Source of the DNA: a virus
Length of the DNA stretch: 49,327 nt
IMG/VR virus record: IMGVR_UViG_3300049216_000156
Location: 1 to 49,327 of that record
Strand: one strand, 5' to 3'
Made by a program: the position numbers and the translations under genes. The notes below the pieces were generated by a model. The model saw only the letters and a program-made list of their open reading frames with translations, searched no databases and was not told the DNA's origin. How positions within the stretch are numbered: position 1 is the stretch's first letter; every line of letters begins with the position of its first letter. Positions 1 through 49,327 of the stretch are shown one piece after another.

Positions 1-2
1 GG

Positions 3-8
3 TATAAT
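3..8 (+). promoter_or_regulatory. -10 promoter box at window edge
   Basis: A perfect TATAAT lies 27 nt before the ATG at 36, and an AGGAGG ribosome site (24-29) sits between them. The -35 region is outside the window, so the promoter is inferred only from the -10 hexamer and its position. Confidence 0.45.
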
Positions 9-35
9 TCAAGTACCGCCATAGGAGGCTTCCTC

Positions 36-500
36 ATGAATTGTTTGATGATCGAAACAAGAGACAAGAGGAAATTCTTCACCCACGAGAAGAATTTCAC
101 CATGCTGATCGACTTTGCGAAAACCTTCAACGCAGACATCTCGGTCGTGAAATTACAAGAAGGGCAGGTACTCGAACTGTCGGAATTGGCCCCGGCGCTC
201 TGTGACGCAGGGTACAAACGACCCCGGAGCAGCTACGAATTGCTGGAAATGAAGCTGACGCCCAAAAGCAACGACCGCCCGACAATCTTGAAGAATGCCG
301 AACGGATTCAAGAGTATATCGTTGAAAGATTCAAAAATGGGGAAGTGGTCAGCCTCAGCGAACTCAAGGACCGCTTCAAGAAGTTCAAGCTGACGACGGC
401 CTGTTTCTGCAATCACGTTCACAAAGTAATGAAGACGTTGCAGAAGGCGGGACTCAAATTCGAGAAGCTAGGGGCTGGAAAGTACAAGGTGGCCGAATGA
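36..500 (+). CDS. Hypothetical protein, possible C-terminal winged helix
   Basis: This is a 154-residue protein I cannot assign to a named family. The start is well supported by AGGAGG (24-29) upstream of ATG 36. The N-terminal half (about 1-75) reads as a compact alpha/beta domain. The C-terminal half (about 85-150) is Lys-rich and has the spacing of a winged-helix fold, so DNA binding is possible but unproven. It overlaps the next gene by 4 nt, so the two are probably translated together. A similar unnamed family may exist in planctomycete genomes, but that is from memory only. Confidence 0.75.
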   Translation: MNCLMIETRDKRKFFTHEKNFTMLIDFAKTFNADISVVKLQEGQVLELSELAPALCDAGYKRPRSSYELLEMKLTPKSNDRPTILKNAERIQEYIVERFKNGEVVSLSELKDRFKKFKLTTACFCNHVHKVMKTLQKAGLKFEKLGAGKYKVAE

Positions 501-838
501 ACATGGAAGAACTAGCGAAAAGATTGGCCGGGTTCACGAAGAACGAGATCAGCACCGTCAACGACTGCCTGTACGCCAGAGCGGATTGCGACCCATTGTA
601 CGGCGGCATTCTCAAAATCGAAGACTGCCGAACAAACCCGCCACCGGAACCGGCGCTCATACCAGAAGACAGCTTTTGCCACCCAATGGGCAAAGAGAAT
701 GCGGCATTACTGGTGCATTTGACATCGGCGTGGTTGTTCTGGACGAGGGAAGACGTACTATCGCTGGCCCGGAGTCTGCGTCCACACCAACTAGAGTTGA
801 AGTGGCTAGAAACAATCCAGATTTGGCATTCAGTGTGA
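497..838 (+). CDS. Hypothetical small protein
   Basis: This 113-residue acidic protein starts at an ATG that overlaps the stop of the upstream gene (ATGA), which implies translational coupling. No motif was recognised. Its last 180 bp run opposite a minus-strand reading frame that looks like the tail of a broken gene (see 657-1112), so the C-terminus may lie on remodelled DNA. Confidence 0.6.
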   Translation: MNMEELAKRLAGFTKNEISTVNDCLYARADCDPLYGGILKIEDCRTNPPPEPALIPEDSFCHPMGKENAALLVHLTSAWLFWTREDVLSLARSLRPHQLELKWLETIQIWHSV

Positions 839-1112
839 ACGCCTTCCACTTCTCGTGGTGTGATGTCTTGATGTAACTGTCGCCGGTCAGGGCGAAGTAG
901 TAGTTGTAGATGTCCCGCAGTGATTGGATCACCCCAACTTCCGTCACCTGTAGCCGAAACTCGGCTAGGGTTACGGCTGGTCAGCCATATCCGGGAACTT
1001 TCAAAGCCGCAGCCAAGTCCAGCCGTTGGCGGTCCACCCACGCCCAGGTGTTCGGACCTTCCCAACGGCTGGAGACTTGGGCCACCAGCCTCAACTCTTG
1101 GGGAGTGAGCAT
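657..1112 (-). pseudogene. TGA-interrupted gene downstream of recA
   Basis: The frame opens at an ATG (1112-1110) sharing one base with the recA stop (TAATG). It runs 43 codons to a TGA at 983-981 and then continues open in the same frame to 657. The residues after the TGA (such as SLRDIYNYYFALTGDSYIK) look like real protein, rich in aromatic and charged residues. The simplest reading is a gene broken by a nonsense mutation and decaying into the convergent gene at 497-838. The alternatives are TGA readthrough or two separate small proteins. There is no other gene between 839 and 1111. Confidence 0.5.
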
Positions 1113-2389
1113 TAGACCTCGGCGGTGTCGAGTTCGGCGTCGATCTGTTCGTCGATGCCCTCGTCTTCGCTGTCGCCGTCGCCCACTTCCGTCTCTTCCA
1201 CGTCACCGCTGACCTCGAATTCCATCGCCGACTTGAACGGGTCGAGGTAGGCTTTGACTTCTTCGGCGGTTTCGGCGTCGATCAGCGTCGGGCACTGGAG
1301 CAACACGTCCATCGGGATAGTGTTGTTCGTGTCCAGGCTGCCCTTGAAATTGACAACAACCCCACCCGCCCACGGCTCCTTCACCGTGAAGTTGCCCGGA
1401 GTTCCCTTCTCGATTCGACCTGCATCCAGCAAACAGGAAAGCAGGCCACCGAGCGGGTTGATGCCTTTGTCGAACGTCAGTTGAATGCCGTCCGACTCGA
1501 CATATGGGCGGTGGGTTTTGTTCTTGCGGTTCACCATCTTCACGTTGATGCCCAGAATCTTCTTCTTCTTGGCGCTCAACTTCTGCTCGATCTTCTTCTG
1601 CGTCTGGGGCCGCAACCGGCACGAAGCGTAGAACTCCAGGGCGTTGCCGCCGCCGCCCGTCGTTTCCGGGTTGCCGTACAGCACGCCGATCTTGGAACGG
1701 GTCTGGTTCAGCACGATGACGGTGACGTTCTTCGCTTCCATCACCGAGTTCAACTTGCGGAACTCTTGCGAGCAAATCCTGGCCCGCTCGCCCGGCTGCT
1801 GCTTCGCACCCACGATGGCCTTGAACTGAGCCTGGGTGTACCCGGCGGGCAACTTGACTTCTCGCAGTTCCCGTTCGCACGGCGACACGGTGATCGAGTC
1901 GTACACGATCACGATGGGGACGTGCGGCCCCTGCTCCTCACGGATGAAGTCGATGACTTCGTACATCTTGGCGAACACCTGCTCCAGCGTGGGAGGCGTA
2001 TACCGCAAGATGCGTTCCAGGTCGGCGTGCGATGCCTTCTTGATGAACTCTTTGTTGGCCGAGTTTTCGGAGTCGATCAGAACGGGAATGCCGTTCAACT
2101 TCTGACAGCCGAAGATGATGTTGTTGCCGAACAGCGACTTGCTCGACGAGGACGGGCCGAAGATTTCGGTCAGCTTGCCGCCGGGGACGCCGCCGGTGAT
2201 GAACTTGCCCGAACAGATGTAGTTGACGGCGAGGTTGCCGGTATCGACGAAGTAACTCACGGAGTCGATGTCGTTGAGGACTTCCCCGCCCGTTTTCTTG
2301 GCGGTCTTGGCGAAGAAATCTGTTGCTACGCCGTCCTTGCCAGCCGGGGCGTCGATAGACCGTGCGGACTTTTTAGTTGCTTTTGCCAT
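1112..2389 (-). CDS. uvsX: RecA/UvsX-type recombinase
   Basis: This 425-residue RecA-superfamily strand-exchange ATPase should coat ssDNA and drive homologous pairing in phage replication and repair. The Walker A motif is GPSSSSKS at 78-85. The usual last Gly of GxxxxGK is Ser, a loosening also seen in T4 UvsX. A Walker B strand ends in VYDS near 170. An NQTR segment is followed by a Gly-rich L2 loop (TTGGGGNALEF) near 245. The C-terminal tail is strongly acidic. The SSB gene lies just upstream on the same strand, separated by a hairpin, so the two form a recombination pair. Confidence 0.92.
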   Translation of the reverse strand: MAKATKKSARSIDAPAGKDGVATDFFAKTAKKTGGEVLNDIDSVSYFVDTGNLAVNYICSGKFITGGVPGGKLTEIFGPSSSSKSLFGNNIIFGCQKLNGIPVLIDSENSANKEFIKKASHADLERILRYTPPTLEQVFAKMYEVIDFIREEQGPHVPIVIVYDSITVSPCERELREVKLPAGYTQAQFKAIVGAKQQPGERARICSQEFRKLNSVMEAKNVTVIVLNQTRSKIGVLYGNPETTGGGGNALEFYASCRLRPQTQKKIEQKLSAKKKKILGINVKMVNRKNKTHRPYVESDGIQLTFDKGINPLGGLLSCLLDAGRIEKGTPGNFTVKEPWAGGVVVNFKGSLDTNNTIPMDVLLQCPTLIDAETAEEVKAYLDPFKSAMEFEVSGDVEETEVGDGDSEDEGIDEQIDAELDTAEV

Positions 2390-2422
2390 TGGTGTTTCCT
2401 GTTAGTGAGTTGAGTGTCAACA

Positions 2423-2457
2423 AAATGGGCCGTGCAGGTTCGCTACACGGCCCATTT
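2423..2457 (-). terminator. Hairpin between SSB and recA
   Basis: There is a perfect 12-bp inverted repeat (2423-2434 with 2446-2457) and an 11-nt loop. On the minus strand it follows the SSB stop and is trailed only by a short T run (TTTTG), so it may act as a weak terminator or attenuator that lets some transcription through to recA. Confidence 0.6.
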
Positions 2458-2477
2458 CGCTTGGTGTCGGAGGGCGA

Positions 2478-3488
2478 TTACTGCATTTCGCCGAGTTCTT
2501 TCATGAAGTCGTCATCCGGGAGGATGTCGTCCTCTTCCTTCTTGGCAGCCCCGGCGGTCGGCTTGACGGTGGCCGCAGGCTTGGTCGTGAGTTCTTCACG
2601 CACCACGTCTTCGGCTTCCGCCGTGTCGGTCCCACCGGCCCCACGGAACTCGGCCAGATCGTCCTTCGTGCCCTCTTCTTTCACGAGGCCCAGGTGGACC
2701 TTGAGTTCGTGCTTGAGGGTTTCTTCGTCCTTCAAGGCCCGAAGAGCCACGAGATCGTGCAGGTTGCCGATCCACTCCTGCATGTCGTCCATCTCGCCCA
2801 GCGGCGAAACTTCCTCGAACTTGGAGTTGTCGTAGTTCGGGTATTCGGCCCCGCCGCCGCCCTTGACCACCTTCTTCACCAGCCGGAAGTCACGCCCGTT
2901 GGTCGGGTGCGTCACGTCACCCAGCGGCTTCTCACCGGCCTGGGGGTCGCCGACGATGGCCCGCATGATCTTGGCGTGAACCGTCTTGCCGCAGGAGTAA
3001 ATCTTCGGGCCGACGTTCTTCAGGAACGTGCCGTCCTTCTGCTTCTCCTGACGCACGATGACGTTGTAGTAGTAGCGTTCCACCGGCTTGATCTCACGAG
3101 CCTTCTGCTGAAGGTCTTCCTGAGCCTTGCCCGACAGCTTCTCGCTCTTCTGCCACAGGTCGCTGTAGTATTTGCAGATGATGCACTCGCCCTGCCACTT
3201 CGGTCCCCGGTCGGTCATGACCAGTTCCTTCGGGCAGTGGAGGCTCTTGCTCCGCTTGTTGGGGTTGCTTTCCGACGGGTTCGTCAGGCGGTGGGTGCGG
3301 GTCGCACAGTAGAGCTTGTGACCCTTCTTCCGGGGCAGAATCCGCATCAGGACGAAACCGTCACGATCCGGCAGCTTCACGAACTTGTCGAGGAAGTCGG
3401 TGTTGCCGCCAGCGCCCGGTTCGGCGGTGACACGTTCGGCTTCGGTTGCGACCTCGGCCATGTCCAGCGGTTCATAATCAAGTGCCAT
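2478..3488 (-). CDS. gp32-like single-stranded DNA-binding protein
   Basis: This 336-residue protein fits the T4 gp32 plan: a short N-terminal cooperativity segment, a central core with a Zn-ligand pattern, and a highly acidic C-terminal tail. The ligands are LHC near 85 and GECIIC near 104 in an aromatic-rich fold. The last 30 residues are mostly Asp/Glu. It should bind ssDNA cooperatively and recruit the recombinase and helicase through its tail. It sits directly upstream of the recombinase on the same strand. The identification rests on architecture and context, not on an alignment. Confidence 0.8.
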   Translation of the reverse strand: MALDYEPLDMAEVATEAERVTAEPGAGGNTDFLDKFVKLPDRDGFVLMRILPRKKGHKLYCATRTHRLTNPSESNPNKRSKSLHCPKELVMTDRGPKWQGECIICKYYSDLWQKSEKLSGKAQEDLQQKAREIKPVERYYYNVIVRQEKQKDGTFLKNVGPKIYSCGKTVHAKIMRAIVGDPQAGEKPLGDVTHPTNGRDFRLVKKVVKGGGGAEYPNYDNSKFEEVSPLGEMDDMQEWIGNLHDLVALRALKDEETLKHELKVHLGLVKEEGTKDDLAEFRGAGGTDTAEAEDVVREELTTKPAATVKPTAGAAKKEEDDILPDDDFMKELGEMQ

Positions 3489-3651
3489 GTTCGTCGTCTC
3501 CAGTTGAGTTGGTGGTTTGAGGTTACTTGTTAGTTTCGACCACGCTTTCGCAGTCTACTTGAGTATCGGCCAAATCGCCAGCCGACTTTAGCCGATATTT
3601 TACGATTTTCACCGAAGGTATTTATTTTGGTTGTAATGCCCAACAAATACC

Positions 3652-4119
3652 TTACTCGGTGACGGAGGACAGGTCTTTCTCTGCCGAGAGTTCCTTCACC
3701 GCTGCGTTCATGTTCTGGAGTTCCTTGGCCTTGGCGAGCATTGCGGCGAGTTTGTCCTTCACCGAGACGTGCCCTTCGGCTTCGAGGTTGTCCTGAAGGT
3801 TTTCACGCCCGGCGTGGTCCTCATCATACTCCCTCTCCAGGGCTTCCAATATAGCAAGGTTCTTTTCCAGCCGCTCCTTTACCTTCTGCTTCTTCCGCTC
3901 TTCCCGGCGGGCAATCGCCTCCGGGTCGTTAAGTATCGGCTCCTGCTTTTCCGGGATGCCGTTGCGCAGCCGATATTCGGCTTCCATACGGGCCTCCTCT
4001 TCGGACTTCTCCTTGGCGAACTTGCGGATCGCTTCTCGGCGGGCGGCGAGCTTGACCTTTACTTTCTTCTCTCGTTCCTTCTTCTTCAGGAACTTCTTCT
4101 GCTGCTTATTGAGTGGCAT
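3652..4119 (-). CDS. Lys/Glu-rich coiled-coil protein
   Basis: This 155-residue protein is almost entirely charged helix. The first 45 residues are very basic (repeated KK, ERE and KVK blocks), followed by long heptad-like stretches likely to form a coiled coil. Its function is unknown. Such proteins can be head scaffolds, nucleic-acid packing proteins or regulators, and its location between the SSB and the capsid genes does not decide. It has its own upstream terminator-like hairpin at 4141-4175. The 163 bp between this gene and the SSB gene hold no ORF and are AT-rich. Confidence 0.75.
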   Translation of the reverse strand: MPLNKQQKKFLKKKEREKKVKVKLAARREAIRKFAKEKSEEEARMEAEYRLRNGIPEKQEPILNDPEAIARREERKKQKVKERLEKNLAILEALEREYDEDHAGRENLQDNLEAEGHVSVKDKLAAMLAKAKELQNMNAAVKELSAEKDLSSVTE

Positions 4120-4130
4120 ATCGCTTCCTT

Positions 4131-4175
4131 AAAAAAATGCGGCGTCGATACTGAATCATAGTCAGTATCGACGCC
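4131..4175 (-). terminator. Rho-independent terminator
   Basis: There is a perfect 14-bp stem (4141-4154 with 4162-4175) and a 7-nt loop. On the minus strand it is followed by a run of seven T (plus-strand A run 4131-4137). It closes the transcript carrying the capsid gene and the gene at 4197-4928. Confidence 0.9.
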
Positions 4176-4196
4176 GGATCAATATGTACAACTTAG

Positions 4197-4928
4197 TTAT
4201 CGGCGGCGAACGTCCGGCATGTTAGGTTCGTTATCCGCACCGCCCCAATACAGTTTGCCGCCGTCACGTTGGGCGGCGCTCTGAGAGAAGCCGAGTTCCC
4301 TGTCCGCAAGCAATACCGTTTCGGCGGGCACGAAATACTTGTCCGAGACAAGCTGCTCCCGTCCGGTATCGTCTACCATCCGATATATTTCGCCGATACC
4401 GTTGGGCGAAGTTTGAACATGGAAGACGGGATACTTTTTGTCTGGCGTAAACCGCAGGTTCTTCTGCTTCACTTCCGGCATCATCTGAAGTTCCGGGCAG
4501 AAGAGCATGTACTTGACCGGGCGTAGTTGCCCCTGGTTGTGCGGCTGAACCGCCTGCTGCCCCGATTGCCCCGCCACCGATACATGCTGAGGCTGGGGCT
4601 GGTGGACGAGCGCCTGCGGAGCGGGAGCCTGCTCCATGTCCTCGACGACAATGTTGGAGTTCTCGCCCCAAACGAACTTCTTGTTCTTGATGATGATGCC
4701 GTTCTTCGACTCCCGGAAGGAAATCTCCTTCTTAGACAACTCGAATATCTCGACATCAACTACCCATATGTCCCGGCGGGCATATTGAGTCATAATGGCG
4801 GCAGCCAGCTTCTCCAGCGGCACGTCCTCGAAAGGGTCGCCAATACGCTTCTTCAGCTTCTTGGTTTCTTCCTTGTTGTATTCGCCGTTCGTCTTCTCGT
4901 GGTACGAGTATAATACTTCAAATCCCAT
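4197..4928 (-). CDS. Hypothetical protein downstream of capsid gene
   Basis: This 243-residue protein begins at an ATG that shares one base with the capsid stop (TAATG), so the two genes are coupled. The N-terminal 85 residues look folded (YARRDIWVVDVEIFELSKK). A Gln/Pro-rich linker at about 100-135 and a second small domain follow. The arrangement suggests a head-associated or capsid-regulatory protein, but no family was recognised. Confidence 0.7.
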   Translation of the reverse strand: MGFEVLYSYHEKTNGEYNKEETKKLKKRIGDPFEDVPLEKLAAAIMTQYARRDIWVVDVEIFELSKKEISFRESKNGIIIKNKKFVWGENSNIVVEDMEQAPAPQALVHQPQPQHVSVAGQSGQQAVQPHNQGQLRPVKYMLFCPELQMMPEVKQKNLRFTPDKKYPVFHVQTSPNGIGEIYRMVDDTGREQLVSDKYFVPAETVLLADRELGFSQSAAQRDGGKLYWGGADNEPNMPDVRRR

Positions 4929-6028
4929 TATGCCTCACTTTCGCCCTTAGTTTCCTCCGCTGCTGCTGGGGCTTCCTCAGTTTGCGGGGTCGGCAGATTA
5001 GCCAGTTCGATCAACCCGTAGAAATTGGCTTCGATCAATTTCTTGCCGTATCGGGAATAGAGAACTGTGTGCTGATGGGTTCCGTCTTCCTTCCACCACC
5101 CCGGTTGCTGGGTGAACGGGAGGTACGGACACAGGAAGTAACCGCTGAAGTAATGGTTCCGGGAGTCCTTGAACCCCATCAGAACCTTACCGTCCGGCTG
5201 AAGCGGGGACTCGTAAAGTTCCCACCTGTCTTTCACCTTGCCACGGTACTTTTCCGACAAGCGGAAGTCTTCACCTTCCCCGTCGGCGTCTTCTTTCCAT
5301 TCATTCACGAACGGCTTCAATAGGTTAGTTACGGTCGGGGACGCAACAATCCACGTCGCATCACGCCCTTTTATCTTCGCCCCGATGTACGCACTCATCC
5401 CCTCGATCAACGTCGCCAAAGCGTCCGGGTTCGTGTACTCGGCGTTCGCCTTGCTACCGGCGTTGTTGCTCAGGTCACGGATGACTTCCCTGGTCACGTC
5501 GTTGGCGTACCGCTGGGCGAACCGGGCCGTCTCTTCGGCCTCAAGTTCCAAACTGTGTTGCCCGTCTTCCGAGAGCGTGTTCGGATTCCACCACTCCCTA
5601 CCAACAGAGCGTGTCCGGGACTGAATCAACAAGCTATTCTGGCGTTCGTCCAGGCCCGTGTAGTGGAATCGGTCTTCCGGCTTGCTGATCGCCTGCACCG
5701 ACACCAAGTTGTACGGAAGGAACGCTCCGAACACCCGGCGGATGGCCGGAATGCTCACCCGCCGCCACTGAGCCGGGTTCCAATTGGTTTCTGCATTCGC
5801 TGGGATGGCGTAACTGTCCTTCCCTTCCTCGTTCAACTCCCGCTGGTTCTCCATCAGCCGAGCCACCTGACGGCCCACGAACGGGTCCGACAAACCACCC
5901 AGCAATCCCGTCGTGCCCCACTTCTGGGTGTTCAGGATCGCCTCTTTGATGTAGTTCTCGCTGAAACTCAGAGATCGCATGTTCTCGGCGTCCCGCAAGA
6001 TGTAACTCTTCAATTCATCTTTGGTCAT
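4928..6028 (-). CDS. Major capsid protein (T4 gp23-like)
   Basis: This 366-residue protein carries features of the T4 gp23 branch of the HK97 fold. One is the motif FGAFLPYNLVSVQAISKP near 103. Another is a helix reading ANDVTREVIRDLSNNAGS near 175, which parallels gp23. The last is a C-terminal stretch with LYSRYGKKLIEANFYGL near 330. It is shorter than T4 gp23 (521 aa), as in several distant T4-type phages. The terminal 20 residues are a flexible Ala/Glu tail. The 8 bp upstream of the ATG lack a strong Shine-Dalgarno site. Confidence 0.8.
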   Translation of the reverse strand: MTKDELKSYILRDAENMRSLSFSENYIKEAILNTQKWGTTGLLGGLSDPFVGRQVARLMENQRELNEEGKDSYAIPANAETNWNPAQWRRVSIPAIRRVFGAFLPYNLVSVQAISKPEDRFHYTGLDERQNSLLIQSRTRSVGREWWNPNTLSEDGQHSLELEAEETARFAQRYANDVTREVIRDLSNNAGSKANAEYTNPDALATLIEGMSAYIGAKIKGRDATWIVASPTVTNLLKPFVNEWKEDADGEGEDFRLSEKYRGKVKDRWELYESPLQPDGKVLMGFKDSRNHYFSGYFLCPYLPFTQQPGWWKEDGTHQHTVLYSRYGKKLIEANFYGLIELANLPTPQTEEAPAAAEETKGESEA

Positions 6029-6039
6029 GTTTCATCCTT

Positions 6040-6663
6040 TTATTTTTGAACTAGGCCGGTCCCGTACCTTGTGTCGAAAGTCACCGGGACTCGGTTCTGA
6101 CTTAAACAGAAAGCCTCGAACGCTTCTCTGGCAGGTGTGTGCCGTCCTATGTACTCCGAGACAATTACACCGTTCTCGGACACATAAGGCCAGAGCAAGT
6201 CCAGACGCAACAAGTGCTTGTCGAACCCAACCTCTTCATTAAGTATGACTAAATCCCACGAATTTGGTGATATTTTTTGCGTAAATCCTTCATCTAGCAC
6301 TGTGCCGACGTAAATATCTGTTTTTCCTTTGTAGCTGCTGCGGAGGTTCGCCATCCCCAGGCGGCTGGAGTAGTAGCCGTCGGTTTGTTCCTGGAAGCCG
6401 ATGTAGCGTTCGACGGTCTTGCACGACTTCAGGAAGCAGGCTCCGAGCAGGCCCAGGTTGAACCCCATTTCGATCATGGACTTCGGGGTGAGGAACTTTC
6501 CGAGATGGTAGTAGAAGGGGGCGTACTTGGGATCGGAGTACGCCGCCGACATTCTGGAGGCTTCGTCCAGGAACCGCATCCGGTCCAACAACATACGCCC
6601 ACTGACGAGGCCGCTGTCCAGTATGGGTTTCAACAGAGCCGGAAGTGAATTTATGTCTTGCAT
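6040..6663 (-). CDS. Class I SAM methyltransferase-like protein
   Basis: This 207-residue protein has the fold signature of small SAM-dependent methyltransferases. A motif-I-like loop reads IEMGFNLGLLGACFL near 63. An acidic strand end (SWDLVILNEE) and a further strand with a Gly-containing turn (VSENGVIVSEYIG) follow. The substrate is unknown. It is transcribed away from the UDP-galactopyranose mutase gene; the two starts are about 15 bp apart, so their promoters must overlap coding sequence. Its place at the edge of the glycan island suggests a sugar or lipid acceptor. Confidence 0.6.
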   Translation of the reverse strand: MQDINSLPALLKPILDSGLVSGRMLLDRMRFLDEASRMSAAYSDPKYAPFYYHLGKFLTPKSMIEMGFNLGLLGACFLKSCKTVERYIGFQEQTDGYYSSRLGMANLRSSYKGKTDIYVGTVLDEGFTQKISPNSWDLVILNEEVGFDKHLLRLDLLWPYVSENGVIVSEYIGRHTPAREAFEAFCLSQNRVPVTFDTRYGTGLVQK

Positions 6664-6677
6664 TCTCTCATGAGAGT

Positions 6678-7841
6678 ATGAAATACGACTTCATGATCGT
6701 CGGGGCGGGCTTTTTCGGGGCAACATTCGCAAGAAGAGCGATGGACCTGGGCAAGACCTGTCTCGTCATCGAAAAATCACCCCACGTCGCTGGAGCCGCC
6801 CACGACCAGAAGATGGAGGGGTTGAACGTCAGCAGCTACGGCGCTCACATCTTTCACACCCACGACAAAGACATCTGGGATTTCGTGAACCTGTTCGGAG
6901 AATGGGAGCCGTTCATCAACAAACCCAAAGTTATCGCCGGGGACCGCATCTTCTCGTTCCCCATCAACATGATGACCCTCCACCAAATGTGGGGCGTCAA
7001 AACGCCCGCCGAAGCCCTCGACCGGCTGAAGCGGGTTCAGCTTCCGTGCAGCAACCCCCGAAACTTCGAGGAGTGGGCGCTGTCCAAAATCGGACGGGAG
7101 TTGTACGAAACTTTCATCTACGGATACACCAAGAAACAATACCACCGGGAACCGAGAGAACTCCCCGCCTCCATCGTACAACGACTGCCCATCAGGTTGA
7201 CGTTCGACGAGAATTACTTCACCACCTGCTACCAAGCCATGCCGAAAGACGGCTTCACGGGCATCGTGGAAAACATGCTGGAAGGGGCGGAAGTGCGGCT
7301 GGGGGCCGACTTCTTCGACCTCCGAGACTCCTGGCGACACTTGGCCCACCATCTGGTATACACCGGCCCGGTGGACAAGTTCTTCGACTACCAGCACGGG
7401 AAGCTCGACTATAACACGCTGCGGTTTGAACACAAGATCACGACCGGCGACTTCCAAGGGAATGCCGTAATGAACTATGCGGACGAGGCCGTGCCGTACC
7501 TGCGCACCATCGAACACAAACACTTCATCAACCCGCACCGCTTCAGGAAGCACAACCTGGAATTGGACACGTCCGTGACGGTGGTGTCCTACGACTATCC
7601 GGTCAAGTTCGAGGACCACCCGGAACCGTATTACCCGATTCGGGACGAAAAGAACTCGGCCCTTTACTCGAAATATGTTGGGCTGAAAGAGAATCTGTCG
7701 GACGTGACCTTCGGCGGGCGGCTGGGCGAGTACCAATACTTCGACATCGACCAGACGATGGGATCGGCGATGAGCAAGGTGGGCAAGCTGCTAAAAACAG
7801 AAGGGAAGCCAAAGCAACGAGCTAATGGCTTCCCTTCCTAA
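6678..7841 (+). CDS. glf: UDP-galactopyranose mutase
   Basis: This flavoenzyme (387 residues from the chosen start) converts UDP-galactopyranose to UDP-galactofuranose, the donor for galactofuranose-containing glycans. The N-terminal Rossmann dinucleotide motif is MIVGAGFFGATFAR. The substrate region has GAHIFHT near 60, ETFIYGYTKKQ near 155 and MPKDGFTGIVENML near 195, all typical of prokaryotic UGMs. An ATG at 6645 is in frame, but the start at 6678 places the FAD motif at the usual distance. It heads the plus-strand sugar cluster and implies galactofuranose in the product. Confidence 0.93.
   Translation: MKYDFMIVGAGFFGATFARRAMDLGKTCLVIEKSPHVAGAAHDQKMEGLNVSSYGAHIFHTHDKDIWDFVNLFGEWEPFINKPKVIAGDRIFSFPINMMTLHQMWGVKTPAEALDRLKRVQLPCSNPRNFEEWALSKIGRELYETFIYGYTKKQYHREPRELPASIVQRLPIRLTFDENYFTTCYQAMPKDGFTGIVENMLEGAEVRLGADFFDLRDSWRHLAHHLVYTGPVDKFFDYQHGKLDYNTLRFEHKITTGDFQGNAVMNYADEAVPYLRTIEHKHFINPHRFRKHNLELDTSVTVVSYDYPVKFEDHPEPYYPIRDEKNSALYSKYVGLKENLSDVTFGGRLGEYQYFDIDQTMGSAMSKVGKLLKTEGKPKQRANGFPS
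7801..7836 (+). terminator. Hairpin overlapping the end of glf
   Basis: An 11-bp perfect inverted repeat (7801-7811 with 7826-7836) overlaps the last codons of glf. Only a weak T-rich stretch follows. It may be a terminator that also reduces readthrough into the next cluster. The next 230 bp (7842-8066) hold no convincing gene; they contain an AT-rich TATTTATT near 8003 that could belong to a promoter for 8067. Confidence 0.5.
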
Positions 7842-8066
7842 TTGGTGTTGTTCACCGTTTGGATGTCGCTCGGTCGCTGACTCACGGGGAATCATCCCAA
7901 CCCTGTATAAGCTAAACACCCGCTGCGAGTTCGGTGATCCAGCATCCATACAGGCAGCCGGAACCCTTGACCCTCGACAGATGAAGACAAACTCGGTCGA
8001 TGTATTTATTGCGGTGTGTTGAGAAAAGAAAAAGACTTCGGTGCAAATATCACGAAAAGGAATCGA

Positions 8067-9143
8067 ATGTACGACATCAGCTTCATTATGCCGGTCTGCG
8101 ACTCGACCAAATACTACTACAAGCGGTTTCTCGACCTGAAGAAATACTGTGCGGTCAACAGCGAGGGACGCACCGTGCGGTGGAAACTGCTCGTCGGGCC
8201 GAACGAAGATTTCTACGGCATCGACATGACGGAGGGGTGGCCCTCCAACATGACCGTCGAAATCGTCAGGTCGCCGTACCTGGACCCGTCGCAAAAAATC
8301 TCCCACTACTACACGCAGATGACCGACGAGGAAATCGCCTCGGCCCGGTGGCACGCCAAGTTCGACGACGACACCGCCACCGACATCAACAAACTGTTGT
8401 ATTTCCTCGACGACGAACTCGACTACACCGACAAGCACTATCTCGTCACCGAGTTGCGGCGGGAAGTCGAGAAGATCGAGAACGACATCCTGACCGACAT
8501 GGGCTACGGCCAGTGGATCACCGACGACCGGCTGATCCACGAGTGGGAAGGGTGTATCGCTTCCCAGGCGGCGATGGCGGCGGTCCAGAAGAACGAGAAG
8601 GCGCAGACCTACCTGAAACGACGGATGGCGATCAGGGGCGGCTACGGCGACCAGCCGGTTGCCATCGCCATGCGGTTCTGCAAGATTCTCCCCATCAACC
8701 CGCTCTACCTCAGCGTGTGGGCCAAACCGTCGGAATTCACCCTGTTCGGCGGGCAGTTCGCACACGTCCACTTCTTCCTCGGCAGGAGCGAGATGGCCGT
8801 CCGCTCGATGGATTTCTTCAAGTGCCTGATCGACAAAAAAGACATCAAGGAAATCAGCGGCAAAATCGTCAACACGGACTGGACGTTCAAAAAGGACGAG
8901 AACCACGACAAGAAGATCAGCCTGTGGGACAACAACGTCATAGCGGCGGTCAACCACCACACCGGGAAAGAACACAAGATCGGCATGTGGACCGTCTACA
9001 AGGACAACCGGCTGGCCCTCGTGTTCGGCGGCAGTGGGTGCGGGGAGGCCGTGAACGAACTTCAGGCGACCGATAAAACCTACAAACTGTTCACCGGCAC
9101 TTGTCTGGAGAGCAAAAACAACATGACCCTGGAGCCTCGATGA
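8067..9143 (+). CDS. Glycosyltransferase-like protein (GT-A, DDD motif)
   Basis: This 358-residue protein opens with a beta strand typical of nucleotide-sugar glycosyltransferases (ISFIMPVCDST). It has an acidic metal-binding triad FDDDT at 99-103 at the position of the DxD motif. A WEGCIASQAA loop and a GGYGDQPVAIAMR segment complete a GT-A-like layout. ATG 8067 is preferred over the upstream in-frame ATG at 8016 because an AAAAGGA site precedes it and the fold begins there. The stop overlaps the sulfotransferase start (ATGA). Donor and acceptor are unknown. Confidence 0.7.
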   Translation: MYDISFIMPVCDSTKYYYKRFLDLKKYCAVNSEGRTVRWKLLVGPNEDFYGIDMTEGWPSNMTVEIVRSPYLDPSQKISHYYTQMTDEEIASARWHAKFDDDTATDINKLLYFLDDELDYTDKHYLVTELRREVEKIENDILTDMGYGQWITDDRLIHEWEGCIASQAAMAAVQKNEKAQTYLKRRMAIRGGYGDQPVAIAMRFCKILPINPLYLSVWAKPSEFTLFGGQFAHVHFFLGRSEMAVRSMDFFKCLIDKKDIKEISGKIVNTDWTFKKDENHDKKISLWDNNVIAAVNHHTGKEHKIGMWTVYKDNRLALVFGGSGCGEAVNELQATDKTYKLFTGTCLESKNNMTLEPR

Positions 9144-9868
9144 AAACAGCCGTCGTATCCATTCCGAAGACCGGCACTTACTTGGTCGGCGAAATACTCA
9201 AGTGCCTGGGCCTCTCCTTCCGGGGGCACGTCTCCACGCACGACTACATGCAGAGCTTGGACCTGGAAACGCTCCGCAGCGATCCCGACAAAGCCCTCGT
9301 GCCCATCGACTTCGACCGCTTCCTGGAATCGGTCTGGGACAACGAGTTCGTCGTCGGCCACTTCCCGTGCGACGGCAGGGTCAGGAACAAACTGCACGGG
9401 TGGAAGACCGTGTTCACCCACCGGGAACTCCGGGATGTCGTCGTAAGTTGCACCCGGTACTACTCCAAAATAGTCGGGCTGCGGTCGCCCCACGTCGAGA
9501 AGGCCAAACTGTTCAAATCCCTTCCGCTCGGCGAAGAGAAGATTAGCCTCTGGTTCGAGTTATGGGGGCGGGAGTATTCCAACCTCGCCCACGCCATGAA
9601 GGATTGGCCCGCCTACGCCCACGCCGTTCGGTTCGAGAACGTGGCCGGACTGCGGGGCCGGGACAAACAAATAGAAACAATCATCGCCCTGTGTAACTAC
9701 CTGGAAGTCCCTTTTGTCGATTCGGAACTTGCCATGTTGATCGACAAGTGCCTAGCGACCGAAACGGTGACATCCACCGGCAAACTCAGCAACTACACCG
9801 AAGTGTGGACGCCCGCCCTGGAAGACCTTTTCGTCGCCTACCGATTCAACGAAGTTATCCTGGAGTGA
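9140..9868 (+). CDS. Sulfotransferase family protein
   Basis: This 242-residue PAPS-dependent sulfotransferase-like enzyme would transfer sulfate to a glycan or other hydroxyl. The 5'-phosphosulfate loop SIPKTGTYLV lies at residues 7-16. The 3'-phosphate site is TVFTHRELRDVVVSC near 90. The start at 9140 overlaps the previous stop (ATGA) and places the P-loop at the correct N-terminal distance. It is the middle gene of a coupled three-gene set (glycosyltransferase, sulfotransferase, radical SAM), so the product may be a sulfated sugar. Confidence 0.85.
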   Translation: MKTAVVSIPKTGTYLVGEILKCLGLSFRGHVSTHDYMQSLDLETLRSDPDKALVPIDFDRFLESVWDNEFVVGHFPCDGRVRNKLHGWKTVFTHRELRDVVVSCTRYYSKIVGLRSPHVEKAKLFKSLPLGEEKISLWFELWGREYSNLAHAMKDWPAYAHAVRFENVAGLRGRDKQIETIIALCNYLEVPFVDSELAMLIDKCLATETVTSTGKLSNYTEVWTPALEDLFVAYRFNEVILE

Positions 9869-9869
9869 A

Positions 9870-11195
9870 ATGCTGAAAGTATCCCGACAGCCGACCGTCG
9901 CCGACCACCTGCTCGGCAAGCAGCGGCAGATCGTCATCACCAACGTCTGTAACCTGAACTGCGGCGGCTGCAACCAACTGATCGGGAACTTCGCCAAAGA
10001 CCAACTCTGGTTCATCCCGCTGGAAGAGTTGGAGCAATCCATCGGACTGCTGGAGCGGTATCCGGCGACCAAACCCGAAAACCATCCCATCACCATATTC
10101 GGCGGCGAACCCACCCTCCACCCCAAATGGAAGGAGATCGTGGCGATGCTCAAACGGCACGCCCCGACCGTGTTCTGGATCAACACCAACGGGCGACTCG
10201 GCCACCAACGATACCAGAAAGAAGACAACTTGGTGTTCTGGGTGGACCTCCACCCGGAGAGCCAACTGTTCGTCCAAACCCTGTACGCCGCCCAGGACGC
10301 CATCGACCTCCCGACCGACATGGCGTATTGGGAAAAAGCCCAAAAGGACTGCCCGCTCTGGAACGGGTGTCAATCGTCCATTTACAACGGCAAGGTCTAC
10401 TTCTGCGAAAACGCCGGGCCGATGGATCACCTGTTCTACGACGGGAAATACGGTTGGAAAATAGACCCCAACAAACACCCCTTCGACCACACCAAAGAAG
10501 AAATCGACGAGCAGGCCAAGAACTTCTGCAAGCGATGCGGATGGTGCGTAACCGAACTCGTGCCACGACAACTGAGCCGCAATCCCAGCAACATATCCCC
10601 GTCCAATGCCGAAGGTATCAAAGGCCGACACGCCCTGCCCGTTGTACAAGAACCTACAAAAACACTAATGTGGGACCGGCACGAGGGATCATATCTTGTG
10701 CCGCCGCCCTCCGTAGGTGTCTACAGACTAGGCAAAAATGTCTCGCCGCAGGTGACGGAAAAAATACAAGAACCGAGTTGGGCAGGTATTGTACAGTATA
10801 CTGTAGATTCAGTAGACAAGCATAAAGTATTGGAAGAAGTTAAACATAATCAGGAATGGACAATACTGTTAGATGCTAATCAGGTTATACCAAATGCGGC
10901 ATATACAGCAATACTTAATTGGATGTTGCTGGAGAAGACCAAGGATAATCCCAGGTCACATATGAGCATTCCCGTGTACAACATACCCGTAGATCAATAC
11001 GACCCAGACATGAAAGAGCCGGGCGGTCGGGCCACGTCGGTGATCGTAGCCTTCCACCGCACTTCCAAGGAAGTCTACGACGACGGAATCTACGAACGAT
11101 TGGGCCACAGGAAGATCGACGAGGGGAATGGGCGCACCGCCCTGTGGCACGACAAGGCCACCGACATCGTGGGTGGCGTAGTTACATTAACTTAG
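9870..11195 (+). CDS. Radical SAM protein with Cys-rich auxiliary region
   Basis: This 441-residue protein has the radical SAM cluster motif CxxxCxxC at C27-C31-C34 and a GGEPTLHP motif near 75. Further cysteines near 167-185 and a CKRCGWC group near 220 suggest an auxiliary Fe-S cluster. Residues about 265-440 form a separate domain. Its DNA from roughly 10640 to 10940 is much richer in A/T than the flanks, with different codon choice, as if it had another origin. ATG 9870 follows the sulfotransferase stop by one base. It overlaps the convergent gene by 14 bp. The reaction is unknown. Confidence 0.85.
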   Translation: MLKVSRQPTVADHLLGKQRQIVITNVCNLNCGGCNQLIGNFAKDQLWFIPLEELEQSIGLLERYPATKPENHPITIFGGEPTLHPKWKEIVAMLKRHAPTVFWINTNGRLGHQRYQKEDNLVFWVDLHPESQLFVQTLYAAQDAIDLPTDMAYWEKAQKDCPLWNGCQSSIYNGKVYFCENAGPMDHLFYDGKYGWKIDPNKHPFDHTKEEIDEQAKNFCKRCGWCVTELVPRQLSRNPSNISPSNAEGIKGRHALPVVQEPTKTLMWDRHEGSYLVPPPSVGVYRLGKNVSPQVTEKIQEPSWAGIVQYTVDSVDKHKVLEEVKHNQEWTILLDANQVIPNAAYTAILNWMLLEKTKDNPRSHMSIPVYNIPVDQYDPDMKEPGGRATSVIVAFHRTSKEVYDDGIYERLGHRKIDEGNGRTALWHDKATDIVGGVVTLT

Positions 11196-11856
11196 TGAAT
11201 TTCTTGTAGTGCGAAATCATCTTGAAGAACGGGCTGTAGCCGTCCCGGTCCACGCCCGGAATCACCTGGGGGACCACGCCCGTCTTCCAGGACGCATACG
11301 GCAAACTGATCTGGTCCCGGCGGGAATATCGACATATCTGGTCCCACCAGAACGAAGATAACTTGTCGAATTCGGGCGTCTTCCTCATCACCAGACAGGA
11401 CGTGCTGTAAAGGCCCAGGTCGTCCGGGAAGCCCTCGGCCTCGTACTGTTCCATCTGGGCCAGGAACAACCGCCTGCTGTCCATGTTGTGTCTCATGCAC
11501 TCTTCGGCCTCGTCCTTGACCTTGGTTCGCACTTGATGTCGCATAGACGCAATGTGCGACACGGAATCCACCAGCGGCCTGAGACTTTGGTAGGGCCAGT
11601 GGGTGGCGTCCAACCACACCGCACATTCCGCCTGTGGGAACAACTCGAACGGGTGGTGCTTGTGGTAGCGAGAAATCCGGGTTGGATCGGCCAAACTGCC
11701 GACTACTGAGGGGCGAATCTCCCAATCCGGGGCGTAGATGTCGGGCGTGTCGGTAAACAGAACGTATCTGAAGCCGTCGTCCTTGAACTCGATACGCTTG
11801 GGCCGGTCCCGGTTCGCCAGGACACAGGTGTAGAGAATTACTTCGTGTGAAGCCAT
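11182..11856 (-). CDS. DUF616/TOD1-like glycosyltransferase
   Basis: This 224-residue protein resembles the DUF616 (TOD1/MUCI70-type) glycosyltransferase-like group. Supporting motifs are FTDTPD near 34, a RYHKHHPFELFP stretch near 62 and AVWLDATHW near 80, where the LDA replaces a DxD-like site. A C-terminal LPYASWKTGVVPQ segment is also typical. It overlaps the upstream glycosyltransferase-methyltransferase gene by 19 bp and is the last gene of a long minus-strand run, so it is probably co-expressed with it. Confidence 0.7.
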   Translation of the reverse strand: MASHEVILYTCVLANRDRPKRIEFKDDGFRYVLFTDTPDIYAPDWEIRPSVVGSLADPTRISRYHKHHPFELFPQAECAVWLDATHWPYQSLRPLVDSVSHIASMRHQVRTKVKDEAEECMRHNMDSRRLFLAQMEQYEAEGFPDDLGLYSTSCLVMRKTPEFDKLSSFWWDQICRYSRRDQISLPYASWKTGVVPQVIPGVDRDGYSPFFKMISHYKKFTKLM

Positions 11857-13268
11857 GTTCGCCCCGCCTGTCCGATCTCCAGGTTCTTACCGGCAAAAAA
11901 CTCGTTGACGGCCCGTATGACTCCGACCTCACTCCCCTTGTGCCCGGCAACGTAGTCGTGACCGCTGATCTTGCCGCCCTTCTTGACCTTCGGATACCAA
12001 TGCTTGATGTCGTCCAACACGTCCTTGTAGAAATGGGATGCGTCGATGAAAACGGCGTCTAACGACTCGTCGGCGAATTGAGCCGACGCCTCGATAGACG
12101 GCATCCTCATCGGCTTCACCATGTCGTCCACGCCGCCCTGTTTCATGTGGTTGAGGAACGTCGTGTATAACACTTCGTCACCCCCCAGGTCGGAAATCAG
12201 TTTGCGGTGTTCGTCCACGGGACTGCCCTTCCAGGTGTCCACGGCGAACAACTCGGCCTGTTTGTTTCTGTTTTTGAACTCGGTCGCCAAGTAGCAAATG
12301 GACGCCCCCTGCCACGAACCGACTTCGACAAAACGGCTACCGCTCGGCAGTTCCCAGGCGAATTGCGAATACTGGCCCCGGTAATCGAACCACCCGTGAA
12401 TCTTCTGCCAGTAATCGTTGGGCTTACCGTGCTGTCGGGATGCGTAATTGGGAAACGCTTCTTTCGGGTTGTCGATTTGCCAAATCAGACGGTCCAAAGA
12501 TTCATTCCTGAGCCGGATACGCAAGGCTTGGTCCGTCTCGATCTCGTAACTACTGCCCGTGACGTGGTGGACCATACCCACAGACTTGCACAGGTTCTCG
12601 TGCAACAACGTGTGGTGTTTGCCGCTCTCCTGACTGTGACCTAGTTCGTACAGAAGTCGTAACTTGTCGCCTTCACCGAAGGGAAGGTTTTCGTCGAAGA
12701 ACCTGTCGCTGTCGTGGCGGAAGATCAGCATCGGCTCGGCCAGTTGCATCGGCTCACTGGAAGTGCGGGCGTGATCGAACGTGGCACGGGATGACGGGGT
12801 GCTGTAGAACTTGCGGCTGCGGTTCACCTTCTGGTCGGCTTTGATTTCGCCCGTGATGTTGTCCCATAACGGCTGACTGAAGAAGCAGTCGCCGTCGAGG
12901 ACCATCGTGAATTCGGAAAGTAACTGACCGTGACGGATCGCCAAATTCCTCGCCCGGTTGATGCCCACCACCTGGGTGATCTTCTCGGCCCGGCTCTTGG
13001 CCTCCAGGTACTTCTGACGCCATATGGGTACTATGACGTAATACATATTACGTTCGGCGAGCATACGGCAAATATGCTCTCTGCGTTCCCGGTCGTGGAC
13101 GCAATTCACGATCCAACACTTCGTAGCATTGGGGAACTCAGGCTCGTTGTCCAGGATGAACTCCAACACCCGCAGTCGGGCGTCGGGTTCGTCCCGTGGG
13201 GGCGTCTCGTTCCCCAATATCCTGAATATGGAGTATTTCTTGTACTTCGGCGGTTTCAGAAACATCAT
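11838..13268 (-). CDS. Glycosyltransferase-methyltransferase fusion
   Basis: This 476-residue two-domain protein has an N-terminal part (about 1-230) reading as a GT-A-like transferase with RARNLAIRHG and LDGDCFFSQ, the latter a DxD motif. The C-terminal part (about 300-476) is a class I SAM methyltransferase with FVEVGSWQGASICYLATE and IDASHFYKDVLDDI, like the Methyltransf_24 group. The start is taken at 13268, where ATGATG overlaps the previous stop (ATGA) and a GGGAGA site sits upstream. A longer frame to 13340 exists but overlaps the neighbour. The fusion suggests transfer and methylation of one sugar by one protein. Confidence 0.75.
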   Translation of the reverse strand: MMFLKPPKYKKYSIFRILGNETPPRDEPDARLRVLEFILDNEPEFPNATKCWIVNCVHDRERREHICRMLAERNMYYVIVPIWRQKYLEAKSRAEKITQVVGINRARNLAIRHGQLLSEFTMVLDGDCFFSQPLWDNITGEIKADQKVNRSRKFYSTPSSRATFDHARTSSEPMQLAEPMLIFRHDSDRFFDENLPFGEGDKLRLLYELGHSQESGKHHTLLHENLCKSVGMVHHVTGSSYEIETDQALRIRLRNESLDRLIWQIDNPKEAFPNYASRQHGKPNDYWQKIHGWFDYRGQYSQFAWELPSGSRFVEVGSWQGASICYLATEFKNRNKQAELFAVDTWKGSPVDEHRKLISDLGGDEVLYTTFLNHMKQGGVDDMVKPMRMPSIEASAQFADESLDAVFIDASHFYKDVLDDIKHWYPKVKKGGKISGHDYVAGHKGSEVGVIRAVNEFFAGKNLEIGQAGRTWLHTK

Positions 13269-14083
13269 GACAGTGTTTTCTCCCGCCGGGTGTTGTTGTA
13301 ATCCATCTTGTTGTTCTTGTCCGAGAACTTGCCGGACCACGGCGGTTCCACCAGACGCCGTTCCAGGTCGGTACGGGCCAGCGGGACGTACTGTTCTTGT
13401 TCCCGTGGGTCACGCCACGTCATGAAGCCGGGGCAGAACTTGTAGTAGGTGATGATGCGGCTGTAGCCGGGGTTGTTCCATCCCGTGTCGCCGTGGACCA
13501 GACTCTCGGAAAACACAACAAGGTCGCCGGGATTGAGGGTCGGGATCGTGATGCACTCGTGATCCATTCGCCCGTTCAACAATTGCTTGCGGACTTCACT
13601 GCCGGTGCGCATGTCCAACGACCTGTGACTGCCGGGGATGTAACACATGCCACCCGTGGCGGGGGATTGGGCAGCCAGGGAAACGCCACACGACAACTGG
13701 CCGGTCATCAACTGGTTGTCCACCTGGGTGAAGCAACTGCCGAAGCTGGAGGACGGCCCGCCGTGAAGGTTCACCAAACCGGCATCACTGCTGACGGAGA
13801 AGGCGTGATCCATGCGGAACTGGTCGCCGCACAGTTGTTCGACCAGGGCCAACATCGTCGGGTTCGTCATCATGTCCCAAAACACTTCGCCCAGGTTCAG
13901 GACCGGAAACTTCCAGGGCTTGATGCCGGGGTGAACGGCGTCGATGGCTTTCTTGGCGGCTTCGATCTGGCTGGCTGGGAATACGTTGCGGAGGACGACA
14001 AGCCCCATGCAGTCGAAAAGATAAACGTCGAGCGGCTTCAGGTTGCCCCGGAGCGGGATCGGCTTGGATGTCACGAGTAGCAT
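13265..14083 (-). CDS. PhyH-type Fe(II)/2OG dioxygenase-like protein
   Basis: This 272-residue protein looks like the phytanoyl-CoA dioxygenase superfamily. It has GLVVLRNVFP near 27, a cupin core with GGMCYIPGSHRS near 155, and the distal metal/2OG region ESLVHGDTG ... RIITYYKF near 205. The usual first ligand motif HxD reads LHGGPS here, so the Asp is absent or lies elsewhere. A non-canonical or inactive site should be considered. It sits inside the glycan operon, where such enzymes can hydroxylate sugars, lipids or amino acids. Confidence 0.7.
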   Translation of the reverse strand: MLLVTSKPIPLRGNLKPLDVYLFDCMGLVVLRNVFPASQIEAAKKAIDAVHPGIKPWKFPVLNLGEVFWDMMTNPTMLALVEQLCGDQFRMDHAFSVSSDAGLVNLHGGPSSSFGSCFTQVDNQLMTGQLSCGVSLAAQSPATGGMCYIPGSHRSLDMRTGSEVRKQLLNGRMDHECITIPTLNPGDLVVFSESLVHGDTGWNNPGYSRIITYYKFCPGFMTWRDPREQEQYVPLARTDLERRLVEPPWSGKFSDKNNKMDYNNTRREKTLS

Positions 14084-14090
14084 GAATACC

Positions 14091-14795
14091 TCAGTAAATA
14101 GCCCTGACCATTTTGATGTCCCCGATGGCGTCCAAGAACTTGTCCGGGTCGTGGGTCAGTTCTTGGAACAGGGCTTCTTCAATGGATTTGTGGTCGATGT
14201 TATCGTAGTAACCGCTGTCGAAAAGGCGGAACCCAAGCCCCCGTGATCCGGCCCCGTGGTGGTAGAAAGAGTTCCAATACACCCCGCCCAATATCGGGTG
14301 TCGGTTCACCTTGTTGCTCCTCAACAAAGGAAAGAACTCCGTCACGTTTGACATCGTATCCTGGAACTTTCGGCCCAGCAGGTTCACCCCGTCGCTCACA
14401 GAAAACCGGACATTCGACCGACCCATAAAAAACACACAGGGGTGGGCGAAAGTATCAAGGTTCTCGTAGCGGACGGCGGCAGCAATGGGATACCGGCTCA
14501 GTCGCCCGAACCAGTCGTCCCGGATCGGAAAACAATCACTGTCGATAAGGAGCAAGCGGTCGTGACTTGTAGTATGAAAGTAATCAATAAGGGCGTTCAA
14601 CCCTTCGGCGTGGGCGGCACTACCTGTCAATACGGCAGATCGCCTTATAACCTTTGAACTTGTATAGATGTCATTGTCACCGTTGAGAAATACAACGTGT
14701 GTATAATCCTTGGTAGTCCTACGAAGATATTTCATCTGTAAGTCGTACCACACTGCACTTCTTGTATGGTCCGTGAAGACCGACCCGACCATCAT
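14091..14795 (-). CDS. Glycosyltransferase-like protein
   Basis: This 234-residue protein has LLLIDSDCFPIRDDW near 97, a DxD-containing strand end typical of GT-A enzymes, preceded by HAEGLNALIDYF. The start ATG overlaps the stop of the deacetylase gene (ATGA). Part of the downstream half has GGVYWNSFYHHG, often seen around acceptor loops. The specific family was not recognised. Confidence 0.65.
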   Translation of the reverse strand: MMVGSVFTDHTRSAVWYDLQMKYLRRTTKDYTHVVFLNGDNDIYTSSKVIRRSAVLTGSAAHAEGLNALIDYFHTTSHDRLLLIDSDCFPIRDDWFGRLSRYPIAAAVRYENLDTFAHPCVFFMGRSNVRFSVSDGVNLLGRKFQDTMSNVTEFFPLLRSNKVNRHPILGGVYWNSFYHHGAGSRGLGFRLFDSGYYDNIDHKSIEEALFQELTHDPDKFLDAIGDIKMVRAIY

Positions 14796-15406
14796 AAAAG
14801 CCTCTTTTTCACGAGTTCGCTGAAAGTTACCAGCTTGGTGCGACTCATGAGAATAGTGTACAAATCTCTAATGATTGACCATTCTTGTATTTCGTAAGTG
14901 TGTCCCCAAATTACCAATCTTTCCTCGTTATCAATTAGCTGATTGATGTCTTCATCCCATTTGCCGTTGGGACCGAGCAACAAGTTGTAATTTCCGCCCT
15001 TCTGGGTGGTGCGAGCGTACTCGTACTTTTCACTCTGGAGCACCCGCAGGGCGGCGGGGGTGTGGACGCCGTAGGGATAGCAGAAACCTGGGATCGGGCG
15101 TTGGAAGATGTCTTCCAGGGCTTTGCGCCCGTCGTTGATTTCTCGTGTCGTATCTTCCGGGGATGTCTTGCCCAGATCGACGTGGTTGGCGGTGTGATTG
15201 ACGATCTCGAAGTCTGCTAGTTCCGACAACTCGGATTTAGACAGACAGACGCCGTAAGCACCCCGAAGGTCGTTCGGGGTGCGACTGGCTTTGTGTTTGT
15301 TGGGGGATATGGCGAAGGCGGCGGGGGCGTTCAACTCACGAAGAATCTCGATCAACTTCAGGTCCGTGACCAGCCCGTCGTCCCACATTGTTGCCGCTTG
15401 GATCAT
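14792..15406 (-). CDS. Polysaccharide deacetylase-like protein (NodB fold)
   Basis: This 204-residue protein has the metal-dependent NodB layout. TMWDDG at 6-11 corresponds to the TFDDG motif 1. NHTANHVDLG near 70 corresponds to the H(S/T)xxH motif 2. PGFCYPYG near 105 corresponds to motif 3. It probably removes acetyl or formyl groups from a sugar. The start overlaps the methyltransferase stop by ATGA. Compared with cell-wall deacetylases it lacks a signal peptide, so it acts inside the cell, consistent with building a glycan rather than degrading the wall. Confidence 0.75.
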   Translation of the reverse strand: MIQAATMWDDGLVTDLKLIEILRELNAPAAFAISPNKHKASRTPNDLRGAYGVCLSKSELSELADFEIVNHTANHVDLGKTSPEDTTREINDGRKALEDIFQRPIPGFCYPYGVHTPAALRVLQSEKYEYARTTQKGGNYNLLLGPNGKWDEDINQLIDNEERLVIWGHTYEIQEWSIIRDLYTILMSRTKLVTFSELVKKRLL

Positions 15407-16266
15407 ACAGAAAGTATGTAGTCAACAAACTGAAGCGACAACTGCCATTCGGGGAACGGGTCCATCCCGGTGTGCTTGAGGATGCGTTGGGCCACCAGAC
15501 CGTTCTTGAAGAAGTCTTCGACGGGTTCGGTGTGATCCACCCGGTTGACGATCTTCAGGCCCGCCTCGTTGATCCAGGCTCCGTATTCCCTCAACGGATA
15601 TTTGACGCCCAAACTCTTCTCCGGGGCTTCCGGGGCGAGTTGATTCAACTCCTCCGGGGAGAACACGATATGGGCGTATGCCTTGTTGAGATTCCTGTAA
15701 ACGTGCGTGGCGTGGCGGGATGTCCACGGGTGAAACCGCAGGTAAATACGACCCGTCGGCTTCAGAACCGCCTTCATCTTTTTGAGGGCTTCGACGGGAC
15801 TCTCGCCGTCCAGGTGGTCGAGCGTGTCGAAACACAAGATCACGTCGTAAGACCGTTGGGCCACGTCCTCGAACTTGGTGGTGAAGGTCGCCCCGGCGTC
15901 CGGGAAGCGACCAGCCCAGCCGTGATCTTTGGCGTCGTAGCCGACGGCCTTGGCTTTAGACTGTTGGGCGTACAGAACGCTGTGGCCTTCGCCGCACCCG
16001 TAGTCGAGGAAGTCCAAATCCTTCAGATTGTCTTCGACCAAGAGATCGACGATCCCCCGGCCCCGTTCGGTCTTGTTGTTTTCGGAGTCGTCGCAAATGA
16101 GGGACGGATCGACGGCCCAGGGCCATGTGTTGAGCAAAACCTTCAACTGGTCGAACTCGGTCGCCGGTTTCGGGGGTTCGCTCAACGCCTGAACCGGAGG
16201 TTGGTTCAATCGCTTCAGGTCGGCGAGAACGCCTTCCAGTTTCGTGATGATGCCGTCGAGTTCCAC
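15403..16266 (-). CDS. Class I SAM methyltransferase
   Basis: This 287-residue protein has SAM motif I as LDYGCGEGHSVLYA near 87, followed by VGYDAKD (motif II acidic end), DVILCFDTLDHL (motif IV) and LKPTGRIYLRFHPW (motif VI). The N-terminal 60 residues look helical. It belongs to the coupled minus-strand series and probably methylates a sugar or lipid intermediate; the substrate cannot be told. Confidence 0.8.
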   Translation of the reverse strand: MELDGIITKLEGVLADLKRLNQPPVQALSEPPKPATEFDQLKVLLNTWPWAVDPSLICDDSENNKTERGRGIVDLLVEDNLKDLDFLDYGCGEGHSVLYAQQSKAKAVGYDAKDHGWAGRFPDAGATFTTKFEDVAQRSYDVILCFDTLDHLDGESPVEALKKMKAVLKPTGRIYLRFHPWTSRHATHVYRNLNKAYAHIVFSPEELNQLAPEAPEKSLGVKYPLREYGAWINEAGLKIVNRVDHTEPVEDFFKNGLVAQRILKHTGMDPFPEWQLSLQFVDYILSV

Positions 16267-16269
16267 TTG

Positions 16270-16908
16270 TTACTCCTCGTCCCCGGACAGGTAATACTCA
16301 GGGGGGTACATTACGACTTCGACGCCCTTCTGCTCGAAGAGCCAGCGGGAGCCGTGGCTGTAGTCAGCGCCCCAATCAATCACGAACACCTTCTTGATTC
16401 CGGCGTTGATGATGAGTTTCGTACACTCGAAACAGGGGACGCCGCACCAGCAGAACATATACGCCCCGTTCAGGTCGTCCGAACTGTTGACGATGGCGTT
16501 GGTTTCGGCGTGGGCACAACTGCACAGTTCCAGCCGCTTGCCCGACGGCGCACCGACGATCTTCCGGGGGCACGTCTTCCCGTTCGCCCACTTGTCGCAC
16601 ACCAGTTGACACTGCTGTTCGTCGGTGTCGGTGGGCGGGTTGCCCGCCACGGGCAGGGAGGCGTTGACGGCTTTGGCCTTCTCGACGGGATCGAGTTGCG
16701 GCCAGAAGATGTTCTTCAGGTATTCCGGGTCGTCGCAGTGCGGCGTACCACGGGGCGGGCCGTTGTAACCCGTTCCCAACACCTTGCCGGAACCGTCCTC
16801 GTGAATTCGGACGACCACGACACCGATTTTACGACTGTAGCAAGGGTTCTTGTCTTCACCCACCTGCTTCGCCAGACGCATGTATTTGCCGATCCACTTA
16901 CGCTTCAT
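16270..16908 (-). CDS. dCMP deaminase-like cytidine deaminase
   Basis: This 212-residue Zn-dependent deaminase would convert dCMP to dUMP for thymidylate synthesis. The catalytic HAE motif is in CSCAHAETNAIV near 138. The two Zn cysteines are in GVPCFECTKLI near 162. A large insertion between the N-terminal strand and HAE (about 60-130) contains extra Cys and His (PHCDDPEY, CQLVCDKW), as in T4-type enzymes with a second Zn site. Start 16908 is preferred over the upstream in-frame start at 16953 because homologues begin near this point. Confidence 0.85.
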   Translation of the reverse strand: MKRKWIGKYMRLAKQVGEDKNPCYSRKIGVVVVRIHEDGSGKVLGTGYNGPPRGTPHCDDPEYLKNIFWPQLDPVEKAKAVNASLPVAGNPPTDTDEQQCQLVCDKWANGKTCPRKIVGAPSGKRLELCSCAHAETNAIVNSSDDLNGAYMFCWCGVPCFECTKLIINAGIKKVFVIDWGADYSHGSRWLFEQKGVEVVMYPPEYYLSGDEE

Positions 16909-16974
16909 GTGCGACCTCGATACGAGACGGGTTATCCACAAGCAATATACCACCCGACTCGATACGCCGCCAGA

Positions 16975-17097
16975 TCATTTCAGATTGCCATACTTGTCAC
17001 TTTTGCCTTCGGCGATGTTGTGCATCCTCGACAAATACCACCATGCGGTGTAAGCCCCGGCGATCAGGGCGAGGATGACGATGTACTCAATCTTCAT
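16975..17097 (-). CDS. Small single-pass membrane protein
   Basis: This 40-residue ORF has one predicted transmembrane segment at residues 4-22 (YIVILALIAGAYTAWWYL), followed by a polar tail. It overlaps the 3' end of the gene at 17087-17320 by 11 bp, like the other coupled genes here. The function is unknown; a spanin, holin-like or regulatory peptide are all possible. Confidence 0.55.
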   Translation of the reverse strand: MKIEYIVILALIAGAYTAWWYLSRMHNIAEGKSDKYGNLK

Positions 17098-17320
17098 GGG
17101 GAGCCGCCTGAATCGTGAGGATATTGAATTCCCCGGTCTGGTCCCTGCCGAACTCGATGATCGTCCCTTCAGAGATAACGGGGTAATCGCTCAAATCCAG
17201 GATAACCGGATCAATATCTTCGAGCAAGTCAAACACGCCCTGGTCGTTGAACAGGTCCACGACGTAGTTTCCTTGATACTTAGAGGTCACTACGCCCTTG
17301 TACTTCTTTCCCGGAATCAT
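17087..17320 (-). CDS. Hypothetical small beta-rich protein
   Basis: This 77-residue acidic protein has alternating short strands (KYKGVVTSKYQGNYVVDLF and GTIIEFGRDQTG), suggesting a small OB/SH3-like barrel. Its ATG overlaps the stop of the ADP-ribosylglycohydrolase gene (ATGA). No function is assigned. Confidence 0.6.
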   Translation of the reverse strand: MIPGKKYKGVVTSKYQGNYVVDLFNDQGVFDLLEDIDPVILDLSDYPVISEGTIIEFGRDQTGEFNILTIQAAPHED

Positions 17321-18165
17321 GCGTATTTCGCTCTCAACTTGGCGTCGAGTTCTTTGAGGTAATCCCGCCCGTATTTCTTGTTCTCAAGATTGGCGTACAG
17401 GTGGTCCGGGATATTTTGCTCGATCTCACTGCTCCAGACGCCCGCAGCCACGGCGATAGTCGCCACCGTATCGACATCCCCGGTGAAAGCGACCGAACGC
17501 TGCAACACGTCGGACATCGTGTTCTCCGTCACCAACGCCGTGATCGCAGCGTGGACGCAGTGCCAGCCGAGCGACCGAACGTAAGGCTTATCCCACAACC
17601 CTTCCAGTTGAGGGACGGCACACTGAGCCGCCAGCCAGCCGCCCAGGTCGGCCTTCGGCCCCATGTTGTAACGGAAGTAGTGAACCATCAGGGCCGCACA
17701 GTACGAAGACGTGCGACCGGCCAACGTGTCGTGCGTCAGAGCCGCCTGGATGTCGTTGCGGCGACGAATCTCCCGTCTGTCGGGGAGCAGACCCAGCGGC
17801 CCGGCCCGCATCGCAGCCCCGGACTTCTCGCTGTCGGGGCGGATGTTCTCCAAGAAGGTTTCACCGTCCGGGGTGTCCAGAAGGAACTTGTAGAACCCTC
17901 CGTTGTAACCTCGGCGTTCGTCTCGGTGGAAGCAGTCCACGAACCGCTGGGCGATACTCAACGGCGTAAACTCGTCGTCCTCCACCAACGCTTCGGCGAT
18001 GGCGAGCGTCATCTGCGTGTCGTCGGTGTAGTGACCCGTGGGAACCAGCGAAAGGTTCTTCCGGTGGTTGACGTACTGGAGGTTGTTGTTGGACTCCACG
18101 AAGTCCCGGTCGGCACACTCGAAGCCCGCCCCGTAAGCGTCGGCAATTGCAAGTTCAACTAGCAT
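17317..18165 (-). CDS. ADP-ribosylglycohydrolase (DraG/ARH family)
   Basis: This 282-residue enzyme would remove ADP-ribose from proteins, nucleic acids or small molecules using two Mg ions. The metal motifs are present: GHYTDDTQMTLAIAEAL near 43-59 and GDVDTVATIAVAAG near 229-242. The second motif reads GDVDT where GDTDT or GDSDT is usual, but both Asp ligands are kept. Only three genes separate it from a macrodomain gene on the same strand, giving two ADP-ribose-directed enzymes in one operon. Confidence 0.88.
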   Translation of the reverse strand: MLVELAIADAYGAGFECADRDFVESNNNLQYVNHRKNLSLVPTGHYTDDTQMTLAIAEALVEDDEFTPLSIAQRFVDCFHRDERRGYNGGFYKFLLDTPDGETFLENIRPDSEKSGAAMRAGPLGLLPDRREIRRRNDIQAALTHDTLAGRTSSYCAALMVHYFRYNMGPKADLGGWLAAQCAVPQLEGLWDKPYVRSLGWHCVHAAITALVTENTMSDVLQRSVAFTGDVDTVATIAVAAGVWSSEIEQNIPDHLYANLENKKYGRDYLKELDAKLRAKYA

Positions 18166-18362
18166 GTGATCTCTTCTCGTATGGTTTCTTCGCCATCGGA
18201 AGCGTCCTTTTCCAGTTTGGAGAAGGCTTCGGCGATGGTTTTTACGTCCTGATAAGTAGGAAATATGTATTCCGAAATTTCGGGATACATGGGAATCTCA
18301 ATCTTCCACCCGCCCAGACGCATCAGGCTCTCGCTGGGCAGGAGGGTCATCTTGTATTTCAT
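18159..18362 (-). CDS. Hypothetical small protein
   Basis: This is a 67-residue protein with no recognised motif. The start at 18362 is chosen because its ATG overlaps the stop of the zinc-ribbon gene (ATGA); a longer frame upstream would lie on top of that gene. It ends seven bases inside the ADP-ribosylglycohydrolase gene. Confidence 0.55.
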   Translation of the reverse strand: MKYKMTLLPSESLMRLGGWKIEIPMYPEISEYIFPTYQDVKTIAEAFSKLEKDASDGEETIREEITC

Positions 18363-18568
18363 ACGAACACGAACGATGTGATGTCGAACAGCTTGTCGCA
18401 CCGTGCGCACTTCGCCGTCACCTTCCACTCCTTGTCGGTCTTGTCCCTCGACAAGACCGCCTTCATGTTGCCGTGTACGGCTGAAAGGGCATGGAATCGG
18501 TTCCACTCCCCGCAATTAGAACACCGACACTCCACCTGCATGTGGATTTCTGCTTTGGCCCCGTCCAT
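18359..18568 (-). CDS. Zinc-ribbon protein
   Basis: This 69-residue protein has two CxxC knuckles, CSNC near 16 and CARC near 54, typical of a small zinc ribbon. Such proteins bind nucleic acid or act as adaptors. Its ATG shares one base with the macrodomain stop (TAATG). Confidence 0.65.
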   Translation of the reverse strand: MDGAKAEIHMQVECRCSNCGEWNRFHALSAVHGNMKAVLSRDKTDKEWKVTAKCARCDKLFDITSFVFV

Positions 18569-19251
18569 TATGCTTCTCCGAATACGGATTCCGGCTCACG
18601 GTACGGGAGGCCACGCCTGAGAGCGTCGTGCCAGCACGACGACCCGGCGATGTCGTGGAACGAGTGGGGCTGGTTTTCAACGACCACCCGGTAGGCTTCC
18701 CGCATCTGGAACGCCGCTATATTGTACGGCAAACGGCCAATGGCGGTTCCCAATCCCGGACACAGGACGGACTCGATGAGTTCGGCGGCGACGTTTCTTT
18801 CCGAACGGATCGTTTCAAATTCGGCGAGGCGCAAGGCGTTTTCGTTGTAGCGTTTCACTAACCGGAGGATCGCCCGCATCGCCAGATAAGCGTTGATGCT
18901 GCCCGTGATGGTCATCGGGACGTGCATCGTGGGGGCCGAGATCAGCCACTTGTAGGGTTCGGTTTCAACACCGATTGGAACGTAGACCGCCTCGCCGACC
19001 GGCAACTCTCCGTCGTGCTTCTCGTAGAGGTACTTCTGGAGCCGGTCCTGAAGCTGCCACCCGAAGCGTTTCGAGTAGGCAAGGTCGATGCCGCCGTTCA
19101 TCCAGCCCGAACTGTTCGCCGGGCTGACAATGGCATCAGCGGCAACATCGAAGATGTCACCAACACCGATCTCGACATCGGGGACGCCACGGAAGTAAGC
19201 CTTCCATGCGTCGGCCATCTCCTGATTACGGTCACGAAGAATTAGTTTCAT
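18568..19251 (-). CDS. Macrodomain protein
   Basis: This 227-residue protein binds or hydrolyses ADP-ribose-type ligands. Typical macrodomain features are DAIVSPANSSGWMNGGIDLAY near 37 (shown in part; the Asn and GG loop contact ribose) and a late Gly-rich loop LCPGLGTAIGRL near 163. The C-terminal 40 residues extend past the core. It heads the cassette ending in the ADP-ribosylglycohydrolase, so a shared ADP-ribose role is likely: reversing ADP-ribosylation or destroying a cyclic-ADPR-type alarm signal. Confidence 0.85.
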   Translation of the reverse strand: MKLILRDRNQEMADAWKAYFRGVPDVEIGVGDIFDVAADAIVSPANSSGWMNGGIDLAYSKRFGWQLQDRLQKYLYEKHDGELPVGEAVYVPIGVETEPYKWLISAPTMHVPMTITGSINAYLAMRAILRLVKRYNENALRLAEFETIRSERNVAAELIESVLCPGLGTAIGRLPYNIAAFQMREAYRVVVENQPHSFHDIAGSSCWHDALRRGLPYREPESVFGEA

Positions 19252-19292
19252 ACTACTCCACTAAATAGGTTGTTCTCTTAGGAGGAATTCAA

Positions 19293-19628
19293 ATGGTCAA
19301 GTATATCGTCGCAGCACTCGCTGCCTGTCTGTTGTGCGTAACGGCCAACGCCGCCCCGCCCGCTCACCACGCCCACCCAGGGTATGTGCATCCAGGATAC
19401 AATCCAGGATACCGCCCGGTTTACCCGGTTCGTCCGGCAGTCGTCGTGAACGTCCACCACTACGGGTACGCCTACAGAGGAGTTACCTACAACAACATTT
19501 GCTACAGGTCCACCTGGAACGGGTGGTCGGCTCGCCAGTGGCACGTCACCTACGGGTACATCTACTACTGCCCGGTGCAATTCTGCTGGTACTACTACGA
19601 CGGGTTTGTTTACATCCCATGTCGCTAA
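19293..19628 (+). CDS. Secreted Tyr/His-rich small protein
   Basis: This 111-residue protein has a clear signal peptide (hydrophobic residues 4-18, cleavage near ANA-AP). The mature part is full of Tyr, His and Pro, with short PGY repeats (HPGY, NPGY) near 28-40 and paired Cys later. A strong AGGAGG site precedes the ATG, and a terminator at 19635-19656 follows. It stands alone on the plus strand between minus-strand operons, so it is probably regulated separately. Its composition resembles planctomycete secreted proteins; the role is unknown. Confidence 0.75.
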   Translation: MVKYIVAALAACLLCVTANAAPPAHHAHPGYVHPGYNPGYRPVYPVRPAVVVNVHHYGYAYRGVTYNNICYRSTWNGWSARQWHVTYGYIYYCPVQFCWYYYDGFVYIPCR

Positions 19629-19634
19629 TGAAGA

Positions 19635-19656
19635 AAGGGGCGGTTTCCCGCCCCTT
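19635..19656 (+). terminator. Rho-independent terminator
   Basis: A 9-bp GC-rich stem (19635-19643 with 19648-19656) with a TTTC loop is followed by TGTTTATTTCTT. It ends the single-gene transcript of the secreted protein and can also stop the convergent gene. Confidence 0.85.
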
Positions 19657-19658
19657 GT

Positions 19659-20117
19659 TTATTTCTTGGACTCTCGAAACTCCAACCTCACATACAGAAA
19701 GATAGTTTCATCCTTCCGGTAGGACGTGTAGTTGAAATTCAGCGTCACGGGCTGCTTGACCTTGATCCAGATTTCGACGGCCTCGTTGGAACCGTACCGC
19801 TGGGCCACCTTGATGTTTTGTATCGTCACCAGTTCGTAACTCTCACAGGACTTGAAGTAGTCCCACTTCTGGTCCCACTTGGCGTCCAGGTGAATGCAGG
19901 TGATGACATCCGGCTTCAGCTTGACGACTTCCTTGTGGTTACTCTGGTAGATGTCATTCTGGATCAGTTGTTCGTTGCGCCCGTCACGGACGCAGCCGAC
20001 GATCCCGAAGATGCCCCACACCAGGAACACCACGACGGCCAGCCCCAGAAAACTGAAGCCGAGATTCTGGATGACAACCCACTTGTGTTCCGGGTCATTG
20101 ACCCATCTTCTGGACAC
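19659..20117 (-). CDS. Membrane-anchored hypothetical protein
   Basis: This 152-residue protein has one transmembrane helix at about residues 20-40 (FSFLGLAVVVFLVWGIFGIV). A soluble domain follows with strand-rich sequence and one Cys pair. The start is a GTG at 20117, overlapping the preceding glycosyltransferase gene by 23 bp. No family was recognised. Confidence 0.6.
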   Translation of the reverse strand: MSRRWVNDPEHKWVVIQNLGFSFLGLAVVVFLVWGIFGIVGCVRDGRNEQLIQNDIYQSNHKEVVKLKPDVITCIHLDAKWDQKWDYFKSCESYELVTIQNIKVAQRYGSNEAVEIWIKVKQPVTLNFNYTSYRKDETIFLYVRLEFRESKK

Positions 20118-21717
20118 CTTTGCCTCCCTTCGGCCAAACCATCTTTCGGGTCTGGCTGCACCACTTTCTGACGATCTCCCACTGCCGAGTGTAGCTGTGG
20201 AATATGACAGGTTCGTGGCATCTTGGAATGTCTTCCGACCGCTCGATGTTGTAGCAGTCCTCGGTCTTGAAGAACGAATAACTCGCCGGACTCTCGGAAA
20301 GAATCAGCGAGCAGGCGATCTCCTCCCGGAGACAGCCGTTGTAATAGTCCCACGACCACTTCGCCAGCGGCAACTCGTGCGCACTGAGGCGGTCGAAGGC
20401 TTCGGAAAGCCCGGAGAACATCTTACGATGAAAACCCCCGTGGAACAACTGAATCCCTGAGTTCATCGGCTTGTGCTTGCCGCCCAAAAACTCGTCCTTC
20501 CACCCCTTCGTGTACGCCCACTTGCTCTCCACCGCCGTAAAGTCCGTCCGGTACTTGTCAAACAGCAACTCCACGTCGCCGTTCACGAACAAGTCCACGT
20601 CCAGGTACAGCACGGAATCCTCTTGGAGTTCGTGCAGCCAGTGCTTGTTGATCGAGAAGTAGTTCGTGTCCGGGCGGAACACCGGCTTGCTCACGACCTC
20701 GACGTTCATCGACGCCATCGTCCGCATGAAGTCCATGTCCTTGCCGTCGATGTACACGACCTTGACCGGAATCGTTTTGTTGTGGCTACGCAGCATCCTG
20801 ACTGCGTTGACGCACATATCCTGGTATCGCATGTTGTCGTTGATGCAAAATACGACAATACGACTTTCTTTCTTGGGCCTGTGAAACGGACAGCCCTTCG
20901 GAGCAATGAGTTCCGACCTCGGCTCAATACCGCCGCCGAGACACCGGGCCTTCTCCTTGTAGAACGTCGTGCCGTCCTTCGTCCGACTCATATCAGGAAG
21001 CAACGCCTGCTTGCCGCCCTTGCCGAACTTCTTCTCGTTGAAGTCCAACCAATACTCGAACACCCGGTTGGCTTCCGGCGTGTCCCTGTTCAGCGTCTCG
21101 GTACTTACTTCCCACTTGTCGGAGAACCCTTCACGTCGAACCGGCTGGAGTTGGGCCAGCGGGGGCCATGCGTCCTTCCTGAACTCGACCCACTCGTTCG
21201 GCTTGGTGAAGACAATGTTGGTCCATATGTCCTGCTGCATGAAGTCGGTTTCGAGTACGCCTTCCATCACATAACAAGACCGGGGAGGCCAGTTGATGGG
21301 AGAACGAATGTGAAGTGCCCAGCCCGGCGGCGTCTCGAATATGTTGCCGGTCCACATCTGGACCACGCCGTCTTCCACCATGCCGAACGTGAACTTGTTG
21401 CGACCGATCCCTTCCAGACTCCACATGCCCTTGCTGAAGGTGTCTTGAGGAAGGATCAGCGAGTGAAGGAGATGGTAGTCGGAATCGTCGAAATTTTCCA
21501 GGTAGCGGACCTCGAACTCCTTTCCGCCCTTCCACATGATGTCCACGTCGATGGGCGGAAACAACCAGAACCCGGACCTGTTGGCCTGGGTGTAGGGACC
21601 GCAAAGTTTCAACGCACCGGGGTGGCCGGTGTCGTTGAGAGTACGTTCGGCGTTAATCACCCTGCCGCTGCGGGGGTGAAGACTCCATACTTTCAGATTG
21701 AACGATTCTGTTGCCAT
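20095..21717 (-). CDS. DUF6065-like domain fused to GT8-like glycosyltransferase
   Basis: This 540-residue protein has an N-terminal region (about 1-190) matching the feel of DUF6065: a SGFWLFPPIDVDIMWKGG motif near 48, then LPP- and PPGW-type turns. The C-terminal region (about 285-520) looks like a glycosyltransferase with VLYLDVDLFVNGD (DxD) near 372 and MNSGIQLFHGG near 418. The fusion is unusual and may couple a binding or hydroxylation function to sugar transfer. Its ATG shares a base with the stop of the glycosylase gene. Confidence 0.7.
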   Translation of the reverse strand: MATESFNLKVWSLHPRSGRVINAERTLNDTGHPGALKLCGPYTQANRSGFWLFPPIDVDIMWKGGKEFEVRYLENFDDSDYHLLHSLILPQDTFSKGMWSLEGIGRNKFTFGMVEDGVVQMWTGNIFETPPGWALHIRSPINWPPRSCYVMEGVLETDFMQQDIWTNIVFTKPNEWVEFRKDAWPPLAQLQPVRREGFSDKWEVSTETLNRDTPEANRVFEYWLDFNEKKFGKGGKQALLPDMSRTKDGTTFYKEKARCLGGGIEPRSELIAPKGCPFHRPKKESRIVVFCINDNMRYQDMCVNAVRMLRSHNKTIPVKVVYIDGKDMDFMRTMASMNVEVVSKPVFRPDTNYFSINKHWLHELQEDSVLYLDVDLFVNGDVELLFDKYRTDFTAVESKWAYTKGWKDEFLGGKHKPMNSGIQLFHGGFHRKMFSGLSEAFDRLSAHELPLAKWSWDYYNGCLREEIACSLILSESPASYSFFKTEDCYNIERSEDIPRCHEPVIFHSYTRQWEIVRKWCSQTRKMVWPKGGKGVQKMGQ

Positions 21718-22361
21718 TAAGCCACTTTCACGCCTTGCATCATTTTGATGATCTCTTCTGGCGTGCCTTTATTCCCGGAGTAGGCGTTCCAAATCATCAG
21801 GTCGAACTCGGAAGTCGAATAGCCGCTGACGCCCGCAAGGTAGATGAAGTTCTTCTCCAACTCCCGATACCGCCTGCCGACGGGCGTGGACTTCGGAACC
21901 TTGTAGCCCATCGCCGCCAGGAATTTCAACACATGCGTGTCCAGCCCGGCGTAGGGGGCGTTCTCCCGACTGTGCATCAGGAAGCACCGGGCCGTCTTGG
22001 GGCCGATGCCGGGAATCTTCTCCAGGTCTTCCACGCTACACGTCTTCAGGTTCAACTTCGCCGCCACCAGACATTGGATCGACCGGGCCTTGGCGTTGAA
22101 ACAACCGATGCCGTGGTCCTTCAACTCTTGCGGCAGGTTCTCGATTACCTTGATGATCTCGAACGGCGAGGGCGTCTGTCGAGTGCCCGGCAGGATGCCA
22201 CGCTTGCCTTTGGCGACAGGCTGCCACTTGCGCAAGAGCGTGTTCAGGCGAGGGGCGATCTGTTTTGCGGTCTTCCCGGCCACGCATATCCAGAAGAGAA
22301 TGACTTCTTCGAGATCGTGACGGCTCGCCCCGTATTTGGTGATGTTTACAGGATCAATCAT
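21717..22361 (-). CDS. HhH-GPD DNA glycosylase (endonuclease III-like)
   Basis: This 214-residue base-excision repair glycosylase has the helix-hairpin-helix LEKIPGIGPKTARCFL near 112, including the catalytic Lys position of EndoIII, and GLDTHVLKFL near 137 with the catalytic Asp. Both residues being present predicts a bifunctional glycosylase/lyase. The C-terminal four-Cys Fe-S motif of EndoIII is absent. Start 22361 has GGAG eight bases upstream and overlaps the previous stop; the longer frame to 22412 is less likely. Confidence 0.8.
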   Translation of the reverse strand: MIDPVNITKYGASRHDLEEVILFWICVAGKTAKQIAPRLNTLLRKWQPVAKGKRGILPGTRQTPSPFEIIKVIENLPQELKDHGIGCFNAKARSIQCLVAAKLNLKTCSVEDLEKIPGIGPKTARCFLMHSRENAPYAGLDTHVLKFLAAMGYKVPKSTPVGRRYRELEKNFIYLAGVSGYSTSEFDLMIWNAYSGNKGTPEEIIKMMQGVKVA

Positions 22362-22578
22362 CGTCGATACTCCGGTATCGCTTGGATTTCGGGTCGGGAA
22401 TAACTTCCGCATGAGTGAGAGCGATCAATCCCTGAACGATCCAGTCGTCGAAACACTTCTGCCACTCCGACTCAATCGTAAACTCGACGCCGGGCTTCAA
22501 CATCCGGTAGTGGGAACCGATGTGGATGTACAAATCCCGGTCTTGCATCGACTTAAAAGTCAGCCTTTGGTTTTTCAT
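22354..22578 (-). CDS. Hypothetical small protein
   Basis: This 74-residue protein has no recognised motif. ATG 22578 overlaps the upstream stop (ATGA). It ends eight bases inside the glycosylase gene. It shares the C-terminal tail sequence YRSIDD with its upstream neighbour (22575-22790), which may reflect a common origin. Confidence 0.55.
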   Translation of the reverse strand: MKNQRLTFKSMQDRDLYIHIGSHYRMLKPGVEFTIESEWQKCFDDWIVQGLIALTHAEVIPDPKSKRYRSIDDD

Positions 22579-22790
22579 GACGGCTCCCACAAATCGTCTA
22601 TCGACCTGTACTTTTTCTTTTTGAGAGCCTGTTGCTCTCGGTACTCGGCCCAGGCTTTCTTGCCGTACCGGGTGAGTATCTTGTCTTTACCATAACACGG
22701 AGCGGTGTCCGGGTCCAACATCACTGCGTACTTATCCAATACGGAAAAATCGTAGTCGCAGTGCAGGTGTTCAAAGCCTGTAGGGTTCAT
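22575..22790 (-). CDS. Hypothetical small protein
   Basis: This 71-residue protein ends in KKKKYRSIDDLWEPS. The start at 22790 is chosen because its ATG overlaps the upstream stop (ATGA). The longer frame to 23162 lies entirely over the neighbouring gene. The function is unknown. Confidence 0.55.
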   Translation of the reverse strand: MNPTGFEHLHCDYDFSVLDKYAVMLDPDTAPCYGKDKILTRYGKKAWAEYREQQALKKKKYRSIDDLWEPS

Positions 22791-23284
22791 TTTTGGAAGA
22801 AGTCTTCGGCGGCACACGTCGTCCCGTCGGCGAGCGGGTCGGCGACGTGCCGGATGTCTCGGTTCAGTTTGTCGAGTTCCTTCCGCAGCGTGTGCCCACG
22901 GTTCTGGGCATTGTCGTGGTTCTTGTCCCACGCCTTCAGGTGGGCTTTGATGAGCAGGGCGATTTCCTTCTTGATCGCCACGTCCTTGCGGAGTTGCGTC
23001 ACGGTCGCATCGGACGCCGCCTTCTGCTTGGAATAGTTCTCGGTCCCGCCCAAGTCTTTGGCCTTGACGTACTCGCTGGCGAACGCCGCTTCGTAGGCGA
23101 TCTCGGCGTCGAGGGCGTCCTTGTTGGCGAATTCCAACTGCTTGCCGAAGTAGTCGATCCAACCGTACTCCTTGTCCATATAGTCGGATAAGGTGATCTC
23201 GTTGAATCTCATGTTGGCCGGGTCAAGGTGTACGTCCCTGCCCCGGACGTTCACGATTACGTTTTCTGTTGGTGCGTCGTTCAT
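22787..23284 (-). CDS. Hypothetical helical protein, possible recombination accessory
   Basis: This 165-residue, mostly helical, highly charged protein lies immediately downstream of the helicase gene (3-bp gap). Size, helical pattern and neighbourhood fit a UvsY-like recombination mediator, which loads UvsX onto gp32-coated DNA in T4. No sequence motif proves this, so it is an inference from context only. Confidence 0.6.
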   Translation of the reverse strand: MNDAPTENVIVNVRGRDVHLDPANMRFNEITLSDYMDKEYGWIDYFGKQLEFANKDALDAEIAYEAAFASEYVKAKDLGGTENYSKQKAASDATVTQLRKDVAIKKEIALLIKAHLKAWDKNHDNAQNRGHTLRKELDKLNRDIRHVADPLADGTTCAAEDFFQK

Positions 23285-23287
23285 TGG

Positions 23288-24835
23288 TTATTCTCCTCGT
23301 AGTTCTTCATCAGTGGGGTCGATGGCGGCGTTGGGTTTGAAACCGTTCTTGCTCCGCTGTTTCTTTCCGCCGCCCAGGTTCTTGGGATCGACCTGAACCT
23401 CTTCCGACTTCTTATCACGGATCAGGTTCATGGCCTCGGCGTACTTCTCTTTGCTGATCTCGAATATGTCGAGAGTACCCAACTTGTAGTCGAAACCCAT
23501 GCGGAACGGGAACCGGCTTCGCCCGTTACGGTGTTTGATGACGAACCCACGACCGACTTCGGCGTCCTTCTCCAGAGTTTGTTGGTTGATACTCCAGAAG
23601 GCGTCGAGCGGCTTGAACTGGTCGAACGACGTGCCAATGTTGCTCTCGTCGATGTACTGACCGATCTCCAGCTTCGCCGCCGTTGCGTTCGGCTGCACGC
23701 ACGTCATCGTGCCGTGCTTCTCTTCGATCCCGAAGGCACGAAGGTCACGCAGGATGCGGTACGCCGACTCGTACTTCTTCACGTTGGGGTCGTCGGCCAT
23801 TTCACCAACGTAGTCGATAATCAAAAGATTCGGCTTCCAGCCCCGCAACACCAACTGGCTGTGGTAGGCACGGATGCTGTTCACCGTCATCTGCCCGCCG
23901 GGGAACTGCGTGATGCGTAGGAGGTTCTTGTCGTCCTTGTCGGCACAGAACTCCTCGATGTTCTTCTTGACATCGAGTTCCATGTTGATGAGGTTGTTGA
24001 TGTCCATCTTCATCATCTGGGACGTGAACCGCTGGGAAATACCCAACTCGTCCATTTCCATCGTGATGTAGAGAACCTTGTGGCCCAGCAGCACGTTCGC
24101 CACCGCCGCCTTGACCATCGCCAGGGACTTGCCAGTACCCGGCAGGCCGATCCAGGAGACGATCTGGCCGGGGAAGAAGCCGCCGCCGGTGAGGGCGTTG
24201 TCGATGGACTCGAAAGCGCTAGTGAAGCGGTCCTTGCCCTGGAAGGTTTCCTTCATCCGCTTGAACATCTCGTCGATGTTCAAGAAGTATTCAAGGCCCG
24301 CCTCGAAGTTGCGGTCCACGACCATCGCCTGTCGCATCTGGTCGTAGACGAAGGCCCAGGTCTTTTCCTCTTCCGGGGCTTCCGTCATCTTCTCGACGCA
24401 CTTGTGGAAGGCCACTTTGACGGCCTGCACTTTGGCGAAGTAGGTGACTTTATCGACGAGGTATTCACGGGTGTCCAGGCCGGGGACGTAGAAGGTGTAC
24501 AGAGCCTCCAGTTGGGCCATGTAGTGAAGCTGGATCGCCTTGTCACGGTCCTTCAACTGGTCGGACAGTTCTTGCTTCAGCACCCACTGCGGCGGGACTT
24601 CCTTCTGTTTGGCGAAGTATTCGAGGACGATCTTGGCGATCAGAACGTGGGCTTCGTTGCTGAAATAGTTGGGTTTGATCTTGTCGAGACTTTGGACCAG
24701 CATGAAGCGGTCGGTCAACAACATCCCCAGCAGCTTAGACTGGAACGTGTCGTCCCAGCTAAACTTGGTGTCGTTGTTGCCGTCGTCGGCGAAGCCGTCG
24801 ATGCGGGCCTGCTCTTCGGGGGTCAGATCACGCAT
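23288..24835 (-). CDS. Replicative DNA helicase (DnaB/gp41 type)
   Basis: This 515-residue RecA-fold helicase should unwind the replication fork. The N-terminal helical domain (about 25-185) has the DnaB-N character. Walker A is GLPGTGKS at 230-237. Walker B is NLLIIDYVGEM near 341. A later HRNGRSRFPFRM region near 460 corresponds to the arginine-finger and DNA-loop motifs. The C-terminal 30 residues are Lys/Gly-rich and probably flexible. No separate primase gene was found in the window. It overlaps the Nudix gene by 8 bp. Confidence 0.92.
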   Translation of the reverse strand: MRDLTPEEQARIDGFADDGNNDTKFSWDDTFQSKLLGMLLTDRFMLVQSLDKIKPNYFSNEAHVLIAKIVLEYFAKQKEVPPQWVLKQELSDQLKDRDKAIQLHYMAQLEALYTFYVPGLDTREYLVDKVTYFAKVQAVKVAFHKCVEKMTEAPEEEKTWAFVYDQMRQAMVVDRNFEAGLEYFLNIDEMFKRMKETFQGKDRFTSAFESIDNALTGGGFFPGQIVSWIGLPGTGKSLAMVKAAVANVLLGHKVLYITMEMDELGISQRFTSQMMKMDINNLINMELDVKKNIEEFCADKDDKNLLRITQFPGGQMTVNSIRAYHSQLVLRGWKPNLLIIDYVGEMADDPNVKKYESAYRILRDLRAFGIEEKHGTMTCVQPNATAAKLEIGQYIDESNIGTSFDQFKPLDAFWSINQQTLEKDAEVGRGFVIKHRNGRSRFPFRMGFDYKLGTLDIFEISKEKYAEAMNLIRDKKSEEVQVDPKNLGGGKKQRSKNGFKPNAAIDPTDEELRGE

Positions 24836-25391
24836 TCTCGTTACGCTCCCGGTACTCCATATCGAACGACTTCTTCAGGGGCAATTGTAATACAACGTCG
24901 TGCGACCCGGAAGCCGAACATTGGTCGGTGATATTCCAGCCGGTCACGCCCAAGTGCATCAACGGCACGGTTACTTGTAGGTTCGGCATCAGCCGGTCGT
25001 CGGCCCAGGCGTCCTTGAAGCTGAACCACTCGACCCGCTCGGTTTCACCCTCACGGGGCTGAGGGTTGCGGCTGTCATACGGGTCCACGTCGAGGCGAAT
25101 GCAGTGGATGATAAATTGCCCGCCCTTGTGCGGGCAAACCGGACCCCATATTTTGCCGCAGTAAACCGGGGGCTGGTTCTCAAGCGGCGTCAGTCCGGCC
25201 TCTTCCTTCAACTCCCGGATCGCAGCGGTAATGGGGTCTTCGCCGTCTTCGACTTTGCCGCCGATGAGGTTGAGTCGGCCCTTCTGCCACGCCGGGCGGT
25301 CTTTGAGGACGAGCAACACGTCATCGTAGGCTCCGTCCACGTCGATTCTGCGGGTGTGGACGACGACATATTCCCTGGGTTGTTCGGACAT
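24828..25391 (-). CDS. Nudix hydrolase
   Basis: This 187-residue protein has an intact Nudix box: GKVEDGE followed by REL and EEAGL near 46-68, matching Gx5Ex7REUxEExGU. It would hydrolyse a nucleoside diphosphate linked to another group, such as oxidised dNTPs, NAD(H), ADP-ribose or a sugar nucleotide. Start 25391 puts the fold at the normal N-terminal distance; the frame extends to 25499 but crosses a hairpin. With the macrodomain and ADP-ribosylglycohydrolase genes about 7 kb away, ADP-ribose is one candidate substrate. Confidence 0.85.
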   Translation of the reverse strand: MSEQPREYVVVHTRRIDVDGAYDDVLLVLKDRPAWQKGRLNLIGGKVEDGEDPITAAIRELKEEAGLTPLENQPPVYCGKIWGPVCPHKGGQFIIHCIRLDVDPYDSRNPQPREGETERVEWFSFKDAWADDRLMPNLQVTVPLMHLGVTGWNITDQCSASGSHDVVLQLPLKKSFDMEYRERNENA

Positions 25392-25410
25392 GAATGATCT
25401 CCAAAATGAA

Positions 25411-25438
25411 ACACGGCAAGGAATATACCCTGCCGTGT
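25411..25438 (-). terminator. Hairpin between sigma-like gene and Nudix gene
   Basis: There is an 8-bp perfect inverted repeat (ACACGGCA, 25411-25418, with 25431-25438) and a 12-nt loop. On the minus strand it is followed by TTTCATTTT, compatible with a modest terminator, and could instead be an operator controlling the Nudix-helicase genes. Confidence 0.5.
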
Positions 25439-25473
25439 ATTGTAAAGTTATGGGAGCTAGTTGTCGATAGGTT

Positions 25474-26037
25474 TTATAGGGAACCGCCCAGGTAGTCATA
25501 CTCCGAGAGCGAGACTTGCCCGGAGCGTATTACCTTCTCCCGTGTGATCTTCTTGCCCATCGACTTCTGGCCGTTCCACACGATGGCCTTGCAATATGTG
25601 CGGAACTTGGTGTCGATATTGAGCGTGTCTTCCCGGCTCGGTCTTTCGTCCTTGGGCACGATCCTGCGCACGATGCGGTCGAGGATGCGTTCCTGGAACG
25701 GGCCGAACTTCTGGCGGTTAGCGCCGTGGCGGGTGCGGTTGTCCCATAGCTCTTGCAGGGACGCCAGGATGCGGGACATGAAGGTGTCCTCCCCGGCGTA
25801 CAGCTTGGCGGCTTTCAGGCACTTCTCGATGTAGCACTGTCGTTTGTAGTAGGAGCCAGCACGGAGCATGGCGGATGCGAGTTCTTGGTAGATGTCTTCT
25901 GGTTCGTCGGTGAAGTTGTTTCGTGAGTTTTTTCGTTTTAGTTCGTGGGCTGCCTTCCAACAGAGACGACCGAATTCCTTGTTCAATTCCTTGTATTCGT
26001 CTTCGGTAATACGGAATTTGATACAGATGTCTTTCAT
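25474..26037 (-). CDS. Hypothetical protein, possible sigma-like factor
   Basis: This 187-residue, basic, mostly helical protein has an EPEDIYQELASAMLRAG segment near 45 that resembles the acidic lead-in of sigma-factor region 2, and a Lys-rich C-terminus. A T4 gp55-like late sigma role is possible but weakly supported. ATG 26037 overlaps the polymerase stop (ATGA). A longer frame to 26202 runs over the polymerase gene and is rejected. Confidence 0.55.
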   Translation of the reverse strand: MKDICIKFRITEDEYKELNKEFGRLCWKAAHELKRKNSRNNFTDEPEDIYQELASAMLRAGSYYKRQCYIEKCLKAAKLYAGEDTFMSRILASLQELWDNRTRHGANRQKFGPFQERILDRIVRRIVPKDERPSREDTLNIDTKFRTYCKAIVWNGQKSMGKKITREKVIRSGQVSLSEYDYLGGSL

Positions 26038-27356
26038 GTAGCTCCTTTTGCTTTTGCCAGCGGCTTCAGGCTGTCCAAGTTTCGCCCGGCACGACAAGCC
26101 ACTTTGAGTCGCAAGCCAGGACATACCCCACTTTCGCTGGTCAGCACGGCGTACCCCTTCTGGAAAACCTCTTTCCAGTTGTCCTTGCCTGCATACACGC
26201 AATATCCGTCGTGGACGCTGTAAGCGATGTCCGAGACGGGTTTCAGTGCGTGGTGCAACTGAACCAGTTTATCTAAGCAAACAGTCGAGGCGGGTGATTG
26301 GATGGAAAAGTTACGGGCGAGGTAGTCCTCGCCGGAATCGAAGGTTCTTCGCTTTCCGAATATGTCCTTCGCCGACCCGGTTTCTTTGGCTTGTTTTTGA
26401 TGAGATTCAACCCACTGGAGGGAAGCGGGAAACAAGCCGTGAATACGGTCGATGATACGCTCGGCTGTGGCCTGAGCAATACCCATTCGCTGAACCAGAC
26501 GAGCCGGTCCTGCCCCGTATATAACCGGCAGGAACATTTTTTTCGACTTTTCTCGTGCGTCCGGGTCACTCTCTATACCAGTCACCATCTTGTAAATTTC
26601 CGTGTACGGATCGTCTTTTTCCAAAACTTCCTTCAACTTTTCGTCTTTCGCCAAATGTTGAAGGACTGCGACCTCCATGTTCCTGAAGTCGAAGTACATG
26701 AAAATGTCGGAATGCGACCGGGGCTTCAGCTTCAGCCGGTCGGACTCGCTCATGGTGTGCGGCACGAAGTTGTCCACGAACATGCCGTCGGCCTTGAGCC
26801 GCCCGTTCTCCTGCCCGTGGACGTGATAGTGGGCGTAGACCTTCTTGCCCTTCACCGTGTCCAATATCCCCGCCGTCTCCATCGCCGGGACCACCGTGGT
26901 GATGAGCGGCAGATATACCCCCTGGTACGTCGCCTGAGCCTCTTTCCACGCCCCCGACTGCACCACACTCTTCAGCCGGTTCATCGCCACAGCGAGCGAT
27001 TCTGGAGCCTTGTGGTCCAGCCCGGCGTACTTCTCGATGATCTTCAGGTCGATCAGTACCGCATCCAGCAGGAGCAACTTGCCGGTCTTGGCGAGGAGGT
27101 AAGTGGCGAGCGGCTTCCAGTTCCAGGCGATCACCTTCGTGCCCTTGCCGAATGCCAGTTTGAGGATGCAGAAGAGCATGTTCACGTTGTCCTTCGTGAC
27201 GGTGACTGTAGCGCCGTTATCACCCATGCCCAGGATACTTAGTTCGCACTTCGCTTCCGGGTTGGTGAAGTCCAATACTTCGGGCTGAGTGCGAAGGTAG
27301 ACGTTCGGGCCTGCTTGTACAGCCTCACTCAGTATTTGTGCAAGTTTCTCTAGCAT
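26034..27356 (-). CDS. Family A DNA polymerase
   Basis: This 440-residue replicative polymerase is short for the family. Motif A reads YFDFRNMEVAVLQHLA near 223. Motif B reads REKSKKMFLPVIYGAG near 277, with the Arg, Lys and Tyr expected for dNTP binding. Motif C reads SVHDGYCVY near 385, with Gly where the family usually has Glu (HDE). The N-terminal 150 residues look like a degenerate 3'-5' exonuclease domain with no DED residues visible. ATG 27356 is chosen as a reasonable start; no strong ribosome site is visible and the frame extends to 27485. Confidence 0.85.
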   Translation of the reverse strand: MLEKLAQILSEAVQAGPNVYLRTQPEVLDFTNPEAKCELSILGMGDNGATVTVTKDNVNMLFCILKLAFGKGTKVIAWNWKPLATYLLAKTGKLLLLDAVLIDLKIIEKYAGLDHKAPESLAVAMNRLKSVVQSGAWKEAQATYQGVYLPLITTVVPAMETAGILDTVKGKKVYAHYHVHGQENGRLKADGMFVDNFVPHTMSESDRLKLKPRSHSDIFMYFDFRNMEVAVLQHLAKDEKLKEVLEKDDPYTEIYKMVTGIESDPDAREKSKKMFLPVIYGAGPARLVQRMGIAQATAERIIDRIHGLFPASLQWVESHQKQAKETGSAKDIFGKRRTFDSGEDYLARNFSIQSPASTVCLDKLVQLHHALKPVSDIAYSVHDGYCVYAGKDNWKEVFQKGYAVLTSESGVCPGLRLKVACRAGRNLDSLKPLAKAKGAT

Positions 27357-27511
27357 GTACTGTTGCCATTGTGTCGTCTTTGGCCGGTGTAGGCTGGTAC
27401 GAAATGATACCTCGCAACCGCCTGGAATACAAGAGGTTGTAGACTTTGAAGTGTGTTTAATTCTCAGCGCATACCGAGTCCGCAAATAAAGGAAGCTGCA
27501 AAGTTTTCGAG

Positions 27512-27541
27512 AAAAAAAGATAGGGTATGTACACCCTATCT
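27512..27541 (-). terminator. Rho-independent terminator upstream of polymerase
   Basis: A 9-bp perfect stem (27518-27526 with 27533-27541) and 6-nt loop are followed on the minus strand by seven T. It isolates the polymerase operon from transcription coming from the 28.4 kb direction. Confidence 0.88.
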
Positions 27542-27935
27542 GAATCTCTCTTTGACTTGTCTGCCGCTTCTTTTACTTCTTGCAGGCTCAGTGCGTCGTA
27601 ATTCAGTGAGTCTTAATACTGATGCTGTCCTGGTTATGCTCGACCGTAAAGCCCAGGTTTGCGTATGTTCAGCACCAGCAGAACTTCTTCACTTCTTGCT
27701 TTTTCATGGGCCTCGGTGGTCCCAGGCGGTAAAGTATAGCCGAAATACCGTGTAAAGATGCCTCTTCACACGGGGTCTTCCGCTCAAGCAAGTTCTGTTT
27801 TGTGCGCTCTCGTCCCTTCGTGGTGACGCTGCCTTATAGGACTCGGCGCAGGGAGATAAGCTCCCACTCGTTTGGTGAAAGTAGGGTATATAGTGACGGT
27901 CAGTATCCGCACTATATCAGGCCAGAAATGAACGG
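27542..27935 (-). other. Gene-poor 394-bp stretch with a possible peptide ORF
   Basis: No convincing long ORF is present on either strand. On the minus strand an ATG at 27707 has GAGG six bases upstream and encodes MKKQEVKKFCWC, then a TGA (27671-27669), then 21 more open codons in the same frame to a TGA at 27605-27603. The AT-rich stretch before it contains TATACT. An inverted repeat lies at 27888-27917 and a terminator at 27512-27541. A small regulatory RNA or leader peptide is possible. Confidence 0.4.
27888..27917. repeat. Inverted repeat (operator or hairpin)
   Basis: There is an 8-bp inverted repeat ATATAGTG (27888-27895) with CACTATAT (27910-27917) separated by 14 bp. It lies just beyond the 3' end of the gene at 27936-28397. 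No T run follows on either strand, so an operator or a weak terminator is possible. Confidence 0.45.
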
Positions 27936-28397
27936 TCAATACGAGGTTCTGGAATTTGAACCCGAAGTGGCACTGCGGCCAGTCGCCCGACGGAGGGTAT
28001 CGTCTTCGTCGTCCTGGACCGCTTTCCGAGCGCCAGCAGGGTCGAAAGTCAAGAGCATCGAGGCGTGGTTCAGGCTGTCAACGGCAGTGGTCATGTGCCT
28101 CGCCACCATAGCGGCCTTGGCACGGAAATCTGGCCGGACGTAAGTTTCAGTTTGTTTGATCTTGTCGAAAACGTCCTTCACCCTTTGCTGTAATTCAACA
28201 ATTTCCTTCTGTACAGCACCCACGTCTCTGTCGGAATGGCCGTAGAGAAGGTGCGGAGGTCGGTTCTCTTTGGGCAGACCCACAAGACGCTCTCGCCCGC
28301 CGGTTTGCTGGGATGCGTAAGCAACATCTCTGGGCGAAGCTACGGTCGCCGCCAAGTTGTTTTCTACGGTATCTCGCCATTCTCGGAGTGATTTCAT
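27936..28397 (-). CDS. Head-internal-protein candidate 1 (MKSLREW N-terminus)
   Basis: This 153-residue, mostly helical protein begins MKSLREWRDTVENN, which resembles the short capsid-targeting sequence of T4 internal head proteins (MKTYQEFIAE). A TVE tripeptide lies at 10-12, close to but not matching the T4 gp21 cleavage rule. ATG 28397 is chosen so that this element is N-terminal; ATG 28412 is possible. An AT-rich box (GATAAATATA) ends 3 bp before the ATG, so the transcript may be nearly leaderless. The function is otherwise unknown. Confidence 0.65.
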   Translation of the reverse strand: MKSLREWRDTVENNLAATVASPRDVAYASQQTGGRERLVGLPKENRPPHLLYGHSDRDVGAVQKEIVELQQRVKDVFDKIKQTETYVRPDFRAKAAMVARHMTTAVDSLNHASMLLTFDPAGARKAVQDDEDDTLRRATGRSATSGSNSRTSY

Positions 28398-28412
28398 GAC
28401 TATATTTATCAT

Positions 28413-28787
28413 ATGGCAAAGAAAACCAGACCGAAAAAACGCAACAAGAAACTTTCACCTTTCCTGGAAACCCTCAAGTCTCTAGGCTTCGATTCCTACC
28501 AACAATACCTCCGGTCGGATCACTGGAAAAGTGTGCGAGAACGCTACAGGTGTAGCAAAAAGCCCAAGAAGTGCCAGTGCTGCGGGTCCGAGAAGTACGA
28601 ACTCCACCACACGACCTACGAGCGGCTGGGTCGGGAGTGGCTGAAAGATTTGATGCCGCTGTGCCGCCGACACCACCGGGCGGTGCATAAATACCTTCGA
28701 CGCCACCCAGAGATCAAGTTGGGCGATACAGCCATAATTCTGGAGGCCATTACGCCTAGAAAACGCAAGCCAAAGGGGTTAGCATGA
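28413..28787 (+). CDS. HNH endonuclease-like protein
   Basis: This 124-residue, very basic protein has the HNH core: CQCCG near 51, then LHHTTYERLGREWLKDLMPLC and RRHHRAVH near 62-92. The first His pair and the later His match the catalytic and metal residues of HNH enzymes. It could be a homing endonuclease or a DNA-nicking enzyme. The N-terminus (KKTRPKKRNKK) should bind DNA. Its start lies only 15 bp from the divergent gene start. Confidence 0.8.
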   Translation: MAKKTRPKKRNKKLSPFLETLKSLGFDSYQQYLRSDHWKSVRERYRCSKKPKKCQCCGSEKYELHHTTYERLGREWLKDLMPLCRRHHRAVHKYLRRHPEIKLGDTAIILEAITPRKRKPKGLA

Positions 28788-28804
28788 GTGCAGGAGGAGA
28801 CGAT

Positions 28805-29512
28805 ATGCGGCTCGATGCGATTATCGACTACGAAATGGACGCCCTCGAAGCCAAGGCGTACAAGCTGACGCTGTTCTGGCTCGATAAGAGCCGGGCGCTG
28901 TTCCCGGACTACGCCCACGCCAAGATGAAGCAGAAGGGCGATCCCCGAAAGTCGGGGATATTCAAGTTTTGCTATAAGCTGGCACGGGAGACTCAGGGTA
29001 TACTGGAGGAGTCCGACTACCCGCTCTACATCCGGGCGCAGTTGGAAATCCTGAAGCATATCACCCGTGGCAAAGAACACGCCATGATCGACCCGAACTG
29101 TCTGGTCGGCGACAAGGCGTGGGTCCGCTGGAAACTGTGGAAGAGAAAGTACGATGACCGAACAAAAGTCATTGAAGATAAAGAGCCTGTCCCCGCCAAC
29201 CAGATTAAAATGGCGGAAGCCCTCAACCGGACGAAAGAGTTTCTTGTCAAAACCTGGGGTGCTGAAGTTTCGGCTGAAAAGTTCAAAGAAGCCGTCATCA
29301 ACAACAACCTGATCCGCTGGGTCACGCTGGGCAAGATCAGCCCCTACTACCTCGTCCTGTCGCCCCTGATCGCTCAGGCGGTCCCGGACTTGGCAGAGAG
29401 GCTGAAGACCATCGACCTCGAAGTGTACCGCAAGGTGCTGACCCCAGAAATCAAAGCCTACTTCGCCAAAACCTTCAAGGAAGGCGAAGTCAGTGATTTC
29501 CGTCTATCGTAG
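28805..29512 (+). CDS. Hypothetical helical protein
   Basis: This 235-residue, helix-rich protein has no recognised motif. The start at 28805 has AGGAGG eight bases upstream, far better than the ATG at 28784, which only overlaps the HNH stop. It ends 23 bp inside the convergent thioredoxin gene. The function is unknown. Confidence 0.65.
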   Translation: MRLDAIIDYEMDALEAKAYKLTLFWLDKSRALFPDYAHAKMKQKGDPRKSGIFKFCYKLARETQGILEESDYPLYIRAQLEILKHITRGKEHAMIDPNCLVGDKAWVRWKLWKRKYDDRTKVIEDKEPVPANQIKMAEALNRTKEFLVKTWGAEVSAEKFKEAVINNNLIRWVTLGKISPYYLVLSPLIAQAVPDLAERLKTIDLEVYRKVLTPEIKAYFAKTFKEGEVSDFRLS

Positions 29513-30065
29513 AAGTCTTCTCCACGTCGTTCTCTTCCACGATAGCCGCCATCTTCAGCCACGCCTGGAATTGGGGGACGGTCTTGTAGCCGCTCCCCGA
29601 TTTCACCACCCGTTCCTGCGAATCGACCATCATGTAGGCCGGGATGCCGCCCGATAGACGCAACTTTTTCGTCACGTCCTTCTCCTTGTCCACATCGACA
29701 TGCACGTTGATGTAGTTGTCGGTAACGGCGACCACCGAAGAGTCCTTCAGCGTCACTTCCAGCTTCTTGCACCACCCGCACCAGTCGGCTCCGAACACCA
29801 CCAGCATGTTTTTGTTGCTGGTCTTCGCCAGGGCCAGACCCTCGGCGTAAGTGTATATCTTGCCCTTAATCGGGGCGGGCGGCTCAACTATCGGCGGCGT
29901 AACGGGCGGCGGCTCTTCGACAATCGGCGGCACAACCGGGGCCGTTATCGGCGGGCGGCAGTCTTTACAGTTGGGGTCGTGGGCCGGGCGTTTCTTGGTC
30001 AACTCGTAGGCCATGAAGCCGCCCAGCACGACGATAATTGCGATAAGTGGGATTCTTGGGTTCAT
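29490..30065 (-). CDS. Membrane-anchored thioredoxin-fold protein
   Basis: This 191-residue protein has an N-terminal membrane anchor (residues 5-22), a Cys pair (CKDC), a long Pro-rich linker (about 38-68) and a thioredoxin domain with active site DWCGWCKK near 93 and cis-Pro region GGIPAYM near 140. It would reduce or rearrange disulfides outside the membrane. The WCGWC site is typical of thioredoxin_7/DsbD-gamma-like proteins. A role in maturing cysteine-rich secreted products such as 19293-19628 is possible. Confidence 0.8.
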   Translation of the reverse strand: MNPRIPLIAIIVVLGGFMAYELTKKRPAHDPNCKDCRPPITAPVVPPIVEEPPPVTPPIVEPPAPIKGKIYTYAEGLALAKTSNKNMLVVFGADWCGWCKKLEVTLKDSSVVAVTDNYINVHVDVDKEKDVTKKLRLSGGIPAYMMVDSQERVVKSGSGYKTVPQFQAWLKMAAIVEENDVEKTSTIDGNH

Positions 30066-30076
30066 ACCATATAGTA

Positions 30077-31000
30077 TTACCCGTCGAGCAACATTTTCAA
30101 CAGGGCGATCCGAACAGTCAACCCGTTCTTCACCTGTCGCTCGTGGTACGCCGCCCTGGGGTCGTCGTCGATGACGGTGCTGATCTCGTCGCCACGAGGC
30201 AGCGGGTGGAGGATGATGGATTTTTCTTTCATATTCTTCGTGTCGGTCATTTTGAAATAATCATCCACCATCCAATTGTTTTCTCGCCGTTCCGTCTGCA
30301 TCCTGGTCATGTACACTACGTCCATCGTCGTCTTGTAATCTTCTGCTTGCCCGAAATCCAACTCCCGCCAACACATCCCCTGCGGTGTGTTCCTAACTGC
30401 GTACTTGATCGGCGTCGGACTCCCGACGAAGCCGGTCGGTGTGCAGTCCCGTCCAATGGCGGGAACCATGAAAATTTCGGCTTTGTACCGATGCAGCAGG
30501 TGCAGGAGAGAGTTGACAGTCCTGCCGTGGCGAAGGTCGCCGCAAACCATAACCCGAAGGTTATCGAGTCTCCCGATTTCCTTCTTGATCGTGTAGAGAT
30601 CGAGTAGGGCTTGCGTCGGGTGTTCGTCGTCGCCGTTCCCGGCGTTTATGACGGGAACACGGGACCAGTTGGCGGCGTAGGTCCAGTCTCGGTCGGCGTG
30701 GCGGCAGACGATAATGTCGCCGTATTGGGAAAGGGTGCGGAAAGTGTCTTTCCAACTTTCGCCTTTTTTCAGAGAGGACGATACGCTGGCGTCGGCGGCA
30801 GTGAGGACGTTCATCCCCAGGTATTTGGCGGCGGCTTCAAAAGAAAATCTCGTCCTGGTGGAAGGTTCACCGAAGAACGAGATGAGGGTTTTCTTGTTGT
30901 ACGAATTGAAAAGTTTGTCCTCCTCGATGAGTTTTGAGAGGAGGAAGATTTTCTCGATGTCAGTTTCTTCCATCTGCCTGATGCCAAGCAGGTGCTTCAT
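30077..31000 (-). CDS. pyrB: Aspartate carbamoyltransferase, catalytic chain
   Basis: This 307-residue enzyme makes N-carbamoyl-aspartate, the committed step of pyrimidine synthesis. Carbamoyl-phosphate motif GEPSTRTRFSFE is near 44. The SSSLKKGES loop near 74 carries the Ser-Lys pair that crosses subunits. NAGNGDDEHPTQALLDL is near 120 and HPLPRGDE near 252. Every catalytic signature is intact and the length is normal. PyrB is rare in phages; no regulatory PyrI is present, so the enzyme may escape feedback inhibition. Confidence 0.93.
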   Translation of the reverse strand: MKHLLGIRQMEETDIEKIFLLSKLIEEDKLFNSYNKKTLISFFGEPSTRTRFSFEAAAKYLGMNVLTAADASVSSSLKKGESWKDTFRTLSQYGDIIVCRHADRDWTYAANWSRVPVINAGNGDDEHPTQALLDLYTIKKEIGRLDNLRVMVCGDLRHGRTVNSLLHLLHRYKAEIFMVPAIGRDCTPTGFVGSPTPIKYAVRNTPQGMCWRELDFGQAEDYKTTMDVVYMTRMQTERRENNWMVDDYFKMTDTKNMKEKSIILHPLPRGDEISTVIDDDPRAAYHERQVKNGLTVRIALLKMLLDG

Positions 31001-31050
31001 GGTCGATCCTCTGGGTCCAGCGCAAACTGATCCAGTCTACCACGGGGCGA

Positions 31051-31866
31051 TCAATAGGTCAAGAAGAGCTTGGACACGCATTCCACAATCTCTTCGATGG
31101 GTTGTGTCGGGGCGAACCACTCGTCCCACTCGCTCGGCTGTACCTTCCACGAGTGCTGGCTGGATTCCGAGTCGATGTTGTAACCCCACACCCGTAGTAG
31201 ACCTTTCTGTTTATCCCAGAATATGTCGATGTCAAATTGTTCGGAGCGGGCGTTGCGGTGTCGCATCCTGGCCTGTCCGTGCCCACGGTACTCGAAGTAC
31301 ACCTTGAAGTAATGCTCGTTGATCTTCTTGCTGCCAGCCGGGAACATGCAGTACGACGGGTATTCCATGCGCACGGAGTCGGTGATCTTGTTGACCAACT
31401 TCTCGAAATCGGGGTAGAACCGCTGCGGCGAGTCGATCATGTTCATGCTCAACTTCTGAAGGTTCTCGTATATCTCGTGGGCCACCGTCGCTTCTTTGTC
31501 GTTGATCTTGTTCTCGTTCGTCATCGGCCAGACGTTCTTGCAGACCCAGGTGGCTTCGCCCTTCAGGTCTTTGATCTGGCGGCGGGCGAATATCTTGGAA
31601 CTGCCCAGTGGACTGAACTCGACTCTCAATGCGCCGAAGTCCCGGCCCCACTCGACAATATCGGGTCTGGCCCGTGGCTCGTAAATTCCCAACGGCCCCA
31701 GGTGGGTCAACTCGTCGATGATCTGTTCCGGCTTCAGCGGGTTCAGGGGCACGTCGCCCTTGATCGGCTGCGTGCCGCCCTGGGGACCGAGTATGGACTT
31801 CTTCTCGAAGCCGTAATCGGCCCATTCTTTGTAGATCACATAGTCGGAGAATTTGAGGGACTTCAT
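31051..31866 (-). CDS. Head-internal-protein candidate 2 (MKSLKFSDY N-terminus)
   Basis: This 271-residue protein of unknown family begins MKSLKFSDYVIYKEW, resembling the MKxxxEF start of T4 internal proteins. The rest is a well-mixed globular sequence with many Trp and Tyr residues. ATG 31866 is preferred because a frame start at 31890 would precede it with no ribosome site; a TATATA lies just upstream of the ATG. Confidence 0.65.
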   Translation of the reverse strand: MKSLKFSDYVIYKEWADYGFEKKSILGPQGGTQPIKGDVPLNPLKPEQIIDELTHLGPLGIYEPRARPDIVEWGRDFGALRVEFSPLGSSKIFARRQIKDLKGEATWVCKNVWPMTNENKINDKEATVAHEIYENLQKLSMNMIDSPQRFYPDFEKLVNKITDSVRMEYPSYCMFPAGSKKINEHYFKVYFEYRGHGQARMRHRNARSEQFDIDIFWDKQKGLLRVWGYNIDSESSQHSWKVQPSEWDEWFAPTQPIEEIVECVSKLFLTY

Positions 31867-31908
31867 GTGAGTATATAGAAAGTAGGTCATAGATACTTCG
31901 GAGGATAC

Positions 31909-32052
31909 ATGAAGAACGACAACACCGTCACCTGCATTGTGATTTGTTTACTGTTGGGAGCCGTACTCGGATTCTTCGCCGGATACCATTACCACGATCA
32001 TCAGATGCGCAAGAACGAAATTTTACGTTTGGAAATAAACAGAAACCGATGA
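31909..32052 (+). CDS. Small single-pass membrane protein
   Basis: This 47-residue protein has one transmembrane segment (about 7-25, TCIVICLLLGAVLGFFAGY) and a His-rich, polar C-terminus. A GGAGG-type site precedes ATG 31909. The stop overlaps the next start (ATGA). It could be a spanin-like or host-membrane regulator. Confidence 0.6.
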   Translation: MKNDNTVTCIVICLLLGAVLGFFAGYHYHDHQMRKNEILRLEINRNR

Positions 32053-32339
32053 TAAACTTCAAGCTGTGGTTGACCGAAGAAGAGGATGCCTTCTCGAAAT
32101 GGAAGGGCATCCTTCTTGGGTATTTGAACCTCGACCCCAATAACGGCATGTCGCAAACCCTCGACACCATGAACAAGCACAACCTGAAGCAGCGGCTTCA
32201 AGGGCTGGGCGAGTTCACGAAGCTCGATCCGAACCACCAGCAGCGAGTTCTCGGCTTCATCGACGGCCCCCAGAGCGGCACGGTCGGCGATCTCATCAGG
32301 CAGATTGCTGGGGAGCCTTCGGCGGGAGGAATGGTATGA
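32049..32339 (+). CDS. Head-internal-protein candidate 3 (MINFKLWLTE N-terminus)
   Basis: This 96-residue protein opens with MINFKLWLTEEED, an N-terminus resembling the T4 capsid-targeting sequence. It contains LTE at 8-10, which fits the T4 gp21 rule ((L/I/F)xE). The body is helical. ATG 32049 overlaps the previous stop (ATGA), which also rules out the earlier ATG at 31944. Confidence 0.65.
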   Translation: MINFKLWLTEEEDAFSKWKGILLGYLNLDPNNGMSQTLDTMNKHNLKQRLQGLGEFTKLDPNHQQRVLGFIDGPQSGTVGDLIRQIAGEPSAGGMV

Positions 32340-33049
32340 GATTCCAGCAATTCTTGGCAATCATAGAGGGTCGGGATTATCCGCCCGAATTGGCCGGTAA
32401 AGACTTTTCCAATAACGACGCCCGCATGAAGGACATCGACAAAACTCTCAAAGCCAATCCGGGCATGGATTGGTATACTGCGGGTATGCAGAGGCCGAGT
32501 TTCGAGATTCGCCAGGAAGAGCAAACCGCCGCCTGGAAATATATCGTCACCACCATGTTCCCCGGCGGTCACTTCGGGAAGAAACCCGAAGACGGCGAGA
32601 AGGATTGGAACACGGCTGCCGGGGACGTGATGCAATATCACACTTCCTTGTACGGTCGGGGCGTCGATTTCAGTCTCCAGCGGGACCGATACGGCAAAGA
32701 GATGTGGGCGACTGTTGACTTCGGCTGGGAGAGTCAGCCCGAAATTAGCAAGAAAGATGCAGCCATCGTCAACGGCGGTGAAGTCGGAGGCGACTTCGCT
32801 GGTGGGGTCGCCAATGCCGCAGCCTCCCGACTCCAGAAGGGTAGTCTGGACTTCATGCGAACGATTCAGAACAAGTACATCCTTCCACTCCACAAGTACG
32901 GCATCAAGGTGAAGTTCAATGCGTCGGACGAAGGTGAAACTTCACGCCGCACGCCTCTCTACAACCGGATGCTCAAAAACGCCGGATACCAGCCCGTTTC
33001 CGTCTACGGCAAGAAGAATACCTTCAAGCCGGACTATTCTGAACACTGA
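32336..33049 (+). CDS. Head-internal-protein candidate 4 (MRFQQFLAIIE N-terminus)
   Basis: This 237-residue protein begins MRFQQFLAIIEGRDY. The IIE at 9-11 followed by Gly closely resembles a T4-type prohead protease site. The remainder is a globular domain with no recognised family. The start overlaps the upstream stop (ATGA), so candidates 3 and 4 are co-translated. Confidence 0.65.
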   Translation: MRFQQFLAIIEGRDYPPELAGKDFSNNDARMKDIDKTLKANPGMDWYTAGMQRPSFEIRQEEQTAAWKYIVTTMFPGGHFGKKPEDGEKDWNTAAGDVMQYHTSLYGRGVDFSLQRDRYGKEMWATVDFGWESQPEISKKDAAIVNGGEVGGDFAGGVANAAASRLQKGSLDFMRTIQNKYILPLHKYGIKVKFNASDEGETSRRTPLYNRMLKNAGYQPVSVYGKKNTFKPDYSEH

Positions 33050-33059
33050 TCGGGTTCAC

Positions 33060-33088
33060 TTTACAACCCGAAGAAAACGGAGTAAGAT
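33060..33088 (+). promoter_or_regulatory. TTTACA/TAAGAT promoter-like motif
   Basis: TTTACA (33060-33065), a 17-nt spacer and TAAGAT (33083-33088) match the spacing of the other three copies in this window. The -10 box ends immediately before ATG 33089, so if used it would start transcription inside the gene. The box may therefore be a remnant, or it may serve a different factor. Confidence 0.4.
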
Positions 33089-33745
33089 ATGCGAGAGTTG
33101 ATCCTGGTTCGACACGGCCAGAGCCTCTACAACGTGGGTCTGAGCAAGGACTTAGACAGCGACCTGACCCCGGAAGGTCGGCGTCAGGTGCGGGAAACAG
33201 GCCGATTTTTGGCTCAACACCTGGGCCACATTCGGGGTTTCATCGGTCGGGCCTCCCCTTACCTGCGGTGTCTGCAAACGGCCAGGATTCTCGCCGAAGA
33301 AACCGGCGTTGAGTTCTGGATCGAGGACGGTCCACGGGAGATCATGACGTGCTACGGCGAGTGCTACATTCCCCGGCGGCACGTCGAGTTTCCTGAGTTC
33401 GTGTGGGACAAATACCGGCGTAACGCCGAGTCTGCGTACAAGCAGGAGACGGTCGAAGAGTTCAACCGACGGACAAAAGACTACCACGACCACCTTCAGA
33501 GTTTCGAGAAGGTGTTGGTAGTTTCCCACGGGACGACCACGACCACCCTCCACAAGATGTCCCTGAACCTCTACGACGGGGTTCCGGGTGTCATCAAAGG
33601 CTCGTATGTAGACAACTCCAGTCTTTCCTACACACGAGGCGGTTCGCCCGTCTGGTTCAACAAGGTGGTTTATGGCGAAGGCCCAAAAGAAGAACACCAA
33701 GGGGCGGAAGTGGATGGGATTGGCCCAATTGGTGTGGGCTTTTGA
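33089..33745 (+). CDS. Histidine phosphatase (phosphoglycerate mutase-like)
   Basis: This 218-residue protein has the RHG catalytic motif at residues 8-10 (LVRHGQS), a second catalytic region with VVSHGTTT near 150, and an RCLQTA segment near 56. It is a broad-specificity phosphatase family; the substrate cannot be told. GGAG precedes the ATG. It overlaps the next gene by 74 bp, and its C-terminal tail is probably longer than the core needs. Confidence 0.85.
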   Translation: MRELILVRHGQSLYNVGLSKDLDSDLTPEGRRQVRETGRFLAQHLGHIRGFIGRASPYLRCLQTARILAEETGVEFWIEDGPREIMTCYGECYIPRRHVEFPEFVWDKYRRNAESAYKQETVEEFNRRTKDYHDHLQSFEKVLVVSHGTTTTTLHKMSLNLYDGVPGVIKGSYVDNSSLSYTRGGSPVWFNKVVYGEGPKEEHQGAEVDGIGPIGVGF

Positions 33746-34853
33746 AGTCGAAGCCACCGACTCCCAGGCGCACGCCTACGCCCGGCAAGAAATCGAAAAG
33801 ATGCTGGGCAATTTCATTCCCGCCGAGTTCAAGGATAAGATCACACTGAAAGTCAAGGCCCAACGCTGTGCCGAGCGTGTGTCCAAGCGGGCACGGGTCA
33901 GCGACGGGTTCAAGCCCGAAGACATCCTGCCGTACTGCACCATCACCGAGTCGTTCAACAAATACCCCGGCAACGACGGGGAAATGTACCAAGTCAACAT
34001 GGGGTCGAAGCGGTACGTCTGCTTCCAGCGGGACGGCTGCAAGTGCCAAGCCTGTGGTCTGGTCGGAACCGTCATGTACATGGAACGGGATCGCTCGACC
34101 AAAGAGGGCCGGGCGCACTTCAACCTATACGGGATCGAAGACGGCAAGGAAGTGTTGTTCACCAAAGACCACATCCTTGCACGGGCCGCTGGCGGCAAGG
34201 ACGACATGGCGAACCTTCAGACGTATTGCTCGATCTGCAATATGCTGAAGGGCAAGCACGACGCCACCAACGAACAGATCGCCGAACTCCGCAAGGTCCA
34301 CGACCAGAACAAGGATCACAAAGTCCGCAAGGCCGTCGTGATCCGGGAAACGAAGATGGGCATCGGGGCCGAGAAGGGCTTCGGCAAGAAGAAGAATCGG
34401 CTCATCAACGCCGAAGCTGCCAAGGAGATGGCGACTCGCCCCCGGTTGTTGACCAACTGCACCATCGCCGTCATGGACGCCACACAAAACGGCAACAAAT
34501 TGTTGCTGGGTCACGCCTGGGCGAACATGAAGGCCAAGACGCAGGCCAAGGCAATCAAGGTGATTCCGCCCGGTACGCTGTTGCAAGTGAACCGGAACGC
34601 TTCTAGCTCCGTCGTTTGTTTCATCGACGAAGAAGGAACCAAGGTCCACATCCCGTTCCAATACCTGGAGATTCCAGATGGCGAAGGAGAAGACGTTCGA
34701 GGAGAAGGAAGCGGCTCGAACGGCGCTGGAGAAGCGGTGGAAGAAGAAGGGCGTGGTGATCGAGGCGAGTTGGAGCGACGAACCGAAAGTGTCGTCAGTT
34801 CGGCTGGACTTGACGGCAGCCGAGTGGACAGATTGCCTGAACACGGAGGGTGA
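33672..34853 (+). CDS. HNH endonuclease domain protein
   Basis: This 393-residue protein has a central HNH core (about 115-200): CKCQACG, then TKDHILARAAGGKDDMANLQ and CSICNMLKGKH. The two CxxC pairs bind zinc and DHI supplies the catalytic His. Flanking regions of about 110 and 190 residues give a multidomain build. The last 58 residues run out of frame over the next gene (176-bp overlap) and look low-complexity, so the natural protein may end earlier through a recent frameshift. Confidence 0.8.
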   Translation: MAKAQKKNTKGRKWMGLAQLVWAFEVEATDSQAHAYARQEIEKMLGNFIPAEFKDKITLKVKAQRCAERVSKRARVSDGFKPEDILPYCTITESFNKYPGNDGEMYQVNMGSKRYVCFQRDGCKCQACGLVGTVMYMERDRSTKEGRAHFNLYGIEDGKEVLFTKDHILARAAGGKDDMANLQTYCSICNMLKGKHDATNEQIAELRKVHDQNKDHKVRKAVVIRETKMGIGAEKGFGKKKNRLINAEAAKEMATRPRLLTNCTIAVMDATQNGNKLLLGHAWANMKAKTQAKAIKVIPPGTLLQVNRNASSSVVCFIDEEGTKVHIPFQYLEIPDGEGEDVRGEGSGSNGAGEAVEEEGRGDRGELERRTESVVSSAGLDGSRVDRLPEHGG

Positions 34854-35484
34854 ATCCCTTCCGTCCTGTTGTGCCAACATCAGCCGGGTTCGGGACATCC
34901 TGTTCGGCGTCCTTCGCAACGACAAGATGATTCGGGTCGATGACCTGAAGGAAGCGGTGTACCTGCTCACCAGCCACCACGACAAACCCAACAAGGTCCA
35001 GCAGAAGATCATCGACGCCTGGGCGGGGCCGGTCGGGGTGGAAGCCGAAGCCGATCTCCGCAACCTGGGGGCGAACAAGTACGACCAGGATGATCTCCGG
35101 GACGCCGTACAGTTGATCGAGGGGGCGCTTGGGTATTTGGCCTGGGACCACTTCGGCGGGGACAAGAACCGTCGGCAGAAATTACAGAGTAACGCCAACT
35201 GGCGGTGGCAGTTCTACCGCATGTTCCCGGCCTTCACCCGCATCATGAAGGTGTTCGAGGGGTCGGACTTTCAGAAGCCGGTGAAGGGTTGGGCGCTGTG
35301 TGAAGCCGACAAGATGATGGAACTGAACACCGGCCTCGCCATCTTCCCGACCGAGAAGGAGGCGAACGAAATCCTGGAGGATTTCACCAAGCGGCCCATG
35401 AACGACCGTGCCGGAAAGAAGCGAGAGTTCAGTGTCCGCAAGGTGCTGGTGAGCCTCAAGGACGGCGTTCAGTTTACAGCCTGA
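34678..35484 (+). CDS. Hypothetical protein
   Basis: This 268-residue acidic protein has an N-terminal charged helix (MAKEKTFEEKEAARTALEKRW) and a globular rest; no family was recognised. It overlaps the HNH gene by 176 bp, unusual even for this dense genome. It ends 11 bp inside the convergent gene. Confidence 0.65.
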   Translation: MAKEKTFEEKEAARTALEKRWKKKGVVIEASWSDEPKVSSVRLDLTAAEWTDCLNTEGESLPSCCANISRVRDILFGVLRNDKMIRVDDLKEAVYLLTSHHDKPNKVQQKIIDAWAGPVGVEAEADLRNLGANKYDQDDLRDAVQLIEGALGYLAWDHFGGDKNRRQKLQSNANWRWQFYRMFPAFTRIMKVFEGSDFQKPVKGWALCEADKMMELNTGLAIFPTEKEANEILEDFTKRPMNDRAGKKREFSVRKVLVSLKDGVQFTA

Positions 35485-36166
35485 CGGCGGCAAAGTTGTA
35501 GCCGTTGCTCATCAGTTGTTGGTGGATCGCTTTGATCTTTTCGATGTCAGCATCTACTTGTCGAGATGTTGACATCATTTGATCGTGTTCTTCCGGGGAC
35601 GAGACGCCACCGTCGTCCGAGAATGTTTTGCCGAGTTGCCTCAACGCTCGTTCTTTGACATAGTTGGGTCTGGCTCCCCAATCTTTGATGTAATTTCCTA
35701 TGTTGTACACCTGAGTGTACGGCATACGCTCGTTGTTCTGCAATCTCTTCATCATGCCGTCCCAATGGCGGTCGTCCCACATCTCGATACGAATGCCGGG
35801 CGGCAATGGTGGCGGCTTGGCAGAATCCCATCTGAGTATTTTGGCAAGGGCTTCCATGTTCCCGCCGTGCTGAAGCGGGTTTTGTTGCGGAGCGGTCGGC
35901 GGGTTGTTTTTTATGCGATAGAAAGCCGGGACGATCTTTTTTGCCATTTCCGGCTCGATAGTTACGGCGTGCTTACCAATGTTGGACGTGACGACCCATT
36001 TGCTGTGCGTAGTATCGCCGGGTGCAGCCTGAATGTTGGAAATTGGGCCGATGTTTCTGCCGTTCGACAACTTTAGAAACAATCCTTCTGGCAGATGGAG
36101 CATATTGGTTACAACAGGCCCGGTCTGAGTTTGGTCGATTTCCAAAAAACTTCTGAATGACAACAT
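35474..36166 (-). CDS. Head-internal-protein candidate 5 (MLSFRSFLE N-terminus)
   Basis: This 230-residue protein begins MLSFRSFLEIDQTQ. The FLE at 7-9 is an ideal T4 gp21-type cleavage site. A Pro/Gln-rich segment lies near 90-100. No family was recognised. A TAAATAAA box lies about 4 bp before the ATG, so the transcript may be leaderless. Confidence 0.65.
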   Translation of the reverse strand: MLSFRSFLEIDQTQTGPVVTNMLHLPEGLFLKLSNGRNIGPISNIQAAPGDTTHSKWVVTSNIGKHAVTIEPEMAKKIVPAFYRIKNNPPTAPQQNPLQHGGNMEALAKILRWDSAKPPPLPPGIRIEMWDDRHWDGMMKRLQNNERMPYTQVYNIGNYIKDWGARPNYVKERALRQLGKTFSDDGGVSSPEEHDQMMSTSRQVDADIEKIKAIHQQLMSNGYNFAAVRL

Positions 36167-36210
36167 GCTTTATTTAGCGCCTTGGGAACCTTTTTTGCCG
36201 TCCGTCTCAC

Positions 36211-36239
36211 TTTACAGTCCCCAAAAAACGTGGTACTAT
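36211..36239 (+). promoter_or_regulatory. Promoter TTTACA-N17-TACTAT for RNA ligase
   Basis: TTTACA (36211-36216), exactly 17 nt, then TACTAT (36234-36239). Transcription would start about 36246, on top of ATG 36248, so the RNA ligase mRNA may be leaderless. It belongs to the motif family also seen at 33060, 40551 and 41736. Confidence 0.65.
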
Positions 36240-36247
36240 CCAGTGCC

Positions 36248-36967
36248 ATGAAGACGCCAAGCCTCAAATCCCTGCTGCCTGAGTATCCGGCCACCCGGCA
36301 CTTGCCGTGGAAGCCGAACACGAAGGGCGACCACATCGCCGACGAGAGCGAAGCCGCTGTCGTATTCGGTTCTCGTTGTATGGTTCAAGAGAAGATCGAC
36401 GGGGCCAACTGCGGGATGGCTCTGGTTGACGGACACCCCGTTATCCGCAACCGTACCAAGTTGTTGCGCAAAGGCGATTTGAGCAAAGACCTGAATCCGT
36501 CCCTGGCTCAATTTGCCGCCGCTTTCACTTGGTTCTACAAAAACCGGGAAAAATTCGAGAAGATCGTAAACCTCGCCGGGCCTGTCACGGTCTATGGGGA
36601 GTGGATGGTTCAACAACACGGCATGAAGTACGATCTTCTGCCGGACTGGTTCGTCGCTTTCGACCTGTACGATCAGGAGAAGGGGAACTACATCGACCCG
36701 TTCACGGGCATGGACTTGCTCGCACGGGCCGGGTTCTCGGTGATCCCCGGCGAACTTACGTCGCCGGTGGAAAGTTACGAACAGCTTGAAGAGATCGCCA
36801 ACAGGCCGTCCCGGTACGCTTCCGGGGAGAAGCGGGAGGGCATCTACGTCAAGGTGTCCGACGGGAAGTGGGTCACGGATCGCTTCAAGATGGTCCGTGA
36901 AGGATTCCAACAGGGTTGCTTACTCGGCGACGAGATCAAGCGGAACCAAATAGGGGCATCTGAATGA
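36248..36967 (+). CDS. RNA ligase (Rnl2-like)
   Basis: This 239-residue nucleotidyltransferase ligase has the adenylated lysine motif EKIDGANCG near 48, motif IV EGIYVKV near 200 and a motif V-like RFKMVRE near 215. It should seal nicks or breaks in RNA. It overlaps the membrane-protein gene by 4 bp and is followed by a polynucleotide-kinase-like gene, so together they can repair cleaved tRNA. The start at 36248 is taken because the promoter lies just upstream; the frame extends back to 36182. Confidence 0.82.
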   Translation: MKTPSLKSLLPEYPATRHLPWKPNTKGDHIADESEAAVVFGSRCMVQEKIDGANCGMALVDGHPVIRNRTKLLRKGDLSKDLNPSLAQFAAAFTWFYKNREKFEKIVNLAGPVTVYGEWMVQQHGMKYDLLPDWFVAFDLYDQEKGNYIDPFTGMDLLARAGFSVIPGELTSPVESYEQLEEIANRPSRYASGEKREGIYVKVSDGKWVTDRFKMVREGFQQGCLLGDEIKRNQIGASE

Positions 36968-37197
36968 CTCCAGAACTGATTCTGGTTGTGGCGGCTCTCA
37001 TCTGCGTTGTCGGTGTAGTCGCCGCCGTGTACATTGCGATAAAATACCGTGACGAGGATTGGGCCTTCGTCCCGATCATGGCCGCTTTCATGTTGGGTTG
37101 TGCCGCTGGCGGGTGTATCTCCGAGGCGGTCAAAAGGAGTGATGATCGTGAACGTCGAGAGTCCGGTGTTCCGGTGGATGCAAGACCCGCTAAATGA
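36964..37197 (+). CDS. Small membrane protein, two helices
   Basis: This 77-residue protein has two hydrophobic segments (about 4-25 and 35-50) and a charged C-terminus. It begins at ATG 36964 inside the ATGA overlap with the ligase. The C-terminal third overlaps the kinase gene by 56 bp. No function is assigned. Confidence 0.6.
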   Translation: MTPELILVVAALICVVGVVAAVYIAIKYRDEDWAFVPIMAAFMLGCAAGGCISEAVKRSDDRERRESGVPVDARPAK

Positions 37198-37735
37198 GTT
37201 GACCCTCATTTTGATGCGGGGCGTCCCGGCGTCGGGAAAGAGCTACCGAGCGAAGGAGTTGTCGGGCGGGGATGATTCCATCATCTTCTCCGCTGACCAC
37301 TTCTTCGGGGCGACGAAGGACGAATACGTCGCCAACTGGAGCAAGGACAAGTTGTTCAAGGCTCACTCCTGGAACCAGCGTCGGGTGCGGGAAGTGATGC
37401 AGCGTCAGCGCCCGCTGGTGATCGTGGACAACACGAACACCCGGATCGCCGAGATGATGCCGTACTTCGATATGGCGGTGCAGTACCAGTACAAGGTTCG
37501 GGTGGAAGAACCGACCAGCCCGTGGTGGGTCAACGACATCGCCCCGCTCCTGCTGAACAAGCAGGCCAACCGGAAGGAACTGGAAGCAGCCGCCCGGATG
37601 TTGTACGAAAAGAACCAGGACACCCACTGTGTTCCCTACGAGAACATCCTGAAGATGCTCAACCGCTTCCAGCCGATGGTGATGTTTGCCGACCTGTGCC
37701 GCAGCTACCACCCGGTCCCGCAGCCACAGTCTTGA
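37142..37735 (+). CDS. P-loop kinase (polynucleotide-kinase-like)
   Basis: This 197-residue protein has the P-loop GVPASGKS near 27, an acidic SADHFF near 49 and VIVDNTNTR near 93, typical of the AAA_33/polynucleotide 5'-kinase group. An AAGGAG site precedes ATG 37142. Next to an RNA ligase it probably rephosphorylates 5'-OH RNA ends. It ends at a strong terminator (37736-37765). No phosphatase domain is fused; the histidine phosphatase upstream is unrelated by sequence. Confidence 0.78.
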   Translation: MIVNVESPVFRWMQDPLNELTLILMRGVPASGKSYRAKELSGGDDSIIFSADHFFGATKDEYVANWSKDKLFKAHSWNQRRVREVMQRQRPLVIVDNTNTRIAEMMPYFDMAVQYQYKVRVEEPTSPWWVNDIAPLLLNKQANRKELEAAARMLYEKNQDTHCVPYENILKMLNRFQPMVMFADLCRSYHPVPQPQS

Positions 37736-37765
37736 AGGTCGAAGCATTGGGCTTCGGCCTTTTTC
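37736..37765 (+). terminator. Rho-independent terminator
   Basis: A 10-bp stem with one G:T pair (37736-37745 with 37751-37760) is followed by TTTTTC. It separates the RNA-repair operon from the glycosyltransferase gene. Confidence 0.88.
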
Positions 37766-37779
37766 TACAGGGGGAGTGA

Positions 37780-39267
37780 ATGTTCGATCTCTTTCGCAAC
37801 ACGTTCTTGAACCGCAACCGCTACAAGACGCACTCCGAGGCGGTCATTGTGGCGTGTTTCTTCAACCCGCAGAATTCGCCGTACCGCCTTCTGGCCTTCC
37901 AGAAGTGGTATCGCACCATCAAGCACCTGAACCACCGCATCGTGGAGTGTCTGATCGGCGACAACGCCGTGTCGCAACTCCCAGACAGCCCGTACATCAC
38001 CCAGGTCCGTGCCGACAGTCTGATGTTCCACAAGGAAGCCCTCCTGAATCACGTCGTTTCGGAACTTCCCAGCCAGTTCCGGTACGTCTTCTGGATGGAC
38101 ACCGACGTTCTCCTGACCAACCAGAACTGGCTCCCCGAAGCCGTTCACGTTCTCAAGGAAGAGGCTGCCGTCGTTCAGCCCTTCGAGTATTGTGTCCACC
38201 TTGAGAAGAACACCGACAAGCCCGACTTCGACGTGGACCGCTTCAAGCCGTTCGTCAACGACCTTCAGAAGCGGCACAAGCGGCTCTGGCGCAGCTACGG
38301 GGCGACCCACGCCACGTCGGGTCGGCACAACGACCACTCGGCCCACGAGAACTACGACCTGCACGGGCACGTCGGGTTCCTCTGGGGGGCCAAGCGTGAA
38401 GTCCTCGAACAGTGCCCGTTGTTCGACAAGGCCGTCATCGGCGGGGCGGATCACGTCATCGCCCACGCCACCACCAACCAGATCGGCCACCCCTGCATCA
38501 AGAAGGGTTTCGCCGACAACATCGACGAGACGCTGGAGTGGAGCCGTCAGTGGTTCCGGGCGGTGGTCGGTAACGTCCCGCAACTTGCCGTCTGGCGAGG
38601 GCAAAGTGGCTATCTCGGCTACGTCCAGGGCGACCTCTACCATATCTGGCACGGGGATATTTCCAACCGGAAGTACCTGAAGCGGATTCAGGAGTTCACC
38701 GGGGCGACCCGCCAGATGGACAAAGACCGCCGGGGTTTCTACAAAGTGGACGGGGCGAAGGCCGCTTACATGAGGCGGTACTACCAGCAGCGGGAAGTCG
38801 GATACGAGGAGCCGCTGGACTTCGGCGGGTTCGACGCCGACTTCCTCATCGACATGGGTTACGCCCTGGCCGACATCATCAACCTTTTCGGTCAGCCGTA
38901 CCAGGACGAACCGGCTGTTGATCCCGGTGTCGATCCGGGGGTGGCTGCTCAGGAAGGTGTGAACTTCGGCTGGCCCGCCCAACCCGACGTTCCCGACAGC
39001 ACCCCGCCCGGTGTGGCTCGTCCGCTGGCCGACGGGTGGCCCGCCCAGCCGGTCGTTCCCGACAGCACGCCCCCGGCGTTGGGTGTTCCCGACAGTCTGC
39101 CGTATGGCGGCGTCGAAGACATCAGCCCGTTCACGCCGAAGGTGGACGACGTGTTGCCTTCGGTCTGGACGCCGAACGAAGACCGAGCGGAACCGACGCT
39201 CAACGACGCCGGGTGGGAACCGGCGACCGTGACCGATACGCCCGACAACAACAGCAACTTCTCGTAA
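37780..39267 (+). CDS. Glycosyltransferase with Pro-rich repeat tail
   Basis: This 495-residue protein has a GT-A-like N-terminal domain with FWMDTDVLLTNQNW near 103 (DxD), GHVGFLWGAKREV near 195 and a GGADHVIAHA segment. The C-terminal 110 residues are disordered and repeat the unit (D)GWPAQPxVPDSTPP twice, plus VDPGVDPG. Such a tail could tether the enzyme to a capsid or act as a spacer. A GGGGGAG site precedes the ATG. It stands apart from the main glycan island. Confidence 0.72.
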   Translation: MFDLFRNTFLNRNRYKTHSEAVIVACFFNPQNSPYRLLAFQKWYRTIKHLNHRIVECLIGDNAVSQLPDSPYITQVRADSLMFHKEALLNHVVSELPSQFRYVFWMDTDVLLTNQNWLPEAVHVLKEEAAVVQPFEYCVHLEKNTDKPDFDVDRFKPFVNDLQKRHKRLWRSYGATHATSGRHNDHSAHENYDLHGHVGFLWGAKREVLEQCPLFDKAVIGGADHVIAHATTNQIGHPCIKKGFADNIDETLEWSRQWFRAVVGNVPQLAVWRGQSGYLGYVQGDLYHIWHGDISNRKYLKRIQEFTGATRQMDKDRRGFYKVDGAKAAYMRRYYQQREVGYEEPLDFGGFDADFLIDMGYALADIINLFGQPYQDEPAVDPGVDPGVAAQEGVNFGWPAQPDVPDSTPPGVARPLADGWPAQPVVPDSTPPALGVPDSLPYGGVEDISPFTPKVDDVLPSVWTPNEDRAEPTLNDAGWEPATVTDTPDNNSNFS

Positions 39268-39277
39268 GGAGTGACCG

Positions 39278-39487
39278 ATGGAACCGCCGAAGCTGAACGA
39301 AGAAGCTACGAAGATCAACAGGGAGAAGGACATTCAGTTTGTCCGCAACACCCTGGAGTACGCCCTGAGTCAGATCAACCGGAACGGCGACGTGACGGAA
39401 GACTGCCTCAAGAACCTGGAGAAGAGCGTCGGGCTGTTGAAGGGTAAGCCCGACTTCGTGGAGCCGCACCCGGCCCACGACGCTTAA
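39278..39487 (+). CDS. Hypothetical small helical protein
   Basis: This 69-residue, mostly helical protein has its start 10 bp after the previous stop, with an AGGAG site. It ends before a terminator at 39507-39540. No motif was recognised. Confidence 0.6.
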   Translation: MEPPKLNEEATKINREKDIQFVRNTLEYALSQINRNGDVTEDCLKNLEKSVGLLKGKPDFVEPHPAHDA

Positions 39488-39506
39488 ATCCCTCCCACAA
39501 CCGACG

Positions 39507-39540
39507 CAACAGGGAGGCTTCGTCCTCCCTGTTGTTATTT
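39507..39540 (+). terminator. Rho-independent terminator
   Basis: An 11-bp stem (39507-39517 with 39524-39534) is followed by TTATTT. It ends the glycosyltransferase transcript. Confidence 0.9.
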
Positions 39541-39552
39541 CTGGAGCCTGCG

Positions 39553-40269
39553 ATGGACACTCTCTACGACCGCAACGGACTGGTGTTCTGGACGGAGAAG
39601 GAAATCCGACAGCGGCAGATGTTTGTCGATTACTTCGTCAACAACCTGCGAGACGCACTGAAGGCCGAGAACCGCAGTTTCGAGTTGATGCAGATCGAAG
39701 CGCCGATCCTCACGCCCGTCGAATTCCTCAACAAGAACTACACCCCCGCCGACTACTTCGACACCCAGGACAAGGGCCATTGTCCAGATGCCGCATCGGG
39801 CAGTTACATGGCCCTGCGGCCCGAAACGACGATGGGTTCGTACCAGTACGCCAAGTGGCTGCTGGAACACACCGAGACGAAGACCCGGCTGCCGATCTGC
39901 GTGTGGCAGCACGGAAAGAGTTTCCGTCGGGAACAGGATCAGGTCGTCAAGAACATGAGGTTGAAGGAATTCTACCAGTTGGAATTCCAGTGCATCTACG
40001 GCCTCACCACGGCGAACGACTACAGCCTGAAGATCATCCCCGCCGTGCAGAAGATGATCTCGGATATGATCGGCCCGTGCCACACCGAGAAGTCCGACCG
40101 CCTGCCCGACTACAGCGAAGAAACCACGGACGTGGTGTGTACGGCGAACGGCATGGAGGTTTGTTCGATCTCGAAGCGCAAGGACTTCCCCAACGCCAAG
40201 GTGTTGGAAGTCGCCATCGGAACCGACAGGTGTGTCTACAACTTCTTCCAGAGGATCAACAATGGCTGA
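39553..40269 (+). CDS. Mini class II aminoacyl-tRNA synthetase-like protein (GlyRS-like core)
   Basis: This 238-residue protein consists of a class II catalytic core without an anticodon-binding domain. LRPETTMGSY near 92 matches the motif-1/2 lead of glycyl/threonyl enzymes. WQHGKSFRREQDQ and MRLKEFYQLEFQC near 120-148 match motif 2. EVAIGTDRCVYNF near 223 matches motif 3. GGAG precedes ATG 39553. The closest full enzyme by eye is glycyl-tRNA synthetase. It could charge a phage tRNA or a protein, or be regulatory. Confidence 0.78.
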   Translation: MDTLYDRNGLVFWTEKEIRQRQMFVDYFVNNLRDALKAENRSFELMQIEAPILTPVEFLNKNYTPADYFDTQDKGHCPDAASGSYMALRPETTMGSYQYAKWLLEHTETKTRLPICVWQHGKSFRREQDQVVKNMRLKEFYQLEFQCIYGLTTANDYSLKIIPAVQKMISDMIGPCHTEKSDRLPDYSEETTDVVCTANGMEVCSISKRKDFPNAKVLEVAIGTDRCVYNFFQRINNG

Positions 40270-40534
40270 CAAGCTGTGGAACTCCAGCGAGGAGTTTTTC
40301 GAGTCTTTGAACGACGGCATGATGATGGTCCAGAAGATCGACTTGGGGCTGGCCCCCGACCCCGCCGACCTGGAGGGGTTGAAGTCGTTGCTGGCGACGT
40401 ACATGACCGGGGTGTTCGACGCCGAGAAGCTGAAGGACGGTCCCGACCCGGAGATGAGAGAGAAGATCATGATTATCAGGATGACGATGCTGGCCGCTTA
40501 CAACCTGGGTCGGCAGCGTGAGAAGAGTTCGTGA
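40262..40534 (+). CDS. Hypothetical small acidic protein
   Basis: This 90-residue protein starts at ATG 40262, eight bases inside the synthetase-like gene, which implies coupling. It is Met- and Asp-rich and helical. No motif was recognised. Confidence 0.6.
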   Translation: MADKLWNSSEEFFESLNDGMMMVQKIDLGLAPDPADLEGLKSLLATYMTGVFDAEKLKDGPDPEMREKIMIIRMTMLAAYNLGRQREKSS

Positions 40535-40550
40535 AGATGCTCAAAACAGC

Positions 40551-40579
40551 CTTACACTAGGGCTTTTCCGTAGTATTAT
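40551..40579 (+). promoter_or_regulatory. Promoter CTTACA-N17-TATTAT for DUF1559 gene
   Basis: CTTACA (40551-40556), 17 nt, TATTAT (40574-40579). The start site would lie about 40586, leaving a 42-nt leader with AAGGTG before ATG 40628. The flank GTAGTATTAT is identical to the promoter at 41736-41764. Confidence 0.7.
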
Positions 40580-40627
40580 GACCTTGCCGAAACGAGAAAC
40601 TATCTCATTCCTCAAGGTGCTGAACAG

Positions 40628-41728
40628 ATGCGTCGTAAAGCCTTCACGCTGATCGAACTCCTGGTGGTGATCGCCATCATCGCCATCCTCATCGGGCTGC
40701 TGCTCCCCGCCGTGCAGAAGGTGCGGGAAGCGGCGGCTCGGATGAAGTGTCAAAGCAACCTCAAGAACGTCGTCCTGGCCTGCCACAACTACCAGTCGGC
40801 GATGGGTGGTTTTCCCTACAACGGGATTACCGCCAATAACAACCAAGTTCCCTACATTCCGTACTCGCCGGGGTACGTCGATGCACAAGGGCAGCAAGGT
40901 GCTACTCAGGGTCGGTGTTCCACCTTGGTGAACATCCTTCCCTACATCGAACAGGCCAACGTCGGAAAGATTTACTGGTACGGGTCGGATTGGGCCGACC
41001 CCAAGAACCAGGGCACGGGCGTCCTCACGACCAAGATCAGCATTTACCGCTGTCCTTCCGATCCGGCTGGCGATACCGTCTCTTACACCGCCAAGTGGTA
41101 CAACCAGGGTAACGCTTCGTATGCCCCGCCGAGTTACGGCACTCAGGCCAGCGGCACGGTGACGGGTTGGCCCGCTTCGTATGCGCCTCTGGCACAAGTC
41201 AAGACGATCAAGAACTCTGCCGGGGCAGAGATCAACTACACCAACCCGAACATCAACCAAAACACTAGCGTCAGTCCCAACGCTGTTTTCGCCGGGTCTG
41301 GGTCTAAAGGCTCGATGCGTCAAAATACGACCACTCGTATTGAAGAGATCAGCGACGGGACTTCCAATACGACCATGTTCTCCGAAGCCTGCGGGCGGGA
41401 CATGGCCTGGATCAACGGGAAGTCGAGTCCTTTGCCGAGCGGCACGACCGGGCCGATTTGGGCCGACAGCGACAACCGTTTGACGGTGACGGGTACGGTT
41501 CCTGGAACCAACGATCCCGCCGTCTCGAAAGCGAGTGCGGCCACGTCCACCGGGACGTGCGTGATGAATTGTGACAACTTGCAAGGCGACATCTACAGCT
41601 TCCATAGTGGGGGAGCGAACGTCGGCTTCGCAGACGGTCGGGTGTCGTTCGTGAAGTCCACGATCAACATCACCGTCCTGGCGGGTTTGGTCACGAAAGG
41701 CGGCGGCGAAGTGATCGGCGATTACTGA
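40628..41728 (+). CDS. DUF1559 protein with type IV pilin-like N-terminus
   Basis: This 366-residue protein has the prepilin-type start KAFTLIELLVVIAIIAILIG at residues 4-23 (cleavage/methylation site plus hydrophobic helix), then VREAAARMKCQSNLKN and a C-terminal SFHSGGANVGFADGRVSFV typical of DUF1559. The family is hugely expanded in Planctomycetota and otherwise rare, so the gene is probably host-acquired. It has its own promoter at 40551. It may be processed by host prepilin peptidase and displayed on the cell surface. Confidence 0.93.
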   Translation: MRRKAFTLIELLVVIAIIAILIGLLLPAVQKVREAAARMKCQSNLKNVVLACHNYQSAMGGFPYNGITANNNQVPYIPYSPGYVDAQGQQGATQGRCSTLVNILPYIEQANVGKIYWYGSDWADPKNQGTGVLTTKISIYRCPSDPAGDTVSYTAKWYNQGNASYAPPSYGTQASGTVTGWPASYAPLAQVKTIKNSAGAEINYTNPNINQNTSVSPNAVFAGSGSKGSMRQNTTTRIEEISDGTSNTTMFSEACGRDMAWINGKSSPLPSGTTGPIWADSDNRLTVTGTVPGTNDPAVSKASAATSTGTCVMNCDNLQGDIYSFHSGGANVGFADGRVSFVKSTINITVLAGLVTKGGGEVIGDY

Positions 41729-41735
41729 GATTCAC

Positions 41736-41764
41736 TTTACAACCCCGCTGGCCCGTAGTATTAT
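41736..41764 (+). promoter_or_regulatory. Promoter TTTACA-N17-TATTAT for tRNA region
   Basis: TTTACA (41736-41741), 17 nt, TATTAT (41759-41764), only 8 bp after the DUF1559 stop. It is the best member of the motif family and drives the structured RNA and tRNA region. Confidence 0.75.
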
Positions 41765-41918
41765 CTCGTATCGGAATGACGCCAAGCCCGACCAAAACGG
41801 GTGAAGCAGCTTTCCCGATGGCTTTTGCTGTTGAGCCAATCAACTCCGTCTGGCTTCGGACGTAAAACCGAACCGGCTTTTCCCGTGGGACTTCGAGCCG
41901 TTAATCGAAGTCCCTCCC
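41765..41918 (+). ncRNA. Structured leader before the tRNA array
   Basis: This 154-nt transcribed stretch has no ORF. It contains an exact 10-bp hairpin (GGGACTTCGA with TCGAAGTCCC, about 41888-41915) and smaller hairpins around CCCG and CCGAAG. It lies between the promoter and the first tRNA-like gene. It may be a processing leader or a small RNA of its own. Confidence 0.45.
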
Positions 41919-41989
41919 GGAGAGATACGATAACAGGCCAATCGGATGGCTCACTGCCATCGAAGTAGGTTCGAGTCCTACTCTCTCCA
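41919..41989 (+). tRNA. Atypical tRNA, apparent anticodon CAC (Val)
   Basis: The acceptor pairs GGAGAGA with TCTCTCC and the T arm (GTAGG/CCTAC, loop TTCGAGT) is ideal. The D arm is CGA/TCG. The anticodon arm closes as ATGG/CCAT with loop CTCACTG, giving CAC, but the stem has only 4 bp (or the loop only 5 nt), and position 37 is T. It could be a defective or unusual tRNA. Confidence 0.55.
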
Positions 41990-41991
41990 TT

Positions 41992-42101
41992 GGAAAGGTA
42001 CGCAAATTGGCAAAGCGGGCGGCGAGTACCCTCCTCGCAACTTCAAAGTTGCGTTTTGGGGAAATCCGCTGATGTTGCAGGTTCGACTCCTGCCCTTTCC
42101 G
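41992..42101 (+). tRNA. Over-long tRNA-like gene with CTTCAAA hairpin
   Basis: The acceptor (GGAAAGG/CCTTTCC) and T arm (GCAGG/CCTGC, loop TTCGACT) are perfect, and the D arm is CGC/GCG. The central region is about 35 nt too long for any normal tRNA. It holds GCGAG/CTCGC and CGCAAC/GTTGCG hairpins, the latter with loop TTCAAA. The anticodon cannot be set: CAA (Leu) or UCA are possible from the loop. It may be an expanded, intron-bearing or decayed tRNA. Confidence 0.45.
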
Positions 42102-42480
42102 CTCGGTTGCGACACAGCAGAGTGAAAATTTCCGGGTACGCTCGGAAATGGACACCAGGGAGATGAAGCACGGCCACCGGGCGACCGAGATCGTGCTAAG
42201 TCTAAGAACTGGCTGTAGTTCGGCTAACTCGGCGTGCTGGTGTAGAGTCCCTTATAGGAAAGCCAGCCAACCGTAACTCGAAGAAATCTGGAAGCTGCCG
42301 AGAAAAAACGGAATTCCCCCTTGTTTTTTTCGGGGTGGGCAACTACCATAGCTTACCTGAACAAAGGGAAATACCGTGAATTTCTTGTCGTTGCTTAGTC
42401 TGTCGCTCTTTACCCTGCTATCTTCGTATAGCACCGGGGGAGGCTGCATAGTCTAACGCAATAGACTTTGAGGGGTAAGA
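42102..42480 (+). ncRNA. Structured non-coding stretch
   Basis: This 379-nt stretch has no credible gene. It begins with a long-range stem (CTCGGTTGC 42102-42110 with GCGACCGAG about 42181-42189) enclosing a hairpin ATTTCCG/CGGAAAT. CTGGCT pairs with AGCCAG near 42210 and 42260. A C-run/G-run pair flanks TTTTTTT near 42320. It is expressed from the 41736 promoter and ends at the terminator 42483-42530. The class is unknown. Confidence 0.4.
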
Positions 42481-42482
42481 AG

Positions 42483-42530
42483 ACCCCCGGCAGCCAGCAC
42501 TCCAAAGGTGTAGGTTGCCGGGGGTTTTTT
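42483..42530 (+). terminator. Strong Rho-independent terminator
   Basis: A 13-bp stem (42483-42495 with 42513-42525, one wobble pair) is followed by a run of six T (42525-42530). It ends the structured-RNA transcript before the S24-like gene. Confidence 0.92.
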
Positions 42531-42553
42531 CTTTTTACCCCCAAAGGAAGATC

Positions 42554-42859
42554 ATGGGATGGGCTACAGGCTACATCGGAAAGTTACAAGCGGGCGAAAC
42601 CGTCCAGTTCCGCCCCCGTGGTTCCTCGATGAAGGGAAAGGTCGAAAGCGGCCAACTCTGCACCGTGGACCCGGTGGAAGAAAATGAAGTGATCGAAGCG
42701 GGGGACATTGTTCTCTGCAAGGTCGCTGGGAAGCAGTTCCTTCATCTGGTTAAGGCCGTCCAAGGCGACCGTTTCCAGATCGGTAACAACCGGGGCCACA
42801 TCAATGGCTGGGTTGGCCGAGGGGCGATCTTTGGCAAGTTGGTAAAAGTAGAGGCATGA
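42554..42859 (+). CDS. S24/LexA-peptidase-like small protein
   Basis: This 101-residue beta-rich protein has PRGSSMKGKVESG at 20-32, which resembles the serine region of S24/LexA-type autopeptidases, and GKQFLHLVKAV near 57, where the catalytic Lys lies. It lacks a DNA-binding domain. Similar short proteins, from memory, occur in Gemmata-like planctomycetes. AAAGGAAG precedes ATG 42554, and a terminator (42859-42892) follows directly. Confidence 0.65.
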   Translation: MGWATGYIGKLQAGETVQFRPRGSSMKGKVESGQLCTVDPVEENEVIEAGDIVLCKVAGKQFLHLVKAVQGDRFQIGNNRGHINGWVGRGAIFGKLVKVEA

Positions 42860-42892
42860 TCTCCGGGGGAGACGGAAAAATCCCCCGGAGAT
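42859..42892 (+). terminator. Hairpin terminator
   Basis: A 12-bp perfect stem (42859-42870 with 42881-42892) starts on the last base of the S24-like gene. No strong T run follows, so termination may be partial. Confidence 0.7.
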
Positions 42893-42922
42893 CGTGAACC
42901 TGAACTATTCGAGGCTGTCTAC

Positions 42923-43396
42923 ATGGAAGAAACGCAACCGGAAGAGTGGGTTGCCGTGATGGAAAGTTTCGATAAACCAGAGACGTTCATGGCAGCCAAG
43001 AAGCAAGACGTTGTTCCCGACGCAGCCAAGATGGGCGACAAATGGGCGGTCGGGGCGCTGAAGCCGAAGAACATCGACAACAAGCCGATGGAGTTCCTGA
43101 CTCAGTTGGCGAAAGACATCGCCATGAACTTGGTGTTCACCGACCGGCACATCCGGGACGGCGACATGCACCACATGGGAATGATCTTCATGCCGCTGTG
43201 CATGGGAGCGTTCGCCGAGTCCACCGAAGAATACCGGAACGATGTCGGGTTGGTGTACGAGTATTACGACAAGGCCGGGCCGAGGAGCATGAACGGCTAC
43301 CCGCTGTTCTTTTCCTTCGCCTACTGCTCCAAGCACGACGCCCAGATCGTGTGGGAGAAGGTGTTCAAAATCCGAGACGCCCTGGACGCCATCTGA
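42923..43396 (+). CDS. Hypothetical protein
   Basis: This 157-residue protein is rich in Met and acidic residues, with a DRHIRDGDMHHMGMIFMPLC stretch near 75. No family was recognised. Its stop overlaps the next start (TGATG). Confidence 0.6.
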   Translation: MEETQPEEWVAVMESFDKPETFMAAKKQDVVPDAAKMGDKWAVGALKPKNIDNKPMEFLTQLAKDIAMNLVFTDRHIRDGDMHHMGMIFMPLCMGAFAESTEEYRNDVGLVYEYYDKAGPRSMNGYPLFFSFAYCSKHDAQIVWEKVFKIRDALDAI

Positions 43397-43614
43397 TGAG
43401 AAGTCGCAAAGCGAAGGGCAAGAAACCCGCTGTGGTCACGATGACGGAAGGCGAGATTGTGGACGCCTGCCTGAAGTACCTTGCCGACAAGGGCATCGTG
43501 ACCGGCGACACTTGTTGGTTGAAGATCGACACGACGAAGGAACCCAAGCGGCGGGGCCGACGGATCGAGTTCAGCAGCGCCGTCCGGGATACAATTGTGA
43601 AGGGGCAGTCGTGA
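43396..43614 (+). CDS. Hypothetical small basic protein
   Basis: This 72-residue protein has a very basic N-terminus (RSRKAKGKK) and a small alpha/beta body (GDTCWLKIDTTK). ATG 43396 shares one base with the previous stop. Nucleic-acid binding is plausible but unproven. Confidence 0.55.
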   Translation: MRSRKAKGKKPAVVTMTEGEIVDACLKYLADKGIVTGDTCWLKIDTTKEPKRRGRRIEFSSAVRDTIVKGQS

Positions 43615-43688
43615 CAGGCGAAATGGTTGTCTTTACGATCCTCCTCATGTTCTGGATGGTTGACCGTTTGAGGAAGGGTAATGGGTAA
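43611..43688 (+). CDS. Tiny membrane peptide
   Basis: This 25-residue peptide starts at GTG 43611, overlapping the previous stop (GTGA), and is almost all hydrophobic helix (MVVFTILLMFWMV). It overlaps the next tiny gene by 8 bp. The chain of overlaps supports real translation. Confidence 0.4.
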   Translation: MTGEMVVFTILLMFWMVDRLRKGNG

Positions 43689-43776
43689 TTTCATCGTCGG
43701 GGCCGTCTGTGTAGGGTTCGGGTTGCTCGCACTGGCGATGCTTATCGAGTGCGTGTTGGGATTTTTCGAGAAGTGA
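43681..43776 (+). CDS. Tiny membrane peptide
   Basis: This 31-residue peptide has one transmembrane segment (VGAVCVGFGLLALAMLIECV). It starts at ATG 43681 and ends 4 bp before tRNA-Ser(GCT). The function is unknown; it may be a membrane regulator or a holin-type peptide. Confidence 0.45.
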   Translation: MGNFIVGAVCVGFGLLALAMLIECVLGFFEK

Positions 43777-43780
43777 GATT

Positions 43781-43869
43781 GGAAGGTAGGTGACTATCGG
43801 TTCGTCACGCCAACCTGCTAAGTTGGTGTCCCCTCACGGGGACTGAGGGTTCAACTCCCTCACCTTCCG
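43781..43869 (+). tRNA. tRNA-Ser(GCT)
   Basis: Canonical class II tRNA: acceptor GGAAGGT/ACCTTCC, D stem GTGA/TCAC, anticodon arm CCAAC-CTGCTAA-GTTGG, long variable arm TGTCCCCTCACGGGGACT, T arm GAGGG/CCCTC. The anticodon GCT reads AGC/AGT. Confidence 0.95.
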
Positions 43870-43874
43870 CTGTT

Positions 43875-43960
43875 GGAAAGGTTGGGCATTGGCAAGCCCA
43901 CTTCGTTGGAAGCGAAGCACCCCCGAAAGGGGGTTGAGGGTTCGACTCCCTCCCTTTCCG
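43875..43960 (+). tRNA. tRNA-Ser(GGA)
   Basis: Class II tRNA: acceptor GGAAAGG/CCTTTCC, D stem GGGC/GCCC, anticodon arm CTTCG-TTGGAAG-CGAAG, variable arm CCCCCGAAAGGGGG, T arm GAGGG/CCCTC. The anticodon GGA reads TCC/TCT. Confidence 0.95.
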
Positions 43961-43964
43961 CTCT

Positions 43965-44051
43965 GGAAGATTTGGGCATGTGGCAAGCCCCCTCCGCTCG
44001 AAACGGAGTACCCCCGAAAGGGGGTGACAGGTTCGACTCCTGTATCTTCCG
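43965..44051 (+). tRNA. tRNA-Ser(CGA)
   Basis: Class II tRNA: acceptor GGAAGAT/ATCTTCC, D stem GGGC/GCCC, anticodon arm CTCCG-CTCGAAA-CGGAG, the same variable arm core as tRNA-Ser(GGA), T arm ACAGG/CCTGT. The anticodon CGA reads TCG. The shared variable arm suggests duplication of one ancestor. Confidence 0.95.
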
Positions 44052-44069
44052 CTAACCGAGGAGTTCTCG

Positions 44070-44417
44070 ATGAACGAAAATTGGGCTGCGGGCATTCTGA
44101 AGACGGAAACCAGGGAGTTGCGGCGTGAGAACGCCGTGGCCGGGCTGAACGAAGTTTTCACCCTGCAAGAAACTTCACGGGCGCTCGCCGTCAAAGAGAA
44201 GGAACTTGCGGCTCAGGTGAAAACTTCTTGGGCGGAATCCGTCGCCAAGATCAAGGAACTGGTAGAGAACGGCGTCCTCGAACTTGGTAAAGTGTACATA
44301 GTTGGCGACAAGGCCGTACACGTCGTCAAGGCTGCGTCGGATGGGCGACCCCGACCGACACCTGGACAGCAACAGCAGCCTCAAAAGTACGAGATCAAGG
44401 TGATGGAACTTGGCTAG
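44070..44417 (+). CDS. Hypothetical helical protein
   Basis: This 115-residue protein is helical for the first 75 residues, then has a strand pair and a Gln/Pro-rich linker (PTPGQQQQPQ) before a short C-terminal strand. An AGGAG site precedes the ATG. No motif was recognised. Confidence 0.6.
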   Translation: MNENWAAGILKTETRELRRENAVAGLNEVFTLQETSRALAVKEKELAAQVKTSWAESVAKIKELVENGVLELGKVYIVGDKAVHVVKAASDGRPRPTPGQQQQPQKYEIKVMELG

Positions 44418-44598
44418 TAGTGACGAGAACTTTGAAGTCGGCGGTTGCGGTTGTATCGCAATGCTGATCCTGGTCGTCTTCGTCGCAGTGGTTTGTATTC
44501 TCCACCACAACCGGGAGAAGCCGACCAAGAAGGCGCAGAAGGTTGCGTTAGTTGACTATGTGGCGAAACGGCAGACGCACCAAGCGTTGAAAGCGTAG
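44410..44598 (+). CDS. Small membrane protein
   Basis: This 62-residue protein has one hydrophobic helix (about 15-32, CIAMLILVVFVAVVCIL) and a basic tail. The likely start is a TTG at 44410 overlapping the previous gene. The 3' 45 bp lie inside the tRNA-like element at 44554, an unusual coding/RNA overlap. Confidence 0.5.
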   Translation: MASSDENFEVGGCGCIAMLILVVFVAVVCILHHNREKPTKKAQKVALVDYVAKRQTHQALKA

Positions 44599-44667
44599 GT
44601 GTCATGAAGAGTGCTGTGGCTGATTGCCATCTTTGTAATGCTGTGGGTTCGAGTCCCACCATAGTCA
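44554..44667 (+). tRNA. Over-long Leu-type tRNA-like gene
   Basis: The acceptor GACTATG/CATAGTC and T arm GTGGG/CCCAC (loop TTCGAGT) are perfect, and the D arm (GCGAAACGGCAGACGC) is a tRNA-Leu type. The middle, however, is about 63 nt where 37-40 are expected, and no clean 7-nt anticodon loop with U33 forms. A TGGC/GCCA hairpin lies inside. It may be decayed or contain an insertion. Its 5' part overlaps the end of the CDS at 44410. Confidence 0.4.
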
Positions 44668-44669
44668 CT

Positions 44670-44781
44670 CAACAAGGGCAGGGTGTGGCCGTAATGAGCA
44701 GTGGTAGCGAACCCTGGATCGGGAAACCGTGAAAGGTGGGACTTGCGTGAGGTTCGATTCCTCACCACCCTGCCCTTGTTG
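44670..44781 (+). ncRNA. tRNA-like fold inside a 16-bp terminal stem
   Basis: CAACAAGGGCAGGGTG (44670-44685) pairs perfectly with 44766-44781, and a TTTTCTTCTT tract follows, so the whole looks like a large terminator hairpin. Inside, a T arm (TGAGG/CCTCA, loop TTCGATT) and acceptor-like CAGGGTG/CACCCTG give a tRNA-like half. No regular anticodon arm is found. Confidence 0.45.
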
Positions 44782-44799
44782 TTTTCTTCTTGGAGGCAC

Positions 44800-44946
44800 A
44801 TGGACTGGAGAACGAACAGAGATCGGAAGCGGGAACCCAAGCAGGGCAAGTTCTGGTGCATGGGTTGCGACCGATACCTGATCCATGAGGGCGAACGATG
44901 TCCCGTGTGTAAGAAAAGGGCTGGAAAGCCGAGAAATAAGCGTTGA
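44800..44946 (+). CDS. Small zinc-ribbon protein
   Basis: This 48-residue protein has two CxxC pairs (CMGC near 20 and CPVC near 34) in a basic background, a minimal zinc ribbon likely to bind nucleic acid. TGGAGG precedes ATG 44800. Confidence 0.65.
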   Translation: MDWRTNRDRKREPKQGKFWCMGCDRYLIHEGERCPVCKKRAGKPRNKR

Positions 44947-44972
44947 CAACCTGCGTAACAACTGGTTTAATC

Positions 44973-45046
44973 GCCGTCCTAGTGTAGTGGCTTCTGCACG
45001 CTTGACTGAAAATCAAGAAGCCAGGGTTCAATTCCCTGGGACGGCA
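44973..45046 (+). tRNA. tRNA-Phe(GAA)
   Basis: Class I tRNA: acceptor GCCGTCC/GGACGGC, D stem GTG/CAC, anticodon arm CTTGA-CTGAAAA-TCAAG (GAA), T arm CAGGG/CCCTG. All arms are clean. Confidence 0.95.
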
Positions 45047-45058
45047 CTGGAGATCGTC

Positions 45059-45421
45059 ATGGCTACGATGTCGATGAAAGAACGCTGGGCCTACTGCGGC
45101 CAGCTTGCCGAAAAGATCGGCATCGAGAAGGCCGATGTGTTCAACATCCTCAGCATCCTGAACGAGCGACATTTGAGCCTGAGAATCTTCAACGGCGATG
45201 CCGAAGCAATCGCCGAAGCGAAACTGATCCACGACCACCGCACTCGGCCCTACGCCAGTCGTGAGCGTGAGTACCGGGAACCGCCACCCCCGCCGCAGAC
45301 GGCGATGGAAGCGATGGCGAACGACATAAGGTTGATGTTATGGGCAGTCCAGAAGATCGGGGACAAGGACCGGGCGAAGGCAGCGTTCGATGCGGTGATG
45401 AAGTCCCTGAAGGACACATGA
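45059..45421 (+). CDS. Hypothetical helical protein
   Basis: This 120-residue protein starts at ATG 45059, 12 bp after tRNA-Phe, with a TGGAG site. It has a Pro-rich middle (EPPPPPQT near 75) between two helical parts. A frame reaching back to 44885 crosses the tRNA and is rejected. No function is assigned. Confidence 0.6.
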   Translation: MATMSMKERWAYCGQLAEKIGIEKADVFNILSILNERHLSLRIFNGDAEAIAEAKLIHDHRTRPYASREREYREPPPPPQTAMEAMANDIRLMLWAVQKIGDKDRAKAAFDAVMKSLKDT

Positions 45422-45606
45422 CCCGGATGGAACGTGAGTTGAACGAAGCCATCCAAGCGGTGTTGGCGAAGTACAGCACCGCCGACTGCGGCCCTTGTGA
45501 ATTTCACGGCGAACTCGCCGGGATTATCCAACACAAAGGGATGCCCGAAACCGGGACCGGCTGGCGGTTCCCGATTGGCGACGGCAAACCCAAAGGATGG
45601 AAATAA
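45418..45606 (+). CDS. Hypothetical small protein
   Basis: This 62-residue protein overlaps its neighbour by ATGA at the start and the clpS ATG at the end. It contains one CGPC motif near 22, redox- or zinc-like, but too little to name a family. Confidence 0.55.
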   Translation: MTRMERELNEAIQAVLAKYSTADCGPCEFHGELAGIIQHKGMPETGTGWRFPIGDGKPKGWK

Positions 45607-45935
45607 TGGCAGTGACAGCATTCCCGGATGTCGAAGAACAAACCGACACTCGGACCAGGAACAAGATTCTTCCTCCGTACAACGTGATCCTGATGAACGA
45701 CGACGACCACTCGGTCGATTACGTCATCACGATGATGCAGAAGTTGTTCGGGCATCCCAAAGAGATGGGCTGGAAGATCGCCAAGGAAGTTCACGAGAAG
45801 GGTCGCTGCATCGTCAAGACCTGTTCCAAGGAACTGGCCGAACTCAAGCAAGAACAAGTCCACGCCTTCGGGCCGGACAAGCTGGTTTCCCGGTGCAAAG
45901 GGAGTATGACCTGTGTAATTGAACCAGCGGAGTAA
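45606..45935 (+). CDS. clpS: ClpS protease adaptor
   Basis: This 109-residue ClpS-like protein delivers N-degron substrates to ClpAP/ClpCP. The core PPYNVILMNDDDHSVDYVI near 22-41 contains the NDD substrate pocket. EVHEKGR near 62 holds the conserved His, and ELAELKQEQVHAFG near 77 matches the ClpA-contact region. ATG 45606 shares one base with the previous stop. Phage ClpS genes are rare; it could redirect host proteolysis. Confidence 0.92.
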   Translation: MAVTAFPDVEEQTDTRTRNKILPPYNVILMNDDDHSVDYVITMMQKLFGHPKEMGWKIAKEVHEKGRCIVKTCSKELAELKQEQVHAFGPDKLVSRCKGSMTCVIEPAE

Positions 45936-45938
45936 CCG

Positions 45939-46184
45939 ATGCTACGCCAGCTTCATGAGTTGTCGAAGGAAGAGTTGGTTCAGGTCGTTCAGGACTACCA
46001 GGAAATGGTGTCCGATCTGGAAGAATTCGCCTACAACCTGATGACGGTCGAGGGGTACGAAACCGGGGACGCTATCCAGGCCATTCTCTACAAGGAGAGG
46101 CCGGGCTGGGAGATTCACAAGCATGAAAAGCTGGAAGGTTTCGATCCCACCGCCAAGCGCAAAAAGGATGGCGGCACGGCGTAA
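45939..46184 (+). CDS. Hypothetical small helical protein
   Basis: This 81-residue acidic, helical protein follows clpS by 3 bp in the same transcript. It shows a leucine-patterned N-terminus (LRQLHELSKEELVQVVQDY) that may form a coiled coil. The function is unknown. Confidence 0.6.
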   Translation: MLRQLHELSKEELVQVVQDYQEMVSDLEEFAYNLMTVEGYETGDAIQAILYKERPGWEIHKHEKLEGFDPTAKRKKDGGTA

Positions 46185-46407
46185 GCTGGTGATCTCGACA
46201 TCGGACGGCTGGGAAGGCGAAGACAAGCGAGAAATCCTACTCCAGTCCGACCAGACCGAGTACGAGTTCAAGATGGCCCCGCAGCGGGAATGGGCCAGGG
46301 CAACAAGTGTGAACGACGGCCCGGTGTTCGACGTGTGGGTGGAAAGCACCAACAGCACGGGAAGCCGTGTCGAAACCCGCCATCTGGTTCCAGAGGAAGT
46401 GGTGTGA
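46168..46407 (+). CDS. Hypothetical small protein
   Basis: This 79-residue beta-rich protein has its ATG at 46168, overlapping the previous gene by 17 bp, with AAAAAGG upstream. It is probably co-translated. No motif was recognised. Confidence 0.5.
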   Translation: MAARRKLVISTSDGWEGEDKREILLQSDQTEYEFKMAPQREWARATSVNDGPVFDVWVESTNSTGSRVETRHLVPEEVV

Positions 46408-46691
46408 CCGACGAAGAGTACACGGCTGTGGCCTGGACGGGGATTTCCAAAGCCCTGTGGGACCGTCTCGAAAGTGGCGGTCAGATACCGGCGAGGGCGC
46501 TCGACAATTACATGAGATTGTTGATAGAAACGAACCCGCCCGACCTGAGACGTGTCAACAGTAGGTTCGGCGGAAAGACCGTCAAAGCCGCACCCGAATT
46601 GACTTGTGATTTGAACTGGTGCGATTTGGCGAGTTCTGATTCGGAGGAAGTGACGATTGAGTTGACGAAGCGGTACGAAATGCCCAGGTGA
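46404..46691 (+). CDS. Hypothetical small protein ending inside a tRNA
   Basis: This 95-residue protein starts at GTG 46404 overlapping the previous stop (GTGA). Its TGA (46689-46691) lies 8 bases inside tRNA-Leu(GAG), so the mRNA 3' end must be made by tRNA processing. No family was recognised. Confidence 0.5.
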   Translation: MTDEEYTAVAWTGISKALWDRLESGGQIPARALDNYMRLLIETNPPDLRRVNSRFGGKTVKAAPELTCDLNWCDLASSDSEEVTIELTKRYEMPR

Positions 46692-46757
46692 TGCAATCTT
46701 GGTAGACATCTCCGGTCGAGAGCCGGGGTCTTGCGGGTTCGAGTCCCGCCCTGGGCA
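46682..46757 (+). tRNA. tRNA-Leu-like(GAG) with short variable loop
   Basis: The acceptor GCCCAGG/CCTGGGC and T arm GCGGG/CCCGC (TTCGAGT) are perfect. The D arm is ATG/CAT with GGTAGA. The anticodon arm TCCGG-TCGAGAG-CCGGG reads GAG, but U33 is C and the variable loop has only 5 nt, unlike normal leucine tRNAs. A second copy starts at 49301. Confidence 0.7.
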
Positions 46758-46758
46758 C

Positions 46759-46907
46759 TGTCCACAACCGAATAGCCTTGATGGGTCCGGCGCTAATTAA
46801 CAAGGTGCTGCTCGATAAGCATACTTGCGTTGCGGCATATTGCCGTCAAGACAGCCGCTTGCGGGCGTAAGGTCGGGGTGCATTTATTGATCGCCGGACA
46901 GTGGACA
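46759..46907 (+). ncRNA. Structured RNA between tRNAs
   Basis: There is a nested terminal stem: TGTCCAC (46759-46765) with GTGGACA (46901-46907), then GTCCGGCG (46795-46802) with CGCCGGAC (46892-46899). The interior has further GC-rich hairpin potential (GCGGCATATTGCCG). It has no ORF and lies exactly between two tRNAs, so tRNA processing would release it. The class is unknown. Confidence 0.5.
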
Positions 46908-46910
46908 CAT

Positions 46911-47004
46911 GGCTCTGTGCGCTAAATGGTAAAGCGGGCAGTTTTAGAAATTGTTGTCTTCCCCTCAGACGGGAATACTGTCGGTTCGAGTCCGACCAGA
47001 GCTA
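46911..47004 (+). tRNA. tRNA-Leu(TAG)
   Basis: Class II tRNA: acceptor GGCTCTG/CAGAGCT (first pair G:T), D stem CGC/GCG, anticodon arm GCAGT-TTTAGAA-ATTGT (TAG), variable arm TTCCC/GGGAA, T arm GTCGG/CCGAC. It reads CTA. Confidence 0.88.
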
Positions 47005-47021
47005 CTTTCCTGAAAGTGGGT

Positions 47022-47041
47022 GTTTTCCCAAGTGGGAAAAC
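47022..47041 (+). repeat. Hairpin before gene 47063
   Basis: GTTTTCCCA pairs with TGGGAAAAC with a tight loop in the short leader between tRNA-Leu(TAG) and the next gene. It could be a tRNA-processing or translation-control structure. Confidence 0.4.
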
Positions 47042-47062
47042 AGGGTGTTTTAGGAAAACAAC

Positions 47063-47503
47063 ATGGGTAAAGCCACGGAACGACAGCACGAGATTCGTCG
47101 GAAGACTGACGAAATCAAGTATCTAGGCAAAGGGGCGAAAGCGGACTATGAACGCCTCTGCAAAGAACGCAACCTAGAAGATGAACTGTTCTCGTTCGAG
47201 TTCACCGAAGCCCACATGAAAGTGTGCGAAGAGGTCTGGGCGAAGTGGCACACGACGGATAAGTTCAAAGTGGGCGACAAGGTGTACGTCGTACCGCTGA
47301 CCCACACGCTGATGCGCACCTGCATCCGGGCCACCGTGACGGAGATAACCACGGACGGCTGGGGGTATCACCTGCGGGCGTTCGAGTCGGATTTGCCGGG
47401 CATCTATATGTTCAACATCTGGGACAAAGACCTGGAACCCAGGGTCGGTAAAAAGAACAAGCCGACTCCCAAAGAGTTGTTCATTGGCAAGGAGGACGAG
47501 TGA
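47063..47503 (+). CDS. Hypothetical protein
   Basis: This 146-residue protein has a charged helical N-terminus and a small barrel-like C-terminus (FKVGDKVYVVPL near 73). No family was recognised. It overlaps the next gene at TGATG. Confidence 0.6.
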   Translation: MGKATERQHEIRRKTDEIKYLGKGAKADYERLCKERNLEDELFSFEFTEAHMKVCEEVWAKWHTTDKFKVGDKVYVVPLTHTLMRTCIRATVTEITTDGWGYHLRAFESDLPGIYMFNIWDKDLEPRVGKKNKPTPKELFIGKEDE

Positions 47504-47841
47504 TGGCAGACGCCAAACTGATCGAAGTGGTGGCCCGTGACGAGATGTTCAACATCTTGTGTCAGATGTCGGATCGACAGGTCGATCAACAGGTGAAGGA
47601 TCGACTGAAGACCTTCATGGGGCGACCGAACGCAGAGATCAAGGACGAACTGCTGGGCCTGATCGACGATAGCGTCTACTGTGCCTGGACCAGCGACTTC
47701 GAGATCAGGGTGATGGACACCATCTGGATGGGCATCGGCGGTTCCGACCAGGAGTTGAAGGAGCGGAACGCCAAGTTGAACGATCCGTCGATGAAGGAAG
47801 AGTTCAAGCAGCGGTTCAAGTGGACGGCGGCTGGACATTAA
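47503..47841 (+). CDS. Hypothetical helical acidic protein
   Basis: This 112-residue protein uses ATG 47503, which shares one base with the previous stop. It is mostly helical with many Asp and Glu. It ends 4 bp before tRNA-Leu(CAG). The function is unknown. Confidence 0.6.
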   Translation: MADAKLIEVVARDEMFNILCQMSDRQVDQQVKDRLKTFMGRPNAEIKDELLGLIDDSVYCAWTSDFEIRVMDTIWMGIGGSDQELKERNAKLNDPSMKEEFKQRFKWTAAGH

Positions 47842-47845
47842 GTAA

Positions 47846-47927
47846 GCGGTTGTGGCGGAACTGGCAGACGCACTGTGTTCAGAACGCAGCGCCTTCGGGC
47901 TTGTGGGTTCGACTCCCACCAACCGCA
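47846..47927 (+). tRNA. tRNA-Leu(CAG)
   Basis: Class II tRNA: acceptor GCGGTTG/CAACCGC, D arm GCGGAACTGGCAGACGC, anticodon arm CTGTG-TTCAGAA-CGCAG (CAG), variable arm GCCTTCGGGC, T arm GTGGG/CCCAC. It reads CTG. Confidence 0.95.
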
Positions 47928-48044
47928 CTGATAGGTCTTTGATTAGCTCTGGAATTCACTCGTTGTGGTGAAAAGACTCGCAAGGGTTGGGCGTCGGAGA
48001 TCATTATCCCTAGTGTTCCTTGTTGGAACTACAGGAGTTGGAAA

Positions 48045-49223
48045 GTGGAAAAGAAGAAGATTCACGTCAACGTGGGTACGATTGGACACATCGACCACGG
48101 GAAGACGACCCTGACCGCTGCGATCCTCGCTCGGCAGGCGACGAAGGGGCTGGCGAAGATCAAGAGCTACAAGGACATCGCCAAGGGCGGGACCGAGCGG
48201 GACGCCACGAAGACCGTGACGATCACCACGTCGCATGTGGAGTACGAGACGCCGAACCGTCACTACGCTCACATCGACTGCCCCGGTCACGCCGATTACG
48301 TCAAGAACATGATTACGGGTGCGGCCCAGATGGACGGTGCGGTGCTGCTGATGAGCGCCCTCGACGGCCCGATGCCCCAGACCAAGGAACACATCCTGCT
48401 CGCCAGACAGGTCGGTGTTCCGAACATCGTGGTGTTCATCAACAAGTGCGACATGGTGAGCGACCCGGACATGCTCGATCTGGTCGAGATGGAAACCAGG
48501 GAACTGCTCACGAAGTACGGGTTCGACGGCAACACCACGAAGGTCATCCGGGGGGCGGCTCGCCCGTGCCTGGAGAACCCGAAGGACGACGCCACGGGCA
48601 AGTGCATCGACGAGTTGATGGACGCCCTGGACAACGAGATTCCTGACCCGATCCGGGCCAACGACAGGCCGTTCCTGATGGCTATCGAGGGTGTTCACAA
48701 CATTCTCGGTCGTGGCACGGTGGCGACGGGCAAGATCGAACAGGGGTCCATCCGGCCCGGCGAGAAGGTCGAAGTGTTGGGGCTGGGCGGCGCAGTGGAG
48801 TCCACCGTCACCAGCGTCGAACAGTTCAATAAGCAGTTGTCCGTCGGCGAAGCCGGTGAGAACGTCGGCGTGCTGCTCCGGGGCGTCAAGAGCGACCAGA
48901 TCGAACGTGGTCAGGTCATCGCAGCGCCCCGCAGCGTGCAGACCCGTGAAAACTTCAAGGCTCAGGTGTACATTCTGAGCAAGGACGAGGGTGGCCGTCA
49001 CACCGCCATCATGAACGGGTACAAGCCGCAGTTCTACTTCCGCACGACCGACGTGACGGGGGAGATCGCCATCGAAGACGGCGTTGAAATGGTCCTGCCC
49101 GGCGACAACGTGACCATCTCGGTCAAGCTGGAGAAGGGCATCGCCATCGAGAACGGCGTGAAGTTCGCCATCCGGGAAGGCGGGAAGACCGTCGGTTCCG
49201 GCAAGGTGATCGAAGTTGGATAA
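48045..49223 (+). CDS. tuf: Translation elongation factor Tu
   Basis: This 392-residue GTPase delivers aminoacyl-tRNA to the ribosome. All GTP motifs are present: GHIDHGKT (14-21), DCPGH near 78, NKCD near 133 and GAA near 171. Domains 2 and 3 look complete ([17 protein letters not shown] near 310). The switch I segment differs: where bacteria have RGITI it reads KTVTI (56-60), so Gly59 (E. coli number) is Thr. The start is GTG 48045 with AGGAG upstream. The 117-nt leader (47928-48044) has no ORF. Full-length EF-Tu is very rare in phages. Confidence 0.95.
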
Positions 49224-49272
49224 AAATCCCGAACAGACCGTGAACCAGAACGGTTCAGCCGTGTCTATAGGG

Positions 49273-49296
49273 TGTGGGGAAGTCAAACTCCCCACA
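49273..49296 (+). terminator. Hairpin after tuf
   Basis: An 8-bp perfect stem (49273-49280 with 49289-49296) and 8-nt loop lie 50 bp after tuf. A smaller hairpin TGAACC/GGTTCA lies at 49241-49257. No T run follows, so it may be a processing site before the next tRNA. Confidence 0.5.
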
Positions 49297-49300
49297 GTAT

Positions 49301-49327
49301 GCCCAGGTGATGCAAAAATAGGTAGAC
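49301..49327 (+). tRNA. 5' part of a second GCCCAGG tRNA
   Basis: The window ends inside a sequence that matches tRNA-Leu-like(GAG) at 46682 through the acceptor and the start of the D arm (GCCCAGGTGATGCAA, then a variant loop ending GGTAGAC). The anticodon is beyond the window. Confidence 0.6.

Follow-up and report, generated by a model that had tools for sequence, protein, structure and literature searches.

A probable glycan-building and tailoring island next to a conserved UDP-galactopyranose mutase in a lineage of large phages

The DNA analysed here (the window) spans the entire IMG/VR virus record IMGVR_UViG_3300049216_000156, with a length of 49,327 nt. The record carries a T4-type core, made up of a gp23-like capsid protein, a gp32-like SSB, UvsX, a DnaB-like helicase and a family-A polymerase, together with eight tRNA genes. 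Within this core lies an island of ten genes arranged in two convergent operons (Table 1). The plus-strand operon encodes a UDP-galactopyranose mutase (UGM), a GT-A glycosyltransferase, a sulfotransferase-like protein and a radical-SAM protein. The minus-strand operon encodes a methyltransferase, a deacetylase, a glycosyltransferase, a PhyH-type dioxygenase, a glycosyltransferase-methyltransferase fusion and a TOD1-type glycosyltransferase. The initial annotation, made from the sequence without database searches, had listed these glycan genes and described many of them as linked by ATGA overlaps. Indeed, the UGM, the glycosyltransferases, the radical-SAM protein, the PhyH protein, the deacetylase and two methyltransferase domains were all recovered where it had placed them, and four such overlaps were found (at 9140, 13265, 14792 and 15403). 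We consider it highly probable that the interval is a phage island for the building and tailoring of a glycan.

Table 1 Genes of the island, of its two borders and of the nearby capsid protein
Feature	Position	Strand	Match or motif
gp23-like capsid protein	4928-6028		
Conserved methyltransferase-like core gene (left boundary)	6040-6663	-	PF13578 0.068 only
UDP-galactopyranose mutase (Glf/UGM), near-core gene of the phage lineage	6678-7841	+	PF03275 5e-68
GT-A glycosyltransferase of an uncharacterised family, proposed galactofuranosyltransferase	8067-9143	+	Confident GT-A model; no Pfam family
Sulfotransferase-like protein	9140-9868	+	PF00685 0.0032, below curated cut-off
Radical-SAM protein with extra C-terminal domain, kind unassigned	9870-11195	+	PF04055 5.1e-8; CxxxCxxC
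TOD1/MUCI70 (DUF616-type) glycosyltransferase	11182-11856	-	PF04765 2.8e-10; phrog_26101 (glycosyltransferase) 4.7e-15
Probable glycosyltransferase-methyltransferase fusion	11838-13268	-	C-terminal half Methyltransf_24, PF13578 1.3e-20
PhyH-type dioxygenase, HygX-like	13265-14083	-	PF05721 9e-9; PDB 4xcb/4xc9 5e-11
GT-A-like glycosyltransferase	14091-14795	-	IDSDCF; phrog_1579 (glycosyltransferase) 1.4e-4
Polysaccharide deacetylase, NodB-type	14792-15406	-	PF01522 3e-15; PDB 4hd5 9e-6; DD and HxxxH
SAM methyltransferase, Methyltransf_23	15403-16266	-	PF13489 3.5e-16
dCMP deaminase core gene (right boundary)	16270-16908	-	PF00383 2.5e-14; collinear in LR756511.1

The four glycosyltransferases and the sulfotransferase counted at first fared unevenly. 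Two of the glycosyltransferases are clear and two are weaker by sequence family; in the fusion protein, the N-terminal half matches a glycosyltransferase family at only 0.036 (PF13896), and the whole protein is 34% identical to a record of a 735-kb uncultured phage. As for the putative sulfotransferase, its assignment is weak by family alone, with a sub-threshold Pfam match, and draws on its motifs, namely a PAPS-loop SIPKTGTY (PKTGTY) with HRELRDVVVSCTRYY and a HRELRDVVVS motif; a sequence search of the PDB gave no relative of this protein. In NCBIfam, the radical-SAM protein matches only generic radical-SAM families, and no close relative of it was found in viral or genome contigs. Relatives of the PhyH gene were sought in the same two kinds of contigs, and none were found. 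Among solved structures, the PhyH protein is closest to 4xcb/4xc9, which we take to be HygX, a hygromycin-type aminoglycoside oxidase/hydroxylase that acts on sugar rings. A halogenase assignment based on the HxG motif was dropped because 4xcb has the same HGG motif. Two further glycosyltransferase-like genes lie outside the island, one with DUF6065 and GT8-like matches (20095-21660, minus strand) and one GT-A-like with a proline-rich tail (37780-39267, plus strand).

The mutase has a full-length FAD-dependent fold and scores 229 bits against PF03275, for which the cut-off is 26.3. Its best match in the PDB is E. coli Glf (1I8T, 2.8e-109, 372 residues aligned). The catalytic Arg/Arg/Tyr/Asp and the flexible-loop residues are present (RLPIR, PYLR..EHKHF, GRLGEYQYFD); in the flexible loop, the window has a Tyr where E. 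coli has a Trp, and the orthologs have either residue. The catalytic residues are kept throughout the UGMs of the lineage, including a His at the site of an Arg in the C. jejuni mutase 4mo2, presumably a UDP-GalNAc mutase. The position of the gene is also conserved. Counting only loci whose flank on the relevant side reaches 5.5 kb, the UGM adjoins a core gene of the left-boundary type in 47 of 54; among the non-redundant full-flank clusters, it does so in 20 of 27. One contig (G019) has no UGM at the usual place and carries one elsewhere. On a well-supported core-gene tree, the presence of UGM requires four changes, and the second-closest relative of the window (L081) is devoid of it; loss or replacement of the gene therefore happens. 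Throughout one subclade (e.g., L098, L114, L128), UGM is found without a neighbouring island.

Directly downstream of the mutase, the partner GT-A transferase has no match among 50,697 named phage records. Its homologs in the lineage are located either directly downstream of UGM (the window, L078, L089, L094, L097 and L120) or beside uvsX. Twenty homologs share an invariant DxD (100/102), HExE, GxGD (192-195) and HxH (233/235). Profile searches detect the family in 11 of the 20 UGM-positive clusters but in none of the seven UGM-negative ones (Fisher p 0.02). With only three phylogenetically independent pairs behind the association, the co-occurrence is suggestive. A structural model built from the 20-sequence alignment (pLDDT 82, pTM 0.81) supersedes one built from eight sequences (pLDDT 69.5). 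Compared with the PDB by Foldseek, the best match of the model is Aspergillus fumigatus GfsA (AfGfsA, 8yrl, 1.6e-9; TM ~0.45, 12% identity), followed by chondroitin synthases and B3GalTs of GT31. This match establishes a GT-A/GT31-like fold rather than the donor. A sequence-profile search did not find GfsA, its best weak match being another GT31 enzyme, C1GalT1 (E 0.32), and a profile search of the PDB with the first alignment of the family gave nothing useful. The residues described for GfsA are D260/D262, the base D335, H379, H380 and W384, and Gly334, just before the base, is a GfsA-specific change that replaces the usual acidic residue (PMC11538602). By sequence order, D100/D102, G194-D195 and H233/H235 of the phage protein are arranged as D260/D262, G334-D335 and H379/H380 of GfsA. 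UDP-Galf is a supported, model-based candidate for the donor. Likewise, galactofuranose chemistry in the island, already part of the initial annotation, is supported by the conserved catalytic residues of UGM and by the GfsA-like transferase alongside it. That galactofuranose is indeed transferred seems somewhat probable.

A common core order was seen in 30 UGM-bearing viral contigs and 80 gp32-bearing contigs, as far as each extends. It starts with g36, uvsX and gp32, continues through a pair of small conserved genes to the left-boundary gene, UGM and the variable island, and ends with the dCMP deaminase, dnaB and polA genes. The left-boundary gene occurs with or without UGM and has a 45% counterpart in LR756511.1, a 595-kb uncultured huge phage; as a core gene independent of UGM, it was ruled out as a member of the island. 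The core order of LR756511.1 is identical, at 27-59% identity to the window, and the island is absent. There, three small genes (~1.3 kb) separate the left-boundary-type gene from the dCMP deaminase gene, and no UGM was found in the entire record. Because this phage keeps the core order without the island, the interval corresponds to an insertion that separates two core genes of the phage, and 6678-16266 is its exact extent relative to the collinear core of LR756511.1. The enzyme kinds found here are common in bacterial polysaccharide loci, as would be expected if the interval were a host-derived genomic island or an assembly artefact rather than phage DNA. This explanation is extremely improbable, since tens of contigs of other sample origin, as well as LR756511.1, keep the flanking core order, and the GC3 of the island resembles that of the core. 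Membership in a host genomic island, which the initial annotation had set as a refutation of its proposal, was thus tested and failed, the core being collinear on both flanks. The island DNA is owned by the phage rather than by the host.

Past the UGM, genes are exchanged between phages, yet they come from recurrent enzyme kinds. In one clade, the island is filled by GT9-type pairs. That of G003 contains a carbamoyltransferase, GT_PLOD, WbsX and a radical-SAM protein, and that of L096 a 2OG oxygenase, a hexapeptide transferase and a glycosyltransferase. A radical-SAM protein is also present in the island of L081, and sulfotransferases in those of L140, L078, L122 and, weakly, L115. Homologs of the Methyltransf_23 protein are found in the islands of G003, L078, L096 and L125. 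Such a spot could also be an insertion-tolerant one at which unrelated morons have accreted without forming a single pathway. Most island genes of the window indeed lack homologs in the lineage's other loci, the genes form two separate operons, and UGM stands alone in one subclade and in Pootjesviridae. Accretion of this kind is nevertheless unlikely, as the same enzyme kinds occupy the spot in different phages, the genes of the window overlap translationally, and L078 repeats the set of the window (UGM, GT-A, sulfotransferase and methyltransferase) with diverged sequences.

The acceptor of the glycan was approached by elimination. No membrane segment over the hydrophobicity threshold was detected in the 13 glycan proteins of the window, and one marginal segment was seen among the ~50 proteins of other islands. 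In view of this absence of hydrophobic segments, polymer assembly across a membrane is unlikely to be encoded in the island. This bears on the possibility that the module remodels the host surface by altering the polysaccharide or lipid-linked precursors of the infected cell, e.g., as a barrier to superinfection or to adsorption onto debris. Phage serotype-conversion systems are known to act on host surface glycans, and enzymes of the UGM, deacetylase, WbsX, carbamoyltransferase and sulfotransferase types are typical of surface-polysaccharide loci. The lack of membrane segments, however, means that the island has neither a flippase, a polymerase or an exporter nor a membrane-bound initiating transferase. 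Serotype conversion is, moreover, usually a lysogenic trait, whereas this large lineage, with its T4-type replication genes, looks lytic. Remodelling of the surface is therefore considered rather unlikely.

DNA, another target named at first, is disfavoured. Hypermodification, with bases of the phage DNA carrying the glycan in the manner of T4 or RB69, would fit the T4-like replication genes and the dCMP deaminase gene that flanks the island, and unusual sugars are known to be attached to phage DNA (PMC6024577, PMC12838424). Against it, PF00303 (thymidylate synthase/dCMP hydroxymethylase) is absent from 22 related records of up to 381 kb, perhaps incomplete, and a C5-methyltransferase is found in two distant relatives only, which disfavours the known routes to glycosylated DNA. 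A search for Tet/JBP was given no weight because its control gave no signal. Furthermore, we know of no DNA-modification pathway in which a sulfotransferase and a deacetylase take part. Modification of DNA is thus regarded as very unlikely.

By elimination, and from the capsid gene nearby in its clade, a virion protein would be the likeliest acceptor, a choice that is tentative and has a little less than an even chance. In the clade of the window, gp23 sits two genes away. Most relatives lack it at the locus, and this nearness is thus not general. In G017, a relative of the window, the Gp23 capsid-family match is found at two places 79 kb apart (L144, L145), perhaps a split gene or the result of an intervening sequence. 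Collagen-like fibres were considered as acceptors and set aside, since GXY-repeat proteins occur in G012, G009 and G002 and are absent from the window and its closest relative, G001. Those of G012 (L032-L043, 138348-144509), like the ones in G009 and G002, are long proteins with collagen-like G-x-Q-G repeats.

A planctomycete host is plausible on the basis of a DUF1559 pseudopilin-type protein (40628-41728, plus strand; PF07596 1e-36), of a family that is typical of planctomycetes and is also encoded in G015 and G016. A full-length elongation factor Tu is encoded by the phage (48045-49223, plus strand; TIGR00485 above cut-off); its best matches, at ~63%, are to many phyla and give no host signal. 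One stretch of the minus strand encodes an ADP-ribosylglycohydrolase (17317-18165), a macro-domain protein (18568-19251) and a NUDIX protein (24828-25499), which possibly counter an ADP-ribose-based host defence. An aspartate carbamoyltransferase (30077-31000, minus strand) lies above one NCBIfam cut-off (TIGR00670) and is conserved in G012 and G009. On the plus strand, a short class-II aminoacyl-tRNA-synthetase-like protein of the glycine/histidine type (39553-40269) is encoded near the phage tRNA genes, and a ClpS-like protease adaptor (45606-45935, ~5e-13) stays under the equivalog cut-offs.

Taken as a whole, the island may best be explained as a cytosolic module that places galactofuranose onto a phage-made acceptor and whose later genes are exchanged, although as a complete account this reading falls somewhat short of an even chance. 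In this phage-encoded module, which would build and tailor a glycan in the cytosol, UGM would convert UDP-galactopyranose to UDP-galactofuranose, and the partner GT-A transferase would pass galactofuranose to the acceptor, most likely a virion protein. The remaining glycosyltransferases would lengthen this glycan or add branches to it, and it would be modified by the deacetylase, the methyltransferases, the sulfotransferase, the PhyH oxygenase and the radical-SAM enzyme. With the UGM step retained and the later genes exchanged among related phages, the decoration would vary in the manner of serotype loci. Of the phage pathway for a sulfated, methylated, furanose glycan proposed at first, the phage-owned island for glycan building and tailoring stands; that all the genes contribute to one glycan that is sulfated, methylated and furanose-containing is what we infer. 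The donor of the transferase, the single pathway, the acceptor and a role in immune or receptor evasion are likewise presumed parts of the scheme.

A broader statement is more doubtful and is held with low confidence. Here, a widespread, uncultured lineage of large phages would produce galactofuranose of its own by means of the conserved mutase, transfer it with a new galactofuranosyltransferase family, and generate phage-specific virion glycan serotypes by island swapping, with sulfation, methylation, deacetylation, oxidation, radical chemistry and carbamoylation as the swapped tailoring steps. Few systems of phage glycan decoration are known, and a mutase fixed in place across a diverse lineage, beside a swappable island with sulfotransferases, oxygenases and radical-SAM enzymes, points to steady selection for a changing, surface-like trait. 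Moreover, the mutase-transferase pair is small and soluble and, if the proposal is true, would include the first galactofuranosyltransferase family of prokaryotic viruses.

The initial annotation knew of no described phage system of this kind. This has to be narrowed, as phage UGMs and virion glycosylation are both known; a conserved UGM with a swappable island containing sulfotransferase, dioxygenase and radical-SAM genes is undescribed as far as open-licence papers reach. UGM genes have been described from Pootjesviridae and from other phages (PMC6630229, PMC10611076). In the best-matching records, the UGMs of Pootjesviridae (phiM9, RL2RES), Atu_ph04 and phages of Aeromonas and S. suis are 37-46% identical over ~90%. 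In phiM9 and RL2RES, the gene adjoins an amidase, and no glycosyltransferase or tailoring gene is annotated in the vicinity, whereas the UGM of the window is positionally conserved beside a glycan island. GfsA of A. fumigatus, a GT31-like beta-1,5-galactofuranosyltransferase, resembles the modelled phage transferase in its GT-A fold and in the order of the DxD, Gly-Asp and His motifs, but the two are only ~12% identical and differ in the C-terminal region. To our knowledge, no UGM-anchored island with sulfotransferase, deacetylase, PhyH and radical-SAM genes belongs to mycobacteriophage glycosylation. Capsid and tail glycosylation of mycobacteriophages (Freeman et al. 2023, cited in PMC12619734) does provide a precedent for the target, as phage enzymes decorate virion proteins there. 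The moraphages have Bacteroidota hosts, and the text describing them mentions neither a mutase nor sulfotransferases; like the present lineage, they are large phages of aquatic origin, and their core genes include several glycosyltransferases (PMC12619734).
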